Below are positions 1 to 64,000 of a stretch of DNA of 64,000 nt, piece after piece. Source of the stretch: Mangrovibacterium lignilyticum (GTDB lineage: Bacteria > Bacteroidota > Bacteroidia > Bacteroidales > Prolixibacteraceae). Below the pieces are notes generated by a model. It was not told the origin of the DNA, searched no databases, and saw only the letters and a program-made list of their open reading frames with translations. A program made the position numbers and the translations under genes. The stretch covers positions 682,001 to 746,000 of the forward strand of contig NZ_WKLH01000002.1 in the NCBI RefSeq assembly GCF_010882175.1, read 5' to 3'. The stretch's first letter is position 1, and each line of letters starts with the position of its first letter.

Positions 1-753
1 AAGAGCCTGAATAGGATTTGATCCATTTACCGTTACCAGGTCATCCGCAGATACGCGCGTCACCGAACCGGTCAGGTCACTCTTTTTCATCGTACCGTAA
101 CCAATGGCAATTACCTCTTCAATACCAACTGTTTCTTCTTCTAATAGTACATTTAGGCTGGTCTGCCCGTGGAAAAGTACTTCCTGACTCTGCATACCCA
201 CAAAAGATATCACGAGAACATCCCCTTCTCGAACATCAGCCAACGAAAAATTTCCGTCGACATCGGTGATGGCTCCATTGCTGGTTCCCTTCACTACAAT
301 CGTTGCACCCGGAATCGGCTCTCCGCCGGTTGTTTTTACTTGTCCGGTGACGGTTTGTGGCTGTGCTGATTTACCAGCTTTAGTGGAAGACTCATCTTCC
401 CGAATAATAACCTGACGATCGAAAATCGAATATTTCAGGTTCTGATCTTTTAAAATGATTGCTAAAGCTTCTTCTATTGAAGCATTCTCCAGGTCCACAT
501 TAACTCTCTTACTTTCATCGAGTTCATTCAAATTATATAAGAAAACAAAATCGCTTTCAGATTCTATCTGGTTTAAAATTTCCTTAACAGTTGAGTTGTT
601 AAGTTTCAGGTTGAGCTTCGTTGACTGCGAATAGGTGCTCGCAGCTGCTGTGATTACGAAGCAAAACGTAATCAACAAGGTTAGTTTCATGATTCTACAT
701 AACTTTTTAACGCTTCCCCTAAAAGGGAAGTCAGTTAATGACTTTTTTTTCAT
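1..753 (-). CDS. SusC-like TonB-dependent receptor, N-terminal part (cut by window edge)
   Basis: This is the first 251 codons of an outer-membrane oligosaccharide importer; the rest lies beyond position 1. A signal peptide ends near AAASTYSQ. An STN domain follows (about residues 45-100), then a carboxypeptidase-regulatory-like domain (GEPIPGATIVVKG, about 135-210), and the start of the TonB plug (EEVIAIGYGTMKKSDLTGSV). It is very similar to the SusC at 3855-7136 through the whole visible part. The start ATG at 753 is preceded by a leader with a strong hairpin that is conserved in front of the other copy. It follows a FecR gene, so it is probably controlled by that anti-sigma factor. Family and role are clear; the ligand is inferred to be a pectin oligosaccharide from context only. 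Confidence 0.93.
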   Translation of the reverse strand, partial: MKKKSLTDFPFRGSVKKLCRIMKLTLLITFCFVITAAASTYSQSTKLNLKLNNSTVKEILNQIESESDFVFLYNLNELDESKRVNVDLENASIEEALAIILKDQNLKYSIFDRQVIIREDESSTKAGKSAQPQTVTGQVKTTGGEPIPGATIVVKGTSNGAITDVDGNFSLADVREGDVLVISFVGMQSQEVLFHGQTSLNVLLEEETVGIEEVIAIGYGTMKKSDLTGSVTRVSADDLVTVNGSNPIQAL

Positions 754-809
754 AAATTTGAAATGTTTAGATTATAACTAAATCAGCTGGTTTACAATGA
801 ACTGGCATA

Positions 810-839
810 AACCGGAGGATGTGCCACCATCTTCCGGTT
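810..839 (-). promoter_or_regulatory. Leader hairpin upstream of SusC (copy 1)
   Basis: A 12-bp stem (one G/T wobble) encloses a six-base loop that reads GTGGCA on the coding strand. It lies between the fecR stop and the susC start. The same loop on a diverged stem is found at 7195-7222 before the second susC. The T run follows the hairpin only on the plus strand, so it is not a normal terminator for these minus-strand genes; a leader or attenuation role is inferred. Confidence 0.5.
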
Positions 840-846
840 TTTTCAT

Positions 847-2025
847 TTAGTTCAGTTCATATTCACCTGCACTGATTTTATTCACTTTTCCATCAGTAAT
901 ATTTTCGAGGTATTCAAAAACTTCATTTAATTCGGCATTCAAGTTCAATTTACCGCTCATCACACGGCTTTGAATTTGAGGATCCGGTATTTGTATCGTA
1001 ATATTGAAATAGTGCTCAACCTTATCAATCACGTCAACCAGTGGTTCCTCGTTGATTTCAAGAATTCCTTTTTTCCACGAGGAATAAGCCTTCTGGTCGC
1101 CTTTCACTAAGCGGGTATTGCCTGTCGCACCATTTGTTAATGCCTCCTGATTGGGTTTCATTTCCGTCCACCCGGCAAGAACCGAGTGTTCTGCGTTGCG
1201 AATCATTACCTTTCCTTCACTCAGGAATGTTCGTTGTTCAGGCAGATCGGCATATGCTTGCACTCGGAAGCTGGTTCCTAGTACCTTAATTTCAGTCAAT
1301 ATTGTATTGAGAAAAAACGGATGATCCGGATCTTTGGAAACGTCGAAAAATGCTTCGCCCAAAAGATAGGCTGATCGGTCTGTTCTGGAGAAATGTTCCG
1401 GAATTAGAATCCGACTACCGGCAGTTAACTGCACCTGGCTCTTATCAGGCAAGCCTACTCTTGCTCGCTTTCCGTATGGTACAACCACCATATTTACGCG
1501 ATTTTCGGATCCCGTGGCGCTCATCACCAGCGTGTCGTTCCCTAAAATAAGCTTTCGGTCGGATACAAAATCAATCAACAAATCACTGTTACTAACTTCT
1601 TTCTTGCTGCCATCGGCCAAATAGATCGTCGTATTATTGGCTGCACTTTTTACCAACAACTGTTCAGATACAAAATGGGGGTTCACCTGCTCGGTCAGTT
1701 TCATGATTAAACTCCCCAGCGAAAAGAAAACAAGCGCTACTGCGGCGTAAGGCAGCAACTTTCGATACAACAACCTGGTCTTGATCTCCTGCTCAATTGT
1801 TTTTTGAGCCAGGATATTTCTGTATATCGCATCCTTTCTTTTTTCTGACACTGATTTATTCCGAACAGCGAGCAACAACAACTCTTCATGGGCTTTTATC
1901 AAAGCGGCTTTTTCTTCAGGATGTTCTTCCATGTACTTCTGGTAAAAAGCACTGGCTTCAACATCATTATCCATCGTCCAACGAATAAATCTCGGATCCT
2001 CAATGTAGTCTTTCAAATTTTTCAT
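847..2025 (-). CDS. FecR-family anti-sigma factor
   Basis: A 392-residue inner-membrane anti-sigma factor that transmits a signal from a SusC-type receptor to an ECF sigma factor. The cytoplasmic N-terminal region is about 1-88, one membrane helix lies at about 90-110 (LLPYAAVALVFFSLGSLIMK), then the periplasmic FecR domain (VPYGKRARVGLPDKSQVQL to LLGEAFFDVSKDPDHPF) and a C-terminal DUF4974-like domain ending NITDGKVNKISAGEYELN. I place the start at 2025 (MKNLKDYIEDPRF). The frame is open to 2184, but the extra 53 codons resemble sequence found downstream of the sigma gene at 7599, so they look like duplicated intergenic DNA. No sigma gene lies directly upstream; the nearest is 7599-8207, beyond a susCD pair. 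Confidence 0.88.
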   Translation of the reverse strand: MKNLKDYIEDPRFIRWTMDNDVEASAFYQKYMEEHPEEKAALIKAHEELLLLAVRNKSVSEKRKDAIYRNILAQKTIEQEIKTRLLYRKLLPYAAVALVFFSLGSLIMKLTEQVNPHFVSEQLLVKSAANNTTIYLADGSKKEVSNSDLLIDFVSDRKLILGNDTLVMSATGSENRVNMVVVPYGKRARVGLPDKSQVQLTAGSRILIPEHFSRTDRSAYLLGEAFFDVSKDPDHPFFLNTILTEIKVLGTSFRVQAYADLPEQRTFLSEGKVMIRNAEHSVLAGWTEMKPNQEALTNGATGNTRLVKGDQKAYSSWKKGILEINEEPLVDVIDKVEHYFNITIQIPDPQIQSRVMSGKLNLNAELNEVFEYLENITDGKVNKISAGEYELN

Positions 2026-2064
2026 TCGTCTTGTGTCTTTACCTTCTAGTTGCACAGAATGCTT

Positions 2065-2119
2065 AAAAGTGGACATACATTTATGGAAAAAATACATGCT
2101 GCAAAACACATCGGTCTCC
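2065..2119. repeat. Duplicated segment, copy 1 (sigma-fecR junction)
   Basis: This segment aligns with 7520-7581. Both contain AAAAGTGGACAT (2065-2076 and 7520-7531), a 16/18 match CATGCTnnAAAACACATC, and GTCTCC in the same order. It is interpreted as a relic of tandem duplication of the sigma/fecR junction. Confidence 0.6.
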
Positions 2120-2237
2120 GATTCATGACACTCTCCGAAATTACTTATCAGCAGCAAGCGATCAACGATAGTTTTCCCCTGCAAACTTGTCTGAGAAATG
2201 ACCTTTCAACAGTATAACAGTCCTCGACCATTGTAGC

Positions 2238-2278
2238 AAAAAAAAGGCAGCCGGAAAAGATTCTTTCCAAACTGCCTA
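2238..2278 (-). terminator. Rho-independent terminator after susD
   Basis: On the minus strand, AGGCAG pairs with CTGCCT, an inner GGAAA/TTTCC stem extends it, and eight T residues follow. It lies just past the susD stop at 2345, so it ends the susC-susD transcript and separates it from fecR at 847-2025. Confidence 0.8.
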
Positions 2279-2344
2279 TAAACCATGTATATAAAAACGT
2301 ATGAGAAAATCGTTCTCAAGTCATATCATCCATGCTTTAGAATC

Positions 2345-3832
2345 TTATTTATATCCCGGGTTTTGAGTGAAATTCGGGTTGGAGTCCATAGCTTGCTGCG
2401 GAATCGGGAACAACACTTTGTTATCGTCTTCCAGTGTCTTTTGCTCCCAAGTGGTTTTTGTAAATGTTTCGAATCGAATCTGGTCAGTACGCCTGATACC
2501 TTCCCAGTACATTTCACGACCTCGTTCATCGAGCATCATATCCAGGCTTGCAGTCATTTGGCTTGCTCCGCGTACTTCCCGCAATTCATCAACAATGCTC
2601 TGCGCTGTTTCGCCATTCGTTGCGGAACCACCTCGGAGAATAGCTTCAGCTTTCATCAGGCGAACGTCGGCAAAACGCATCAGCACAAAACCACCATCGC
2701 TATTCGGATCATACTTCAATGCCCGGAAGCCTGCATAGTCGGGGTTACCCGATAACAGGATCTCGCGTGTGTAGACTAAAGGATCACCAGTACGATTGTA
2801 GTAGGGAGTGCCATCGTCTTTCAACTGCGCTCCAACCAAAAATCCAAAACCACGACCGGTGGCAGGTTTAGTACCGATACGCTGATCAGCATCTTCAAAA
2901 ATATCGTAAAAACTGCCGAGCGTTGTAGCTCCGTTCCAGCCACCCTGGCTGTTATGCAATTGTGGCCAAATCCACATGCCATTCCACCAACGGGTATAGA
3001 TTAGAATCTTTTCACTTACTCCTGTAGCATTAAAATTGTCAAAATAATTGGATTCATAATCGAAGCCCATGTCAGCAACGGCATCGCAGTGCTCAATCAC
3101 CATGTCCATGTCCGACGCACCGAATGAATAAGGACCGGCCGGCACATCGGCCTTGTAAACAGCTTTATTCAGATAGAAACGAGCCAGCAATGCGTGTGCA
3201 AATGCCTGCGTCACTTTCGTCAAATCTTCATAACCGGGACCACCTACAGGAAGGTCACTCATAGCTGTCTCCAGATCATTCACAGCATAATCAAAAGCTT
3301 CCGAGCGAGTCCAGACAACCGGATCAACATCAACCCCCTGCCCCACTTCACGAAAAGGCACTTGCCCAAATAAATCGATAATATTATACAAAAAGAAGCC
3401 ACGCAAAGCATGCGCTTCTGCCGCTTGCAACTCCGTTGGTCCGGCAGCCAATATTTGGGTACAGTAATAAACCCCTTGGTTTAAATCGTTCCACACATCC
3501 AAAATATACGAGTGACCGGCATCCCAACCATGCGAGTGCAATTCGCGAAAGACTCCGCCATTTCCCCAGTCGGTTGATCGGGTAGGAATGATCATCTCAT
3601 CAGATGTAGGTTCGTTCAAACCGCTAACACCAGTATACGACGATCCGACAATATCGCCCAATTTATTATAAGCCGAGTTCAGGTTTGCTTCAATATCAAT
3701 GCTTCCACCACCTTCCGATTGCTCAATTTTTATCGAATCCAGATATTCCACATTCAGGTCGGTACATGCCCCCAACATCAGCATCGATACGGCCAGGAAC
3801 AGCATGCTGTATTTTTGTATTTTGATTTTCAT
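2345..3832 (-). CDS. SusD/RagB-like outer-membrane glycan-binding lipoprotein
   Basis: A 495-residue surface lipoprotein that caps the SusC channel and delivers oligosaccharides to it. The signal peptide ends in a lipobox (SMLMLGAC, lipidated Cys at about residue 23). The body shows the helical TPR-like fold of the family (LQAAEAHALRGFFLYNIIDLFGQVPF and FADVRLMKAEAILR are typical SusD stretches), and the end PNFTQNPGYK is the standard SusD C-terminus. The length is normal and the frame intact. It follows its susC with 22 bases between them, as expected for an obligate pair. A terminator lies just downstream. Confidence 0.95.
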   Translation of the reverse strand: MKIKIQKYSMLFLAVSMLMLGACTDLNVEYLDSIKIEQSEGGGSIDIEANLNSAYNKLGDIVGSSYTGVSGLNEPTSDEMIIPTRSTDWGNGGVFRELHSHGWDAGHSYILDVWNDLNQGVYYCTQILAAGPTELQAAEAHALRGFFLYNIIDLFGQVPFREVGQGVDVDPVVWTRSEAFDYAVNDLETAMSDLPVGGPGYEDLTKVTQAFAHALLARFYLNKAVYKADVPAGPYSFGASDMDMVIEHCDAVADMGFDYESNYFDNFNATGVSEKILIYTRWWNGMWIWPQLHNSQGGWNGATTLGSFYDIFEDADQRIGTKPATGRGFGFLVGAQLKDDGTPYYNRTGDPLVYTREILLSGNPDYAGFRALKYDPNSDGGFVLMRFADVRLMKAEAILRGGSATNGETAQSIVDELREVRGASQMTASLDMMLDERGREMYWEGIRRTDQIRFETFTKTTWEQKTLEDDNKVLFPIPQQAMDSNPNFTQNPGYK

Positions 3833-3854
3833 AACTGTTTCAAATTTGAATTGA

Positions 3855-6800
3855 TTAGAATTTCACTTTAAGCCCCAATAAAATTGTCCGAGAACGTGGG
3901 TAGGTTGTATAGTCGATACCCAATGAAGGCACACCGTTGCTGCCTTTATTCACATTCACTTCAGGATCCTGTCCACTGTAGTTAGTGAAAACGGCCAGAT
4001 TCTGACCAGTCACATAGAAACGCAAGCTCTTGAGAATGCTGGTCGATTTTAAAGGTACATTGTAGCCCAGGCTCACATCCTGCAAACGAACAAAGGAACC
4101 GCTCTCCAGGAATCGGGTTGAAGGGTCGGCAGTGTTCAGCGGAGATTCACCGTTGGTTACGATGTCTTTGGTCACATTGCGGCCGTTTGCCAGGTTACCG
4201 GCATAGAAAAAGGTGTTTGCAGTGTTACTGTACAACATATGTCCAAACTGACCACTCAGGTAAATATTAAGATCGAAATTTTTATAACTGAATGTATTGG
4301 TTAAACCGACATTTACTTTGGGAATGGGGCTTTCACCATAGTATTGCGGATAATCGCCATCGTAAACTGAAATTCCGTTTTCATCAAATCCCTGGAATTT
4401 CCGAATATAGTAGGTGTACATTGGCTGGTCGTTGGTAATCCGCTGAATGGTTACCCCCGACAAGCCTTGTCCGTCGAGCACACCAGTTTCAATGGTCGTT
4501 GATAAATCTTTTACAATGTTTTTATTGTAGCTAACATTGGTTGTTATTCCCCAATTAAAATCGGACTTGCTTAACACATCAGCATTCAGCGAAAACTCAA
4601 CCCCGGTGTTATAAATGTTTCCATCCATATTGGTCCAGTAAAATGACTGTGGTGCCGGTTGCGCACTGTTTAAACGCAACAATAAATCGGTTGTTTTCTT
4701 GCGATAAAAATCGATGGATCCCGACAAACTATTTCCTAGGAATCCGAAATCGATACCGGCATTGAACTGACTGGTTGTTTCCCACTTCAGATCCGGATTA
4801 TCAAAAGTAACAAAGTAAATTCTTCCGGTATTTATTTCGCCCTCACCGTCTAAAGCCGAACTATTATACCGTTGCCGTTGCGTATACAGGTTGTGCGGAA
4901 TTTCCTGGTTACCCGTAATCCCCCAGCCCAAACGAACTTTCAAATTACTGAATGCTTCAGGAATAAAACTTTCCTCAGACAAACGATACCCCAATGCCAT
5001 GGATGGGAAATACCCATACTTGTTATTATCACCAAAGCGTGTTGAACCGTCCGCACGCATGGTCGCTGTCAGCAGAAGTTTTTCTTTAAACACGTAGTTT
5101 AAACGAGCAAAGAACGATTGCAGTTCATCTTTTTGAGCACTTGAGTTCCCAACAATTGATTCGCCCGCTGCGATATTATTCATCATCAAATCAACATCAC
5201 TGAAACGGAATTTGGCAGCTTGCATGCTTGAAGTTTCCAATTCGAACGATTGATAGGAATAACCCAGCAATGCATTCAATTTTGAATTTTCCATTTCCTT
5301 ATTGTAAGTCAGATAATTTTCCCAAAGATTGTTCTTCCGACTGATAGTACTAATACCGGCTTTACCGTTTTCGTATATGTACTGGGCATACAAATCAGGT
5401 GAATACGCATATTTCCGTTCCGATTTCGAGAAGTCGTTACCGTAGATCGTTTTAATACTTAAATCCTTGGTAATTTTCAACTCAGCCGACAGACTTGCCA
5501 ACGAACGTAACGTACTGGTGTTATCCTTGCTGTATGCTAACATGGCAACCGGGTTCAACTGATCGTAGGAGCTTTGGTTGTATTCACCGTCGACCATAAC
5601 CGGTTGAGTTGGATTCATATACAAAGCCGAGGCAATCAGGTCACCATAGTGGTTCGGACTATTTCCGATTGGCACGCCACTATCTTCAACATCAGATACT
5701 GTAAACTGGCTTTCAAACTTCAGGCGGTCGTCGAAAAAGCTACGATTACCATTGACACGTACCGTGTAGCGTTTCAGCGAACTTTCCTTAACAATACCGT
5801 TTTGATCCAGGTAACTGATTGAAACCCGGTAGTCACCGCGGTCATTGCGATTGCCGAACGAGATATTGTGGTTTTGCGAAACACCTGTCCGAAAGATTTC
5901 GTCTTGCCAGTCAGTTTCAGAACCGCCATCCAATGATGATGAATTCCCACCATAGCCGTCAATAGCATCAAGGTACTCCTGTGCACCAAGTACATCGTAT
6001 TTTTGTGTAATGGAACTGATACCTACAGAAGAAGAGTAGTCGATTCCGGTATCTCCGCCTGCACCACTTTTTGTTGTGATGATCACAACCCCATTGGCAC
6101 CGCGAGAACCGTAGATTGCAGTTGCCGATGCATCCTTTAAAATGGTAATATCTTTGATATCATCCGGGTTCAGGAAGTTAAGCGGGTTACGGGCTGTACT
6201 TCCACCGAAGCTGACATCCTCTCCTTGAGGAGAAACATCATCACCACTCAATGGAACTCCATCAACCACAAAAAGCGGGTTGTTTCCACTACGCACCGAT
6301 GAAGTACCCCGGATGTTAATGTTCATTGCTGCACCGGGCTCACCACTTGACGAAGTGATCTGAACACCGGGAGAGCGTCCTTGAATTAGTTGCTCAGGAG
6401 AAGCTACCATTCCCTTGTTAAAATCGTCGGAGCTAACACGAGATACTGCTCCGGTTACATCTTTAATTGAGGTAGTACCATAACCCACAGCCACGATTTC
6501 CTCAATACCAACGGTTTCTTCCTGCAGTTTAATCTCCAGTGTCGCTTGCCCTTCATAGACAACTTCCTGTGTCACCATGCCGACGAAAGAAATTGCAATC
6601 ACGTCACCTACCGATACTTCCGGCAGTTGAAATTTACCATTCTCATCGGTTATTGCCCCGTTCGTGGTTCCTTTTATCACCACTGTGGCACCCGGGACAG
6701 GCTCTCCATCGGATGATTTAACCGTTCCGGTAACTGTCTTCGACTGTTGCCCTTGATTAGGCACAGCCTGATTATCATTTTTGCGGATGATAATCTGACG

Positions 6801-7136
6801 ATCGTAAATGGAGTACTTTAAATTTTGATCACTCAAGATAACATTAAGTGCTTCGTCAATTGAAGCATTTTCCAAGTCGATATTCACTCTCCTTGTTTCG
6901 TCCAATTCATTTAAATTGTACAGGAAAATGTAATCGCTTTCACTCTCAATCCGGTTCAAGATTTCTTTAACCGACGAATTCGTAAGTTTTAGGTTCAGCT
7001 TCGTGCTTTGTGAATAAGAGTTGGCTGCAGCCGTAACTACAAAACACAAAGAGAAAAGTGCGATTAATCTCATAATTCTCCCCAATGTTTTAACTCTTCC
7101 CCATAACGGGAAGACGTTTAACGATTTTTGTTCCAT
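3855..7136 (-). CDS. SusC-like TonB-dependent oligosaccharide importer with STN domain
   Basis: A full-length (1093 aa) outer-membrane transporter. A signal peptide (about 1-42, ending AAANSYSQ) is followed by an STN signalling domain (about 50-105), a carboxypeptidase-D-like domain (GEPVPGATVVIKGTTNGAI, about 135-215), the plug (GTSSVRSGNNPLFVVDGVPL to ATAIYGSRGANGVVIITTK, about 230-360) and a 22-strand barrel ending in an aromatic-rich KVKF. The STN domain means that it takes part in trans-envelope signalling to a FecR/ECF pair. It is paired with the SusD at 2345-3832. The upstream 460 bases hold a fecR remnant, and the ECF sigma lies at 7599-8207. Confidence 0.95.
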   Translation of the reverse strand: MEQKSLNVFPLWGRVKTLGRIMRLIALFSLCFVVTAAANSYSQSTKLNLKLTNSSVKEILNRIESESDYIFLYNLNELDETRRVNIDLENASIDEALNVILSDQNLKYSIYDRQIIIRKNDNQAVPNQGQQSKTVTGTVKSSDGEPVPGATVVIKGTTNGAITDENGKFQLPEVSVGDVIAISFVGMVTQEVVYEGQATLEIKLQEETVGIEEIVAVGYGTTSIKDVTGAVSRVSSDDFNKGMVASPEQLIQGRSPGVQITSSSGEPGAAMNINIRGTSSVRSGNNPLFVVDGVPLSGDDVSPQGEDVSFGGSTARNPLNFLNPDDIKDITILKDASATAIYGSRGANGVVIITTKSGAGGDTGIDYSSSVGISSITQKYDVLGAQEYLDAIDGYGGNSSSLDGGSETDWQDEIFRTGVSQNHNISFGNRNDRGDYRVSISYLDQNGIVKESSLKRYTVRVNGNRSFFDDRLKFESQFTVSDVEDSGVPIGNSPNHYGDLIASALYMNPTQPVMVDGEYNQSSYDQLNPVAMLAYSKDNTSTLRSLASLSAELKITKDLSIKTIYGNDFSKSERKYAYSPDLYAQYIYENGKAGISTISRKNNLWENYLTYNKEMENSKLNALLGYSYQSFELETSSMQAAKFRFSDVDLMMNNIAAGESIVGNSSAQKDELQSFFARLNYVFKEKLLLTATMRADGSTRFGDNNKYGYFPSMALGYRLSEESFIPEAFSNLKVRLGWGITGNQEIPHNLYTQRQRYNSSALDGEGEINTGRIYFVTFDNPDLKWETTSQFNAGIDFGFLGNSLSGSIDFYRKKTTDLLLRLNSAQPAPQSFYWTNMDGNIYNTGVEFSLNADVLSKSDFNWGITTNVSYNKNIVKDLSTTIETGVLDGQGLSGVTIQRITNDQPMYTYYIRKFQGFDENGISVYDGDYPQYYGESPIPKVNVGLTNTFSYKNFDLNIYLSGQFGHMLYSNTANTFFYAGNLANGRNVTKDIVTNGESPLNTADPSTRFLESGSFVRLQDVSLGYNVPLKSTSILKSLRFYVTGQNLAVFTNYSGQDPEVNVNKGSNGVPSLGIDYTTYPRSRTILLGLKVKF

Positions 7137-7194
7137 AAATTTGGTTTGTTTAGATTAATAACTAAAGCCACTGGTTTCCATCAAACTGTCATAT

Positions 7195-7222
7195 ACCGAT
7201 TTATGTGCCACCATTTGTCGGT
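7195..7222 (-). promoter_or_regulatory. Leader hairpin upstream of SusC (copy 2)
   Basis: ACCGA and ATG arms pair with CAT and TCGGT around the loop GTGGCA (coding strand); the middle three positions form an internal loop. The fifth base pair differs from copy 1 in a compensatory way (G-C there, A-T here). Same position relative to susC as in copy 1. Confidence 0.5.
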
Positions 7223-7240
7223 TGACTGGATTATCCGGGG

Positions 7241-7290
7241 TTTTCCAGGACCTATTTGATCGAGTTTTTCATTCGTAATATTTTGTGATG
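7241..7290 (-). pseudogene. Remnant of fecR 3' end
   Basis: On the minus strand this stretch aligns colinearly with the last codons of the intact fecR (847-2025). The 10-mer AAAATATTAC is shared (7275-7284 and 896-905), and the downstream 34 bases match at most positions. One frame reads NITNEKLDQIGPGK against NITDGKVNKISAGE in the intact protein. It then runs into the shared leader hairpin with a net indel of about 5 bases. The rest of the gene is missing, so this is a deletion scar, not a gene. Confidence 0.5.
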
Positions 7291-7519
7291 AATATGATCT
7301 AATTTGCTTTCCGTCGGCGGGCCTGGTTGCTCGCCTCTGAATCAATTCCGGCTTATCCCGACTGAAAGAAAATTATGTGATTGATGATTATTCGGTTTCT
7401 GAATAAGCGAACTACTCTGGAATCTTTTTCCAAAGGGCACTGCATCATTTCCGTGACGTGCTGTTTCGCTACTGGCATGTTTAGTTTGTTAGTTTAACCT
7501 ATAATTGATGCCGCAGGAC

Positions 7520-7581
7520 AAAAGTGGACATGAAAAAATAAAAAACTCAACATGCTCTAAAACACATCCATAGCAGTCTCC
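7520..7581. repeat. Duplicated segment, copy 2 (downstream of ECF sigma)
   Basis: Partner of 2065-2119: the same AAAAGTGGACAT block and the CATGCTnnAAAACACATC block occur in the same order and similar spacing. Here they sit directly after the intact sigma gene, which suggests that this is the original sigma-fecR junction. Confidence 0.6.
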
Positions 7582-7598
7582 CAATTTCTAGCGGAAAA

Positions 7599-8207
7599 CT
7601 ACTTCAAAAAGGACTTAATATTAATATGAAGTGAAAAGAGCTCAAGAAACTGATCGGCCAAAATCTCCTTCAACCGGGAAATTATGCGGTACACTTGTTT
7701 CTTGGCCGAATCGGGTTGAATGCCCAATAACTCACCAATTTCTTTATAGGAAAGGTTACTGTAAAATTTGAGATAAAGTATTTCACGGGCTGAGGGCGTC
7801 AGTTCCTGAACGGTATCTTTGACCAACTGAATGCGTTTGTTCTCGATTCCAACGTGTTCTTCCGATTCAATTTCAAGCTCTAAATTGAAGGCATCCAACG
7901 ACAAATTCAGATCTTCAACTCGACTCTTTTTTCTTAGCTTTTGATAAATGGTTAGTTTAAGCGACTTTAACAAGTAAAACTCAAGCTGTTTCGTATCTGA
8001 AAGATTTTCCCGGTGAGTGTACAACTTGATAAATAATTCCTGAATGCAATCTTCCACCAATTCGTCGTCGTTGGTTATTTTCGTACCGTAATGAAAAAGA
8101 CGGTCATAAAAGAAATCGTAAATCCGACGAAAGGATTCGTGATCGCCCTTTTTAAACTGCCTCCATTCATTAGTCCAATTATATGATGGTTGAAAAACTC
8201 CCGACAT
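7599..8207 (-). CDS. ECF-type RNA polymerase sigma factor
   Basis: A 202-residue sigma-70 family factor of the Bacteroidota PUL type. Region 2 is about residues 25-90 (FRRIYDFFYDRLFHYGTKIT, DELVEDCIQELFIKLY). Region 4 is about 130-185 (LTPSAREILYLKFYSNLSYKEIGELLGI..DSAKKQVYRIISRLK), carrying the -35-binding helix-turn-helix. It would direct transcription of the downstream susC-susD when released by a FecR protein. The normal order is sigma-fecR-susC; here fecR is missing from its usual place and is found after susD instead. The start at 8207 (MSGVFQP) is the plausible one. Confidence 0.9.
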   Translation of the reverse strand: MSGVFQPSYNWTNEWRQFKKGDHESFRRIYDFFYDRLFHYGTKITNDDELVEDCIQELFIKLYTHRENLSDTKQLEFYLLKSLKLTIYQKLRKKSRVEDLNLSLDAFNLELEIESEEHVGIENKRIQLVKDTVQELTPSAREILYLKFYSNLSYKEIGELLGIQPDSAKKQVYRIISRLKEILADQFLELFSLHINIKSFLK

Positions 8208-8305
8208 GTAATATGAAATTTTAGTGGGAAATTAATATTAATCTTCTTAATCGCCCACTTCCAATGCATTCTATTCCTTGAAATTTTCGTCAAGAGAACT
8301 GCTGT

Positions 8306-9658
8306 TTATATTTTTACTTCCCCTGCAAGCTGATTCAGGAAAACTTCCAAATTGGTATAGCCACCTTTTTCAGCTTTCATCCCTCCATCGGCTGCATCAT
8401 TGGGATCTAGGCCGTTTTTCAGTTCCCAATCGTCAGGCATTCCGTCGCCATCAGTATCAACAAGAGCCGGCAAACTTTTCAATTGTGGCCAACCACCGGC
8501 TTCCTCCACTTTATTTATCACACCTGTTCCTTCAATAGCCAGTTCGCCGGCAGCTTGCGCAACAATATGATCTTCGCGCAAATCTCTACGGGGAACAATT
8601 ACACCGACATTTTCCAACACCAGATTGTAAGCTTTTGTCGCAGATACTTCCGGTGTCTCAACGGTTGGTAATGCTTCTTGAAGCAAACCATTCGCTGCAT
8701 TTACACCGTCTTCAAATTCAACACCGTTGGCATTGTCGCTGGCAAGCGCATCGTTACCTTCCATAACATTGTCGGACACAAACCATTTTCCTTGAAAATG
8801 ATAGCCCTGTGCATTGTCGACCCGAACGAACCGGTTTTTAACGACCTCGCTGGTATTCGGGCCCGGCTTGTAGTAGTTACCTGCAAAGTTTATGGATCGG
8901 GGTTTCCCGTCGCCAGTACGATATCCGTAGTTAAACACCACATTGTTGCGAAAATCAACGTCGATTGAGCTTTCTATATGGTTGCCGCCAATACTTGGGT
9001 TGCGCGCCACACCCGAAGCAAACAAGTTAAACAAGTACGAGGCCCGGTTACCACCCAAAGAAGCGGAGAATCCATGCGCTCCTTTTTCGTGTACCGATTT
9101 ATTCAACGGTTCTGAAATCATACACCATTGTACCGTAATATTTTCGGTTCCATGCCAGGTGTTCAACACTTCATCTACCGTCCAGCTGATGGTACAGTGA
9201 TCTACAATGACATTTTTACTATCTCGAATTTCGATGCCATCAATTTCGCTTCCGATCAATCCGGATTCAATGCCCGGACGAACCCTGATAAACCGGCAAA
9301 CAACATCATGAGTCCCGGTAATATGCAACGGAAAATCTTTCAAACAAATGCCATCTCCCGGAGCTGTTTGTCCGGCAATTGTAATGTACGGATTCGAAAC
9401 CGTGAGCATCGATTTCAGTGAAATATTTCCGGAAACCCTAAAAACAATAGTTCGCGGTCCTTCTGCTTCAACTGCAGAACGCAAACTACCGGGGCCACTG
9501 TCATTCAGGTTTGTTACTTCGATTACTTTGCCGCCCCGACCTCCTTGCGAATAGGCCCCGTAGCCCATCGCACCGGAAAAAGCCAGTTGCTGCGCATTCA
9601 ACGAACAACTACATAGCACAATCGCTATGAGAATCGAATATGTTTGAAATGAATTCAT
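8306..9658 (-). CDS. Secreted PL1-family pectate lyase with C-terminal calcium-type repeat
   Basis: A 450-residue beta-helix lyase that would cleave de-esterified galacturonan by beta-elimination. After the signal peptide (ends SLNAQ) come the conserved family features: GGRGGKVIEVTNLNDSGPGSLRSA (about 40-63; only part of it is diagnostic), VIVDHCTISWTVDEVLNTW (the vDH motif, about 150-168), and DVDFRNNVVFNYG (about 235-247). Near the C-terminus DTDGDGMPDDWELKNGLDP resembles a thrombospondin-type-3 calcium-binding loop. It is the last gene of the long operon that begins at 24054. No strong terminator is seen after it. PL1 is confident; subfamily and exact substrate are not determined. Confidence 0.88.
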   Translation of the reverse strand: MNSFQTYSILIAIVLCSCSLNAQQLAFSGAMGYGAYSQGGRGGKVIEVTNLNDSGPGSLRSAVEAEGPRTIVFRVSGNISLKSMLTVSNPYITIAGQTAPGDGICLKDFPLHITGTHDVVCRFIRVRPGIESGLIGSEIDGIEIRDSKNVIVDHCTISWTVDEVLNTWHGTENITVQWCMISEPLNKSVHEKGAHGFSASLGGNRASYLFNLFASGVARNPSIGGNHIESSIDVDFRNNVVFNYGYRTGDGKPRSINFAGNYYKPGPNTSEVVKNRFVRVDNAQGYHFQGKWFVSDNVMEGNDALASDNANGVEFEDGVNAANGLLQEALPTVETPEVSATKAYNLVLENVGVIVPRRDLREDHIVAQAAGELAIEGTGVINKVEEAGGWPQLKSLPALVDTDGDGMPDDWELKNGLDPNDAADGGMKAEKGGYTNLEVFLNQLAGEVKI

Positions 9659-9678
9659 AAGTTTGAAGTTGTCTTATT

Positions 9679-11067
9679 TTACTGAAACATCGCTTCCAGT
9701 TTGTCGAAGTCCTTCAGTGCATTCGGCGGAAGGTTTTCACCATCGTCTCCAAAAACTTTCAGGTCATTGCCCGTTTCAACAGTGATAACTGATTCATCCA
9801 AATTGCCTTCCTTGTCAAAAACCTTCGACTCGTCCATTTTTAAATACTTCGCCATGAAGTGATACATGGCGATTCTTTTAGATGGCCCGTAATCGTGCTT
9901 TTCATTCGGCAGGTGCACGTTTTCAACCACTGCATCGGGGCCATAAAAGCTGTAAATCCTTTTTAAAAATGGGAACTCAAGTTCCGGAACATTGGCAGTC
10001 CAGTCACCTCCGTCGGAAACAACAAGTTGTGGTTTAGGGGCGAATAAGCCGGCAATCTCAACGTTATTGGTTCCGCCTCCGCAAAGATGAATCGGGTTAC
10101 CGCTTTCACACGGACAACCGCCATAATGAATGGCCGATAGCATCACAACAGGAACACTCACATCAATCCGGTCATCGATGGCTAAAATCAGCATCGTGTG
10201 ACTGCCACCTCCTGAACCTCCCGTAATTCCTACCCGATCAGTATCTGCGTAATCAAAGTTGAGCAGATAATCCAGCAGGCGGATACTGTTTAGAGCCTGC
10301 ACCGTATTGGCCAAACTCTTCCGGTGATATTTCATTGGGAACTGCAAGCCGGATTCACCCCAGCCAAACAGATCGTAGCTAATGCTCATCGCTCCCATGC
10401 GGGCCAAACCGGCACAACGCTTTTGAATATCTGGATTGTAACGTCCATCACCAAAATGACCATTTGGGCAAAGTACAACCGGAATTTTTCCTTTGATCTT
10501 TGCAGGGCGATAGATCGATCCGCAAACATAAACTCCGGGCAATACTTCCAAGGCTATGTTTTGAATGGTGTATCCGTCCATCTCCCTTACTTTGGTCAGG
10601 ATTGGCTTCGAATCAGGCTTTGCAGGAGCTTTATCCAAACGAACAGCCGTTGGCAAGCAACTTCTTAGCTCAGCTCGGCGAGCTTCCCATTCTTCCTTAT
10701 TCGAGTACAACCCACTCAGATAATCCAAAAACTCGCGGGCTTCGGCAACTGTTTTTCGGTGATAACGAAATTCTTCAACCTTATAAACTCCTGATTTTTC
10801 ATCCTGATTCGCGACCAAATCGAAAGGTGACAAAACGTTTTTTAAGGTTTCTTCCAACTCCGGACGCAAACGCCAATCGGCATAGTTGAGCATTAATCCG
10901 GCAACATCTTTCTCTGAGAACTTGATTTGCACATCGTAACGCTGCTCAATGTCCTTTAATACTTCGTTTAAAGGACGTTGATATTTATTATCAGAATTCA
11001 CCAGTTGCGCATTGGCACAGAATGCCAGCAGTACGATTCCGATGATTGCAAGTTTGATTCGTTTCAT
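9679..11067 (-). CDS. Secreted alpha/beta-hydrolase esterase with N-terminal STN-like domain
   Basis: A 462-residue serine esterase, probably removing acetyl or methyl esters from pectin. The signal peptide is about 1-20. Residues about 28-97 (PLNEVLKDIEQRYDVQIKF) look like an STN domain of the kind normally found on TonB receptors and secretins, an unusual fusion. The hydrolase domain follows, with the nucleophile elbow GGSGGG (Ser285), an acid candidate in SDGGD (Asp352/355) and His391 in EKHDYG. It resembles proteins annotated as acetylxylan esterases and may be related to CE19-type pectin methylesterases; I cannot decide which. It sits between the PL1 gene and an Asp-box propeller in one operon. 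Confidence 0.75.
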   Translation of the reverse strand: MKRIKLAIIGIVLLAFCANAQLVNSDNKYQRPLNEVLKDIEQRYDVQIKFSEKDVAGLMLNYADWRLRPELEETLKNVLSPFDLVANQDEKSGVYKVEEFRYHRKTVAEAREFLDYLSGLYSNKEEWEARRAELRSCLPTAVRLDKAPAKPDSKPILTKVREMDGYTIQNIALEVLPGVYVCGSIYRPAKIKGKIPVVLCPNGHFGDGRYNPDIQKRCAGLARMGAMSISYDLFGWGESGLQFPMKYHRKSLANTVQALNSIRLLDYLLNFDYADTDRVGITGGSGGGSHTMLILAIDDRIDVSVPVVMLSAIHYGGCPCESGNPIHLCGGGTNNVEIAGLFAPKPQLVVSDGGDWTANVPELEFPFLKRIYSFYGPDAVVENVHLPNEKHDYGPSKRIAMYHFMAKYLKMDESKVFDKEGNLDESVITVETGNDLKVFGDDGENLPPNALKDFDKLEAMFQ

Positions 11068-11163
11068 CTATTCTTATTTTGAGGCTAAGTGATTAAACAT
11101 TCACTCATAGTCATTGATGGTCAACTGACTGAAAACGAAGGATGATCACTGCGTACTTCTTCT

Positions 11164-12252
11164 CTATTCCGGCCACTGTTCGTAAACTATTTTCTCAGTG
11201 TCCAGCTGTGTTGGATCGATCACCACGTGTTTTATACGTTCGCGTCGCCAGGTATAAACCACATGCACCAAACCATCGGAGGTTTGAATAACCGACGGAT
11301 AAGAATACTGGCTAATTTCCGAATCTTCCAGAACCAAAGCTGCCTCCCAATGCTTGCCGTCTTTCGAGATCGCCACGTTCAACGGTGTCCGGTAGCCTTT
11401 GGGAGCATTCACCGGCGTCTTCACGTGATTGTACACAATGAGCTGACGGCCGTCTTTCAAACTTACCGCATCGATTCCTGAGTTGTTACTCGGCAAACCG
11501 GAAGGCTGCATCAGCGACCATGTTTTACCCTGATCAGCCGACCAGGACGAACCGATGACAGCATTTCTGGTACGGGTAAGGCTTTGCATCCGTCCGTCAG
11601 CATAGATCAGCAATGTGGGCTGTATAGCCGAATATATTTTACCATCGTTGATGTAGTCGCCCTTCTCCCAAGTTTTTCCTTCATCCTGAGTAAACTCAAA
11701 ATAGGTCCTCCACCCGCCATCACCTTCGACACTGGTTGGACAAATCAAAGATCCGTCGGCCAGCAAAAGCGGTTTATTTTTCACTGGCCCGTAAATGCCT
11801 TGTGGCAGGCGTTCAGGCTCCGACCATGTTTTTCCATTATCAGACGAACGTATCATCAGTCCCCACCATTCCGAAGGTTTCGGGCCAACTTTATAAAATA
11901 ACAGCAGATCACCGCCAGGCATTTGAAACAACACCGGATTCCAACTCGGGTAACGCAACGTGTCGTTTTGCACGCCGTTTGCCACCTCCACTGCTTCAGT
12001 CCATTTGCCGTTTTCATTGCGGCTCACCCAAATACCAACGTCGGGATTTCGTTCGCGGGTTCCTCCAAACCAAGCAGAGACTAATCCGGTCGGAGTTTCG
12101 GCAATCGTTGCAGAATGACAGGATGGATAAGGCGCTTCAGTGTAAATAAACTCGTCAACCAAAATGCCTTTTTTCCATTTATTTTTTTGAGCTGATGCCG
12201 GCAAACTAAAAATGAGCCCAAGCAATACAGCCACCAATACTGTTTTTTTCAT
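11164..12252 (-). CDS. Secreted Asp-box (BNR/sialidase-superfamily) beta-propeller hydrolase
   Basis: A 362-residue protein with a signal peptide ending PASAQ and at least three Asp boxes: SSDNGKTWSEP (about 135), TQDEGKTWEKG (about 190) and SADQGKTWSLM (about 235). WFGGTRERNPDVGIWVSR (about 61-78) is typical of the BNR_2 branch, which is often labelled exo-sialidase. Sialic acid is unlikely in a pectin locus. As I recall, a GH33-type module of the B. thetaiotaomicron RG-II system releases the sialic-acid-like sugar Dha. The position downstream of a putative Dha catabolic cassette makes a ulosonic-acid hydrolase a reasonable guess. Fold confident, substrate inferred. Confidence 0.7.
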   Translation of the reverse strand: MKKTVLVAVLLGLIFSLPASAQKNKWKKGILVDEFIYTEAPYPSCHSATIAETPTGLVSAWFGGTRERNPDVGIWVSRNENGKWTEAVEVANGVQNDTLRYPSWNPVLFQMPGGDLLLFYKVGPKPSEWWGLMIRSSDNGKTWSEPERLPQGIYGPVKNKPLLLADGSLICPTSVEGDGGWRTYFEFTQDEGKTWEKGDYINDGKIYSAIQPTLLIYADGRMQSLTRTRNAVIGSSWSADQGKTWSLMQPSGLPSNNSGIDAVSLKDGRQLIVYNHVKTPVNAPKGYRTPLNVAISKDGKHWEAALVLEDSEISQYSYPSVIQTSDGLVHVVYTWRRERIKHVVIDPTQLDTEKIVYEQWPE

Positions 12253-12269
12253 CTTCCTACCTTTTCAAA

Positions 12270-13835
12270 TTACAATTTGCACTCCAGTTTATGAAGTGTT
12301 GCTGTGCGACCAACTTCTTTGCCATCAACCAAGATGTAAAGACCTTTGCCATGATTGTATTTTTCACCGGTTTTATCCCAAACGATGGTCAGCATTTTAC
12401 CATGATAAAGCACGTTATCGAGGCAAAACCAGTCCCATTTTCCTTCCGGAATCAATGGGTTTACTTCAATCATTTCATCAGCACGCGGACGTAATCCAAC
12501 CAAGCCGGTGATGACCAAATCGTTAAAGGTTGAATGGTTGTAATAGCGGCTACGTTCCTGGTCGCCTTTCAGCCAGTAGCCGGTAACTTCATCCAGGTAC
12601 TCACCCACATACGGGCGTCCGCGGTAATATTGCGACTCGACATACAATTCCATTTGGCGGAAGTAGACGCTATCGGTCACTACATCCTGATTATAATTGT
12701 TGAGCAAATTGGCTAAACCAGTCAATGTTTGAGCTGTTGCGAACGGCCAAATAGCGCCATCCCACTCACACTTACAACAACCATGCGATCGGAAATCGGG
12801 ATGGCGACGCTCAGCAGTCGTCAATCCGAAAGGAGCTGAGAAGCCATTATTATCGATAATCTGGTCCCAAGCCACCGACTGCGATGGGGTAGGTAAATTG
12901 AAATACCAGGGAATGAATCCAATCTGTTCGCGGACCTTTGCAAAACCACCCGACTCCTTCACTGTCTCAAAAAACTGATCTTCCGAATCCCAAAGATTTT
13001 TATCGATCAGTTCTTTCAGCGTATCGGCTTTTGCCGCATATAAAGTTGAAGTTTCATTATCGTCCTTCAGGCGGGCAATTTCTGAAATCGCTTCAGCATT
13101 TCCGCACATATAACTGTTGATCGTAGGACGTTCATTTTTCACGTGTCTTCCACCGCTGATTTGTTCTTCCATGCCATCCTTCACATCGTTCTGCCAAAAA
13201 AGCCCGTTTGATGTGCGTCGTTCCTGCTCCCAGCGGTTGTAGTCAGTTGTCAAATCCGGTAATAGATCCACCAAATAGTTTTTATCGCTATTCACGTAGT
13301 AAGCTTGCAATAAAGCATAAGGAGTCCAGCTACTGAATTTGTGCAATTTACCCATTGGTTTGCCATCATTACCACGGTACCAAACATGTACATATTGCTC
13401 AATGTATTCAGGATTATGTAACCAACGGCCCTCCATTATATGGTGCCCCATGGCACAAGCAATCAAGTTATACTTATCGGCATAAGGACGGTCAATCAAA
13501 AATTCAGTGATTCCCCAACCTGCCGGAGTTTCTCTGATGTGCTTGCGGTAAGTCCACCAGCGATAGTAATAGATTTCTTCGAAGTTATCCTGTGGGCATT
13601 CAAACAAAGGAATATTTGTTTTCATCCAATCCCAGGCTTCTGCGTTCGGAATGGCAAACGATAAATTCTCATCTTCCATGCGGTTGAAATAATCCACATA
13701 GTGTTTAAAATCGTCAACCTTTAAAATGCTCTTATCTTTCGATTTTCCGGCGGCTAAAAGGTTTCCCTGGCTTAAACCTGTCAGGGAAACTAACAAAACC
13801 ATGATGTATAAAGAGACTGTTCTATTGAAATTCAT
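12270..13835 (-). CDS. Secreted (alpha/alpha)6-barrel glycoside hydrolase, family unassigned
   Basis: A 521-residue protein with a signal peptide (ends near LLAAGKS). Stretches such as SNGLFWQNDVKDGMEEQISGG, PTINSYMCGNAEAISEIARL and EWDGAIWPFATAQTLTGLANLL are typical of six-hairpin glycosidases related to GH63/MGH1-like enzymes. The repeated pattern of aromatic and acidic residues at helix ends fits a glycosidase active site, but I cannot name the catalytic pair safely. It is separated from the next gene by only 3 bases and from 11164-12252 by 17 bases, so it belongs to the same operon. A role in trimming RG-II or other pectin side chains is inferred from position only. Confidence 0.6.
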   Translation of the reverse strand: MNFNRTVSLYIMVLLVSLTGLSQGNLLAAGKSKDKSILKVDDFKHYVDYFNRMEDENLSFAIPNAEAWDWMKTNIPLFECPQDNFEEIYYYRWWTYRKHIRETPAGWGITEFLIDRPYADKYNLIACAMGHHIMEGRWLHNPEYIEQYVHVWYRGNDGKPMGKLHKFSSWTPYALLQAYYVNSDKNYLVDLLPDLTTDYNRWEQERRTSNGLFWQNDVKDGMEEQISGGRHVKNERPTINSYMCGNAEAISEIARLKDDNETSTLYAAKADTLKELIDKNLWDSEDQFFETVKESGGFAKVREQIGFIPWYFNLPTPSQSVAWDQIIDNNGFSAPFGLTTAERRHPDFRSHGCCKCEWDGAIWPFATAQTLTGLANLLNNYNQDVVTDSVYFRQMELYVESQYYRGRPYVGEYLDEVTGYWLKGDQERSRYYNHSTFNDLVITGLVGLRPRADEMIEVNPLIPEGKWDWFCLDNVLYHGKMLTIVWDKTGEKYNHGKGLYILVDGKEVGRTATLHKLECKL

Positions 13836-13838
13836 TTT

Positions 13839-15683
13839 CTATAAATCTTTTGTCGTTAACGAATAAATTGAAAAGCGAGCAAGCGGCGCCGGTTTTCCGG
13901 TTTCCTTCAGGTCATAATCCTGATCGGTAGGCGTATCCACATCCGGGAACCGACGAACATCTCCGGTCCGGAAAGTCACGCGCTCAACAGCATGCACTGG
14001 AGCGAAACAAAGGCCGGTCGACTTTTTCTCACCATTTACAAAGACATGATAAAAGCGATTTCCCGCAGTCAATTCAATCTTAATGTCATATTCTTTTCCA
14101 TCTTCATAGCTCAGGATATTCTTCATCCGGTAACCATTCTTTTGCTGCAATTGCCCCTCGCCGTTGAAAGATAAACGTAAAGCGGCTGTTCCCTTTTCAT
14201 CAACCAGCTCAACATCCAACTGCCCGTGATCATTTTGAGCTGCTGCTATTTTGAACTCGACAGAAACGTTGGCTGTCCGCGGAAAAAGACGTTCTGCTTT
14301 GGCATAATCAGATTTATCCTGATCGTTCAACACCAGGCACCGCGTTCCGCTGGCATCTTTCTCGATAGCAACACGCGCCCAAACAGGGCTAAAAATGTTC
14401 CACCGATCCAATTCTTTTCCTTCCGGCATCTGGTTGAAAACATCGTTAACATCCGAAGTTTCTTTGTCAACAACCGGAACAGGAACCTTGGAAACCCAAA
14501 TATCTTCTTTGTTCATGCTGTAAGTCACCCACATATTACCACCGTTAGGAGTACCGTTTCCTTCGGCAATACCTCGGACATATTGCGGTCCGTACGATTT
14601 GTAGTTTCCGCCGTAACGCATCGGCGAAATTTCGCCATTCACTAAGAGCAAATTCGTATAATTCAAACCATCGTCGCTGGTCGAAACAGCCAGAGGCCAA
14701 CGAAAGTCAGAAGGATTGTAAACCGTAGCATAATGACCATCAGAAGTGCGTTGTCCCCAAATTTTTGCGTTACTGTTTACAAACCCCGGTGCACGCGTTG
14801 GTTTTGTCCAGGTCTTTCCCTCATCTTCACTAATTGCAGTAAGGGCGTGTTTCCATAAACCAACCACTTTACCGTCAGCTAAATGATAAAAGTTAAATGC
14901 TTTGTACTCGCCTTTCAGTGAGATCAACGGATCGTCACGGTCTGCTTCCTCGTTCCATTGTTGCACCATCAACCGGTTCGCCAACAATTCGTCGCAAGCC
15001 TTTACAAATGCTTTTTCCTTGCTCTTCTTATAAAAAGGAAGTGTTGTATTTTTTTCGTTCCAGTTGTGGTTGTATCGAATGAAATAAATTGGTCCCCAGC
15101 TACCATCTGCCTTTATTTCGCGAACCACGCGACCGATTCCGTTTCCGTCGTTCGGACTGTCCTTTTCATTTAACGAAATAGCCATGTAGGCCAATACCAA
15201 TAGTTTGTTGTTTGAACTGACATAAAAGCCCATGCGCTGGTGATTCACCGATTGCAAATTGCGTGCAACGGCTGTATCTCCTTCCTTACTGAATCCATCG
15301 GGAATATCATATGCCGGGAAGATGACCTCTGGTTTCGTCCACTCGCTACCTTCTTTCGATGTCTGAATCAATGTGGCACCCGGAGCAATGTGCTCACCCA
15401 CCGGGTCGCTCAAATATTCGAGGAAGAAAGTGTTGTTCCAGTAAGCGATCATTGGCGCATGGTTATAGGTCCAACCCAAGCCATCCGCCATCTCCGGGAA
15501 TTCGCGATTTGCTCTGAAAGTTTCAATGTTGTGAACACCTAAAACAGGTGCTAGCTGCCCGTGGTGATAATCGGGATTATTTAAGGTTTTTCCGGTATAA
15601 GAAGGCAATTCCTGAGCCTGCGACAGCCCGGTTACAGCCGTTACCAGAAAAAACAAGTTGATTAATTTCTTTCCTAAGTTCAT
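13839..15683 (-). CDS. Secreted Asp-box beta-propeller with C-terminal concanavalin-like domain
   Basis: A 614-residue protein. After the signal peptide (ends SQAQ), residues about 40-430 form a sialidase-superfamily propeller: QTSKEGSEWTKP (about 107) and SEDEGKTWTKP (about 286) are Asp-box variants, and STSDDGLNYTNL (about 335) is a degenerate one. Residues about 440-614 (NVSVEFKIAAAQNDHGQLDVEL, YDIKIELTAGNRFYHVFVNG) look like a LamG or 3-keto-disaccharide-hydrolase type beta-sandwich. Propellers of this general type include sialidases, rhamnosidases of GH145 and glucuronate lyases of PL27; I cannot choose. It is preceded by a terminator-like hairpin, so its expression may be attenuated relative to the upstream genes. 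Confidence 0.6.
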   Translation of the reverse strand: MNLGKKLINLFFLVTAVTGLSQAQELPSYTGKTLNNPDYHHGQLAPVLGVHNIETFRANREFPEMADGLGWTYNHAPMIAYWNNTFFLEYLSDPVGEHIAPGATLIQTSKEGSEWTKPEVIFPAYDIPDGFSKEGDTAVARNLQSVNHQRMGFYVSSNNKLLVLAYMAISLNEKDSPNDGNGIGRVVREIKADGSWGPIYFIRYNHNWNEKNTTLPFYKKSKEKAFVKACDELLANRLMVQQWNEEADRDDPLISLKGEYKAFNFYHLADGKVVGLWKHALTAISEDEGKTWTKPTRAPGFVNSNAKIWGQRTSDGHYATVYNPSDFRWPLAVSTSDDGLNYTNLLLVNGEISPMRYGGNYKSYGPQYVRGIAEGNGTPNGGNMWVTYSMNKEDIWVSKVPVPVVDKETSDVNDVFNQMPEGKELDRWNIFSPVWARVAIEKDASGTRCLVLNDQDKSDYAKAERLFPRTANVSVEFKIAAAQNDHGQLDVELVDEKGTAALRLSFNGEGQLQQKNGYRMKNILSYEDGKEYDIKIELTAGNRFYHVFVNGEKKSTGLCFAPVHAVERVTFRTGDVRRFPDVDTPTDQDYDLKETGKPAPLARFSIYSLTTKDL

Positions 15684-15713
15684 GTTTCTGATTATTTATT
15701 CAATTGAGTTCAG

Positions 15714-15765
15714 AAAAAAGCGAATCCGGCTGCATCAAACCCTCTAACCGGACTCTGCTTTTTTT
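15714..15765 (-). terminator. Terminator-like hairpin after GH43
   Basis: On the minus strand, A6-GC-GAGTCCGG pairs with CCGGATTC-GC-T6 with one bulge. The T-tract follows the stem in both directions, so it could act on both strands. It lies between the GH43 stop (15768) and the next start (15683) and probably attenuates the long operon at this point. Confidence 0.7.
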
Positions 15766-15767
15766 AA

Positions 15768-16706
15768 CTAATTCTCAGTGTCTGCAATCGTCTTTTTCAT
15801 CAAGGCGTCAACAACCGATTGTTTCGCCTTAAAAATCGTGCCATGTTTGTGTCCTTCCGGCAACGATACCTGGTCGGAAATATCCTCGAACGATTTGAAA
15901 TCGCCCGTACGAGCACATCCGTATTTCTTGTTCCCATAGTCGTCGTAGTAAATCAGGTAGTCCTCGCCCACCTTCACTACTGTTGGTCCTTCGGATAAAA
16001 ATCCGGTGAACGGCTCCGAAATATCATTCCATGGGCCTAATGGTGTTTCACCAAAAGCCACTTTTATGTTTCGGTTCGGTCGCGTGTTGTCTTTTAAAAC
16101 CAGCACATAATCTTTTACTCCCCGCTTCACAATTACACAATCGATCACGCTAAAGTCCGGATCGAGAAATAATTTGGTGTCGGTAAAGCTTTTGAAGTCT
16201 TTCGTGGTGGTGTAATACATCCGGTGGTTATTCTTTTCTTCTTCCTCCCCTTTTTCAAATTTGAACGGGATAGTAGAAGCCCAAATAATGATGAAGCGGT
16301 CGTTGTCGTCATCGTAGAAAAGCTCGGGAGCCCAAACGTTCACCGTTGCCGTATCGGTCATCACCGTGATGAACTGTTCTTCCGACCAATGAATCAAATC
16401 CTTTGAGTTGGCATAGCCAAACCCCAGATCACCGCGCCAGGATGATGTCCAGACCATGTGAAAAGTGCCGTCTGGTCCTTGCACCACCGAAGGATCACGC
16501 ATCACTTTTTGCTGGCCAACTTCTGGTTTTAGCCAGGGACCACCCAAATCGTTCCAATGGTAGCCATCTTCGCTGTATGCCAGAAACAATCCCTTGTCGG
16601 CCGGTTCGCGAAATGTACTGAAAACGTATACTCCCTTTTCCTTCGAGCAGGAAATCAGCGCCAAAAGAGCAATTCCAAATGCTACTATTTGATTTCTCAT
16701 GATCAT
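15768..16706 (-). CDS. GH43-type five-bladed beta-propeller glycosidase (lipoprotein)
   Basis: A 312-residue lipoprotein (lipobox LALISC, Cys20). The GH43 catalytic triad is visible: Asp71 in MRDPSVV (base), Asp189 in SVIDC (pKa modulator) and Glu239 in LSEGPTVV (acid). WAPELFYD at about 125-132 is a family signature. Members usually remove arabinofuranose or xylose residues. The downstream gene order (GH140 at 1 base upstream, propellers downstream) fits trimming of apiose- and arabinose-bearing pectin side chains. A second in-frame start lies two codons later (MRNQ), without consequence for the lipobox. The substrate is not determined by sequence. Confidence 0.82.
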   Translation of the reverse strand: MIMRNQIVAFGIALLALISCSKEKGVYVFSTFREPADKGLFLAYSEDGYHWNDLGGPWLKPEVGQQKVMRDPSVVQGPDGTFHMVWTSSWRGDLGFGYANSKDLIHWSEEQFITVMTDTATVNVWAPELFYDDDNDRFIIIWASTIPFKFEKGEEEEKNNHRMYYTTTKDFKSFTDTKLFLDPDFSVIDCVIVKRGVKDYVLVLKDNTRPNRNIKVAFGETPLGPWNDISEPFTGFLSEGPTVVKVGEDYLIYYDDYGNKKYGCARTGDFKSFEDISDQVSLPEGHKHGTIFKAKQSVVDALMKKTIADTEN

Positions 16707-16707
16707 C

Positions 16708-18111
16708 CTATTTTACGCTATCCAAGACCAAAACGTAATCATGACCATCTCCGGCGTCGCCGGGAGGATCAAAGGCCTGCACACCTGTATTGTCAAAAAC
16801 TCCGATTTCTGCGTATTGCCCGTTTCTTGGATTAAACCAACTGGCCTTCACCTTTTCGCCTTCAATTTTGCCCATGTTGACCGGAATATTGCGCCCGTTG
16901 TAAGTATATACGAAAGCATAATCAGAGCCACGAGTAGCAATCAGAAAATCGTACTTTTCGCCATTCTCGCCGGCAATCAGACTTTGATCCGGTACACGCT
17001 CAAAATACGGACGCGACAACATCAATTCTTTGACATATTTCATTTGGGTTGCTCCCGGATCATTGATCGCGGCATCCCAATATTTCTTAGCTCCGTAAGC
17101 AGCTCCTTTATCCGAAGGTTGGTAAAATTGCATTACTGCACTGCTGCCGTAAGTGTAGCCAAAGGCTCCGGCAAATACCGACCAATAGGCATAACGACGA
17201 ACATCCGCATCGTTCCAGAAAGGTTGCAGCGTATCGTGTAAACCTTGCGGAATTCCTTCGTAGGAAGGTTCTCCGTCAATTGTAGGACGAACGGGAGTCA
17301 AGTCCCAGTCTTCGGTAATGTAACGCCAGTTGTCCTGTCCGTAAGCACGCTCGGTATCATCCTGATCATATCGACGGTGTCCGGATTGAATCATGTTGAA
17401 ATCCATCCAGGAGGCATCCAAAAACCAGTCGTTCGATTGCATGCGGCCACGAGGGTGAAACGTAATCAGGTGGTTCGAATCATTGTCCCGTAAGGCATTC
17501 CCTAAAATATTCCAGGTTGCGATAGAGTCGCTTCCCATGGTATCACCACCATTTAGCCAAATAATATTTTTGCGGTCTTTGTAGCGCTCAGCAAGCCATT
17601 TCCCGTAAACAGCGGCCTCATCGCGCGATACTCCTCCGTCTTTCACGTTGTTTCCCCAAACCGGAACCAAGGCCATGTAAAGCCCTTTTTGTGCTGCCAA
17701 ATCGATGGCATAGTCCATATTGTCCCAGTAATCGTATTGTATTGAATCGTTGAAATCATTTCCGGCTGTCACCTTGGGCATTGCCACATTGTGATCAACC
17801 AAAGCAGAATCGCCATAAACGTTAACCGCGCCTAAACCATGCAAAACCATGACCTGAATAACATTAAAGCCCTGTTCTTTGCGGGTTTCAAGGTATTTCC
17901 CGGTTTCTTCCCGATTCAATTTCGTAAAAAGTAACCAGCCTGTATCTCCCAACCAGAAAAACGGTTTTCCATCCTCTGTTTCGAAATAGCGATGGTTATC
18001 AGAAACTTTTAATAATTCAAGTTCATTTGATTCTTCCTTTTTCACCTGCTGTCCGCATGAGGCCAGCAGCAAAAGGGACAATCCCACAAAAATTAGATTT
18101 TTCATGTTCAT
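16708..18111 (-). CDS. GH140-like apiosidase (DUF4038) lipoprotein
   Basis: A 467-residue lipoprotein (LLASCG, Cys19). Residues about 35-370 form the DUF4038 TIM-barrel (KPFFWLGDTGWLLFTKLNREE, GFNVIQVMVL, KNIIWLNGGD, RPTIDGEPSYEGIP). Asp190 (NGGD) and Glu281 (DGEPSYE) are the likely catalytic pair. A C-terminal beta-sandwich (about 375-467, the collagenase-type putative binding domain PF12904) completes the architecture. The characterised member, BT1012 of B. thetaiotaomicron, releases apiosyl side chains of rhamnogalacturonan-II from galacturonan. This is the strongest single pointer to RG-II or apiogalacturonan as the locus substrate. It sits next to a GH43 and an SSS symporter in the operon that starts at 24054. 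Confidence 0.82.
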   Translation of the reverse strand: MNMKNLIFVGLSLLLLASCGQQVKKEESNELELLKVSDNHRYFETEDGKPFFWLGDTGWLLFTKLNREETGKYLETRKEQGFNVIQVMVLHGLGAVNVYGDSALVDHNVAMPKVTAGNDFNDSIQYDYWDNMDYAIDLAAQKGLYMALVPVWGNNVKDGGVSRDEAAVYGKWLAERYKDRKNIIWLNGGDTMGSDSIATWNILGNALRDNDSNHLITFHPRGRMQSNDWFLDASWMDFNMIQSGHRRYDQDDTERAYGQDNWRYITEDWDLTPVRPTIDGEPSYEGIPQGLHDTLQPFWNDADVRRYAYWSVFAGAFGYTYGSSAVMQFYQPSDKGAAYGAKKYWDAAINDPGATQMKYVKELMLSRPYFERVPDQSLIAGENGEKYDFLIATRGSDYAFVYTYNGRNIPVNMGKIEGEKVKASWFNPRNGQYAEIGVFDNTGVQAFDPPGDAGDGHDYVLVLDSVK

Positions 18112-18125
18112 TCAGTTTTTCAGTT

Positions 18126-19697
18126 TTATGCTTTGTTTAGTTGCTTTTTCATTTGTTTCCAGCCTTTCCATGTTAAGGATAAATCCACTTCATGACTGCT
18201 ATAAAGCAGGCTTCCCAGGTAACCGAAAATTATCAGTACTACATGGCTATACACGCCAATCATGTATTTATGATGGGCATAATTAAAATTCCCCAAATCG
18301 AGGATGATTGATTCTTTCCCGCTTGTTCCTATCGGCGTTGAAGTGAGCAAAGCCCATGCCGTAAAGACAACGCTTGCACCAATTCCCCAGTACAATCCTT
18401 TTTTGTTGGCACGACTACTGAAAATGCCCAACAGGAACATTCCGGCGATACCACCCGAGAAGATCGAATACAGGGTGAAGATGATTCCGAGCACTCCTTC
18501 ACTTCCGGCATTCACATAAAACAGAGCGACAGCAATTGCTCCCAGACCAGCCAGAACGATGAAAATTCGTCCTGCCATCAGTTGTTGTTTGTCGGTGCTT
18601 CTTGGTTTGAATCGTTTGTAATAATCTTCAGTCAGAATCGCAGATAAACAGTTCAAATCCGAGTCCAGACTCGAGATCGCAGCAGCCATCAATGCAGAAA
18701 GAATCAGGCCGACAATTCCAACGGGCAATTTCGTTAGGATAAAATACGGGAAAACGGCATCTGCCTCGATCCCGGCAGGCAAGCTATCGCCTGTAATTTG
18801 GTAATATGAAAACAGTGCTGTACCAATAAACATGAACATTCCCCACACAGGCACACTCAGCAAAACGCCAATCAGTGATGCACGAATCGCATCCTTATCA
18901 GACTTCGCTGTTAAATAGCGTTGGACAATGGTTTGGTCGGTTCCGTATTTCTGAATGGCATAGAATACACCATTCAGAGCCATCACAATAAAGGTGAGAT
19001 TGACGAAGTCCCAGTCGAAAGGTCCAAAACCGATGTGACCGTTCGCCATCGCAACATTCCACACAGCGACAGGGCCACCTTCCGGAGTAAAAAGTAAGAT
19101 CAACATAGCAATTACTCCCCCAACAATCAAGAGAAATCCCTGGATCACATCCAGCCAGATAACTGCTTCGATACCTCCCAGCATGGTCAGTAGAATTACA
19201 GCAGCACCAATAACCCAGATGATGGTACTTGTTTCAATCCCAATCATTTTACTTAAGGCCAGAGAGATCAAAAAGAACACGGTTCCCATTTTTGAGAAGT
19301 GTGTTAAAATGAAACTCAGCGACGTGTAGAAACGAGCAAAAAGGCCGAAACGCTTTTCAAAATACTCGTAGGTACTAAGACGGATCACGTGACGGAACAA
19401 AGGCACCACAACTCCCACAATTGCCACCAGTACGATGGGGACCATCAACCCTTGCACTAAGCGAATCCAGTTGGAAGTAAAACCTTCACCCGGATAAGCT
19501 AAAAAAGTAATACTACTAATCAGCGTAGCTAAAATAGAAATCCCGATTGCCCATGATGGGATCGAGCCGGCTGCCTTAAAGTAGTTGTCTGTATCTTTCT
19601 GTTTTTTCGAAAACCAAAATCCGACTCCCAGCGATACCGCCAGGGTCAGAAACATGATAAAGTAGTCGAGAAAATGTATACTCGGAACAGGATTCAT
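18126..19697 (-). CDS. Sodium:solute symporter (SSS family)
   Basis: A 523-residue inner-membrane symporter. About 13-14 hydrophobic helices are visible, beginning IHFLDYFIMFLTLAVSLGVG. GSIPSWAIGISILATLISS and DQTIVQRYLTAKSDKDA are SSS-family signatures. Relatives carry galactose, myo-inositol or sialic acid with sodium. It lies directly between the enzymes that would release monosaccharides outside (GH140, GH43, propellers) and the four cytoplasmic sugar-acid enzymes upstream (19755-24054). It is therefore the best candidate to import their substrate. SiaT-type members of this family take a ulosonic acid, which would fit Dha; this is inference. Confidence 0.88.
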   Translation of the reverse strand: MNPVPSIHFLDYFIMFLTLAVSLGVGFWFSKKQKDTDNYFKAAGSIPSWAIGISILATLISSITFLAYPGEGFTSNWIRLVQGLMVPIVLVAIVGVVVPLFRHVIRLSTYEYFEKRFGLFARFYTSLSFILTHFSKMGTVFFLISLALSKMIGIETSTIIWVIGAAVILLTMLGGIEAVIWLDVIQGFLLIVGGVIAMLILLFTPEGGPVAVWNVAMANGHIGFGPFDWDFVNLTFIVMALNGVFYAIQKYGTDQTIVQRYLTAKSDKDAIRASLIGVLLSVPVWGMFMFIGTALFSYYQITGDSLPAGIEADAVFPYFILTKLPVGIVGLILSALMAAAISSLDSDLNCLSAILTEDYYKRFKPRSTDKQQLMAGRIFIVLAGLGAIAVALFYVNAGSEGVLGIIFTLYSIFSGGIAGMFLLGIFSSRANKKGLYWGIGASVVFTAWALLTSTPIGTSGKESIILDLGNFNYAHHKYMIGVYSHVVLIIFGYLGSLLYSSHEVDLSLTWKGWKQMKKQLNKA

Positions 19698-19754
19698 TGG
19701 TTTAGATTTGATTTAGTTTGATTGATTCGTTTGATTTAATTCCTTACTGTTGGT

Positions 19755-20909
19755 TTAATTTGTATCCGGTATAATACTCTCGGGCCAATTATAACTTCCT
19801 GGTTTTGTAATGAGGCTTAAACCCGGATAACCGGCAACCTCCATCTGAATTATTCCATAGTCTAACTCCCGTATCGGAGTCAACTGTTTGATGTTTAGAT
19901 TTTGGATGATTTGAGCTGCTGTTGCTCCTCCTTCAATATACAAGGCATTGATCTCAGCCAAATCGAAAACTTCTTTCACTAAAAGGCCAATTTCATTTCG
20001 AACGATTTCAGGCGGAAAATTAATTTCTTCCTGAAAGATCGTTGTAACCACGACTTTGCGGTTTTGCACCAGCCAGCCAGCTATATTCTCCGCTATTTCA
20101 CGGATATGATCTTTCATCTCATCCAAATGTTGAAAATACTCCTCGGACAAGTTGATAAACATGACCCCGGCGAGCTTTAACTTTGTCATAAACTCAACGG
20201 TTTTTGGAAATGTGCTGCCAAAGATAAACAAGGCTTTAGAATCTTCAGCAATTTCCAGACTTCCGTCAACAGGTTTTTCGTCAAATTCCTTCCGAAGAAT
20301 TGCGTCGAAGAACCCCGCACCACCGGCATAAACAGTATCACTATTCATTCGTGACACCCATTGCTCCAAGTCTTCCTCCGACTCCACATCAGCAACCATA
20401 AATCCGGTCGTAACGATATCTTCGCCAAGCCCAACACTTGACACCTGTTCCGGGTAATCACAAAGCAGCTCGCAAACATTGCTCGATTTGGCCGGGAATT
20501 CAGGATCGTTGGCAAATGAGGTTTCAGCAAGCGGCGTCCCCTGAATGTAGTAAATACCTTCTTTTATAATTCGTTCGAAATGTGGATTTGCCGGGACAAC
20601 CAACACATTATCCTTTTTCGAAATATCTTGTTGTGTAATTAATTCTTCGTAAACATTACCGCGCAGTACCGAGTCAATTTTCTTGAAAATGAAGCGAGGC
20701 TTCAAATCCAGCAACTGGCTGGTTATCTTTTCAATTCGGGCCTTGGCATCCACCACCGTCTTTGAACGTGAGTCAGCGACAACAACCAACAGATCGGGAT
20801 TACCTTTTCCAGTCACCTCGGTTTCCAACAACACATTCAGACCGTGTTTTAAGCCTACTCCTCCAATTTCTGCAGCACCGGTAAAATCATCTGCTATAAC
20901 TGCTATCAT
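19755..20909 (-). CDS. dtnK: Four-carbon acid sugar kinase (DUF1537), probable D-threonate kinase
   Basis: A 384-residue cytoplasmic kinase. The N-terminal substrate domain begins IAVIADDFTGAAEIGG (residues 2-17), the hallmark of the family. The C-terminal nucleotide domain contains ALYIEGGATAAQII (about 325-338). Known members phosphorylate D-threonate, D-erythronate or 3-oxotetronates at O4. Here the next gene upstream is a PdxA homologue, with 11 bases between them. That pairing is known for D-threonate/D-erythronate 4-phosphate oxidation to DHAP and CO2, and not for the OtnC decarboxylase route. Threonate rather than erythronate is my inference from the stereochemistry of the proposed parent sugar. 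At 384 residues it is slightly short for the family but has both domains. Confidence 0.8.
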   Translation of the reverse strand: MIAVIADDFTGAAEIGGVGLKHGLNVLLETEVTGKGNPDLLVVVADSRSKTVVDAKARIEKITSQLLDLKPRFIFKKIDSVLRGNVYEELITQQDISKKDNVLVVPANPHFERIIKEGIYYIQGTPLAETSFANDPEFPAKSSNVCELLCDYPEQVSSVGLGEDIVTTGFMVADVESEEDLEQWVSRMNSDTVYAGGAGFFDAILRKEFDEKPVDGSLEIAEDSKALFIFGSTFPKTVEFMTKLKLAGVMFINLSEEYFQHLDEMKDHIREIAENIAGWLVQNRKVVVTTIFQEEINFPPEIVRNEIGLLVKEVFDLAEINALYIEGGATAAQIIQNLNIKQLTPIRELDYGIIQMEVAGYPGLSLITKPGSYNWPESIIPDTN

Positions 20910-20920
20910 ATCATTCCGGA

Positions 20921-21949
20921 TTACTGGTTCTCGTGAAGTTTGATGGCATAATCGATTGCATACACCAATGCATCATGACTCGCAATACCTTTTCCGGCAA
21001 TTTCGAATGCTGTTCCATGGTCAACCGAAGTGCGAATAATTGGCAGTCCAAGCGTGATATTTACTCCTTTCACACTCTTCATGGCTTGTTTTTCCTCATC
21101 CCAGATGAAGCCAACCAATTTGAACGGAATATGCCCCTGGTCATGATACATCGCCACACAACCATCGAAACTGCCTCCATTAGCCAATGAAAATAAAGTA
21201 TCCGGAGGGTACGGGCCTGCTGCATCAATCCCGGCTGCTTTAGCCTTTTCAACTGCTGGTAAAATCTCTTCGGTTTCTTCAGTTCCAAAAAGTCCGCCAT
21301 CGCCGGCATGCGGGTTTAAACCAGCAACGCCAATCCGGGGATTCTGAATGCCAATACGCTTGAGTGCGTCATTCGTTAAACGAATAACATCAAACACCCG
21401 GTCTTTTTTTACGCGGTCGCAAGCCTCACGAAGCGAAACATGCGTGCTGACATGTGTTACTTTAATTTTGTCATCGGCCAACAACATGGTGAATTTTTCG
21501 GTATTGGTAAAGTGTGCATAAATCTCGGTATGCCCCGAGAAGTGGTGCCCTGCTTTATTAATGGCTTCTTTGTGGATTGGCCCGGTAACGGTTCCGTCAA
21601 CCTTACCATCCATTGCCAACTCAATGGCTTTTCGCACAGCTTTAAAAGCTAAGTCACCGGCCTCAGCGCTTACCACGCTGTGTTGTATTTTTTCGAGATC
21701 GGCCGGAATGTGAAAAACATCCATTGTTCCAAATTCGAATTTCGCATCTTCAACTTTAGTTACCGGATTCAACTTCAGATCAACACCCGTCAATTGAATC
21801 GCCTTTTCCATCACTTCTGCATTTCCGATTAAAATAGGACTGCATTTTTCAAAAACAGATTTATCTGCAAAAGCTTTGGCTGCTATTTCAGGGCCAATTC
21901 CGGCAGGATCCCCCATGGTAACAGCAAGTATGATTGAATTATTTTTCAT
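20921..21949 (-). CDS. pdxA2: PdxA2-type tetronate 4-phosphate dehydrogenase
   Basis: A 342-residue NAD-dependent metalloenzyme homologous to 4-hydroxythreonine-4-phosphate dehydrogenase. AVTMGDPAGIGPE (9-21) is the family N-terminus. The metal-binding histidines are His170 (THVSTH), His214 (NPHAGDGG) and His269 (YHDQGH), spaced as in PdxA. In pyridoxal synthesis the product decarboxylates to an aminoketone; in PdxA2 clusters the analogous oxidation of D-threonate 4-phosphate gives DHAP plus CO2. Its neighbour on the downstream side is a DUF1537 kinase that makes such a phosphate, and no other pyridoxal gene is nearby. I therefore assign the catabolic role. It is 4 bases from the upstream aldolase gene. 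Confidence 0.85.
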   Translation of the reverse strand: MKNNSIILAVTMGDPAGIGPEIAAKAFADKSVFEKCSPILIGNAEVMEKAIQLTGVDLKLNPVTKVEDAKFEFGTMDVFHIPADLEKIQHSVVSAEAGDLAFKAVRKAIELAMDGKVDGTVTGPIHKEAINKAGHHFSGHTEIYAHFTNTEKFTMLLADDKIKVTHVSTHVSLREACDRVKKDRVFDVIRLTNDALKRIGIQNPRIGVAGLNPHAGDGGLFGTEETEEILPAVEKAKAAGIDAAGPYPPDTLFSLANGGSFDGCVAMYHDQGHIPFKLVGFIWDEEKQAMKSVKGVNITLGLPIIRTSVDHGTAFEIAGKGIASHDALVYAIDYAIKLHENQ

Positions 21950-21953
21950 CTTT

Positions 21954-22871
21954 TTATAATAAGTTCAGGTTTTTCAAAAAGGCGATTACATCTAAGCGGT
22001 AGGCTGTTTCGGCCGGTTCTTCCATTTGATATATTGGCGGCATCACCTGTGTTCCGCAAAGTTCTTTTACTTTCATAACCACTTTTAAGGCCGCCAAAGA
22101 TTCCCCTAGTGTCCGATCTTTTTGGTAAAGCGCTCCCAACTTGTTTGTTAGTTCCTGCAAGCGGTCCGCCTCATCCCAATTTCCTTTTAGAGCGTTGGCA
22201 TATAAATCAGCATACAATTCAGGTGTAAAGTTTCCGGTGCTTGGCACAATACCGTCCGATCCATTTTTCAAGGCGTAAGAAGATATAGCCGCCCAACCGA
22301 TTAAATGCACAAAATCAGGGCGATCTTTCCAAAGCTTCAATGCCTGGTCCAATCGCTCCACATCGCGTTCCGAATCTTTCAAGCCAACAACATTCGGGTG
22401 ATAGCTTAGCTTATCGACAATATCCAGGGGAATTGAATACCCCGTTGTAGCTGTTATATTGTAGAAAATCAAGGGCACCGGGCACGCATCAGCCAGGCTT
22501 TCGCAATATTTCGCAGCCTGCGCATCGGTGATCGGATAATAAGAGGGGACATTAGCCACAACGACATCAGCCCCCAAATCGGCGAATCGTTTAGCCATAT
22601 CAACCGTTTCAACAATACAGTTTGAAGCAATACCGGCATAAATCACCGCTTTACTTTTAGCGTGCGCCACAGTTGCTTTTACCAACTCCTCTTTTTGAGG
22701 AATCGAAAGAGAACTTGCCTCCCCAGTTGTTCCTCCAATAAAAGGAGCAACATCGTAGCGCAAAAAATTGTCGACAATTCGCCCAACAGCTTCCGTATCA
22801 ACTGTAAAATCATCTTTCAATGGTGAAATCATCGGAACGATGACTCCTTTATAGCGATTATTTTCTTTCAT
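21954..22871 (-). CDS. DapA/NanA-family class I aldolase
   Basis: A 305-residue cytoplasmic Schiff-base aldolase. The fingerprints are complete: GTTGE (47-51), the catalytic Tyr137 (IFYN) and the imine-forming Lys165 (VVGLKDS). Family members cleave or form 2-keto acids through pyruvate: dihydrodipicolinate, N-acetylneuraminate, 2-keto-3-deoxy-gluconate and others. In this operon (reductase upstream, tetronate dehydrogenase and kinase downstream) retro-aldol cleavage of a 3-deoxy-2-ulosonic or ulosaric acid is the sensible reading. I start at 22871 (MKENNRYKGVIVPM), because the 23 extra codons open to 22940 overlap the upstream gene and do not resemble the family. The substrate Dha is inferred. 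Confidence 0.82.
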   Translation of the reverse strand: MKENNRYKGVIVPMISPLKDDFTVDTEAVGRIVDNFLRYDVAPFIGGTTGEASSLSIPQKEELVKATVAHAKSKAVIYAGIASNCIVETVDMAKRFADLGADVVVANVPSYYPITDAQAAKYCESLADACPVPLIFYNITATTGYSIPLDIVDKLSYHPNVVGLKDSERDVERLDQALKLWKDRPDFVHLIGWAAISSYALKNGSDGIVPSTGNFTPELYADLYANALKGNWDEADRLQELTNKLGALYQKDRTLGESLAALKVVMKVKELCGTQVMPPIYQMEEPAETAYRLDVIAFLKNLNLL

Positions 22872-22908
22872 TTCATGTATTTGATCAGGCTTTTCAATTG
22901 CTATGTCC

Positions 22909-24054
22909 TTAAAAAGCTCGTTTATAAATTTCTTTCGCATCCTTTAGTGCGATATCACGCACATTGTTTTTCAACAAGCGTTGAACTTTAATCGCCGATT
23001 TTGCAATATCATTCAATGCTGATTCCGGGATACCAATAGCTGACAACTTAACCGGAACATCCATGGACTCCATCCATTGTTGAATAGCGGCGATCCCTGC
23101 CGAAGCATATTCCTCGTTGGTTGAACACCCTGTAATACCCAAATTTTTAGCCAGCAAAGCAAAGCGCTCGACTGCAGCGGGCATGTTGTATTCCAATACA
23201 TAGGGCAACATCACCGCATTCGATAAACCATGAGCAATCTTATACTTACTTCCGAGCGGGTAAGCCAAGGCATGAACAGCAGCCGTATTTACCGGTCCAA
23301 GACACATTCCGCCGTAAACACTACCAAGCGCCACCGCGGCGCGAGCCTCCAAATCATTACCATGATCGTAAGCCTGTTTAAGATTTTTGAAAATAAGCTG
23401 CATGCCATCCAGCGCAAAGCGATCGACTACAGGATGTGCGAAACGGTTGATGAAAGCTTCCAGACAATGCGTGAAAGCGTCAATCCCGGTAAAAGCAGTC
23501 ACTGCCGGTGGTACGCCAACAGTCAATAGCGGATCAACGTAAGCAGCATCAGGCATCAAAAACGGACTAATAACGCCTTTTTTTTCGTTGTCGGTTGTGT
23601 CAAGAAAAATCGCATTCGGTGACACTTCGCTTCCGGTACCTGCAGTCGTTGGCAAACAAGCCAAGTAGGTTGACCTCCCGTTCAGATTACCAATGCCAAT
23701 GATCTCGGTTGTAGTTTGTGTATTTCTTAGCTGCGCAGCAATGAATTTTGCAGCATCCAGCACACTTCCGCCTCCTATACCAACCACAGCGTCGGCTTCA
23801 AACTGTCTGGCTTCAGCCAGAATCTCTTCAACTTCGGCGAAACTTGGCTCAGCCGCTATTTGCTCATTTACACAAATGATGATACCAGCCTGTTCTATTT
23901 TATCGTAATATGGTTGTAACAACTGGCGGATAACCGGGATGCTCACGACAAACAAACGCTGCTGTCCCGATTTCAAGAAATCTTCGAAAAACTGAGAAAG
24001 ACTACCGTCTCCGATAACCAATTGTGAAGGCGTATTTAATTTGATTAGATCCAT
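22909..24054 (-). CDS. Iron-containing alcohol dehydrogenase
   Basis: A 381-residue group III (Fe-ADH) dehydrogenase. The nucleotide motif VGIGGGSVLDAAK is at 91-103. The metal ligands are Asp192 and His196 (GIDAFTHCLEAF), His261 (AVHALAYPLG) and His275 (KIAHGLSNAVMLP). Such enzymes reduce aldehydes or oxidise alcohols with NAD(P)H. As first gene of the operon, followed by an aldolase, a tetronate-phosphate dehydrogenase and a tetronate kinase, it is well placed to reduce the C4 aldehyde acid made by the aldolase to threonate. Transcription would start from the promoter/operator at 24158-24189. The family is certain; the substrate is inferred. Confidence 0.88.
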   Translation of the reverse strand: MDLIKLNTPSQLVIGDGSLSQFFEDFLKSGQQRLFVVSIPVIRQLLQPYYDKIEQAGIIICVNEQIAAEPSFAEVEEILAEARQFEADAVVGIGGGSVLDAAKFIAAQLRNTQTTTEIIGIGNLNGRSTYLACLPTTAGTGSEVSPNAIFLDTTDNEKKGVISPFLMPDAAYVDPLLTVGVPPAVTAFTGIDAFTHCLEAFINRFAHPVVDRFALDGMQLIFKNLKQAYDHGNDLEARAAVALGSVYGGMCLGPVNTAAVHALAYPLGSKYKIAHGLSNAVMLPYVLEYNMPAAVERFALLAKNLGITGCSTNEEYASAGIAAIQQWMESMDVPVKLSAIGIPESALNDIAKSAIKVQRLLKNNVRDIALKDAKEIYKRAF

Positions 24055-24157
24055 TAATTTATGTTCTTATTGATGACGATTCCGCGGAAGCATAACTGTT
24101 CCGACCTCAGGAAAGAATGCTCTTGATCGAATACTGTGATAGCTTCCAAAGACAGGT

Positions 24158-24189
24158 CGAAGATAATGTAAACGTTTACATTTTCCAAA
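24158..24189 (-). promoter_or_regulatory. Predicted promoter of the sugar-acid/GH140 operon
   Basis: On the minus strand TTTG (24186-24189), a 20-base spacer and TATCTTCG (24158-24165) fit the Bacteroidota TTTG-N19-21-TAnnTTTG promoter with one mismatch in the -7 box. The spacer is almost filled by a perfect LacI-type operator, so repressor binding would block RNA polymerase directly. It drives 24054 and the genes downstream. Confidence 0.6.
24165..24182. promoter_or_regulatory. LacI-family operator, perfect 18-bp palindrome
   Basis: AATGTAAACGTTTACATT is fully self-complementary with a central CG, the classic LacI/GalR operator form. It lies between the -33 and -7 elements of the operon promoter and beside the LacI gene at 24249-25244. 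Related sites occur at 25309-25326, 55898-55915 and 63898-63915. Confidence 0.85.
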
Positions 24190-24196
24190 TTAAACC

Positions 24197-24230
24197 AAAA
24201 AAATAATGTCTTATTTAAAGGACATTATTT
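24197..24230 (-). terminator. Terminator of the LacI gene
   Basis: AAATAATGTC and GACATTATTT form a perfect 10-bp stem with a 10-base loop, followed on the minus strand by T residues. It lies 18 bases past the lacI stop and just upstream of the operon promoter, insulating the two units. The stem is AT-rich, so its strength is uncertain. Confidence 0.6.
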
Positions 24231-24248
24231 CATGTAAACGATTTTCAA

Positions 24249-25244
24249 CTAGCAGGAACTGCGTACTTTCAGTTCGCTGTTTAAAGTCATTTGAATACAG
24301 GGACGTTTGGGGTCTTTAATGCGTTGGATCAGCAATTCTCCGGCCCGCTTGCCAATTTCGTAGGCCGGTTGACGAACAGCAGTAAGCGGTGGATTCAGGG
24401 CGTTTGACCAATTCATATCGTCAAAACCCAAGACAGCAATATCACCGGGGATATCCAGTTTCCGCTCGTTAACCGCTTCCAAAGCTCCTAAAGTAATCAG
24501 GTTGTTACCGGTAAACAATGCATCGGGGCGATTCGCCATATTCAACAGTTTTCCAGTGAATTCAATACCACTGGTATAAGTTGAGTCACCTTGAACAATC
24601 AGGTTTTCATCGATTTCCAGACCATGATCTTTCAAGGCTTTCCGGTAACCATCCAATCGTAATCGGCTGGAAGGGATCGTAGGCAAACCACCGATATGAG
24701 CGATCCGTTTGTATCCTTTTTCAATCATATAGCTGACTGCCTGATAGGCGCCTTCTTCGTTATTCACCCAAACCACATCTACATCCACACCTTTTAACCC
24801 ACGGTCAACACAAACAACAGGCAACCCACTACGCAAAAACTTCTTGATCCGCGGGTCATCCTCATGAGCAGGTGCTGCGATTAATCCGTCAATAGCTTCC
24901 GACTCAAGAATATCGAGGTACACCGCCTCTTTCTTTTCATCCTGGTTGAAGTTACACATGATGATCACATAATTGTTCTGATAGGCTATGTCTTCGATAC
25001 CACGCAATACATCAACATAAAAAGGGTTTTGAATATCGGGAATAAGCACACCAAGCAAATTACCGGCACCACTTTTCGAACGCAGACGTTTGGCTACCCT
25101 GCTTGGTTGGTATTTAAGCTCTTTAATGGCTTTGAGAATTTTCATCCGGGTTTCTTCATTAACACTGTCGCTGTTATTCAATACCCGGGAAACAGTCGCG
25201 ATAGAAACACCCGCCCGTTTGGCGACTTCATTCATACTTGCCAT
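24249..25244 (-). CDS. LacI/GalR-family transcriptional regulator
   Basis: A 331-residue repressor. The N-terminal helix-turn-helix and hinge helix are textbook (MNEVAKRAGVSIATVSRVLN, about 4-23; YQPSRVAKRLRS, about 50-61). A periplasmic-binding-protein-like effector domain follows (LLGVLIPDIQNPFYVDVLRGIED, with HIGG, GFDDMNWS and AVRQPAYEIG motifs). It has operator-like half sites just upstream of its own start (25264-25272), suggesting autoregulation. A perfect operator lies in the promoter of the operon that follows it. Further similar sites lie before the GH78 operon and the ECF sigma gene, so it may be the local master repressor. The effector is unknown; an intermediate of sugar-acid catabolism is the natural guess. 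Confidence 0.92.
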   Translation of the reverse strand: MASMNEVAKRAGVSIATVSRVLNNSDSVNEETRMKILKAIKELKYQPSRVAKRLRSKSGAGNLLGVLIPDIQNPFYVDVLRGIEDIAYQNNYVIIMCNFNQDEKKEAVYLDILESEAIDGLIAAPAHEDDPRIKKFLRSGLPVVCVDRGLKGVDVDVVWVNNEEGAYQAVSYMIEKGYKRIAHIGGLPTIPSSRLRLDGYRKALKDHGLEIDENLIVQGDSTYTSGIEFTGKLLNMANRPDALFTGNNLITLGALEAVNERKLDIPGDIAVLGFDDMNWSNALNPPLTAVRQPAYEIGKRAGELLIQRIKDPKRPCIQMTLNSELKVRSSC

Positions 25245-25263
25245 AAAATGGATACAATTTGAG

Positions 25264-25326
25264 GTTTACATTTATACTGATTTCCCTAAAGTAGAAAAAA
25301 TCACGGCAAATGTAAACGATTTCATT
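25264..25326. promoter_or_regulatory. LacI-type operator sites in the lacI/GH105 divergent region
   Basis: AATGTAAACGATTTCATT (25309-25326) keeps the full left half of the palindrome at 24165, and GTTTACATT (25264-25272) is an isolated right half. They lie between the divergent lacI and GH105 genes. I could not place a convincing -7/-33 pair for either gene here. Confidence 0.55.
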
Positions 25327-25460
25327 CAGATAATTGTATTTTTCACACAATTTTCCGGAAACAGCCCAATCGTTTTAACTGAAGATTCTTTTTTTCGTTT
25401 GGGGGACCTGCTCAAGCAAGATTTTCCGAAGAGATATTATTCAATAAAAACTAAACAAAC

Positions 25461-26651
25461 ATGAAGTATTTCGCTTATTTCTGCTTACTGGCACTTTTCA
25501 CGGCCTGTTCATCGGGCAAACCAAAGCAGAACGATGAAAAAGACACTGAACAAGTAAAATGGAGTATCAAAATGGCTGACGCCGTTATGGAACGCAGCGA
25601 CAGCCTAGGCCATTACAACGGCCGCACCCGACGCGGCTGGTCGTACGATGTTGCCCTGTTAGGAATGGCGATCGATAAACTGGGAAATGTTGATCCCAAA
25701 TATTCCGCTTACATGAAAGCTGATATGGATGCGATGGTTGACAACGACGGCCATGTTGCCCGCTACGATTCAACAAAATTCAACATTGACTATGTCAACC
25801 CAGCCAAAAACCTCTTGATCTTGTGGGAGAAAACCGGCGACGAAAAGTACAAAAAGGCGCTTGGCCAGTTTGTACGGCAGATGGAGAACCATCCGAAAAC
25901 CAAAACCGGAGGCTATTGGCACAAGAAAATTTACCCCTGGCAAATCTGGCTCGACGGTGTGTACATGGGAATGCCTTTCCTGGCTGAATATGCCAAAGAT
26001 TTCGACGATCCGCGCTGGTTCGATGTGGCCACGCACGAAATCATCTTGGTGCACGAGAAAACCCTCGATCCCAAAACCGGCCTGCTGTACCATGCGTGGG
26101 ACGAAAGCAAGGAGCAAAAGTGGGCTAACCCGGAAACCGGGCAGTCGCCACACTTTTGGAGCCGGGCCATGGGCTGGTATGTAATGGCCATTGTCGATGT
26201 GTTGGATTATTTGCCGGAAGACCATAAAGACCGCGCAGAAATCATCAAAATCCTGCAGGAAACCTGCGATGCTTTGTTGAAAGTTCGGGATCCGGAATCG
26301 GGCGCCTGGTACCAGGTGCTGGACCAGGGCAACCGCAAAGGCAACTACCTCGAAGGTTCGGGAACGGCCATGTACATTTATGCGTTTGCCAAAGGAGCGC
26401 GACTGGGTTATCTCGATCCGAAATACACGGAAATTGCAGCCGATGCATTTGACGACATGGTGGCAACATTCATTGTAACCGGGGCCGATGGCTTGCCCGA
26501 TATGGTGAATATTTGCGGCAGCTGCGGTTTGGGAGGAAAACCAACCTATCGCGACGGCAGCTACGAGTACTACACCACCGAAAAAATCAACACCAACGAC
26601 ACCAAAGGAGTGGCTCCGTTTATTCTGGCGGCCATTGAAACGGACAAATAA
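25461..26651 (+). CDS. GH105 unsaturated rhamnogalacturonyl hydrolase (lipoprotein)
   Basis: A 396-residue lipoprotein (lipobox LALFTAC, Cys16), the only plus-strand gene of the window. It has the (alpha/alpha)6 barrel of the YteR/YesR family, with WLDGVYMGMPFLAEYA (163-178; Asp165 is the catalytic acid) and YHAWDES (His211), HFWSRAMGW (231-239). GH105 enzymes hydrate the unsaturated galacturonate left by pectate or rhamnogalacturonan lyases. That matches the PL1 gene of the divergent operon. A strong terminator follows at 26678-26707. It shares a control region with the LacI gene, so it is probably co-regulated. The length is typical. Confidence 0.92.
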   Translation: MKYFAYFCLLALFTACSSGKPKQNDEKDTEQVKWSIKMADAVMERSDSLGHYNGRTRRGWSYDVALLGMAIDKLGNVDPKYSAYMKADMDAMVDNDGHVARYDSTKFNIDYVNPAKNLLILWEKTGDEKYKKALGQFVRQMENHPKTKTGGYWHKKIYPWQIWLDGVYMGMPFLAEYAKDFDDPRWFDVATHEIILVHEKTLDPKTGLLYHAWDESKEQKWANPETGQSPHFWSRAMGWYVMAIVDVLDYLPEDHKDRAEIIKILQETCDALLKVRDPESGAWYQVLDQGNRKGNYLEGSGTAMYIYAFAKGARLGYLDPKYTEIAADAFDDMVATFIVTGADGLPDMVNICGSCGLGGKPTYRDGSYEYYTTEKINTNDTKGVAPFILAAIETDK

Positions 26652-26677
26652 CAATCAAACAAAACCACGAATACCAG

Positions 26678-26707
26678 GGCTCTGATCGTTTGATCAGGGC
26701 CTTTTTT
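26678..26707 (+). terminator. Rho-independent terminator of GH105
   Basis: GGCTCTGATC and GATCAGGGCC form a 10-bp stem (one G-T pair) with the loop GTTT, followed by six T residues. It lies 26 bases after the GH105 stop. Confidence 0.9.
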
Positions 26708-26730
26708 GCCGTAATTAGTTGCCCAACGAG

Positions 26731-27201
26731 CTAGCGTCCGCTGCCTCTAAAATGGTAGCGCCGGCTTCGCCCCTGCTGCTTGAGATTTCGATACTGGTAG
26801 GGTTGCATGTTCCGATAAGCCTGGAAGAACTGCGTAAAACTACTGGATGACATGTGGAGAATCTTTCCGATTTCGGTAAACGAGTGGTCTGTTTTTTCCA
26901 GCAAGTCGCAGGCCACCAAACAGAGGTATCCGTTAATCCAATCGTGTGCACTCATCCCTGCCATACACCGGATCGCCCCGTCGAGCCATTGCACATCCAC
27001 GCCGAACTGTTTGGCGTACCAACTCACCGGTCGCTTTCCGTATTTCCGTGCCAGGTTGGCAAACAAGTCCATATAACTGTTGCCGCAGGGATTGTGCTGC
27101 CACATCTCGCTTTTCGCTTGAGTTGCCTCATTGGCGGCCTCGCCGGCCAAACCGGCATAAATCATTTCGGGGGTAACGGGTGAATATTCAACAGCTGTCA
27201 T
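26731..27201 (-). CDS. Small AraC-type helix-turn-helix regulator
   Basis: A 156-residue protein made almost only of an AraC-like DNA-binding domain. About residues 60-140 (WYAKQFGVDVQWLDGAIRCMAGMS then HSFTEIGKILHMSSSSFTQFFQAYRNMQPYQYR) contain both helix-turn-helix units. There is no obvious sensor domain, and the first 55 residues are not recognised. It points toward GH105's 3' end (convergent) and stands alone, flanked by the GH105 terminator and a palindrome array. Possible role: regulator of the GH127/GH78/NCS1 unit. Confidence is good for the fold and low for the target. Confidence 0.8.
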   Translation of the reverse strand: MTAVEYSPVTPEMIYAGLAGEAANEATQAKSEMWQHNPCGNSYMDLFANLARKYGKRPVSWYAKQFGVDVQWLDGAIRCMAGMSAHDWINGYLCLVACDLLEKTDHSFTEIGKILHMSSSSFTQFFQAYRNMQPYQYRNLKQQGRSRRYHFRGSGR

Positions 27202-27263
27202 CGGTCTGATTTTTTGGTTGTTTCCTTCAATTTACGACGATATTTAATGAAAATCAATGTTTT

Positions 27264-27457
27264 TATAAAAACAACGCACGCACATTTTACCAATTCCCCC
27301 ATATTCATAAAAAAACCGCGCAGGTTTTTAATGAAATAGCACGAATTCCTAAAAACATCGCGCACAGTTTTTAGGAATTCAACCAACGAGATAAAAACAT
27401 GGCGCACAGTTTTTAGGAAACCTACCCGATTCATAAAAACTACACGATTTTTAGGAC
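27264..27457. repeat. Array of five palindromic units with exact 42-bp period
   Basis: The TAAAAAC box recurs at 27266, 27308, 27350, 27392 and 27434, always 42 bases apart. Each unit has the form TAAAAAC, a GCGC-rich centre, then GTTTTTA. The central unit (27343-27380) is a palindrome with 14-bp perfect arms, GAATTCCTAAAAAC and its complement, around ATCGCGCACA. The units are degenerate, so this is not a CRISPR. A 42-base period is four helical turns, putting all units on one DNA face. The function is unknown. Confidence 0.85.
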
Positions 27458-27556
27458 TATTCATACCTGGCGAGGCCAAACATATCATGTAATTCCGGTC
27501 CAATTTTCCCGCTTCAACCCACCAGAACAAACAGCCGTTCAATTTGTCAACCTTTT

Positions 27557-27600
27557 GAAAATAAAAAGCCGCCAACTGTGTTTAAAGCAAAGAAGGCGGC
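27557..27600 (-). terminator. Terminator of the GH127 unit
   Basis: On the minus strand GCCGCC and GGCGGC form the stem around a 21-base loop, followed by TTTTTATTTT. It lies about 135 bases after the GH127 stop. Confidence 0.7.
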
Positions 27601-27733
27601 AAACTTAAACTAATCGCTATACTAAAACTATGACGTTCACTAAATTTCGGGTTGAAACGAAGAGGTTCGGAGCGAATCAGATCCGCCCCAAACTCTTCAT
27701 ACAATCAAATAACAATTATCATATCAACAAAAA

Positions 27734-29773
27734 CTATCTCCTAACGGGAATCCAAACGCTCATCTCCCCTCTTCCCCGGTTGTCCCAAGCGTAGTAGGGC
27801 ACAAATTTGAGCGGGATCCGCTCAGCCGGTTGAACCGAGTTGATGGGCTGGTACAATTTATTTTTCCAACTGTTACCGGTCAGTACAACACCTTCGCCTT
27901 TCAAGGCAAGCATTCTGGCACCATCGATTTCGATCGCTTCCGGCTTCAGCTGCGTGGCGGCATCAACAGCGACATTGAACACATCGACCGCGTTGGGTAA
28001 ATCAGCCGTTTCCACACAATACACTACCGGTCCACGCTGCACAGCCACCAACCCGCGGGTTTCTTCCACCATCGGGTTCGCTTCCATCAACTGCACCGGC
28101 ATGGGCAAGTTCAGGCTGATTTGGTCGCCCTTTTTCCATTTGCGCGAAACGGCAACATAAGTTCCGGCTTGCACTTTCTCCGAAACAGGCTGCCCGTTCA
28201 CCTTCAGTTCGGCTCCCGGGCACCAGGCCGGAATGCGCAGGTGCAGGGTCATTTCATTTTTCAACGTCTTTTGCACGTCCAACTCAACCGCCCCGTCCCA
28301 CGGGTAATCTGTTTCCTGGTTTAGTTGAAGGACATCGCCATTTTCCAATGTTGTGTTCAGCTCATTCGCCCCGTAGAAATTCACATACAAACCATCGTTC
28401 GACAAACTGTACATGTAATTGTTGATCTCGGCAATGGTGCGAATGGTATTGGGCGGGCAGCAGTTGCAATAGCTAATGTAGGGCTCTCGATCCTTCGACC
28501 AGCGCAGATCGGGCGAAACCTCATCGGCAACGGCCAGCGGATTGGTGTAAAAATGACGGATGCCGTCGAGGCTGATGGCAGCCAGCAAACTGTTGTACAT
28601 GACCTGCTCCATCACATCGGCATACTTCGCATCGGCAGTCACCTGCAGCATGCGATAGTTCCACAACAGGTTCCCAATGTTCGCGCACGATTCGTTGTGC
28701 GCCGTCAGGTTCGGCAGTTGGTAATCCTCGCCGTACGCCTGGTGCACCTGTTGAATGGAAGGCTGGTCGTAGGTGGTTCCGTTGGGCGAAACACCGTCGT
28801 ACAGTGCGCCGCAGGCCCCGGTGATGTATAGTTTATTCTCAACCAGGTCGTGCCAAATAGCATCCAGTGCTTTCATCAGCGACTCATCGCCCGTTTCGGC
28901 ATACACATCGGCTGCTCCGGCGTACAGGTAGTTGGCGCGAACAGCATGTCCTTCAGCTTTGGTTTGCTGGCGGAAAGGAATGCGATCCTGGTTGTGATCG
29001 TGCCCGTTGTCAACCTGGTCGCGAATATCAATCAAGCCCTGAGCCAGCTCCAGGTAACGCGGATCACCCAGCGTGCGGTACATCTCGGTTACGCCCATGT
29101 AATGCGACGGACAAATGGCATTTTGCGCCAGTTCGTACGCGTGCTCTTCGTAATATTTAAACAAAAAATCGGTCGCTTTGATGGCAATATCCATCAGGTT
29201 CATTTTCCCCGTCAGGCGGTAATGCACACTAGCCGCCGTCATCAGGTGCCCCATGTTGTAGGTTTCAAAGTCCATGCGCTCGGCAAACTCCGCTTTCTTC
29301 TCCGGGTGCTCCCGCTCATTAATCATCACCGGCGTGTGAATGTAGCCATCGGCCCGTTGCGTCATGCCAATCACAGCAATGATGGAGTCGATCTTTTGAT
29401 CTAACTGTTGATCGTTTGTTTCCGCGGCCACAACAATCGCTGCTTCAAGCATTTTGTAAAAATCGCCGTCGTGAAACGGAGGACCAATATGCTCCCCATC
29501 TTTCAGTCCTGCGGCAATCTCGAAGTTGGCATAACCATGGCTGATCGAGTCGTTCAGGTACATGTCCAGCATATGCGGCATCATACTTTTCGCACACACC
29601 TGGTAGCGGTCGGCCCAAAAACCGGTGGTCCACCGCACATCCGTCAGGTTCACAGACTCCAGTTTCGCGAATTTGCTTTTCGAGGTGTTCACCAGGCTTT
29701 TATCCTGTGCCTGTGCCAACTGAAAGGTCACCAGAACCAGTAAAACCGGCGTAACAAAATATCTTTTCACCAT
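27734..29773 (-). CDS. GH127 beta-L-arabinofuranosidase
   Basis: A 679-residue secreted enzyme (signal peptide ends FQLAQAQ). The zinc-thiolate catalytic site of GH127 is visible: Glu361 and Cys363 in HNESCANIG, and Cys436, Cys438 and Cys439 in YCNCCPPN, where the last Cys is the expected nucleophile. The (alpha/alpha)6 barrel (about 40-500) is followed by beta-sandwich domains. GH127 removes beta-L-arabinofuranose. In rhamnogalacturonan-II that sugar caps the Dha residue of one side chain, so this enzyme would expose Dha. The related family GH146 cannot be fully excluded. It lies 3 bases after the GH78 gene and ends the unit. Confidence 0.88.
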   Translation of the reverse strand: MVKRYFVTPVLLVLVTFQLAQAQDKSLVNTSKSKFAKLESVNLTDVRWTTGFWADRYQVCAKSMMPHMLDMYLNDSISHGYANFEIAAGLKDGEHIGPPFHDGDFYKMLEAAIVVAAETNDQQLDQKIDSIIAVIGMTQRADGYIHTPVMINEREHPEKKAEFAERMDFETYNMGHLMTAASVHYRLTGKMNLMDIAIKATDFLFKYYEEHAYELAQNAICPSHYMGVTEMYRTLGDPRYLELAQGLIDIRDQVDNGHDHNQDRIPFRQQTKAEGHAVRANYLYAGAADVYAETGDESLMKALDAIWHDLVENKLYITGACGALYDGVSPNGTTYDQPSIQQVHQAYGEDYQLPNLTAHNESCANIGNLLWNYRMLQVTADAKYADVMEQVMYNSLLAAISLDGIRHFYTNPLAVADEVSPDLRWSKDREPYISYCNCCPPNTIRTIAEINNYMYSLSNDGLYVNFYGANELNTTLENGDVLQLNQETDYPWDGAVELDVQKTLKNEMTLHLRIPAWCPGAELKVNGQPVSEKVQAGTYVAVSRKWKKGDQISLNLPMPVQLMEANPMVEETRGLVAVQRGPVVYCVETADLPNAVDVFNVAVDAATQLKPEAIEIDGARMLALKGEGVVLTGNSWKNKLYQPINSVQPAERIPLKFVPYYAWDNRGRGEMSVWIPVRR

Positions 29774-29776
29774 GAT

Positions 29777-32500
29777 TTAATTCGGTTTTTGAATTTGAAA
29801 TACATACGTTCCGGAGCCAACTTCGACCACCAGATAGTCGCCCTCGCGCCCTGAAACGCGAATGTCTTCTCGGTTCCCGATCGGCTTACCGTCTTCCAGA
29901 ACAATCGATTTTTCATCGGCCAGTAAATAAACCCGGGCCGACGTATTCGCCGGAAATTCTACGGTTTGCGTAAAACAACTTTCGCTCCGTTCCCATTCCG
30001 ACCGAATCCAGCCGTACATGGATTGAAACTTCGCTTTGGCAAACTGCAATTGCTCCGTAGGCGTTGGTTTGACGACAATCTTTTTGTAGCCCGGTGTTTT
30101 CGGGTCAGCCTGCAAACCGGCAACGGTTTGATACAGCCAGTCGCCCACCGCACCGTATGCGTAGTGGTTAAACGAGTTCATGCCTTCGGTTTGAAAAGAA
30201 CCATCCGGCTTAATACAATCCCAGCGTTCCCAAATCGTCGTCGCCCCTTTGGTAACCGGGTACAACCACGACGGATAACGCTTATTGAAGAGCAATTTGT
30301 AAGCAACATCGGGATAACCGTGATCGCTCAAAGCCTTGCAAAGCAGCGGCGTTCCAACAAAGCCGGTTGTCAAGTGGCCGAAATAATTCACATCGTCGGC
30401 CAAGCGTTTAGCCACTGTCGTAACTAGCTTGTCGGGTAGCAAGCCAAAGCACAAAGCCATGATGTATGCCGTTTGTGTTCCCGAGGTCAAGCGCCCGGTT
30501 TGGGTTACAAACTCCCGGTTAAAGGCTGCTTTTATTTTGGGTAGAATGTCGGCATATCGTGCTGCATCCTCGCTATTACCAACCAAACTAGCAGTTTGTT
30601 GCATCAGCCCGGTCGTGTAATAGAAGTAGGCAGTAGCAATGAGTTCCTTATCGGTGTGTGCGCCTGCATAGCCATAGTCGGGCGCGTTGTAGTTGTACGA
30701 GTAATATTCGGCAAACGAAAGCCAGTCGCCAAAATGAAAACCGGTATTAAAGATGAATCCGTCGCCCGATTCAGCAATCATATATTCCACCCAGCTTTTC
30801 ATGGAGCTGTACTGTTGTTCCAGAATCCGGGTGTCGCCGTAAACGCGGTAAACAGTCCACGGAATGATCACAGCGGCGTCGGCCCATGCTGTTGAGCCAA
30901 ATCCATCGGACCAACCGGTTCCTCCACCATCTTCCACAACGTTGGGTACCACCCAGGGCACGCTACCGTTGGGCTTCTGGTCGATCGGAAAGTCCTGCAT
31001 CCATTTGGTGTAAAACGAAGCTGCATCGTTGTTAAAACAAGCCGTTGGCGCGAAAACCTGTGCGTCGCCGGTCCATCCCAGACGCTCGTCGCGCTGCGGA
31101 CAATCGGTTGGTACATCCAGAAAATTGCCTCGCAATCCCCATTGAATATTTTTCTGCAGCCGGTTGATCAGCTCATCCGAACACTCAAAATCGCCGGTTG
31201 GCGCCATGTCCGAGTGAATGGCACAAGCCTCCAAATCTTCAGCATTCACCTCTCCGGGGTAATCACTGATTTTCAAATACCGAAAGCCGTGAAAGGTAAA
31301 GCGTGGCGCGTATTCTTCAGTCCCTTCGCCTTTAAATATATATTCATCCTGAGCTTTGGCAGCACGCAGGTTGGCCGTGTAGAAATTGCCATTCTGATCG
31401 AGCACCTCCGCATGATTCAGAGTAATTTTGTCCCCTTTGTTTCCTTGCAGTTTAAACTGAACCCAGCCCACCAGGTTCTGCCCGAAATCGAAGACCATGT
31501 CACCGTTCGGTGTAATCATCTTTTCAATCGGTTTCAGTCGCTCGGTAATCCGGACCGGCACACCATCCGACGAAACCAAACTCTGATAGCCATAATCGCG
31601 AACCGAGACCGGCTTCCAGCTTTGGTCATCAAATCCGGCACGATCCCATCGGTCCAACTCCAGGCGGGCATCGTAAGTTTCGCCATTGTAAATATCCGAT
31701 TTCAGAATCGGACCGGTGTTTGCCTTCCAGCTGTCATCGCTGCCAATCAGCTCCGTGCTCCCGTCAATGTATTCAAGTTGAAGCTGAAATAATAAACCCA
31801 GCTTATCGCCGTATAAATTCTTATTGCCCTGCCATACCAGGAACCCACGATACCAGCCATCTCCTAAAATAGCGCCGATCGCATTCTCCCCTTCGCAAAG
31901 CAGGTCAGTTACATCGTAAGCCTGGTATTGCAACCGATGTCGGTAACTGGTCCATCCGGGGGTAAACAAATGATCGCTCACCACCTTCCCATTGAAGCGA
32001 AGTTCGTATAAACCATGACAAGTCACATACGCCGTTGCTTTGCGAACCAGTTTTTTCGTCGGGAATTCTTTGCGCAAATACGGACTCGGTGTCGATGTCG
32101 AAGTATCTTCATCTAAATCCGGTTCGATCCACTGTGCTTCCCAATCCGATTGAGCAAGCAAACCGGTTTCGAACCAGGCAACTTCACTCCAGTCAGTTTT
32201 TTCGCCGTGATTGGTTTCAACCTGAACCTGCCAGAAAACCCGCATCCCCGAGCTTAGCTCGTGACCGGCATATACCATTTGGTTGGACTGCGAACTTTCC
32301 AGTTTACTGCTATCCCAAAGCAAGTTATTGCCCGCCACTAAATCGGCTTCCGACAAAGCGCATCGGATTTGACAGGTTTGCTGCAGACTTCCACGCAACT
32401 GATCCTCTAATTCCCAGCTGAAACGTGGTTCAGCGGTTCCTACGCCAACTGGGTTGTTTTTATATTCTGTTCTTAAATTGAATAGTTTCAATTGCTTCAT
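29777..32500 (-). CDS. GH78 alpha-L-rhamnosidase without signal peptide
   Basis: A 907-residue enzyme of the GH78 layout: N-terminal beta-sandwich domains (about 1-430, FDFGQNLVGWVQFKL is typical) and the (alpha/alpha)6 catalytic barrel (about 440-800), then a C-terminal beta domain. The barrel carries DCPQRDERLGWTGD (general acid Glu472) and TTIWERWD (base). There is no signal peptide: the protein starts MKQLKLFNLRTEYKNNP, directly in the first domain, so it probably works in the cytoplasm on imported short rhamnosides. It is the partner of a periplasmic or surface GH78 at 52962-55748. It lies in the unit NCS1, small membrane protein, GH78, GH127. Confidence 0.92.
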   Translation of the reverse strand: MKQLKLFNLRTEYKNNPVGVGTAEPRFSWELEDQLRGSLQQTCQIRCALSEADLVAGNNLLWDSSKLESSQSNQMVYAGHELSSGMRVFWQVQVETNHGEKTDWSEVAWFETGLLAQSDWEAQWIEPDLDEDTSTSTPSPYLRKEFPTKKLVRKATAYVTCHGLYELRFNGKVVSDHLFTPGWTSYRHRLQYQAYDVTDLLCEGENAIGAILGDGWYRGFLVWQGNKNLYGDKLGLLFQLQLEYIDGSTELIGSDDSWKANTGPILKSDIYNGETYDARLELDRWDRAGFDDQSWKPVSVRDYGYQSLVSSDGVPVRITERLKPIEKMITPNGDMVFDFGQNLVGWVQFKLQGNKGDKITLNHAEVLDQNGNFYTANLRAAKAQDEYIFKGEGTEEYAPRFTFHGFRYLKISDYPGEVNAEDLEACAIHSDMAPTGDFECSDELINRLQKNIQWGLRGNFLDVPTDCPQRDERLGWTGDAQVFAPTACFNNDAASFYTKWMQDFPIDQKPNGSVPWVVPNVVEDGGGTGWSDGFGSTAWADAAVIIPWTVYRVYGDTRILEQQYSSMKSWVEYMIAESGDGFIFNTGFHFGDWLSFAEYYSYNYNAPDYGYAGAHTDKELIATAYFYYTTGLMQQTASLVGNSEDAARYADILPKIKAAFNREFVTQTGRLTSGTQTAYIMALCFGLLPDKLVTTVAKRLADDVNYFGHLTTGFVGTPLLCKALSDHGYPDVAYKLLFNKRYPSWLYPVTKGATTIWERWDCIKPDGSFQTEGMNSFNHYAYGAVGDWLYQTVAGLQADPKTPGYKKIVVKPTPTEQLQFAKAKFQSMYGWIRSEWERSESCFTQTVEFPANTSARVYLLADEKSIVLEDGKPIGNREDIRVSGREGDYLVVEVGSGTYVFQIQKPN

Positions 32501-32518
32501 GCTTTTCGATCTGAAAAC

Positions 32519-32710
32519 TTAATTACTCTCCTCCTCATCCAACGATTTGCTCTTCATCCAAAACGGGGCCGTTGCAAACCACATAATCATCCCTGCAACC
32601 ATCAGATGGAAATGCGACTTCAGCTCAATGAACTGTTCGAAAACCAGGATGGAAGGAATAATCGTCAACAGCAATCCGATAAAGGAAACGATGATCAATA
32701 CTTTTTTCAT
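32519..32710 (-). CDS. Tiny two-helix membrane protein coupled to the NCS1 transporter
   Basis: A 63-residue protein with two hydrophobic segments (about 2-22 VLIIVSFIGLLLTIIPSI and about 33-50 HFHLMVAGMIMWFATAPF) and an acidic tail. Its start overlaps the stop of the transporter gene (ATGA at 32707-32710), so translation is coupled. I place the start at 32710 (MKKVLIIVS), because the longer frame to 32803 overlaps the transporter deeply and adds a non-hydrophobic stretch. I do not recognise a family. By position it could be an accessory subunit of the transporter. Confidence 0.7.
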   Translation of the reverse strand: MKKVLIIVSFIGLLLTIIPSILVFEQFIELKSHFHLMVAGMIMWFATAPFWMKSKSLDEEESN

Positions 32711-34218
32711 GACAAACCTCCTTCTGCAATTAGTTGCGTATTCTTTGCTGATTTTTGTTGGTAATAACTGAAGCCGACGTACATCAACGAGGCCAAAATC
32801 CATTCGGGGGCAATCAGGTAAGTTAAATCCATATTTATGGCATCCAACCAGCTTGGCAATCCGCCGTTAAGCATGCTCTTCATCCAGGCTAGATGATCTT
32901 TTCCGTAAACAATAAAACAAATCAGAAATGATCCCACCCAAGCAATGGCTGCAGGCCAGCTAAAAAGTTTTCTCGATTTTTCGGTGAAGTTGCTGATTAA
33001 CCCAAGCTTTGGAAAGACCCAAACGTCCATCAATACAAATGCACCCAGCGGTACGAAAAACAGGGCATTGTAACTCACAATACGATCAAGATTGGCATTC
33101 ACCGCCGGGATACAGGCTGTAAAAATCATGAATGCTCCGGCAGCAAAAGTCACTTTCCAGCGTTTCCAGTTTGGCGTAGCCACCTGAATGGCCAAGCCTG
33201 CACGGTACAATGTCGGGTTAGCGGTCGTCCATCCGGCAATAACAACGCTAATCGCTCCGGCGATGCCGGCACCATACAAACCAATTGCACCCGGTTGCGG
33301 GTTCACAAAACCTTCAGAAAGGAATGCAGCACATAAGATGCCTGATGCAATCCATGCTCCGAAGTGACCTAAAAACATACCGAAAGCAGATGCAAAACCT
33401 TGCGTCCAACTCTTCGCATATCGGAAAATAGTCACATCCGACATTCCAAGATGCTGAGGTGCATTACACAACCACGCAAAGCCGGCCACGTGCCAAAAAG
33501 TATACTTGGAGTTATTACCGATCGGAACGCCGGTGAAAATCTTATCGTTGGCAATTTGCCAAAAATCGCTAAAAGAGGTAGCTCCCAGTTTTCCCAGCAC
33601 GGCAATAGCTGCGGCGAAGAAAACCAACACCATCCACGGTGCACAAATTTTAGAGAAAGTCGCGATCTTTTCGAAACCCAAAACAGCCAGAGCAGCAATA
33701 ACCACTCCCACGACTAAAGCCAGCCCCATCCATGGAATTGATGGTATCAAATCGCCGGCCACATAATCCGGATTCGGAATTCCAAAGGGAATGGAAATGG
33801 CGGTTACAGCCACGGTAACCATTGCTCCTGCCAATAGACAAAGAATGACAGCATAGAATGCACTGTAAGCAATCGTCAAATAAGGTCCGATTATTTTTCG
33901 AAGTTGCCAGTATATGGTCAGGCGGGTTTTTACTGCGACCGGCGCTGTCATTAATGCCCAGCTCAAAACGGCCAAAATGTTGCCGACCAATAACCCCAGA
34001 AAAAAATCTTTCGCTGACACACCGTGCATCACCATTAATGGGCCAAGTACAAACTCGGTACCGGCAACGTGTTCGCCGGCAAACATGGCAATAAAGGTTT
34101 TCCAACCGTGTAATTTCTTTTCGGAAACAGGTTCCCTGTCATATTCATAAAGCGCATCCAGCCGTTCAATGAGGCTACCAGAGCCCCCGCCGGATACTGC
34201 TTCTCCTTTCATCTGCAT
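32707..34218 (-). CDS. NCS1-family (nucleobase:cation symporter-1) permease
   Basis: A 503-residue inner-membrane permease with about 12 helices. GEHVAGTEFVLGPLMVMHG, LSWALMTAPVAVKTRLTIYWQ and NAPQHLGMSDVTIFRYAKSW (each only partly diagnostic) match the purine/cytosine permease family. In a pectin locus the cargo may not be a nucleobase; no nucleobase gene is nearby. I start at 34218, since the 18 further codons open to 34272 add a polar extension not usual in the family. That choice is uncertain, and a second ATG lies two codons later. It heads the unit with the small protein, GH78 and GH127. Confidence 0.8.
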   Translation of the reverse strand: MQMKGEAVSGGGSGSLIERLDALYEYDREPVSEKKLHGWKTFIAMFAGEHVAGTEFVLGPLMVMHGVSAKDFFLGLLVGNILAVLSWALMTAPVAVKTRLTIYWQLRKIIGPYLTIAYSAFYAVILCLLAGAMVTVAVTAISIPFGIPNPDYVAGDLIPSIPWMGLALVVGVVIAALAVLGFEKIATFSKICAPWMVLVFFAAAIAVLGKLGATSFSDFWQIANDKIFTGVPIGNNSKYTFWHVAGFAWLCNAPQHLGMSDVTIFRYAKSWTQGFASAFGMFLGHFGAWIASGILCAAFLSEGFVNPQPGAIGLYGAGIAGAISVVIAGWTTANPTLYRAGLAIQVATPNWKRWKVTFAAGAFMIFTACIPAVNANLDRIVSYNALFFVPLGAFVLMDVWVFPKLGLISNFTEKSRKLFSWPAAIAWVGSFLICFIVYGKDHLAWMKSMLNGGLPSWLDAINMDLTYLIAPEWILASLMYVGFSYYQQKSAKNTQLIAEGGLS

Positions 34219-34296
34219 AGTTATTGATTTAGTTTGATTATTATCTTTTGGTTCGAAAAATTTGATGCCCAATTTAGCAAAAACAATTCTAAATAT

Positions 34297-34324
34297 TTTC
34301 GTTTATTTTTGTTTTATTTCGTTT
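34297..34324. promoter_or_regulatory. Possible DeoR-type operator (TTTCGTTT direct repeat)
   Basis: TTTCGTTT occurs at 34297-34304 and again at 34317-34324, 20 bases apart, in a T-rich stretch upstream of the NCS1 gene. Direct TTTCGTTT repeats at two-turn spacing are typical of DeoR-family operators. No DeoR gene lies in the window, so this is only suggestive. Confidence 0.35.
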
Positions 34325-34391
34325 TACTTTCTTTTAAAGCACTATTCTTTAAAAAAATGCAAAATATCAACTGCATTTTCTTTCTCTTCAA

Positions 34392-35450
34392 CTACATTTT
34401 ACTTTCACCAACCATACTTCCGTATGCTATTATTACAAATGAAATTACCAAAATAAAAAGGGACACAAGAAGCAAGACGTAAGTCGAACGGTGAATATTT
34501 TTCCATTCTTTCATCAGAACTCCAATAATATAGCTGAAGAAAATAAGCATTGACATGTGCAACACCCAGCTGGCAAACTGGAATCGGCCCATGCTAACAT
34601 GCCCCAGTCCGTAAAAGAAGAATTGCAAAAACCACATGGTTCCAGCTAAAGCTGACCAAACCAGATTTTTAAATAGCACTTTGTTTTCGATTCCGAGCTT
34701 GCCCGTAAACTCACGCAAGGTGTTTTGCTGAATGCCAAGCACCAAAAACCAAATCATGTTCACCACCCAGCATCCTGCTGTTGAGACAATCAATTTGGCA
34801 TTGCCTTCAAAATGGCCGGCTCCGTTCGCTGCAGCCATGTCGGCAATAGGTTGCCCAAACTCCAGCGAAATGTTGAATACCCCAGACAGCACTCCGGCAA
34901 CGATTGTCAGAAACAAACCAATCATCATATTGGATTTTTGCCCTGCATCAGTACTCGGTGCCAATTCCTTTTCCCGACGAAAACCGGCCCAGCCACAACC
35001 GGCAACACCAATAACTGACACCAGCATTCCAGCCAGCACAATGCCACCTCCGGGGTTGGTAAAATAATCAACCAGCCCTCCGAAGATCACAAGAGGAAGC
35101 ACGGTTCCGACAATCGCAGAAATACCAATCGCCAATGTATAAGTTAGTGAGTAACCTATGTAGCGAATTGCCACACCGAATGACATACTACCAAATCCGT
35201 AAACTGCTCCTAATATAAAAGCTCCCCATAAAGCATGAGAAGGGGCATTTTTCAGGATCGTAAAAAAATCGTTCACCGTAAGCAATCCGATAATTACCGG
35301 CATCAAAATCCAGGCAAACATGGCCTGAACTAACCAGAATGTTCCCCATGACCAATTTTTCGTTTTTTGAAAGGGCACATAACACGACGAGGCAGATACG
35401 CCTCCAATCGCATGTAACATTGTTCCTAATATTGGGCTTGATGGTACCAT
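34392..35450 (-). CDS. rhaT: L-rhamnose/proton symporter RhaT
   Basis: A 352-residue inner-membrane transporter with about ten helices. ILGTMLHAIGGVSASSCYVPFQKTKNWSWGTFW (only the first part is needed) and GSMSFGVAIRYIGYSLTYTLAIGISA are RhaT signatures. I choose the start at 35450 (MVPSSPILG), close to the mutarotase stop at 35461; the 24 codons further upstream overlap that gene. With RhaM directly upstream, and GH78 and GH106 in the same cluster, it would import the rhamnose released by these enzymes. Rhamnose isomerase and kinase are not in the window. It is the last gene of the long right-hand operon. Confidence 0.93.
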   Translation of the reverse strand: MVPSSPILGTMLHAIGGVSASSCYVPFQKTKNWSWGTFWLVQAMFAWILMPVIIGLLTVNDFFTILKNAPSHALWGAFILGAVYGFGSMSFGVAIRYIGYSLTYTLAIGISAIVGTVLPLVIFGGLVDYFTNPGGGIVLAGMLVSVIGVAGCGWAGFRREKELAPSTDAGQKSNMMIGLFLTIVAGVLSGVFNISLEFGQPIADMAAANGAGHFEGNAKLIVSTAGCWVVNMIWFLVLGIQQNTLREFTGKLGIENKVLFKNLVWSALAGTMWFLQFFFYGLGHVSMGRFQFASWVLHMSMLIFFSYIIGVLMKEWKNIHRSTYVLLLVSLFILVISFVIIAYGSMVGESKM

Positions 35451-35460
35451 AGTATTTCTT

Positions 35461-35787
35461 TTAATCGAGGTGAAAAATTTCATGCATGGTACTCCAAAAC
35501 TCGCCGGGTTCCCGATTCTCAATTGGCTCCATCAGTGGTTTTACCACATCCCACCAACGCTGAGTTTCCGCATGAGCAGCCATCTTAGTCATATCCTGTT
35601 CAAAGTCAGAACCGTCATATTCAAAGTAAGCGAACAGGTAATTATCTTTGAAAAAGATTGAATAGTTCGCCAGCTTACATTCTTTAATTTTGTCTAAAAC
35701 ACCAGGCCATACTTCAGCATGAAGTTGAATGTATTTGGCTGTTCCCTCCGGCTTCAGCCGAATCATTTGTCCAAATCGTTTGCTCAT
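35461..35787 (-). CDS. rhaM: L-rhamnose mutarotase RhaM
   Basis: A 108-residue dimeric ferredoxin-like enzyme that interconverts rhamnose anomers. The family marks are clear: LHAEVWPGVLDKIKE (22-36, His23), NYSIFFKDNYLFAYFEYDG, and HAETQRWWDVVKPLM. Its start overlaps the stop of the upstream methyltransferase-like gene by ATGA, so these two are translationally coupled. It directly precedes rhaT. Confidence 0.95.
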   Translation of the reverse strand: MSKRFGQMIRLKPEGTAKYIQLHAEVWPGVLDKIKECKLANYSIFFKDNYLFAYFEYDGSDFEQDMTKMAAHAETQRWWDVVKPLMEPIENREPGEFWSTMHEIFHLD

Positions 35788-36830
35788 GATTTACCGTTTA
35801 ATGCGTCGAACATAGCCTGAATATTTGCCGGTGGAATATCAGGTAAAATAGCTTCATGACTAGGAGAGACAATTAAGCCCGTTGGGAATAGTTCTTTCAA
35901 TTCGTGAACTTTCTGAGCTACTGACTTTGTATCTCCGTTGACCAGTAAATACTGGGCATCCACGCCTCCGCAAAATGCCGTTTTTCCGTTGAAATGCTTT
36001 TTCAGATTGGGTGCATCCATATCGGCCGCCAGTGCCTGAATGGGATGAATAATATCCACCCCCAGTTCAATCAGGTCATCAATCACCGGAAAGATGGAAC
36101 CACAGGAATGGTGCATTACTGCCAGCCCGTAGCTTTTTGCCTGATCGATCAGCTTTTTTGTTCCGGGGAACACCATGGTTCGCAGCAGATCGGGATCAAC
36201 CATCAAGCCGTTTTGACTCCCAAAGTCGTTACCAATCAACACGGAATCCAAATAGCCTTTGGTTGCTTCAAAAAATAATTCGTTTGCTCTTAGGTAGAAA
36301 TCCGTGATTCGATCAATCACTGCCTGAAACATTTCCGGATTCATCAGCATATTCATGAGGGCCGTCTCCATTCCAAAAGCAGAGCATGCGTCCTGAAAGT
36401 GGGCACTCCACAAAATCCCCATACGCACGTATTGCGGATCAACGGCTTTTACGCGTCGTAGCGCCTCCTCGCAATCCAGGTATTTGGCCGGATTGGGCCA
36501 ATCAAAAAGATCCACATCTGCCGGATCGCTGTAATCTTCGAAAAATCCCGGAGCCGTCAATGTCCGTTCATCCGGACTGTCTAAATGCACTGCTTTAGCA
36601 AATTTAAAAGCACAGGCAATATGGTTTGAAGGCGGGAAATTGTAGGGCACTTCAACGGGATACACATCATCGTCAATCAGCTGTCGAAGTTCATCCACCG
36701 ATTTGACACCAAAGTGCGATATCAATGCTTTCTCTGCCTGTGGAACGGGGAGCCCGAGCCAGGAAGCCGGCCGATCAACCGGTTCATTGTTGATGGTGGC
36801 ATAAAAGCGTTCTTTGTGCGTTAGTTTCAT
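35784..36830 (-). CDS. UroD/MtaA-superfamily protein, probable zinc methyltransferase
   Basis: A 348-residue cytoplasmic TIM-barrel protein that databases would call uroporphyrinogen decarboxylase-like. It is not HemE, because the N-terminal porphyrin-binding RQAGRYLP motif is missing (VDRPASWLG instead). It has the zinc motif of corrinoid/coenzyme M methyltransferases (MtaA, MtbA): His241-x-Cys243 (HHSCGS) and Cys287 (FCGGVDAQ). Such proteins move methyl groups between a corrinoid protein and a thiol or folate. In an RG-II setting the obvious methyl donors would be 2-O-methyl-fucose and 2-O-methyl-xylose, but no corrinoid protein is visible nearby. It is coupled to rhaM by a 4-base overlap. 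The role is inferred. Confidence 0.72.
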   Translation of the reverse strand: MKLTHKERFYATINNEPVDRPASWLGLPVPQAEKALISHFGVKSVDELRQLIDDDVYPVEVPYNFPPSNHIACAFKFAKAVHLDSPDERTLTAPGFFEDYSDPADVDLFDWPNPAKYLDCEEALRRVKAVDPQYVRMGILWSAHFQDACSAFGMETALMNMLMNPEMFQAVIDRITDFYLRANELFFEATKGYLDSVLIGNDFGSQNGLMVDPDLLRTMVFPGTKKLIDQAKSYGLAVMHHSCGSIFPVIDDLIELGVDIIHPIQALAADMDAPNLKKHFNGKTAFCGGVDAQYLLVNGDTKSVAQKVHELKELFPTGLIVSPSHEAILPDIPPANIQAMFDALNGKS

Positions 36831-36864
36831 TGTTTATTAGGTTTTTTGGTTTGACTTGTCCGTA

Positions 36865-39186
36865 TCATTCCAAACAATTCACGACATCAGCGCTTCTCTC
36901 TTCAGGCCACACATCCAACGTCACTAATTGTCCTCTCTCCCACTTCGCTTCAATCGTGGTTTTATTGGGTAGATGCAGCTTAAACTGCACATCTTTTTCT
37001 TTTGGCCAGGCCGGAAACAGGTAAATTTTATCACCGACATTTTGCACCAACATTTCCTGCAAAGCAATCATTCCAGAGCCACCCCAGTTGTGGTCCGGTG
37101 TCCAGTCGAAACCAGGCCCCCAGAATGCGGGAAACCGACGACCAGAGTCTTTCAATTTCAACGTCACCAACGAATCCGCTTCGTGAGTCAGGCCGAGGCG
37201 GGCAGCGAAAATGGCGTCTTGTTTCCAGCCTTTATGACTGCGAAATTTCAGCGCATCCGGATCATATTTCCAAGTGTTCAGCGCAACCTCCAGATCCGGC
37301 AGTCCAACGCCATACATTCCCCACGGATAAATCGGGTATAGTTGTGGCACTTCCGTGTTGTTTACCCGCTCCCACAGCTTGGCCGGAGCGATTGCTTGAT
37401 GTCCGTCTATTTCCCGAAAATTAATCGATGGAATACGCGTCGCCATCTCTGCGAAAAACTCGCGATTAAGTTGTACTGCATACTCCTCCGGTAATTCCAG
37501 CAATTCTTCCAAAACTGTTTTTAGCGCTGCAATTGTGGAGGTGGAGTTGTAGGCCATTTTATATGTTTCACAAGCTGATCCCGGGTATAATACCAACTGT
37601 CCGTCACCATTCAATTCCTTTGCACCGCGCTGGCGTGCCAGATACCGGTAATGTTCATCGAAGAACTTAAGCGAACTCTCAATCAGAGGCAGATATTTTG
37701 AGATATCAGCTCCCGAGTACTGCTGATCCTGCAGGATCATATGGCAAAACTCCAGAACAGTATCCCACTGGTATTCCAGCCAGGCATTGTATTGTCTGCC
37801 TGGGTCATAGTCTCCGGGGCGCTTCCAACCGTATTCGCTTGGATTGGGCAAACCAAAGTTTTCCAACTGCTCGGTAAAACAGGCACCATCGTGTCCCCAA
37901 TACGTTTTAGATCGAAGCGTCGCATTCTTCAAGGTCCGTAAATAGAAATCGAATTGAGACGGGAGCATATCGAAGTCCCCATTTTTCAGCATGGGGAAAT
38001 ACACCAATCGCTGGTTTTGAGCCGTAAATGTTCCGCCTCCCCAATTCCTGAAATCAGGTGTAAATACCCGCGTTGAATCCGTAAAAACAGGATCAACCGT
38101 AAACAGGCCCCCGTTAAATTTGGTCGGATATTTACCATGAGCGTTGCAGGCCAACATGTAGCGGAACAACTGGTAATTCCGTCCAACTTGCCAGCGTTCC
38201 GATTGTTCGTTTTTGCTATTGGGCTGAATGAAAACGAAACTTCGATTCCAGAAATCAGCCCACCATTGTTGTGTTTGCTGATAAGCTTCGTTTCCCTGTT
38301 TCAAGCTTTGTGAACGCAGAGCTGAAAGTTCAGTCGTCCAAACATCCCAACTTTCAGTTTGAGCTGTATGTAAGTAGATTCTTAGTTCTTGTTTCTTCGC
38401 AGGCGACTTACTTTTCAGTTTGAAACCTTTGAACTCGGTATTGACATATTTCCCGGATGTCTCTCCTGCCGGAATCATATCTGTTCCATGCATCAAACCA
38501 CCAAAAGTGAGATTTTCGAGCGGGTTATAAAGTCGATCTTTTACTCCATCCAACTGCTGCTGGTGAACGGTCACGTCGAACACCGTTTCACCGGAATTTC
38601 GATGACAGAACAACACGCCGTCATCAGCAAACTCAACCCGATCGGCTTTAGTCACCAAACCTCCGGGAGCTGCCCATTTGTACGAATTAGCAAAGCTTTC
38701 CAGTTTTCCCAACGGACGATCTTCCGTCCGCCAACTTTCGTAAGTCGCTTCCGCAGCAACCGGACGATTCGCTTCCAATTCAAAATGAATTACCGGACGA
38801 AACACATCAACCCAAAGCTTGGCTGTAACTTTCAATCCGTCTTTTTCACCATCAATGATTACAAAGCCTTCTTTCAGATGTAATTCCTGCTTGAAGTTTT
38901 CACTGTCGAAGGGATTTGGAGTCAGCTTCACCCGAACACGGCCCAACTTCAACATACAGTTATTTTCGTCAAACGTGCCGCTTTGCGAGACATAGAAAAG
39001 CAGATCACCGTTTTCAACCCACACATTCAGCCCAACATCACCGCCGCCACAAGGCATAGACTCGGATGAGTTTGCACTTTGGCTGGTCCAAACCAGGTTG
39101 TAATCATCCAGCTCGGCGCGTTGTGCCGAAAGCTTTACAACAAGCAGCAAAAGTATCGCAATTGTTATCTGAATGTGTTTCTTCAT
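36865..39186 (-). CDS. DUF5703/GH95-like (alpha/alpha)6-barrel secreted glycosidase
   Basis: A 773-residue protein with a signal peptide ending VKLSAQ. The N-terminal part (WTSQSANSSESMPCGGGDVGLNVWVENGDLLFYVSQ; only MPCGGGDVGLNVW is needed for recognition) resembles DUF5703 and the N-terminal domain of GH95. The barrel follows (about 290-690), with RNYQLFRYMLACNAHGKYPTKF and FDEHYRYLARQRG. A C-terminal beta domain closes it. GH95 contains alpha-L-fucosidases and alpha-L-galactosidases; the RG-II enzyme BT1010 is, as I recall, an alpha-L-galactosidase of that family. Length and domain order agree with GH95, but I cannot point to its catalytic residues, so the activity is open. Confidence 0.68.
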   Translation of the reverse strand: MKKHIQITIAILLLLVVKLSAQRAELDDYNLVWTSQSANSSESMPCGGGDVGLNVWVENGDLLFYVSQSGTFDENNCMLKLGRVRVKLTPNPFDSENFKQELHLKEGFVIIDGEKDGLKVTAKLWVDVFRPVIHFELEANRPVAAEATYESWRTEDRPLGKLESFANSYKWAAPGGLVTKADRVEFADDGVLFCHRNSGETVFDVTVHQQQLDGVKDRLYNPLENLTFGGLMHGTDMIPAGETSGKYVNTEFKGFKLKSKSPAKKQELRIYLHTAQTESWDVWTTELSALRSQSLKQGNEAYQQTQQWWADFWNRSFVFIQPNSKNEQSERWQVGRNYQLFRYMLACNAHGKYPTKFNGGLFTVDPVFTDSTRVFTPDFRNWGGGTFTAQNQRLVYFPMLKNGDFDMLPSQFDFYLRTLKNATLRSKTYWGHDGACFTEQLENFGLPNPSEYGWKRPGDYDPGRQYNAWLEYQWDTVLEFCHMILQDQQYSGADISKYLPLIESSLKFFDEHYRYLARQRGAKELNGDGQLVLYPGSACETYKMAYNSTSTIAALKTVLEELLELPEEYAVQLNREFFAEMATRIPSINFREIDGHQAIAPAKLWERVNNTEVPQLYPIYPWGMYGVGLPDLEVALNTWKYDPDALKFRSHKGWKQDAIFAARLGLTHEADSLVTLKLKDSGRRFPAFWGPGFDWTPDHNWGGSGMIALQEMLVQNVGDKIYLFPAWPKEKDVQFKLHLPNKTTIEAKWERGQLVTLDVWPEERSADVVNCLE

Positions 39187-39284
39187 TTTGGTCTTTTTTT
39201 AAAGAACGCGAGCGAGCGGCAATCAAATTACGCGCTCAACTCACATTCCTTTCTTCTAAAACTATAATCCTCAAAATATTTGAT

Positions 39285-40715
39285 TTACCAATCGTCACTT
39301 CTAAAAGATGAAACCGGCAATCCATTCGTTCCATAAAGGCTTCCTACTGTAAAATCGTTAAAGGCATAGCGAACCGCTACCGGCTTCTCAACATGTGGTG
39401 ACGAAAGCACAAGTGACTTACTTCTCAAAAAGACTTCAGCAGGATAAAACACTTTGTTCTCACCGGCAATCTCGAAACCAGTCAATTCTTTACCATAGGT
39501 TGTCAATCCGTTCGAAGCGTCGTTGAAAGACACAATCAGTTGGCTGCCTTTTACCTCGAAGGCATTGTATGAAGGACTTTTATAGGCAAAATCTCTTAAT
39601 CCGTAGGTCTTAGCAAGCGCCCATAAAGCCAAACGCTCGCCGCCTTCTTGTTTGTGCATTGGGTGAATACTGGTTTTCTCACCAACATCCATCAGCACGG
39701 CCATGCCGCTGTTCTGAATTTTTGCCTCTGCTTTACGCTGTGCATCGCGCAGGTAAGCCGAGTTGTATTTTTCGTCATACTCTTTGGGAGTAAAAACCGA
39801 ATAGTCGAACGGCGCAATTTGTGCGTAGTAGAACGGAAAGTCGCCGATTCCCCATAACTCGCGCCATTCCGCCACCATAGTTGGGAAAAGTTCCTCGTAA
39901 CGATCCGGTTCAATGTAGTTGGTTTCCCCCTGGTACCAAATACAGCCTGCAATTCCGTAGCCAATCACGGGATTCAACATACCGTTGAAAAGCACGGTCG
40001 GCGTGCGGTTGGGAACAGGAATACTATCGCCCGGCGCAGGCACTTGCTTGTCTTCGAATGAAACCGAAGTTTTCGGGCTCATCCAGGCTTGAATACAGGA
40101 ACCTCCATAGCTCACCTCAATCAAACCAACGGGAACACCCAGCATTTCCTGCAACATGCGGCCAAAATAGTAGCCCGTTGCGCTGAAATTGCGAACGGCT
40201 GCCGGATCGGCCTCTTTCCACTTGGCTTCAAAATTATCCTGAGCTACAGTTTGCGAACTGCGAGGAACCGTAATCAAGCGAATCTGGTCGTTTGTCGATT
40301 TCAGGATATCCATATTGGAACCAACAACCGGCTGTCCCGGAAAACCTTTCATCGGCATCTCCATGTTCGACTGGCCGGTACACAACCAAACTTCACCAAT
40401 CAAAATATTTTGCAGTACCAACTCGGTACCATCACTGATTTTAATTTCGAAAGGACCACCAGCTTCCGGTGTCTCAACCTGCAGCTTCCACTTTCCTTCC
40501 TTATCCGCCTTGGCCGTGTAGGTTTTGTTGTTCCAGGATGGCGTTACTTCAACTGTTGCTTTTGCATCGGCCCATCCCCACATGGCAACTTCGCTTTTCT
40601 GCTGCAAAATGGCATTATTGGCAAACAAAGCCGGCATTTTCACTTTTGCCCAAACTGCAGGAGCAGTCAGCAACAGCAATAAAATCAATAAAGGTCTTTG
40701 AATCAAATTCTTCAT
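39285..40715 (-). CDS. Secreted SGNH acetylesterase (sialate O-acetylesterase type)
   Basis: A 476-residue enzyme with a signal peptide ending VWAKVK. It shows the sialate-O-acetylesterase (SASA) marks: LCTGQSNMEMPM (catalytic Ser in GQSN, about residue 117), EVSYGGSCIQAWMS, IWYQGETN and the late His in SIHPMHKQEGGERLALWAL. A beta-sandwich insert precedes the esterase domain. In plant-glycan loci this type removes O-acetyl groups from the polymer (xylan, xyloglucan or pectin). It is 2 bases from the upstream GH106 gene. RG-II carries acetyl groups on aceric acid and methyl-fucose, which would be a fitting substrate, but this is inference. Confidence 0.88.
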   Translation of the reverse strand: MKNLIQRPLLILLLLLTAPAVWAKVKMPALFANNAILQQKSEVAMWGWADAKATVEVTPSWNNKTYTAKADKEGKWKLQVETPEAGGPFEIKISDGTELVLQNILIGEVWLCTGQSNMEMPMKGFPGQPVVGSNMDILKSTNDQIRLITVPRSSQTVAQDNFEAKWKEADPAAVRNFSATGYYFGRMLQEMLGVPVGLIEVSYGGSCIQAWMSPKTSVSFEDKQVPAPGDSIPVPNRTPTVLFNGMLNPVIGYGIAGCIWYQGETNYIEPDRYEELFPTMVAEWRELWGIGDFPFYYAQIAPFDYSVFTPKEYDEKYNSAYLRDAQRKAEAKIQNSGMAVLMDVGEKTSIHPMHKQEGGERLALWALAKTYGLRDFAYKSPSYNAFEVKGSQLIVSFNDASNGLTTYGKELTGFEIAGENKVFYPAEVFLRSKSLVLSSPHVEKPVAVRYAFNDFTVGSLYGTNGLPVSSFRSDDW

Positions 40716-40717
40716 TT

Positions 40718-43700
40718 CTATTCTTCGTTTTTATTCTGATTTTTAATTGTTACAGGTCCCAGCAAACCTGCCGGAAGCAAGGGTTGATCTTCCAAACGGT
40801 AAGGAGCCGTCGTCCACGTAATGCGTTCTTCTTCCGGCAAACCGTGGTCGCTAATCAGGCGGTTATTCCAGGTATTGGCAACTTTAATTGTCAACAAATT
40901 TTCGCCTTTTTTCACACTCTTTAAAGCCAATTGATAGGGAGCAGTCCAAAGCACAACAGGTTCGCTATCGTTCAGGCTAACTTCTGCCACATCGCAAACT
41001 TTCCCCAAGTCTAACCATAGTCCTTCCGTATCACCATCCCAATTGAACGTGGTTTTGTACACCGCTTCTCCCGAGTAATATTTAACGGCATCATCGGCAT
41101 TTTTCGACCAATCGGTCAAGGTTTCGAATGTTTGCGGTCTTTTCGGGCCTCCAAAATCTTGATGAAAACTTACTTCCCAGGCATTGTTGATCATTCTAAC
41201 CTGAGTGAAATCTGACAATTGCAGATTTTCTCCTGTTTCTTGAACTTCAGCCCCGAAGAGCACAAATACCGATTCGTAGGCATGAAAGGGGTATTTTATC
41301 ATCACCCGCCCGCTTTCCTCGGTTTGATAGGTACATTCAGCGTATGTCCCTGTGGCCGGATTATAAAGAACTGGCTCTTCACTATTCGCCCGAAAGGACA
41401 TGGTTGCGGTTACGCGATCTGCGCTCTGATTGGCAATAAAGTAGATGTCTTCTTCGTCTGAATTCCGATGGTTCCAGGCTAATTTACCTGTTGCATCTGA
41501 TGTAAAATCAGGATGAATACCGAGAGGTTCGAGGGTTGAATTTTCAAACGAACCAAATATTAATCGTCCTTTCCCTTTTTGAATATATTTCAGCTTTTCA
41601 CCGTTTAGCTCAGTGCTTTTCTCCGTTCCGGAAAACATTTCATCGAGAATGGCATTCAAGCGCTCATCATCTTCAATTAAGCTGGTTGTTTTTGTTGGCC
41701 TTTGTTGCATCAAAATAGTCGCGCCATTATTTAGCAACTCAAGCAGTTTCCCGGCAACTTCGATACTCATGCGTTCACCTCCCTGAGGAGCCATCTTGCG
41801 ATTTCCCGGAATAACAAGAATTGAATACTTCATTGCTGAAGCAAACACAACCTTTCCATTTTCAACAGTAGACAAATTCAAGAGGGCATCTTTATTAAAT
41901 GAATCGTAAGCATATCCCCGCAATGGATCGATCCAATTTTCCGGTCGGGCCATATTCGCCTGCGTACTTACAGTCCGGGGCATTTCGTATTTCGGGAAGC
42001 CTTCGTTTTCCAAACGTTCTTTTTCCGACGCAACACGCTCCTTACCGAATAAGCCAGGTAAGGTACTGACAAGCCGATCCGGCAAAATGGCACGTCTGGG
42101 GATCTCCTCGCCTGTAAAAACAGCAATATCCACGACCGGCATCCCTTTTTGCAGCAAACGCTGGCTATTCTCCAAATAAGTCCAAATCCCATGGCTCATA
42201 TTCCACCAGGTTTGCTCCCGTTGCAGGAAGGTTCCAACTTTATCCAATGTCATGCCCGGCTTTCGATCCAACCAAGGGCTGTGTACAAAAACATGATTAA
42301 CGATTTTATTGATCCCAAGTGCCAGATTTCGATCCGCATAAGGTTTGAGCATCGCCGGCGTTTCATTCCAATCCAATCGGATCTCCGTAAAACTTTCAGC
42401 CTGAACAACCGGCTTGCCATAGATATGTGCAGCAGAAACAGCATCTAAAATATCATTCGGTTTGTCGTGTGAGGGGCTCTGGAACCAAAATTCCCCCATC
42501 GGATAATCAACATATTTCTGGTGCAGCATCCCATCGACAACTCCCGTTGGCGCGTTACTCTCCTCCACAAACTTCACCCCCAGTTTATGCGCTTCAGCCG
42601 CCATTGTACCCGAAAATTTATCGGCAAATAATTCGGCTACCGTTTCGCGAACATCGCGCAACACGCTTTCCGAAAGATTTGCATTTTCCAACGGAATACC
42701 AGCCATAACCGGTAAATAAGCCATTAAACTGTAACCTCTGCGCTTTTCAAATTCCTCAGGAAACTTTGCAGTCCAGTTCTGACTGCCGCATTCCCAACTA
42801 TCGCAAAGCATTCGGGTAAGTGTACCATGAGCATCCTCACCAACCTGATTATAAATTTCGCCAAACCACTTATTAAACTGTAGTTTGACTGCATCTTCAT
42901 TAAACTTATCGCATTCCAAACCTCGGGCACCACCACCAATATAATTTTCAGTACCGGTTGATGTATATCCCATGCGAATAATCTTCCATTTTCCTTCAGG
43001 AACATTCCATTTTAAAACGCCATCCGCAGAAAGGTATTCCGTCACATTAATCAGCGTATTTATTGGAACAAATTGCCCATCCTCTGCATCTATTTTTGTC
43101 TCGTCAGCAATACGCCAGATCGACGCATTTTTTCCTTCAAACTGATTGATTCGTGCCGACGATAGCAAACGCAAACCCTTTAATTGTAATTTGGGACTCC
43201 ATTTGGCATCATCCAAATCTTCTGCACCAGGTTCCGAGCCTCCCTTCTCAAAAACGAAGCGGAAATACTTAGCAGTTACCGGAGGAATGGCCTGAGTATT
43301 GTGCTGATACAAATCCTGCCAGCCGCTACGTGGAGGCACCAGGCGTATGTGCTCCCAGAATTTTTCACCATCATTACTTACCTCTACAATCAAACGGTTC
43401 GACTGGTAATTCGCCCATCCGGTTAAAATTTGTATCGTCTGACAAGTAAAAGGTTTATCGAAAGCATATTCTATCCAACCTTCATTTTTAGATGTAAAAG
43501 TTTTTTCGTTATTCTTTTCAGCCAAATACTGTAAATCGCCTTCTTCCATATTCGAACTAACCTCAGGCAGGATCACCCACGAATCTTGCTCGTAATCAGA
43601 AACGGGATAAGCATAAGTTGCAATGTCTTTGTAATAGCCTTTATAATCCTCTGGCTGTGGCAGCGAGAAATGGAGCTGTCCTCCACCTTCGACAATTGTA

Positions 43701-44128
43701 TCTGCCCAAACCACCTTTTGCATCGATAGTTCCGGCGTAATCCAGGGGCCTCCGGCTGTTGTAAATCCATCGCAAGTATTGAAGCCCAAAGATATCCCCA
43801 GACGTTTCGCTTCTTTCACCGTGTATTCCACAACATCAAACCACTCGGGGCTATAAGTTACCAGTTGATTTTCGTACAGACCGGCCGTATCGCGAATCGC
43901 AAAAATATAGGCCCCTCCAATCCCCTGCTCTTTCATTGATTCAAGGTCGGCGGCAATCCCCTCTTTACTTACAGCTCCATGCACCCAGTGCCAGAAGGTC
44001 CAAACAGTAGCGTCATCATCCGTAGGCACTTCAACTTTTGCATTTGGAGCTTTTTCTTGCACACAAGAAATTCCAAGCGCCACCAGGGCAATGGCTAAAA
44101 GGATTGGTATCGGTTTGATTCGTTTCAT
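40718..44128 (-). CDS. GH106 alpha-L-rhamnosidase-like lipoprotein
   Basis: A large (1136 aa) lipoprotein (LGISC, Cys22). The N-terminal pattern TFWHWVHGAVSKEGIAADLESMKEQGIGG (first part diagnostic) is the family opening, followed by a TIM-barrel, a galactose-binding-like domain inserted at about 190-330, and a C-terminal GH2-like sugar-binding domain that ends in typical sandwich strands (NLLTIKVANTWNNRLI). GH106 enzymes cleave alpha-L-rhamnose from rhamnogalacturonans; BT0986 does so in RG-II. The gene is compactly packed between a GH2 (20 bases) and an acetylesterase (2 bases). Confidence 0.85.
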   Translation of the reverse strand: MKRIKPIPILLAIALVALGISCVQEKAPNAKVEVPTDDDATVWTFWHWVHGAVSKEGIAADLESMKEQGIGGAYIFAIRDTAGLYENQLVTYSPEWFDVVEYTVKEAKRLGISLGFNTCDGFTTAGGPWITPELSMQKVVWADTIVEGGGQLHFSLPQPEDYKGYYKDIATYAYPVSDYEQDSWVILPEVSSNMEEGDLQYLAEKNNEKTFTSKNEGWIEYAFDKPFTCQTIQILTGWANYQSNRLIVEVSNDGEKFWEHIRLVPPRSGWQDLYQHNTQAIPPVTAKYFRFVFEKGGSEPGAEDLDDAKWSPKLQLKGLRLLSSARINQFEGKNASIWRIADETKIDAEDGQFVPINTLINVTEYLSADGVLKWNVPEGKWKIIRMGYTSTGTENYIGGGARGLECDKFNEDAVKLQFNKWFGEIYNQVGEDAHGTLTRMLCDSWECGSQNWTAKFPEEFEKRRGYSLMAYLPVMAGIPLENANLSESVLRDVRETVAELFADKFSGTMAAEAHKLGVKFVEESNAPTGVVDGMLHQKYVDYPMGEFWFQSPSHDKPNDILDAVSAAHIYGKPVVQAESFTEIRLDWNETPAMLKPYADRNLALGINKIVNHVFVHSPWLDRKPGMTLDKVGTFLQREQTWWNMSHGIWTYLENSQRLLQKGMPVVDIAVFTGEEIPRRAILPDRLVSTLPGLFGKERVASEKERLENEGFPKYEMPRTVSTQANMARPENWIDPLRGYAYDSFNKDALLNLSTVENGKVVFASAMKYSILVIPGNRKMAPQGGERMSIEVAGKLLELLNNGATILMQQRPTKTTSLIEDDERLNAILDEMFSGTEKSTELNGEKLKYIQKGKGRLIFGSFENSTLEPLGIHPDFTSDATGKLAWNHRNSDEEDIYFIANQSADRVTATMSFRANSEEPVLYNPATGTYAECTYQTEESGRVMIKYPFHAYESVFVLFGAEVQETGENLQLSDFTQVRMINNAWEVSFHQDFGGPKRPQTFETLTDWSKNADDAVKYYSGEAVYKTTFNWDGDTEGLWLDLGKVCDVAEVSLNDSEPVVLWTAPYQLALKSVKKGENLLTIKVANTWNNRLISDHGLPEEERITWTTAPYRLEDQPLLPAGLLGPVTIKNQNKNEE

Positions 44129-44147
44129 TCGTCAGTTTGGGTTTGAA

Positions 44148-48240
<4,093 letters not shown>

Positions 48241-48262
48241 TTTCCTACTTTTTTGACGTTAC

Positions 48263-49336
48263 TTACAGCTCCGTTAAACATTCATCTTTGAACTGAAATC
48301 CCCATCCCGGACGATTGTGCGGACGGGCTACTCCATTGACAATCTCAAGCGGATGATCAATCAACGGATCAATCCAGTCGAATGATTCTGCACCCGCTCC
48401 GTTAGGTATCGTACACAACAGCGGAATGTCGTAATCTTTATAGTAATGGGGCAAAACCGGGATGTTGAAACTACCGGCCAATGCCGCGCTATCTCTCCAG
48501 GCTTCAACTCCTCCCAACCGCAAAATATCGGGCTGCCAAATGTCGATGGCATTCCGTTGCAACAACTCCCGCAAGGGCAAGCTTGAGTACTCGCGCTCAC
48601 CCATTGCCAGCGAAACACCAGCCTGATTTTTCAATAACTCGAATCCCTGAAAATCGGCATGGTTAATTGGCTCTTCAAACCAGGTAATCTGCAAATCGCG
48701 GGCAGCGCGTGCCAAAGCCAAGGCCGAGGGAACATCCATGCCCTGGTTGGCATCCATCATGATGTTAATGTCGTTGCCAACGGCCTCTCGCACCAGGCGA
48801 AGACGCTCCATATCTTCCCGCCAGTCGGGTTTGCCGACTTTGATTTTGACCGCCTGAAATCCGCGCGCCTTATAATCGCTCACCTCGCCAATCAATTCTT
48901 CAACAGAATAAGATAGCCAACCTCCGCTGCCGTAAATCGGCACTTCGGTGCGCGAAGCTCCCAGAACTTTCCAGATTGGTTGCCCTAGTGTTTTACACCA
49001 GGCATCCCACATCGCAATATTAAAAGCGGCCTGTGCCCAACGGTTTACACCCTCCAACCCGAAGTATTCGTTCGCATGATTAATTTTCTCAAATACCTTC
49101 ACCGTATTGTATACTTCTTCGCCTAACACCAGCTGCCCAACATCGCGGATCGCTCCGGCGATGGCCTGCGGGCTGTACTGAAAACTGAGCAAATAGGATT
49201 CGCCTACAATTCCCTTCTGGATTTGAATACGCAAAACCAGAAAGGAAATTTCAGTCAGCGTATGAGTCGAGTCCGCAATAGGCTTTTTCAAAGCAGCCTT
49301 CGCCGAATACAGGTTAAAGTTTTTTATTGTTGTCAT
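48263..49336 (-). CDS. Enolase-superfamily enzyme, mandelate-racemase subgroup
   Basis: A 357-residue cytoplasmic enzyme with capping domain and TIM-barrel. All residues of the mandelate-racemase active site are present, at the same numbers as in the Pseudomonas enzyme: Lys164 and Lys166 (VKIKVG), metal ligands Asp195, Glu221 and Glu247, and Asp270, His297 and Glu317. Most bacterial members of this subgroup in sugar loci are acid-sugar dehydratases (for example for L-fuconate, galactonate or rhamnonate). The partner SDR fits an oxidise-then-dehydrate route for L-fucose, L-galactose or a similar sugar. Racemase or epimerase activity remains possible given the near-perfect alignment of positions. 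Confidence 0.88.
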   Translation of the reverse strand: MTTIKNFNLYSAKAALKKPIADSTHTLTEISFLVLRIQIQKGIVGESYLLSFQYSPQAIAGAIRDVGQLVLGEEVYNTVKVFEKINHANEYFGLEGVNRWAQAAFNIAMWDAWCKTLGQPIWKVLGASRTEVPIYGSGGWLSYSVEELIGEVSDYKARGFQAVKIKVGKPDWREDMERLRLVREAVGNDINIMMDANQGMDVPSALALARAARDLQITWFEEPINHADFQGFELLKNQAGVSLAMGEREYSSLPLRELLQRNAIDIWQPDILRLGGVEAWRDSAALAGSFNIPVLPHYYKDYDIPLLCTIPNGAGAESFDWIDPLIDHPLEIVNGVARPHNRPGWGFQFKDECLTEL

Positions 49337-49366
49337 GAACCGGTTCTTATTTCAAGTTCAAAATAT

Positions 49367-51781
49367 TTAGTTACTTTTTAATTCAATTTGAGTTGTCTCC
49401 AAGCCGTCACTACTTGCTGTGACTTTTATCGATCCGGCTTTTTCAGTGCTTTGCACAATCAGCAAACACATGCCGTTAAACGCTTTCCGATAGTTGGCCT
49501 TAAACGGCTCGGTGCTCGCCTGGTAACCATTGTCTACGCCAGCCACAAATCCTTCTCCGTCAACTTTAAAATTGACCAGATTGGCTGCGTCGGGCACCAT
49601 ATTTCCATCCTTGTCAGTCACTTTCACCGTAATGAAAGAAAGGTCGCTTCCGTCTGCATTTATCTCGCTACGATCAGCTATCAACTCAATTTTTGCGGCT
49701 GGACCAGCTGTGCGAATTTCCTGCTCGGCCACTTTTTCGCCGTTTTTATAACTCACTGCTTTAATGCTTCCGGGATGAAACGAAACCCGCCACATCACGT
49801 GGAATTGATCTTTTTCTTTTGATTTCCTGCCTTGAGAAACACCATTCACAAACAGTTCCACCTCGTCGGCATTATTGTAGTAAGCCCACAAATCGACGGT
49901 CTGTCCTTCTGTCCAATTCCAATGTGGGAACAAGTGCAACATTGTCTTATCAGTCCACTCACTTTGATACATGTAGTACACATCTTTCGGGAAACCGCAC
50001 AGGTCGATAATTCCCAAATAGCTGCTACGAGCCGGATACGGGTATGGCAAAGGCTCACCGATATAATCAAAGCCCGACCAAATAAACATGCCCGGGATGA
50101 AGTCGTTGTTCTTCACCACTGCCCAAGTATCTTCGTGGGTTGCCCCCCAATAGGCGATACAGTTGTCGAAGGATGAAGCAGTCAAATCCGGATTTCCGTC
50201 AAAAGGCGCATTGTATGCAGGAGGCCAGATGCGCACGCTGTCTGACGGAAAATCGTAATGTCCGCGGGTCGACAAAGCCGACATATTTTCGGATGCCAGC
50301 ATGCACTCGCCCGGGTAACGATCCGGAAATTTCAAATACTCCTCGTGTTTATAGTTGAAGCTCAGCAAATCCAGTGCGCCGGATTTGTAGAGGTTATTTT
50401 TCTCCGGATCAGTTTCCGTTAAAGCCGCTGTTATTGGTCGAGTCGTGTCCAAAGCTTTAACAATATCAGCCAACTCGCGGGTAATTCGAATACCAGTCGT
50501 ATCAAACTGTTCCGGAATTTCGTTTCCGATACTCCAAACAAAAATTGAAGGGTGGTTTCGATCCCGCAAGATCATATCTTCCAGATCCCGCTTATGCCAT
50601 TCGTCCCAATACAGATGATAGCCTTTCTTGGCTTTCGTTTTCTTCCATTCGTCAAAAGACTCGTCAATCACCAGGAAGCCCATCTTGTCGCACAACTGTA
50701 GTAGTTCAGGTGCCGGCGGATTATGGGCCATGCGAATGCCATTCACTCCCATATCCTTGAGAATCTCCAGTTGGCGCTCCATCGCACGCGTATTTGCAGC
50801 AGCGCCCAAAGCTCCGAGGTCGTGGTGTTGATTGACACCATGGAGCTTGTATGGCTGACCATTCATGAAAAAGCCTTTCTCCGGGGTGAACTCGAACCAA
50901 CGCACACCTAGCGGCGTGTCGTACTCATCCAATACTTTTCCGTCTCCGACAATCTCCGTTTTAACATTGTATAAATTTGGATTTCCGGGCGACCACAAGG
51001 CCGGTTCTTTCAACTCAAAATATTGAGTCAAAGTTGAAATTCCAGTGATCGCCATTAGCGCTGACTCGGCTTTTGCGACTACTGTTCCTCCGCTATCCAA
51101 AACCGATGATTTCACAATCACTTCTTGCTCAAGAGTAGTCGTATTTTCAAGTTGAATATCCAATTTCACTTTCGCCAGTTCAGCCGAAACTTCGGGTGTG
51201 GTCACAAAAGTTCCCCAATGTGCCACATGAACCGGATTCTCTTCAACCAACCAAACATGGCGGTAAATTCCGGAACCGGTGTACCAGCGTGAAGCCGGCT
51301 GAGCCGAATTATCAACCCGAACAACCAGAATATTATCCTCTTCACCGAACTTCAGGAACGGGGTCAAATCATAGCGAAACGAAATATAGCCATAAGGCCG
51401 TTTGCCTAAATGCTGGCCGTTTATCCAAACTTCGCTGTTGCAAAAAACACCGTCAAAATCGATATAGAACTGCTTTTCCGTTGCCGGCTTCACTAGCTGA
51501 AAACTCTTACGATACCAACCAATTCCGGTTGGCAAGGCGCCACCTTCCGTGGTTGCCGGTGCATCCGCGCTAAACTCACCTTCGATGCTCCAGTCGTGCG
51601 GCACATTTAGCTTACGCCAGGCTCCATCGTCGTAGCTGATCTGATAAGCAAGCGAATCGTCGCCCAACATGAATTTCCAGTCTTTATCAAAGCTTTGACG
51701 TTCTGCAATTTTCTTTGGTTGACAACCTCCAAAGGCTGCCACCGCGAAAATAAAAGTGAGTAGTTTAAATCGTTGTTTCAT
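49367..51781 (-). CDS. GH2 family glycosidase (lipoprotein)
   Basis: An 804-residue lipoprotein (lipobox AAFGGC, Cys20). Sugar-binding sandwich (about 30-180), immunoglobulin-like domain (about 185-290), TIM-barrel (about 295-585) with acid/base Glu421 (SIGNEIPE) and nucleophile candidate Glu498 (MLASENMS), then DUF4982-like and further sandwich domains (about 600-804, with IELIADRSEINADGSDLSFI). GH2 members of this shape are beta-galactosidases, beta-glucuronidases or, in RG-II systems, arabinopyranosidases and uronidases. Sequence alone does not fix the substrate. It is one link in the close-packed right-hand operon. Confidence 0.9.
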   Translation of the reverse strand: MKQRFKLLTFIFAVAAFGGCQPKKIAERQSFDKDWKFMLGDDSLAYQISYDDGAWRKLNVPHDWSIEGEFSADAPATTEGGALPTGIGWYRKSFQLVKPATEKQFYIDFDGVFCNSEVWINGQHLGKRPYGYISFRYDLTPFLKFGEEDNILVVRVDNSAQPASRWYTGSGIYRHVWLVEENPVHVAHWGTFVTTPEVSAELAKVKLDIQLENTTTLEQEVIVKSSVLDSGGTVVAKAESALMAITGISTLTQYFELKEPALWSPGNPNLYNVKTEIVGDGKVLDEYDTPLGVRWFEFTPEKGFFMNGQPYKLHGVNQHHDLGALGAAANTRAMERQLEILKDMGVNGIRMAHNPPAPELLQLCDKMGFLVIDESFDEWKKTKAKKGYHLYWDEWHKRDLEDMILRDRNHPSIFVWSIGNEIPEQFDTTGIRITRELADIVKALDTTRPITAALTETDPEKNNLYKSGALDLLSFNYKHEEYLKFPDRYPGECMLASENMSALSTRGHYDFPSDSVRIWPPAYNAPFDGNPDLTASSFDNCIAYWGATHEDTWAVVKNNDFIPGMFIWSGFDYIGEPLPYPYPARSSYLGIIDLCGFPKDVYYMYQSEWTDKTMLHLFPHWNWTEGQTVDLWAYYNNADEVELFVNGVSQGRKSKEKDQFHVMWRVSFHPGSIKAVSYKNGEKVAEQEIRTAGPAAKIELIADRSEINADGSDLSFITVKVTDKDGNMVPDAANLVNFKVDGEGFVAGVDNGYQASTEPFKANYRKAFNGMCLLIVQSTEKAGSIKVTASSDGLETTQIELKSN

Positions 51782-51806
51782 TGGTTTTCCGGTTCGGTTT
51801 GAAAAG

Positions 51807-52931
51807 CTATTTTACGGCTGATTCTTCTGTTGAACTAAAGGTCATCGAGCTTTTGCCCAAGTCTTTTGATGTAGCTAAAGCAATTCCACGATTACCCAAT
51901 TTATCCACAGCATTGTAGAAGTGATAAACCACCCCGTCAACTTGAATCACATAGGCTTTGTGAGCAAACAAATCGTCGTAGCTTTCTGATGGTTCAATCA
52001 GGTGCTGACCATTCCATTCGGTCCAATGCACCAAATCATATGAGGCGGCAAAGCTGTTATAAACAACCGTTTGACCATCGGGCCAATAGGCACGGAAAAA
52101 GAACATCACATAGACATCTCCAATCTTCTGAATTACCGCATCGCCGGTAATACCTTTATGATGATTCAACACAGGCTTGTTGCCAAAGCGTTTCCAGCTG
52201 ACCATATCATCCGAAACAGCCATGCTGATTCGTTCAGCACCGCGATCCGGATTGATGCTGTCACCACGCGCATTGTAATACATCACGAACGGATGCCCCG
52301 TCAGGCGCTCTTTGTCTTCGATTATAAAATTCTTATAGATCGTACTGTTATCGTACCAACGAGCATCTTCATCGTTTGAGGTTATTACCGGCTTTTTCAG
52401 GCGGTCCCACTGGTGTAAAGTAGCCGGATCTTCTTTCGTAAAAGCCATTCCAACCGACAGCAATCCCTTTTCATACCCGGTTGAATTGCCTCCAAAGTAG
52501 CTCATCCAATATTTTCCATCGTAGGTATCAATGCCGTAATCACCACCCCAATCGTAATGAATCAGTGACGGATAGCCCGCTTTTTGATTCACATCCCAAT
52601 CGGTGGTATCCGAGAACTGCATAATCGCTCCTTGCTCGTCCCAATGAATCAGATCGTCACTCAAAGCCAGATGCGTTTCATAACCGCGTCCGTCGAAAAT
52701 GATGTAAGTCATCACCCATTGATCATCGTGACGGAAAATAGTCGGGCAATCCATTTTGTACGAATTGCTATCTGGCACCATGATTAATCCATATTTATAT
52801 GGCGTTTTAACCTCGTTATAAATCTCGTCCATCTTCTGTTGAGACACCGATTCCGGCAATGCTTTCTTTTTGGGCGAGCATGCCACCATTGAAAGCGCTG
52901 CAAGTGCTAATGCGAAAAATGTTCTTTTCAT
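51807..52931 (-). CDS. GH43-like beta-propeller lipoprotein, activity unassigned
   Basis: A 374-residue lipoprotein (lipobox LSMVAC, Cys18). Repeated blade motifs such as ALSDDLIHWDEQG (about 89) and AVSDDMVSWKRFG (about 238) show a five-bladed propeller of the GH43/GH32/GH117/GH130 type. Candidate catalytic carboxylates are Asp61 (MDCPTIF), Asp194 (WYDNSTIY) and Asp264 (GDAVIQ). The GH43 acidic triad is not fully convincing, so I keep the family open. It follows a GH78 gene and precedes a GH2 gene in the operon (about 30-base gaps). Confidence 0.65.
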   Translation of the reverse strand: MKRTFFALALAALSMVACSPKKKALPESVSQQKMDEIYNEVKTPYKYGLIMVPDSNSYKMDCPTIFRHDDQWVMTYIIFDGRGYETHLALSDDLIHWDEQGAIMQFSDTTDWDVNQKAGYPSLIHYDWGGDYGIDTYDGKYWMSYFGGNSTGYEKGLLSVGMAFTKEDPATLHQWDRLKKPVITSNDEDARWYDNSTIYKNFIIEDKERLTGHPFVMYYNARGDSINPDRGAERISMAVSDDMVSWKRFGNKPVLNHHKGITGDAVIQKIGDVYVMFFFRAYWPDGQTVVYNSFAASYDLVHWTEWNGQHLIEPSESYDDLFAHKAYVIQVDGVVYHFYNAVDKLGNRGIALATSKDLGKSSMTFSSTEESAVK

Positions 52932-52961
52932 CTGTCTATTTCATAGCGGTCAATGACCGGT

Positions 52962-55748
52962 TTATTGTTTGATTTTGATTTCAAATTCATAGCTGCCCGA
53001 TTGGATTTCGCAAACCGAGTTTCCGGTCACTTTTTCCTGCAGTTTCATTAGCTCTATGCCATTTTCCGATGGCTGTAAAGCCCGAGCTTCTACCTCACCC
53101 TCAAATGGCAAAATTACTTTAGCCGTGGTATTCACCGGAATTTCTACATGCAACATGAATGAGTCTTCATTCTTTTTCCAATTACTTACGATTGTTCCGT
53201 AAGGTGAGTCGAATGATACATTGGCGTAAGTCAGTTCATCGACAATCTCCGGTTGAATGACAATTGATTTGTAAGCCAATGAATTCTCCGCTTGCCGAAT
53301 GCCACCCAATCCCTGGTAGAACCATTCCATCAAATGGCCAAGCATCAAGTGATTTAGCGATTTTGACGGCAATGCCTGCCAAGACTCAGCCAACGAAGTG
53401 GCTCTCATTTTAAGCTGATAACCATAACCGGGAACATCATCGCGGTTATTCATTTCATAAAGTAATTCCGATTTCCCGAAGCGAGTCAACGCATCAACCA
53501 AATAGTGAAAGCCAACATCACCTGCTGTAATCGCTTTATTATCCACATCTATTTTTGCTACCAGGTTCTCTAAAACTTTTGCCTCATTCGCTTTGTCAAC
53601 CAGACCAAGACTTAGCGGCATGGCCATCGACGTTTGACTTCCGGTAGCATAAATAGCCGAGTCGGGTTTATAAAATTTGTTATTGAAAGCTGCTTTTATC
53701 TTCTGGGCCAATTCTTCGAAATGGTCAGCTTGATCCTTTTTATCCAATTTAGCCGCAACTTTAGCCATCAATTGTGCATCGTAGAAATAGGTAGCGGTCG
53801 CCACTAACGGAACCGGAGTCAGTTGTGCATAGCCCGGCTCGTTGGGACCAACATCGTACCAGTCGCCCAAACCATGCGAAAGAATATTATTATCGGCTTT
53901 ACTTTCCAAATAACTCATGTAACGCTGCATCATTGGCCAGGCCTGAGTCATCACTTCAGCATCACCATACCATTTATAAATCAGCCAGGGTAAAATGATT
54001 GACGCACTTCCCCACTCCGGCGAATCGCGGAAAGCAGCATCGTAATATTCAAAGTTGATGTATTCGGGAACAATGCTTGGCACCAAACCTTTTTCAGTTT
54101 GGGCGTCTTCCATATCGGCAATCAACTTTTGGTAAAGTTTATAAATATCGAAATTGAAGTGCACACTGGTTCCCATCAACTGGGTTTGCTCAATCCAACC
54201 CAATTTTTCGCGGGTTGGGCAATCAGTCATTACCGACTGCAGGTTGCTTTTAATCCCCCAATTGATCAGGTCGAAAGTACGGTTAAATAGCTCGTTTGAA
54301 CATTCGAAAGTCCCTACTTGGGGAGCCGAATTACGGGTGTGTAAGGATTGTATTTTCAATAGAGCCGGTAACTGCGACCGAACAGAATCGGGATGCGCAC
54401 CTTCAATCTGCACATATCGAAAACCAACATAGGAAAACCGAGGTTGCCAGCTTTCTTCGCCTTCGCCATTCAAGGTATATTTATAATAGTATGGAGAACC
54501 ACTACCGCGTTGACTAACAGTGCCATCTTCTTTCAGACTTTCACCTGGAGAGAATTTAACGGTTTGTCCTTTTTCACCTTTCAGCGTTACATCGATAATT
54601 CCAGACGCATTTTGACCAAAATCGTACACCCAAACCGTATCGTTAATCTGCTTGATTGTTATAGGATTGAAAGTCTCCATCACTTTAATCGGATAATTCA
54701 GGTCGGCTTTTAATTGGCCTGCAGGAGACTGGACCAATTTGACAGGTTGCCAAGCTTGATCGTCAAAACTAGCTTTATTCCATCCTGACTGTTCAAGAGT
54801 AGCATCGTAATCTTCACCACCATAAATTCCACTGTAGGTGATTGGAGATGGCGATGTTTTCCAACTATCATCAGAGATAACAGTTTGGATTCGGCCATCG
54901 GCATATTTTAATTGTAGTTTGCAAATCAGCTTCGGAAAACCATAAGCGATAATAAGCTTACGATAGCGCTCGCGATTGTTGTAATGGAACGTATTTCCGA
55001 CAATGGCTCCCAATACATTATCGCCGTTTTGAAGTAATTCTGTTACGTCGTAGCTGTTGTACAAAGCCGTTTTATCGTAATGCGTCCAACCCGGAGCAAG
55101 GAAAGCATCACCAACTTTTTGCCCATTCAGCGAAGCTTCGTATTGCCCTAGGCCACTAACGAAAAGCGTTGCCGAAGCGATCGATTTATCAACCGCAAAT
55201 TCTTTCCGAAACAGCGGTACGATCGCTCTTTCCTCAACCTTATCTTTTGAAACATCACCATAGCCGCTTACTCCTTCGACCAAACGTTTATCAGCGGTTA
55301 ATTCTTCATATCCAATCCATTTGGCACCATCCCAATCAGCTTTATTCGGCAATCCAACCTGAAAAGAGGAAACTTCGCTCCATGCCGACTCGTTCCCTTT
55401 TTCATCCCAAACCTTAACTTTCCAGAAATATCTGTCTCCTGCCTTTAACGCCTCGCCTCCATAAGGGATTAACTGAGCTTGTTTTGATTCGATTTTTCCT
55501 GAATTCCAAACTTGATTGGTCTCCAAATCTTTTGAATCAAAGCCAACCTCAATTTGATAAGCAAATTGATTGGTCCCTCCAAAATCAGATTGCATCTTCC
55601 AACTGAATTGCGGGTGCAGTGTTTCTATCAATGCCAGTCTCACAGAAAAGCCTTCAAGCGAGCACTCCGATACCTCAATACGGTTCTTCGGAGAAGAACA
55701 GGCAAAGAATAAGCTCAGACTAAAAAGGAGAAAAGTTAGTTGTTTCAT
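52962..55748 (-). CDS. GH78 alpha-L-rhamnosidase (lipoprotein)
   Basis: A 928-residue enzyme with a lipobox (LFFAC, Cys17), so it acts at the envelope, unlike the signal-less GH78 at 29777-32500. N-terminal sandwich domains are followed by the (alpha/alpha)6 barrel, with MTDCPTREKLGWIEQTQLMG holding the general acid and TSLAESWQALP the likely base, then a C-terminal beta domain. It is the first gene after the 55749-56087 control region, which carries a LacI-type operator. It therefore probably heads an operon that runs to rhaT at 34392. In the RG-II system a GH78 removes rhamnose from the Kdo-linked chain. Confidence 0.92.
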   Translation of the reverse strand: MKQLTFLLFSLSLFFACSSPKNRIEVSECSLEGFSVRLALIETLHPQFSWKMQSDFGGTNQFAYQIEVGFDSKDLETNQVWNSGKIESKQAQLIPYGGEALKAGDRYFWKVKVWDEKGNESAWSEVSSFQVGLPNKADWDGAKWIGYEELTADKRLVEGVSGYGDVSKDKVEERAIVPLFRKEFAVDKSIASATLFVSGLGQYEASLNGQKVGDAFLAPGWTHYDKTALYNSYDVTELLQNGDNVLGAIVGNTFHYNNRERYRKLIIAYGFPKLICKLQLKYADGRIQTVISDDSWKTSPSPITYSGIYGGEDYDATLEQSGWNKASFDDQAWQPVKLVQSPAGQLKADLNYPIKVMETFNPITIKQINDTVWVYDFGQNASGIIDVTLKGEKGQTVKFSPGESLKEDGTVSQRGSGSPYYYKYTLNGEGEESWQPRFSYVGFRYVQIEGAHPDSVRSQLPALLKIQSLHTRNSAPQVGTFECSNELFNRTFDLINWGIKSNLQSVMTDCPTREKLGWIEQTQLMGTSVHFNFDIYKLYQKLIADMEDAQTEKGLVPSIVPEYINFEYYDAAFRDSPEWGSASIILPWLIYKWYGDAEVMTQAWPMMQRYMSYLESKADNNILSHGLGDWYDVGPNEPGYAQLTPVPLVATATYFYDAQLMAKVAAKLDKKDQADHFEELAQKIKAAFNNKFYKPDSAIYATGSQTSMAMPLSLGLVDKANEAKVLENLVAKIDVDNKAITAGDVGFHYLVDALTRFGKSELLYEMNNRDDVPGYGYQLKMRATSLAESWQALPSKSLNHLMLGHLMEWFYQGLGGIRQAENSLAYKSIVIQPEIVDELTYANVSFDSPYGTIVSNWKKNEDSFMLHVEIPVNTTAKVILPFEGEVEARALQPSENGIELMKLQEKVTGNSVCEIQSGSYEFEIKIKQ

Positions 55749-56087
55749 TAGTTTTAGTTTGTGTTTTCGATCGGTTTTATCGGTCTAAATCCAGCTGCTT
55801 ATTCATGTAAAACGTCATTTTTTGCTCCCTTTGTCAGTAATTCTGAAAATTGAGTCAGTCTTCAGCTTGATGATAAACTTCTAATTTCTAGAAAATTAAT
55901 GATAACGTTTACATTTCGTATATCACTGTATTTGTGATCTTTAATTATAGACAATTATTTTTTAATCTGAAAACGTTACGAACGAATTTGGCCATGTTTT
56001 TTTGATTCGCCACGCTCTATATCGAGCGCATTTTTAGCTGTAGAATTTCAAAATCGAAAGCTCGTTATCATTTATTCCCTATTTATC
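55749..56087 (-). promoter_or_regulatory. Control region of the right-hand enzyme operon
   Basis: A 339-base gap after the GH29 gene and before GH78, with no gene that I can see. AATGATAACGTTTACATT (55898-55915) matches the perfect LacI-type palindrome of 24165-24182 at 16 of 18 positions. Directly next to it on the minus strand is TAATTTTC, a -7-like box in the same relation as in the other two operator-promoters. No TTTG box is at the right distance, so the promoter may depend on an activator or sigma factor. Confidence 0.55.
55898..55915. promoter_or_regulatory. LacI-type operator before GH78 operon
   Basis: It shares the TAACGTTTACATT right side and central CG with the perfect palindrome at 24165. 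The two mismatches lie together in the left half. Confidence 0.65.
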
Positions 56088-57185
56088 CTAGTTTCGACAA
56101 AGTTGATACAACCTTTCACATTCGTTCAGCGCATCAATTTGATGTTGGGGTATGAGTCCTCGCTGATCCGGCGACACATTTAGCAGAAAATTCGCACCTC
56201 TTTCTTCTGCAATCAAGCGCATTCCCAAAACCTCCGCTGCCGAGCGAACGCGCTTGTGTCCTTTCCAAAACCAATTGTAGCAAATGGTGTCGCATACCTC
56301 ACCGGGGATATAATACTCTTCCTCCTCTCCCAGGTAATTTTTTACGGTATACCGGGCATTGTATCCATCACGCGAAGCGGGCAGACCGCGTTCCATCGAC
56401 AACAAGTCGGTTGGCCAGGAATAATCTGTTTTTATTGAATGATTAGGTCCTGCTCCCCCGTTCATCATGATAAGCGTTTCGGGATTAAGGTTTGTAATTT
56501 TTTCGTACACCCGAACACGGTCCTGGTAACTGAGCATACCGGGAATATCTACCCAAACCTCCATAAAGGGACCATAATTAGTGATTAGTTCCTCGATTTG
56601 GTTCAATTGAAATTGCACATAGTTGGCGGTTGTAAATTTGTCTTCCCATTCGACATTTGAGGGCGTGGCTGAACCAAATAAATGATGATTATCCCAACTG
56701 CAATAGTAAAATCCGGCTTTCAGCTGGTATTTTTGGCAAGCGACAACAAACGCCTGTATTACATCGGTCGTATTGCCCGAGTTTCCCACGTGGTAGTCTG
56801 TGTACTGGCTTGGCCACAAACAGTGTCCGGATACATGCTTTGCCGTGAGAATAACATACTTCATCCCAGCATCACGGGCAACTTTCACCCATTGATCCAC
56901 ATCGAGCTCTGTTGGATTATACAATGATGCAGGGTCTTTTCCTGTTCCCAACTCTTCACCTGAAAAAGTGCTCATGCCAAAATGAATGAACATGCCGTAC
57001 TTTAGTTCTTCCCACTTCTTGAGCTGATCCATAGGCAAACGCTGCACAGCTCGCTTGTCAGGAGAAAGATCGGTGCTCTTGGAATCGTATCTACTTTCGG
57101 ATAAAACCGGAATAAAAACACTAGCTGCGCCGGCCGTTAACGCTGACTTTTTGATAAAGTCACGTCGGTTGTAAAATGAAGTCAT
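56088..57185 (-). CDS. GH29 alpha-L-fucosidase-type enzyme with Tat signal
   Basis: A 365-residue enzyme. The N-terminus NRRDFIKKSALTAGAA is a twin-arginine export signal. I start at 57185 (MTSFYN) so that the Tat motif is near the end; the longer frame to 57293 has no support. The GH29 TIM-barrel shows YGMFIHFGMST (63-73), the nucleophile Asp213 (MEVWVDIPG), and RGANFLLNVSPDQRG near the end. The usual active-site stretch KHHDGFALW reads KHVSGHCLW here, a noticeable change beside the substrate pocket, so the sugar may differ from plain fucose (for example methyl-fucose or L-galactose). It directly follows the susD gene. Confidence 0.82.
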   Translation of the reverse strand: MTSFYNRRDFIKKSALTAGAASVFIPVLSESRYDSKSTDLSPDKRAVQRLPMDQLKKWEELKYGMFIHFGMSTFSGEELGTGKDPASLYNPTELDVDQWVKVARDAGMKYVILTAKHVSGHCLWPSQYTDYHVGNSGNTTDVIQAFVVACQKYQLKAGFYYCSWDNHHLFGSATPSNVEWEDKFTTANYVQFQLNQIEELITNYGPFMEVWVDIPGMLSYQDRVRVYEKITNLNPETLIMMNGGAGPNHSIKTDYSWPTDLLSMERGLPASRDGYNARYTVKNYLGEEEEYYIPGEVCDTICYNWFWKGHKRVRSAAEVLGMRLIAEERGANFLLNVSPDQRGLIPQHQIDALNECERLYQLCRN

Positions 57186-57251
57186 GGCGTATTCCGTCAA
57201 AATAAATAATAAAACCTGTAGGCTATAAAACAGATCGTCGATAAAGCATAA

Positions 57252-57275
57252 ACAGAGACCCCGAGAGGTCCCTGT
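57252..57275 (-). other. Hairpin between susD and GH29
   Basis: ACAGAGACC and GGTCCCTGT pair (one mismatch) around CCGAGA. The T run is on the plus-strand side; on the coding strand only TTTATG follows. It could weakly attenuate read-through from susCD to GH29. Confidence 0.4.
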
Positions 57276-57296
57276 TTTTCTAATGCTAATCAAACT

Positions 57297-58840
57297 TTAA
57301 TATCCTGGATTTTGATCCAGATTTGGGTTAGAGTTTAGTTGAGATTGTGGTATTGGGTAAATACTGCGTGTTGCAGGCGAATCGCTGTCCTTGAACGTCC
57401 AGCGTCCTTGTGTAAAATCGCTAAAGCGGATCTGGTCGTTACGACGCCAGCCTTCCCCGGCAAACTCCCAGCCACGTTCTGCCAACAGGGCATCCATAGG
57501 GCATCCATAGTTAAGGTAGTTGTTGTGTATAATTTACCTGTTGTATCTTCAAAAACACGTGCACGAACTTCGTTTACCAAGTCGACAGCCTCGGCAGTTG
57601 CAGCTCCCCCGTTTTTACGCATCAGGGCTTCCGCTTTCATCATTAAAATATCGGCGTAACGGATTACTGCATAGTCGCAAGAGACAGTCCAGTTTTTTGC
57701 TCCTGTATAATCATACTTTGCTAACCGGGCGCCTTCATCTTCGTATGAACCTTCCAGTGAAGTCAGCTCAATTGAATATGAGAGTGGCTTTCCTGCCAAC
57801 TCCTGGTTACAATACAATTGCTCACCACTGGATGATAACTGAGGACCTACCAACCAGGCATTGCGTCTTAAATCATCTTCATCGTAAGAATTGTAGAATG
57901 AAGGCATAGCACAGAAACCGTTCCATCCGCCTGCTTCCATATTGAAGGTTCTATTGGCAGTAAAGTGCAAAGTCCAGTACTGAAACTGATTCATATACCC
58001 CCATGATGTGGTATAGGTATCGTCGAAGGGAATTACGAAAATGTTTTCCGAAGAACCTTCATTTTCAATGGCAAAGTTGGAGTAGTAGTCGCTTGCCAAC
58101 GAATAGCCACCATTCGTGATAACATCATCACAGGCTGCAATACATTCATCCCACATTTCATCACCAACATAAACTTCTGCATTCAGGTATAATTTGGCTA
58201 AAATAGCCTGCGCTGCATAATAGTGCATGCGCCCGTATGTTGTCATGTCTTTCGCTTTACTTAAAACGTCGAGACTACTTTCAAGCTCTGTTCTTATAAA
58301 TTCAAAAACTTCGGCTGTTGTATTGTTCTCAGGAGCATAACCATCAGGCACATCAAATTTATCAACAATTGGAATGTTCCCAAATGCATCCATACCGGTG
58401 AAATATGCAAATGCCCGAACAGCTTTCAGCTCGTTCATAATGCTGATCAATGCATCGCTCTTGTCCTCAATTAAATCGAACTGATACAAAATGCGGTTAC
58501 AGTTTGAAATGGTATTGTAAACGTATCTCCAGGCGTCGTTAAAATACCCTTCTTCCGAAGTCCAGGTGTGCAATGCCAACCGACGGTAAATACCTCCATT
58601 ATCCCAGTGGATTCCACGGGTAGGTAATACCGCTTCATCGGTAGACAGTTCATTAATCCCCCACATTCCGGATACCTGAACCAAGCCTCTTAATTCGTTA
58701 TATGCAGGCCCTGCCGCTGCCAGTACTTGTTTTTCCGTTTGATAAAAATCGTCACTAACAATGGTATCGTAGACTTCCTCGTCGAGGTTCGTGCACGACC
58801 ACATGCCGAATAGTGCGAAAAGTATGATAAGTTTTTTCAT
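57297..58840 (-). pseudogene. SusD/RagB-like lipoprotein gene, frameshifted by an 11-bp duplication
   Basis: The reading frame starts as a normal SusD (lipobox GMWSC, MKKLIILFALF start, DILMMKAEALMRKNG near the end). It then shifts at 57488-57509 and ends early at 57335 with a foreign tail. The true C-terminus (ERGWEFAGEGWRRNDQIRF to PNLDQNPGY) lies in another frame and stops at 57297. Removing one copy of GGGCATCCATA restores a continuous 510-residue protein. The 13-base spacing to its susC is normal. It may be a real mutation, a switchable tract or an assembly artefact. Without it the SusC at 58853-62104 would lack its capping partner. Confidence 0.88.
57488..57509. repeat. 11-bp tandem duplication inside susD
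   Basis: GGGCATCCATA is present twice in direct succession (57488-57498 and 57499-57509). Its length is not a multiple of three, so the second copy shifts the susD frame. One copy gives the sequence expected of the family. Confidence 0.95.
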
Positions 58841-58852
58841 GATTCCTCGATT

Positions 58853-61800
58853 TTAAAATTTTAGGTTAAAGCCAATTGTATACGTACGGGTACTTGGATA
58901 ATCTCCTCGATTGTCAGAGCCGGGAGTTAATCCTCCAATTGCGCCTTCCGGATCAATTCCCTTATACCCTGTAATCACAAGCAAGTTCGTTCCTGTAAAG
59001 AAGATTCGTCCGGCCTTCAACCATTTTTTGCTTTTCAGAGGTAATGTATAGCCAAAAGTCAGGTTGTCCAATTTTACGAAATCGCCGTTCTCAACATAGT
59101 AGCTTGAGAAGTTCTGCGTATCCCATATTTCAGAATCCATTGCTGACTTCATAATGTTCAACGGTAACATGATTGGGTTTTCGTAGAAAATTCGCTTCAT
59201 GTTAATAATTTGATGGCCAAACATTCCCCGGAACATAATGGACATATCCCAATTTTTATATTTAAAAGTATTGGTCAGCCCTGCATAGAAATCCGGAATA
59301 CCATTACCAATATCTGTCCGGTCTTCAATTGTAATTCCCTCAACACCATCAGTATCTTTGAAAATCCATTTTCCATCTTCTGTCAGTCCCTCATAAATAT
59401 AACCGTGAATGTTTCCGATTGAACCACCTTCGTAGTAACGGTGAGTCCAGGCCGAAACACCCGGAGATCCGATTTCACCTACATTTCGGTACTCCAATTG
59501 GTAATAATCATTCGATAAGGACAGCAGTTCATTTTTTCTCCAATCCCCATTGAACGAGATATTCCAGGTAAAATCCTTTTTATTCACTGCAAGCACATTC
59601 AAGCTCACCTCAATACCCGAGTTGCGCATGGAACCAACGTTCGCCATTGTTTCTTCATAAAGATTTGGAGGAACAGGTACATCGTATAAATGGAGCAAAT
59701 CTTTAGTATCGCGAATGTAGAAGTCCACTGTACCGCTAAGAATTCCTCTGTTCATCGACCAGTCGATCCCGAAGTTATATTCGTGTTTGGTTTCCCATTT
59801 CAGGTTCGGATTCGGGTTACTAACGGGGCCATATCCTGGGATAAACTCACCATTGTAAAAGAAGAAGCCCGACTGCCCCATTCTTGATAAAGACAAATAC
59901 GGATCGATCCCCTGGTTACCGGTTACACCATAACCAGCACGCACCTTCAATTGGTCCAATTTAGAATCAGCCATAAAACTTTCCCTGGTTAAATCCCAGG
60001 CACCGGATACGGCAGGGAAAGTACCCCACTTGTTGTTTGCACCAAATTTAGAAGAACCTTCGCGCCGTACACTGGCTGACAAAAAATACTTTCCTTTGTA
60101 GTTATATGACGCACGGGCAAAAAAGCCGACTAGTTTGTTTGCAAGCTTGTAAGAACTCATATCCGCATTTCCATCTGTTAGTTTCGTTCCCGATCCGATG
60201 TTGTTATACAACAAATCGTCGGATATGAAATTAGAATTCTCTGCTTCAAAGCCTTCATTGGTGAATTCCTGGAAAGAATAACCGGCTGTTGCACTTACTG
60301 TGTGTCCACCCATTTCTTTGTTGAAATCAAGGGTTGTTTCCAATGTTTTGGTTTCGTTGGCCGATGCTACCCGTTTCGCAGTACCTGTGGTACCGGCTGT
60401 TTCCTGAGTGAATGCATAGCTCGGCTCGTAATAGCCATCGAGCGAACGGTATTTCTGCATACCACCAACAACGCCTGCTTTCAACCAATCAGTCATGTAC
60501 AGTTCGACCCCCAAATTGGCAAATAACGATGATGATGTATTATCGCGAGTACGTTCAGTTAATTGGCCAACCGGGTTTTCGTATTGCCAGCCATCAATTT
60601 CGAACAAGCTACCATCCTCGTTGTATACCGGCTCGGTCGGGTTACGCTTTATTGCTTGGCGGAATGCGTCGTAGTTTACCGGGTGATCGGTACGGTCAGA
60701 CAAACCCAACTGAACGGTGAATTGAAGTTTATCATTCAGTGCTAACTGGCGTAAATTCAAATTGGCCCGATATTCGCCCAATTCAGAACTGAGCATCACC
60801 CCTTCCTGATCAGTGTAATACATCGATAAACGATAGGTTGTTTTATTCATTCCACCACTTAGCGACAAGTGTTGAACATGGCTGAAAGGTGTGCGGGTAA
60901 TCTCATCAAACCAATCTGTATCGTAGCCATAGTCCACCATCCCGGCAGCAACTTCTGGATGCGTTGTTTCAAGCTTGGTTTTCATTTGGAGATACTCGTC
61001 AGCATTCAATACTTCAACTCTTTTCAGGATCGACTGTGTTGTATATTTCGATGTGAACTCAACCTGCATGTTACCTTGCTTACCGCGTTTGGTGGTAATC
61101 AAGATTACCCCATTGGTACCACGCGTACCATAGATTGCAGCTGCGGAACCGTCTTTCAAAATATCCATTGACTCAATATCTTCAGGAGCAATCGCGTTCA
61201 GATCGCCACCTGGAATCCCATCAACCACCACCAAAGGCTCCTGATCGGCACTGATAGATGAAGATCCACGCAAGCGAATCTCGAATCCTTCGGTTGGGTC
61301 GCCACCGTTGGTGCGGGTTATACTTAAACCGGCAACTTTACCTTGAATAAGCTGCATGGCATCACTGGCTGCAATCTCATTAAAATCTTCAGCTTTCACA
61401 GAAGACACAGATCCGGTCAATTCCCTTTTCTTCACTGTTCCATAACCAATGGCAACAACTTCCTCAAGTCCAATTGTTTCTTCTTCCAATTGAACATCAA
61501 TAACACCACGACCATTAACACTGATTTCCCGGGACTGCATTCCCACAAACGAAAAAACCAATGTCCCATCGGCGGGAACATTAGTAAGGGTGTAATTCCC
61601 ATTGGCGTCGGTAACCGTACCAACGCTCGTTCCTTTTAGGACGATTGTTGCGCCCGGAATTGCAAAACCATCTGATGAAGTCACCGTCCCATTTATAGTC
61701 TTGGTTTGTTGACTATTATAATATTCAGAATTGTTGTCTTCAGAATAAAGTACGTAACTGTTGTTGAACGAGCGATATCTGATATTCGTTCCTTTCAGCA

Positions 61801-62104
61801 GGATATCCAATGCCTTTTCAATGTCCGAATACTCAAAGTCAACATTTACCTTCTGATCAACGTCAACATTTGCCCGATTAAAAAGAAAAGTAAAATTTGA
61901 TTCATCTTCGATTTCTTTCAAAACATTAACAATGGATTCGTTAGCTGCTTTGATATGCAACATCTTTGAGTTCTGCGAATAAACGCTTGCAGAAACCTGA
62001 AGAAAAGCCATCAGTAAAAACAGGCCAGTTAGTTTCATAATACGCAAAATTTGTTTCGGAAAATACCATAGGGGTATCCGAAATTTCATACCATTTTTTT
62101 TCAT
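58853..62104 (-). CDS. SusC-like TonB-dependent oligosaccharide importer with STN domain
   Basis: A full-length (1083 aa) outer-membrane transporter. A signal peptide (ends ASVYSQ, about residue 44) is followed by STN (about 50-110), a carboxypeptidase-D-like domain (GFAIPGATIVLKGTSVGTV, about 145-220), the plug (VVDGIPGGDLNAIAPEDIES to AAAIYGTRGTNGVILITTK), and a barrel ending TYTIGFNLKF. Together with the upstream FecR and ECF sigma it forms the classic self-inducing PUL sensor. It differs clearly from the two left-hand SusC proteins, so it is a separate receptor, probably for another fragment of the same glycan. Its SusD partner is frameshifted. Confidence 0.95.
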   Translation of the reverse strand: MKKNGMKFRIPLWYFPKQILRIMKLTGLFLLMAFLQVSASVYSQNSKMLHIKAANESIVNVLKEIEDESNFTFLFNRANVDVDQKVNVDFEYSDIEKALDILLKGTNIRYRSFNNSYVLYSEDNNSEYYNSQQTKTINGTVTSSDGFAIPGATIVLKGTSVGTVTDANGNYTLTNVPADGTLVFSFVGMQSREISVNGRGVIDVQLEEETIGLEEVVAIGYGTVKKRELTGSVSSVKAEDFNEIAASDAMQLIQGKVAGLSITRTNGGDPTEGFEIRLRGSSSISADQEPLVVVDGIPGGDLNAIAPEDIESMDILKDGSAAAIYGTRGTNGVILITTKRGKQGNMQVEFTSKYTTQSILKRVEVLNADEYLQMKTKLETTHPEVAAGMVDYGYDTDWFDEITRTPFSHVQHLSLSGGMNKTTYRLSMYYTDQEGVMLSSELGEYRANLNLRQLALNDKLQFTVQLGLSDRTDHPVNYDAFRQAIKRNPTEPVYNEDGSLFEIDGWQYENPVGQLTERTRDNTSSSLFANLGVELYMTDWLKAGVVGGMQKYRSLDGYYEPSYAFTQETAGTTGTAKRVASANETKTLETTLDFNKEMGGHTVSATAGYSFQEFTNEGFEAENSNFISDDLLYNNIGSGTKLTDGNADMSSYKLANKLVGFFARASYNYKGKYFLSASVRREGSSKFGANNKWGTFPAVSGAWDLTRESFMADSKLDQLKVRAGYGVTGNQGIDPYLSLSRMGQSGFFFYNGEFIPGYGPVSNPNPNLKWETKHEYNFGIDWSMNRGILSGTVDFYIRDTKDLLHLYDVPVPPNLYEETMANVGSMRNSGIEVSLNVLAVNKKDFTWNISFNGDWRKNELLSLSNDYYQLEYRNVGEIGSPGVSAWTHRYYEGGSIGNIHGYIYEGLTEDGKWIFKDTDGVEGITIEDRTDIGNGIPDFYAGLTNTFKYKNWDMSIMFRGMFGHQIINMKRIFYENPIMLPLNIMKSAMDSEIWDTQNFSSYYVENGDFVKLDNLTFGYTLPLKSKKWLKAGRIFFTGTNLLVITGYKGIDPEGAIGGLTPGSDNRGDYPSTRTYTIGFNLKF

Positions 62105-62189
62105 AAGTTTGTATTGTTTATTATTAACAAATTTGTTACGGCTGCAACCGTAATAAATGGAAAGGGAAGTGCTGCAACACTTTCCTTTT
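62105..62189 (-). promoter_or_regulatory. fecR-susC leader with two hairpins sharing one loop
   Basis: TTACGG and CCGTAA (62136-62153) form a perfect stem. A second stem around 62163-62185 (GGAAGTG with CACTTTCC, one bulge) follows. Both loops read TTGCAG on the coding strand. No promoter boxes were found. The arrangement recalls the leader hairpin of the left-hand susC genes, although loop and stem sequences differ. Confidence 0.4.
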
Positions 62190-63182
62190 TTAGTTTGGTT
62201 TCAATTGTACATGACTACCGTTTATCTCATATTTAAAATTTGAAGTTAATTGCATCATTTTGAATAACTCGCGAATACTTTCTGTTTTAATGGTCATCGT
62301 AAAATAATCCCGATTTGCCAGCGCTGGGTCCAATTCTACTTTCACACCGTACCAGCGTTCAATTCGAGGCACCAGTTCTGCAAAAGTGATATCCTCAAAT
62401 TTTAGTTCATTGTTTCGCCAAACACTATACATTGCCGGATCAACCTCCCGAATCTTTAGCGTCCCATTTTCCAGTATGGCTTGCTCCCCTGGCTTAATCG
62501 CCTGATCTTGCGAGAGTCTTTTCCCAAAAAGCTCAATCTTTCCTTCGTCCAAGGTGGCCTCAAATGGCTCGTTTTCATAGTTTCGAACATTAAATTGAGT
62601 TCCCAGCACCCTGATATTCATTCCCGATAGTGTCTCTACAACAAAAGGATGTTTCGGATCTTTGGTAATATCGAAGTAGCCTTCCCCTGACAAGTTCACT
62701 TTTCGAGGATTGTCGACGTTATAGCTGAGAATTGATTCGGAATTTAACCAAACAACACTACCGTCAGGTAAAACCAGATTTGATTTTTCGCCCGATGGCA
62801 CTCTCACTGTTAACAACTGGTGCCCGGACTTTTCAATATGGGACAACCGATAAGTTTGAAGACCTGCAAAACCAATACTGATCAGAATTAATACTGACGC
62901 CGCAATATTGATCCACTTTTTTGAGGCCTGAAAAAAGATTGATTTCGGCGCCTTCGATTGGGTTAAACGCCGAGAATAAAATTCATCCCACTCTTGATCG
63001 ACATTGATTTTTGTCGACAACTGATCATGAGTACTTAATTTGTAGGTTTCGTAAAATAGCCTAAGCTCTTCCCTATTGGTTTCAGCTTGCGATGCCCAAC
63101 CAATAATATCTTTGTCTTCATCCTCCGTTGTTTCCCGAAGAATAAAGCGAACTAATCGTTTTTCGTCAATAATTGAAGCCAT
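62190..63182 (-). CDS. FecR-family anti-sigma factor
   Basis: A 330-residue inner-membrane protein. Cytoplasmic region about 1-85, membrane helix about 88-110 (KWINIAASVLILISIGFAG), periplasmic FecR domain (VPSGEKSNLVLPDGSVVWLNSES to GEGYFDITKDPKHPFVV) and DUF4974-like C-terminal domain (ELKFEDITFAELVPRIERWYGVKVEL). It is encoded between its sigma factor (104 bases upstream) and the SusC (85 bases downstream), the standard order. It holds the sigma factor inactive until the STN domain of the SusC signals that glycan is being imported. Confidence 0.94.
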   Translation of the reverse strand: MASIIDEKRLVRFILRETTEDEDKDIIGWASQAETNREELRLFYETYKLSTHDQLSTKINVDQEWDEFYSRRLTQSKAPKSIFFQASKKWINIAASVLILISIGFAGLQTYRLSHIEKSGHQLLTVRVPSGEKSNLVLPDGSVVWLNSESILSYNVDNPRKVNLSGEGYFDITKDPKHPFVVETLSGMNIRVLGTQFNVRNYENEPFEATLDEGKIELFGKRLSQDQAIKPGEQAILENGTLKIREVDPAMYSVWRNNELKFEDITFAELVPRIERWYGVKVELDPALANRDYFTMTIKTESIRELFKMMQLTSNFKYEINGSHVQLKPN

Positions 63183-63286
63183 GTGAACTATGTTTCTATA
63201 TAAGCAATACAGTTCACGATTAATTTACCCTGACAAAAATCTTCGATTTATTTTTCTTTTCTTTTGAAAAGCACCAAAATGGTCGT

Positions 63287-63835
63287 TTACAGATACTCTT
63301 TTAGTAGCCGACGAAGGCGTGACAACGCCCTGCTCATTTGTGTTTCAACCGTTTTTACCGAAACGCTGAGTTCTTGCGCAATTTCAGCATACTTTAATCC
63401 CATATCCCGGCTCAGTAGAAAAATGCGTCGACATTCTGTGGGAAGACTTGCTACAGCAGCATCAATTTTTTCCTTCAGCTCAATAACCTCCAGCGATTGA
63501 AAAACCTGATTTTCACTTCCATCTGCCGTATATAACAAGTAAAGTACGGATTGAAAGTCATCGACAACCCGTTTGTGTTGTAATAAATTCAGGCTGGCAT
63601 TCTTTACCGATCGAAACAAGTAAAACTTTAAATCATCGTCCATCGGCAATACATCGCGTTTATCCCAAACTTTTAGAAAAACCTCCTGGACAATTTCTTT
63701 CGACTCTTCAATATTGTTGGTATATCGATCAGCAAAACAACACAAACGAACAAAATACTCCCGAAAAATTGATTCAAACTGCTTTTCGGTTGGCAAAGCA
63801 GTGCTCGAGATTTTTTTCGTCGGTTTAAAGTTCAT
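63287..63835 (-). CDS. ECF-type RNA polymerase sigma factor
   Basis: A 182-residue sigma factor of the Bacteroidota PUL family. Region 2 is about 22-90 (FESIFREYFVRLCCFADRYT, ESKEIVQEVFLKVWDKRD), and region 4 about 125-178 (LPTECRRIFLLSRDMGLKYAEIAQELSVSVKTVETQMSRALSRLRR; motif core AEIAQELSVS). It would activate the susC-susD-GH29 unit. Its own promoter (63890-63920) contains a LacI-type operator within the spacer, so sigma production itself appears to be repressible, an extra control layer over the usual signal from SusC. Confidence 0.94.
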   Translation of the reverse strand: MNFKPTKKISSTALPTEKQFESIFREYFVRLCCFADRYTNNIEESKEIVQEVFLKVWDKRDVLPMDDDLKFYLFRSVKNASLNLLQHKRVVDDFQSVLYLLYTADGSENQVFQSLEVIELKEKIDAAVASLPTECRRIFLLSRDMGLKYAEIAQELSVSVKTVETQMSRALSRLRRLLKEYL

Positions 63836-63889
63836 TTTGGTTGATATCTGGTAAAACAGTAGATCCTACTGCATGAAATAATCAATTAA

Positions 63890-63920
63890 CAAACATATAT
63901 GAAAACGTTTACAACACAAA
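63890..63920 (-). promoter_or_regulatory. Promoter of the ECF sigma gene with LacI-type operator in its spacer
   Basis: On the minus strand TTTG (63917-63920), a 19-base spacer and TATGTTTG (63890-63897) match the Bacteroidota promoter consensus exactly. The spacer is filled by a palindrome-like site at 63898-63915 that matches the operator of 24165 at 14 of 18 positions, including AAACGTTTACA on the plus strand. The sigma start codon is 55 bases downstream. Confidence 0.7.
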
Positions 63921-64000
63921 AAAAAAGTGAAACTAGAATATTCTCTGAAAACCATCAAGCCATCGCTAAAAACTATTAACGATGGGACCTTCTCTGTCCA

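Follow-up and report, generated by a model that had tools for sequence, protein, structure and literature searches.

A Probable Operon for Utilization of Dha, an Acid Sugar of RG-II, in Mangrovibacterium lignilyticum

A colinear block of genes in Mangrovibacterium lignilyticum probably constitutes an operon for utilization of Dha, the C7 ulosaric acid of RG-II; the substrate and each reaction and its direction are inferred, and no activity data are available. The block was found in a 64,000-nt stretch of DNA, termed the window (GCF_010882175.1, NZ_WKLH01000002.1, positions 682,001-746,000 of the forward strand), and feature coordinates are window positions (Table 1). Four catabolic genes spanning 19755-24054, which together with a symporter form the cassette, are likely to encode a full route for breaking down this acid sugar, a rare component of plant cell walls, as inferred from the genes alone. 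All four are on the minus strand, at the coordinates originally given. Gene content, families, catalytic residues, co-occurrence, linkage and a conserved operator were shown. An original prediction, made from sequence alone, had claimed four adjacent genes (Fe-ADH, aldolase, PdxA2-type dehydrogenase and DUF1537 kinase), catalytic Tyr137 and Lys165 in the aldolase and His170, His214 and His269 in PdxA, and an SSS symporter and GH140 apiosidase in the operon; all of these claims held. Its proposal of a Dha route via D-threonate is supported as the best reading by the presence of GH143 in the block and by co-occurrence and linkage, with the enzyme activities untested.

Table 1. Features of the proposed Dha utilization block and its surroundings
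Feature	Position	Strand	Evidence and proposed role
Fe-ADH	22909-24054	-	PF00465, PF25137; proposed D-threuronate (4-carbon aldehyde acid) to D-threonate
DHDPS-family aldolase	21954-22871 (corrected start; ORF to 22940)	-	PF00701 E 5.5e-45; proposed Dha to pyruvate + D-threuronate
PdxA2-type dehydrogenase	20921-21949	-	PF04166; proposed D-threonate 4-phosphate to DHAP + CO2
DUF1537 kinase	19755-20909	-	PF07005, PF17042; proposed D-threonate 4-kinase
SSS sodium-solute symporter	18126-19697	-	PF00474; proposed Dha importer
GH140-type apiosidase	16708-18111	-	Apiosidase PF13204; 3kzs/5msy E 2.8e-141
GH43-like protein adjoining GH143	15768-16706	-	PF04616; GH143 neighbour in most related loci
GH143-type Dha hydrolase (Dha release inferred)	13839-15683	-	PF24067 E 5e-118; 5mqr residues 25-609, E 1.3e-227
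GH142-type beta-L-arabinofuranosidase	12270-13835	-	5mqr residues 613-1104, E 8.4e-233
BNR_2 propeller protein, part of block	11164-12252	-	PF13088 E 1.7e-96
BT1017-like RG-II pectin methylesterase	9679-11067	-	6goc E 1.7e-140
LacI-family regulator	24249-25244	-	PF00356, PF00532; adjoins cassette in many family loci
Proposed LacI operator, perfect palindrome ATGTAAACGTTTACAT	24166-24181		112 nt ahead of Fe-ADH
Operator-like site ahead of LacI gene	25310-25325		2 mismatches

In the proposed pathway, L-arabinofuranose would be removed by GH142 and Dha freed from chain D of RG-II by GH143, both outside the cytoplasm, with import of Dha via the SSS symporter. The aldolase would then break the C3-C4 bond of Dha, giving pyruvate and D-threuronate, the aldehyde of which would be reduced by Fe-ADH and NAD(P)H to D-threonate. 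Phosphorylation by the DUF1537 kinase would yield D-threonate 4-phosphate, which PdxA2 would oxidise and decarboxylate to DHAP and CO2, regaining a reduced cofactor. The net reaction would be Dha + ATP to pyruvate + DHAP + CO2 + ADP and would be redox-neutral if both dehydrogenases use the same cofactor. Working through the stereochemistry upheld the earlier claim that the D-lyxo configuration of Dha leads to D-threonate, but this argument is not unique; a D-xylo configuration leads to the same product and, hence, the stereochemistry excludes only 6/8 isomers.

The strongest support, missed by the original prediction, came from GH143 and GH142 in the cassette's own colinear block, where both halves of B. 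thetaiotaomicron BT1020 are encoded. Of the sialidase-fold propellers noted earlier, the one at 13839-15683 was redefined as the GH143-type half of BT1020; the GH142 half is encoded at 12270-13835. Membership of GH143 was supported by a match to the N-terminal propeller domain of BT1020 (PF24067, 5mqr residues 25-609) and that of GH142 by a match to the C-terminal barrel domain (5mqr residues 613-1104); release of Dha from RG-II by the former is inferred. BT1017-like (6GOC is BT1017; PMC7939467) and BT1012-like RG-II enzymes were encoded in the same block. Genome-wide, there was a single PF24067 (GH143-type) protein and a single DUF1537 kinase (PF07005), with 4 kb between them. The earlier claim that a nearby GH127 (27734-29773) uncaps Dha failed: its closest PDB structure was 5MQO, which we take to be BT1003, an aceric acid hydrolase, and hence this protein, unneeded for Dha, is probably not the Dha-releasing enzyme and was rejected in that role.

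Codon 24 of the aldolase ORF is the probable start (giving 305 aa), as 22 of 25 homologous ORFs start no more than one residue from this position. This shorter start abolishes the overlap with Fe-ADH and fits the Tyr137/Lys165 numbering; the same residues, Tyr160 and Lys188 in the long ORF, were conserved in 30/30 sequences. The position of the DapA Arg was occupied by Thr in 29/30 and by Met in 1/30, and the loop GWAA was neutral in 30/30 but acidic in the four paralogues. A class I pyruvate aldolase of the DHDPS superfamily was indicated by the Schiff-base Lys, the Tyr and G-T-T-G-E. Assignment to DapA proper or NanA proper was not supported by the NCBIfam scores (138 of the 206-bit cut-off for dapA and 103 of 382 for nanA) or, for DapA, by the absent Arg.

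Residues Asp192, His196, His261 and His275 of Fe-ADH were conserved in 27/27 sequences and the three PdxA histidines in 34/34 (including two sequences not from a full cassette); we take these residues to be metal ligands. The best NCBIfam score of Fe-ADH, 250 bits, was under every cut-off. PdxA was nearer to the PdxA2 structures 2hi1 (E 6.5e-86) and 6e85 (E 1.5e-84), which carry the PDB name D-threonate 4-phosphate dehydrogenase, than to the E. coli-type PdxA 1ps7 (6e-58) and, with its metal His retained, was classed as PdxA2. The NCBIfam cut-off for D-threonate 4-phosphate dehydrogenase was not reached (340 bits versus 583), generic pdxA being the only PdxA model whose cut-off was passed; another PdxA is encoded elsewhere in the genome. 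The kinase had the two-domain DUF1537 fold and motifs of DtnK (PF07005 and PF17042, with DD, KKIDS, GG and KPG conserved). Its best NCBIfam model was D-threonate kinase, at 126 bits versus 56 for 3-oxo-tetronate kinase, both under cut-off, and this model scored highest for 5/5 cassette kinases scanned. As the DtnK equivalog cut-off of 450 bits was not reached, the protein was filed as a DUF1537 kinase rather than as DtnK itself.

A survey of the cassette with RG-II loci in other genomes detected PF24067 at ≥280 bits in 29/32 cassette genomes. The occurrence of cassettes without RG-II enzymes, named originally as a refutation, was partly met, as the remaining three genomes (G033, G601 and G703) had no PF24067 match and no close GH142. 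In the family sample, the cassette was present in 16/16 genomes with a close GH143 (Fe-ADH being absent in one) and shared a contig with GH143, 5-25 kb apart, in 14 of these. In another family (f108; L134 and L136), the order was GH143-GH142-aldolase-symporter-FeADH-PdxA2-kinase, rearranged yet together, with GH143 directly adjoining the cassette. The block is also present in Sunxiuqinia indica (L008), a culturable relative. The aldolase, PdxA2 and kinase remained together through rearrangements, and the symporter was a member in nearly all loci not truncated at contig ends. Cassette and GH143-type proteins co-occur, and are often linked, over several families. Within the cassette, pairwise identities were correlated (rho 0.51-0.93), but this was not counted as evidence, as shared ancestry can produce such correlations.

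The cassette was not found in 19 close-GH143 genomes outside its own family, and no aldolase orthologue was detected in any of the 19 (best matches of 21-31 percent identity). Two genomes with a close GH143 and no cassette (G677 and G665) had a divergent DHDPS adjoining an SSS symporter in the GH143 surroundings. A related DHDPS was also observed in the GH143 surroundings of G693, which likewise has a close GH143 and no cassette. In the stretches fetched around GH143 of G733, G303 and G794, most of whose genes lacked annotation, no other cytoplasmic module was recognised. The control genome, Bacteroides ihuae, contained PF24067 without DUF1537. Fe-ADH was missing from the block of G134, and kinase-PdxA pairs without an aldolase occurred in G051, G098, G730 and G085.

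The GH143 thresholds of 380 and 280 bits were chosen after score gaps had been seen, and both are reported. Genomes without a DUF1537 match were scored as cassette-free with their loci unfetched. Loci truncated at contig ends (G436, G519, G418 and G033) were scored as cassettes on the genes present, as were G134 (no Fe-ADH) and G703 (no symporter seen); G085, with only kinase and PdxA, was scored as cassette-free. Tested stretches of G098, G153 and G365 were short (about 3.7 kb each), the Fisher values ignore relatedness, and a related-loci search with the aldolase as single query returned one locus.

A LacI-type operator was present ahead of Fe-ADH in 14/14 family loci tested and was not seen at this position in loci of f3, f7, f108, f111, f122 and f135. 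A LacI-type regulator acting at ATGTAAACGTTTACAT probably controls the block, its ligand and binding at this site being inferred.

Several known systems resemble parts of the block. D-Threonate is reportedly catabolized by the DUF1537 kinase DtnK and PdxA2 (Zhang et al. 2016, cited in PMC9997740 and PMC10971088), the same final two steps to DHAP; the window cassette adds an upstream aldolase and Fe-ADH, is joined to RG-II hydrolases and would generate D-threonate intracellularly rather than by import. GH143, GH142, BT1017-like and BT1012-like enzymes are common to the window and to BT1020 and the RG-II loci of B. thetaiotaomicron, but GH143 and GH142 are separate genes in the window and are accompanied by a catabolic cassette. 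Sialic acid use involves the NanA aldolase with a symporter. A DHDPS-fold aldolase adjoins a sodium symporter in both cases, but the window aldolase is only weakly similar to NanA and the downstream enzymes differ. Apiose OiaK/OiaX modules also place a DUF1537 kinase in RG-II loci, but of another clade and with a RuBisCO-like partner instead of PdxA2. The notion that all DUF1537 proteins in RG-II loci are Dha kinases was rejected, as a long-kinase clade accompanies the RuBisCO-like protein.

Two rival explanations are unlikely. In the first, the block bundles two functions, with the aldolase and Fe-ADH serving another RG-II sugar, such as Kdo (yielding pyruvate and D-arabinose), and the kinase and PdxA2 taking free tetronate. 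Kdo is also present in RG-II, DHDPS enzymes are broad, and the aldolase-free kinase-PdxA pairs are consistent with this view; against it are the persistence of aldolase, PdxA2 and kinase together through rearrangements, the neutral loop, acidic in the paralogues, and the absence of a C4 acid from Kdo cleavage. In the second, the pathway acts on a different C7 3-deoxy-2-ulosaric acid, or on a related keto acid, that also ends in a tetronate, and linkage to GH143 reflects only a shared pectin context. This is favoured by the D-xylo result, the G601 and G703 cassettes without PF24067 and the frequent presence of GH143 without a cassette, but RG-II has Dha as its C7 ulosaric acid and GH143 directly adjoins the cassette in f108. 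Apiose catabolism by an OiaK-type kinase, suggested by the GH140 of the block and by DUF1537 kinases accompanying a RuBisCO-like protein in RG-II loci of other genomes, is very unlikely, as OiaK was the best-scoring assignment for those kinases, which have OiaX partners (378 and 499 bits), but the window kinase had no OiaK match at E 0.001 and no RuBisCO-like protein was present among 39 window proteins scanned.

The Dha operon thus remains the likely interpretation, resting on GH143 and GH142 in the colinear block, co-occurrence, the f108 order, the operator, stereochemistry and kinase scores. Against it stand the cassette-free close-GH143 genomes, the cassettes without PF24067, G134, the operator gaps, the sub-cut-off kinase and PdxA scores and the lack of activity data. 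A bolder reading, likely as one joint claim, is that the block represents the first known route of Dha catabolism, in which aldolase, reductase, kinase and oxidative decarboxylase act in a redox-neutral series under a dedicated LacI regulator. RG-II degraders would use it, and perhaps also bacteria that degrade green-algal scales rich in Dha; the remaining GH143 bearers would either have another, unknown Dha route, with the divergent DHDPS near GH143 as a candidate enzyme, or let neighbouring organisms take the Dha. The enzymes dismantling the Dha-bearing polymer are known, but what happens to freed Dha seems undescribed: as in the original prediction, which knew of no degradation pathway, none was found in the literature searched, most subscription papers being outside its reach. 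If correct, one operon would fill this gap in Dha catabolism, identify a Dha importer and regulator, provide enzymes for Dha measurement and allow a forecast of which bacteria consume Dha and which have to leave it unused.

The four ORFs assigned in the original prediction to degradation of Dha (3-deoxy-D-lyxo-hept-2-ulosaric acid), a sugar of RG-II, were confirmed in position and lie on the minus strand (see table). Transcription runs from Fe-ADH through the aldolase and PdxA to the DUF1537 kinase. An SSS symporter follows and then, on the same strand, genes for GH140, GH43-like, propeller, MGH1-like hydrolase, BNR and esterase proteins and a last gene at 8306-9658. The intergenic gaps in this block, from 24054 down to 8306, are 1 to 96 nt. 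Codon 24 is the probable start of the aldolase: among 25 homologous ORFs, 22 have their first residue no more than one position away from it. Residues expected to be catalytic or metal binding were retained in the cassette enzymes.

Features of the window and of compared loci (L), with positions
Feature	Position	Strand	Remarks
Fe-ADH	22909-24054	minus	cassette
Aldolase	21954-22871	minus	cassette
PdxA	20921-21949	minus	cassette
DUF1537 kinase	19755-20909	minus	cassette
SSS symporter	18126-19697	minus	cassette
Propeller protein	13839-15683	minus	PF24067 (BT_1020-like N-terminal propeller), E 5e-118; PDB 5mqr residues 25-609, E 1.3e-227
GH142-type protein		minus	gene next to propeller; 5mqr residues 613-1104, E 8.4e-233
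Esterase	8306-9658	minus	matches PDB 6goc
Perfect palindrome	24166-24181		ATGTAAACGTTTACAT; proposed LacI operator; between LacI and Fe-ADH genes, the copy before Fe-ADH
Operator copy			before LacI
Operator copy	55899-55914		2 mismatches; before GH78 gene 52962-55748
Operator copy	63899-63914		2 mismatches; before ECF sigma gene 63287-63835
RhaT-family transporter, URO-D-family, SDR dehydrogenase and mandelate-racemase-type enolase genes	34392-36830 and 47476-49336		among GH78, GH106 and GH2 genes
DUF5703_N protein	36865-39186		
DUF1537 kinase, RuBisCO-like and Asp/Glu-racemase-like proteins	L194:6352-11179; L200:3862-7200		near GH143 or GH140
Divergent DHDPS	L223:6484-9100; L224:8915-11446; L219:488-1411		41-65% identical among three genomes

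The original prediction had overlooked GH143-type and GH142-type genes within the same block. Their products match the two halves of PDB 5mqr, which is BT1020 (PMC7263609). The GH142 activity of BT1020 is that of a beta-L-arabinofuranosidase (PMC7263609), and its N-terminal half is reportedly the founding GH143 (Ndeh et al. 2017). Kdo and Dha are present on chains C and D of RG-II, with beta1,5-Araf at the terminus of chain D (PMC12282258). Enzymes inferred to uncap and release Dha, therefore, share a block with the cassette. The esterase of the block matches PDB 6goc, the structure of the RG-II pectin methylesterase BT1017 (PMC7939467), the block GH140 matches PDB 5msy, and the best match of the window GH127 was PDB 5mqo.

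Co-occurrence was analyzed in 140 genomes of the family, 393 of the order and 395 of the phylum, using PF24067 as a proxy for the GH143-type protein, with thresholds of 380 (close) and 280 bits chosen after gaps in the scores had been seen. In the family, PF24067 scored at least 394 bits in 16 genomes, all of which had the cassette (G134 without Fe-ADH), and one 86%-complete genome, G033, had the cassette without PF24067. Ten further family genomes with PF24067 at 286 to 357 bits lacked the cassette; these proteins (G026, G089, G161, G451 and others) may represent subfamilies for other substrates. Close matches (at least 382 bits) were detected in 14 genomes of the order, 9 with the cassette, and three further cassette genomes, from family f111, had matches of 284 to 302 bits, such that PF24067 was present in 12/12 cassette genomes. 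In the phylum, only 2 of 18 genomes with close matches had the cassette (the source genome and G560). Three more cassette genomes belonged to family f135: G558, with a 327-bit protein 10 kb from the cassette, and G601 and G703, with no PF24067 match. Overall, the cassette was present in 32 distinct genomes of 10 families, and 29 of these had a PF24067 score of at least 280 bits. Fisher test values, which ignore relatedness, were 4e-20 for the family (380 bits), 8e-13 and 5e-18 for the order (380 and 280 bits) and 0.018 and 0.001 for the phylum (380 and 280 bits). The cassette genomes without PF24067 were G033, G601 and G703. No aldolase orthologue was detected in any of the 19 close-GH143 genomes lacking the cassette (best identity, 21 to 31%), and among 14 control genomes Bacteroides ihuae had PF24067 and no DUF1537.

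The cassette and the PF24067 match were on one contig, approximately 5 to 25 kb apart, in 14/16 family genomes with a close match and on different contigs in G016 and G122. Linkage was weaker outside the family: approximately 8 to 17 kb on the same contig in G203, G246, G345 and G558, 646 kb in G560 and different contigs in the other ten. The order Fe-ADH, aldolase, PdxA2, kinase, symporter was observed in families f1, f7, f65, f122 and f135 (G703 without a visible symporter). An f108 locus, L134, had the order GH143, GH142, aldolase, symporter, Fe-ADH, PdxA2, kinase, with the same cassette order in f3 and f111; in another, L136, GH142 and the aldolase are separated by a LacI-like gene. The genes remained together while their order changed, which argues that they probably serve one function.

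The palindrome had four copies with up to 3 mismatches in the window, versus 0.52 expected. Such a copy was present within 300 nt before Fe-ADH in 14/14 loci tested from the source family, while random stretches of the same family loci matched this in 0 to 5.5% of draws. A copy was also seen in f65 (L126) and, only before LacI, in f7 (L125); no copy was found upstream of Fe-ADH in the tested loci of f3, f7, f108, f111, f122 and f135. The LacI-type regulator may also control the GH78 and ECF sigma blocks.

The original prediction proposed that Dha is cleaved to pyruvate and a C4 aldehyde acid, which is reduced to D-threonate and converted to DHAP and CO2. Its stereochemistry held: by Fischer bookkeeping, cleavage of a D-lyxo substrate and reduction yields D-threonate. 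Among the eight isomers, only D-lyxo and D-xylo lead to this product, a support of about one in four. Conversion of D-threonate to DHAP by a kinase plus a 4-phosphate dehydrogenase is known (PMC10079672); this route was reportedly described by Zhang et al. in 2016. Fe-ADH would consume a reduced cofactor and PdxA2 would return one, such that the route could be redox neutral. The aldolase lacks the DapA arginine, with Thr in 29/30 and Met in 1/30 sequences, and 30/30 have a neutral loop where the four paralogues in the genome have Asp or Glu. These features might suit a carboxylate-ended substrate, an inference from sequence alone. Against the D-threonate kinase model, the kinase reached 126 bits (cut-off, 450); four other cassette kinases likewise had this model as their best match, below the cut-off. 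PdxA reached 340 bits with the D-threonate 4-phosphate dehydrogenase model (cut-off, 583) and passed only the cut-off of the generic pdxA model. These scores are no more than suggestive.

In f135, the G601 cassette lies beside sulfatase and BNR proteins plus a GntP permease, and that of G703 near GH127- and GH43-like proteins. Deoxy-lyxo-2-heptulosaric acid is a component of green-algal scales (PMC10762512), and algal Dha could, as a suggestion only, feed these two cassettes.

Other modules were also observed. In other orders of the class, DUF1537 kinases near GH143 accompany a RuBisCO-like protein; the one kinase scanned scored best as OiaK with an OiaX partner (378 and 499 bits; cut-offs, 700), indicating that these are probably apiose-type modules, such as those of L194 and L200. 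Kinase-PdxA pairs without the aldolase were present in G051, G098, G730 and G085. Three genomes without the cassette (G677, G665 and G693) had a different DHDPS approximately 9 to 20 kb from GH143, with an SSS symporter next to it in G677 and G665; this protein is a possible Dha or Kdo aldolase of those bacteria. In the window, the RhaT-family transporter, URO-D-family, dehydrogenase and enolase genes are perhaps catabolic genes for another RG-II or rhamnose-type sugar. The unassigned DUF5703_N protein, with relatives 46 to 61% identical in several RG-II-type loci, may serve RG-II breakdown.

The source genome encodes one PF24067 protein, one DUF1537 protein, two PdxA and five DHDPS proteins. 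The PdxA of the cassette is an extra copy, which fits a role in catabolism rather than in vitamin B6 synthesis. No described pathway of Dha catabolism was found in the literature searched; the main RG-II and DUF1537 papers were outside this search, and hence absence in print is not shown. The route from Dha to D-threonate held as the best explanation and is strengthened by GH143 and GH142 in the block, co-occurrence, linkage and the shared operator; it is the likely function of the cassette, with enzyme activities that remain inferred.
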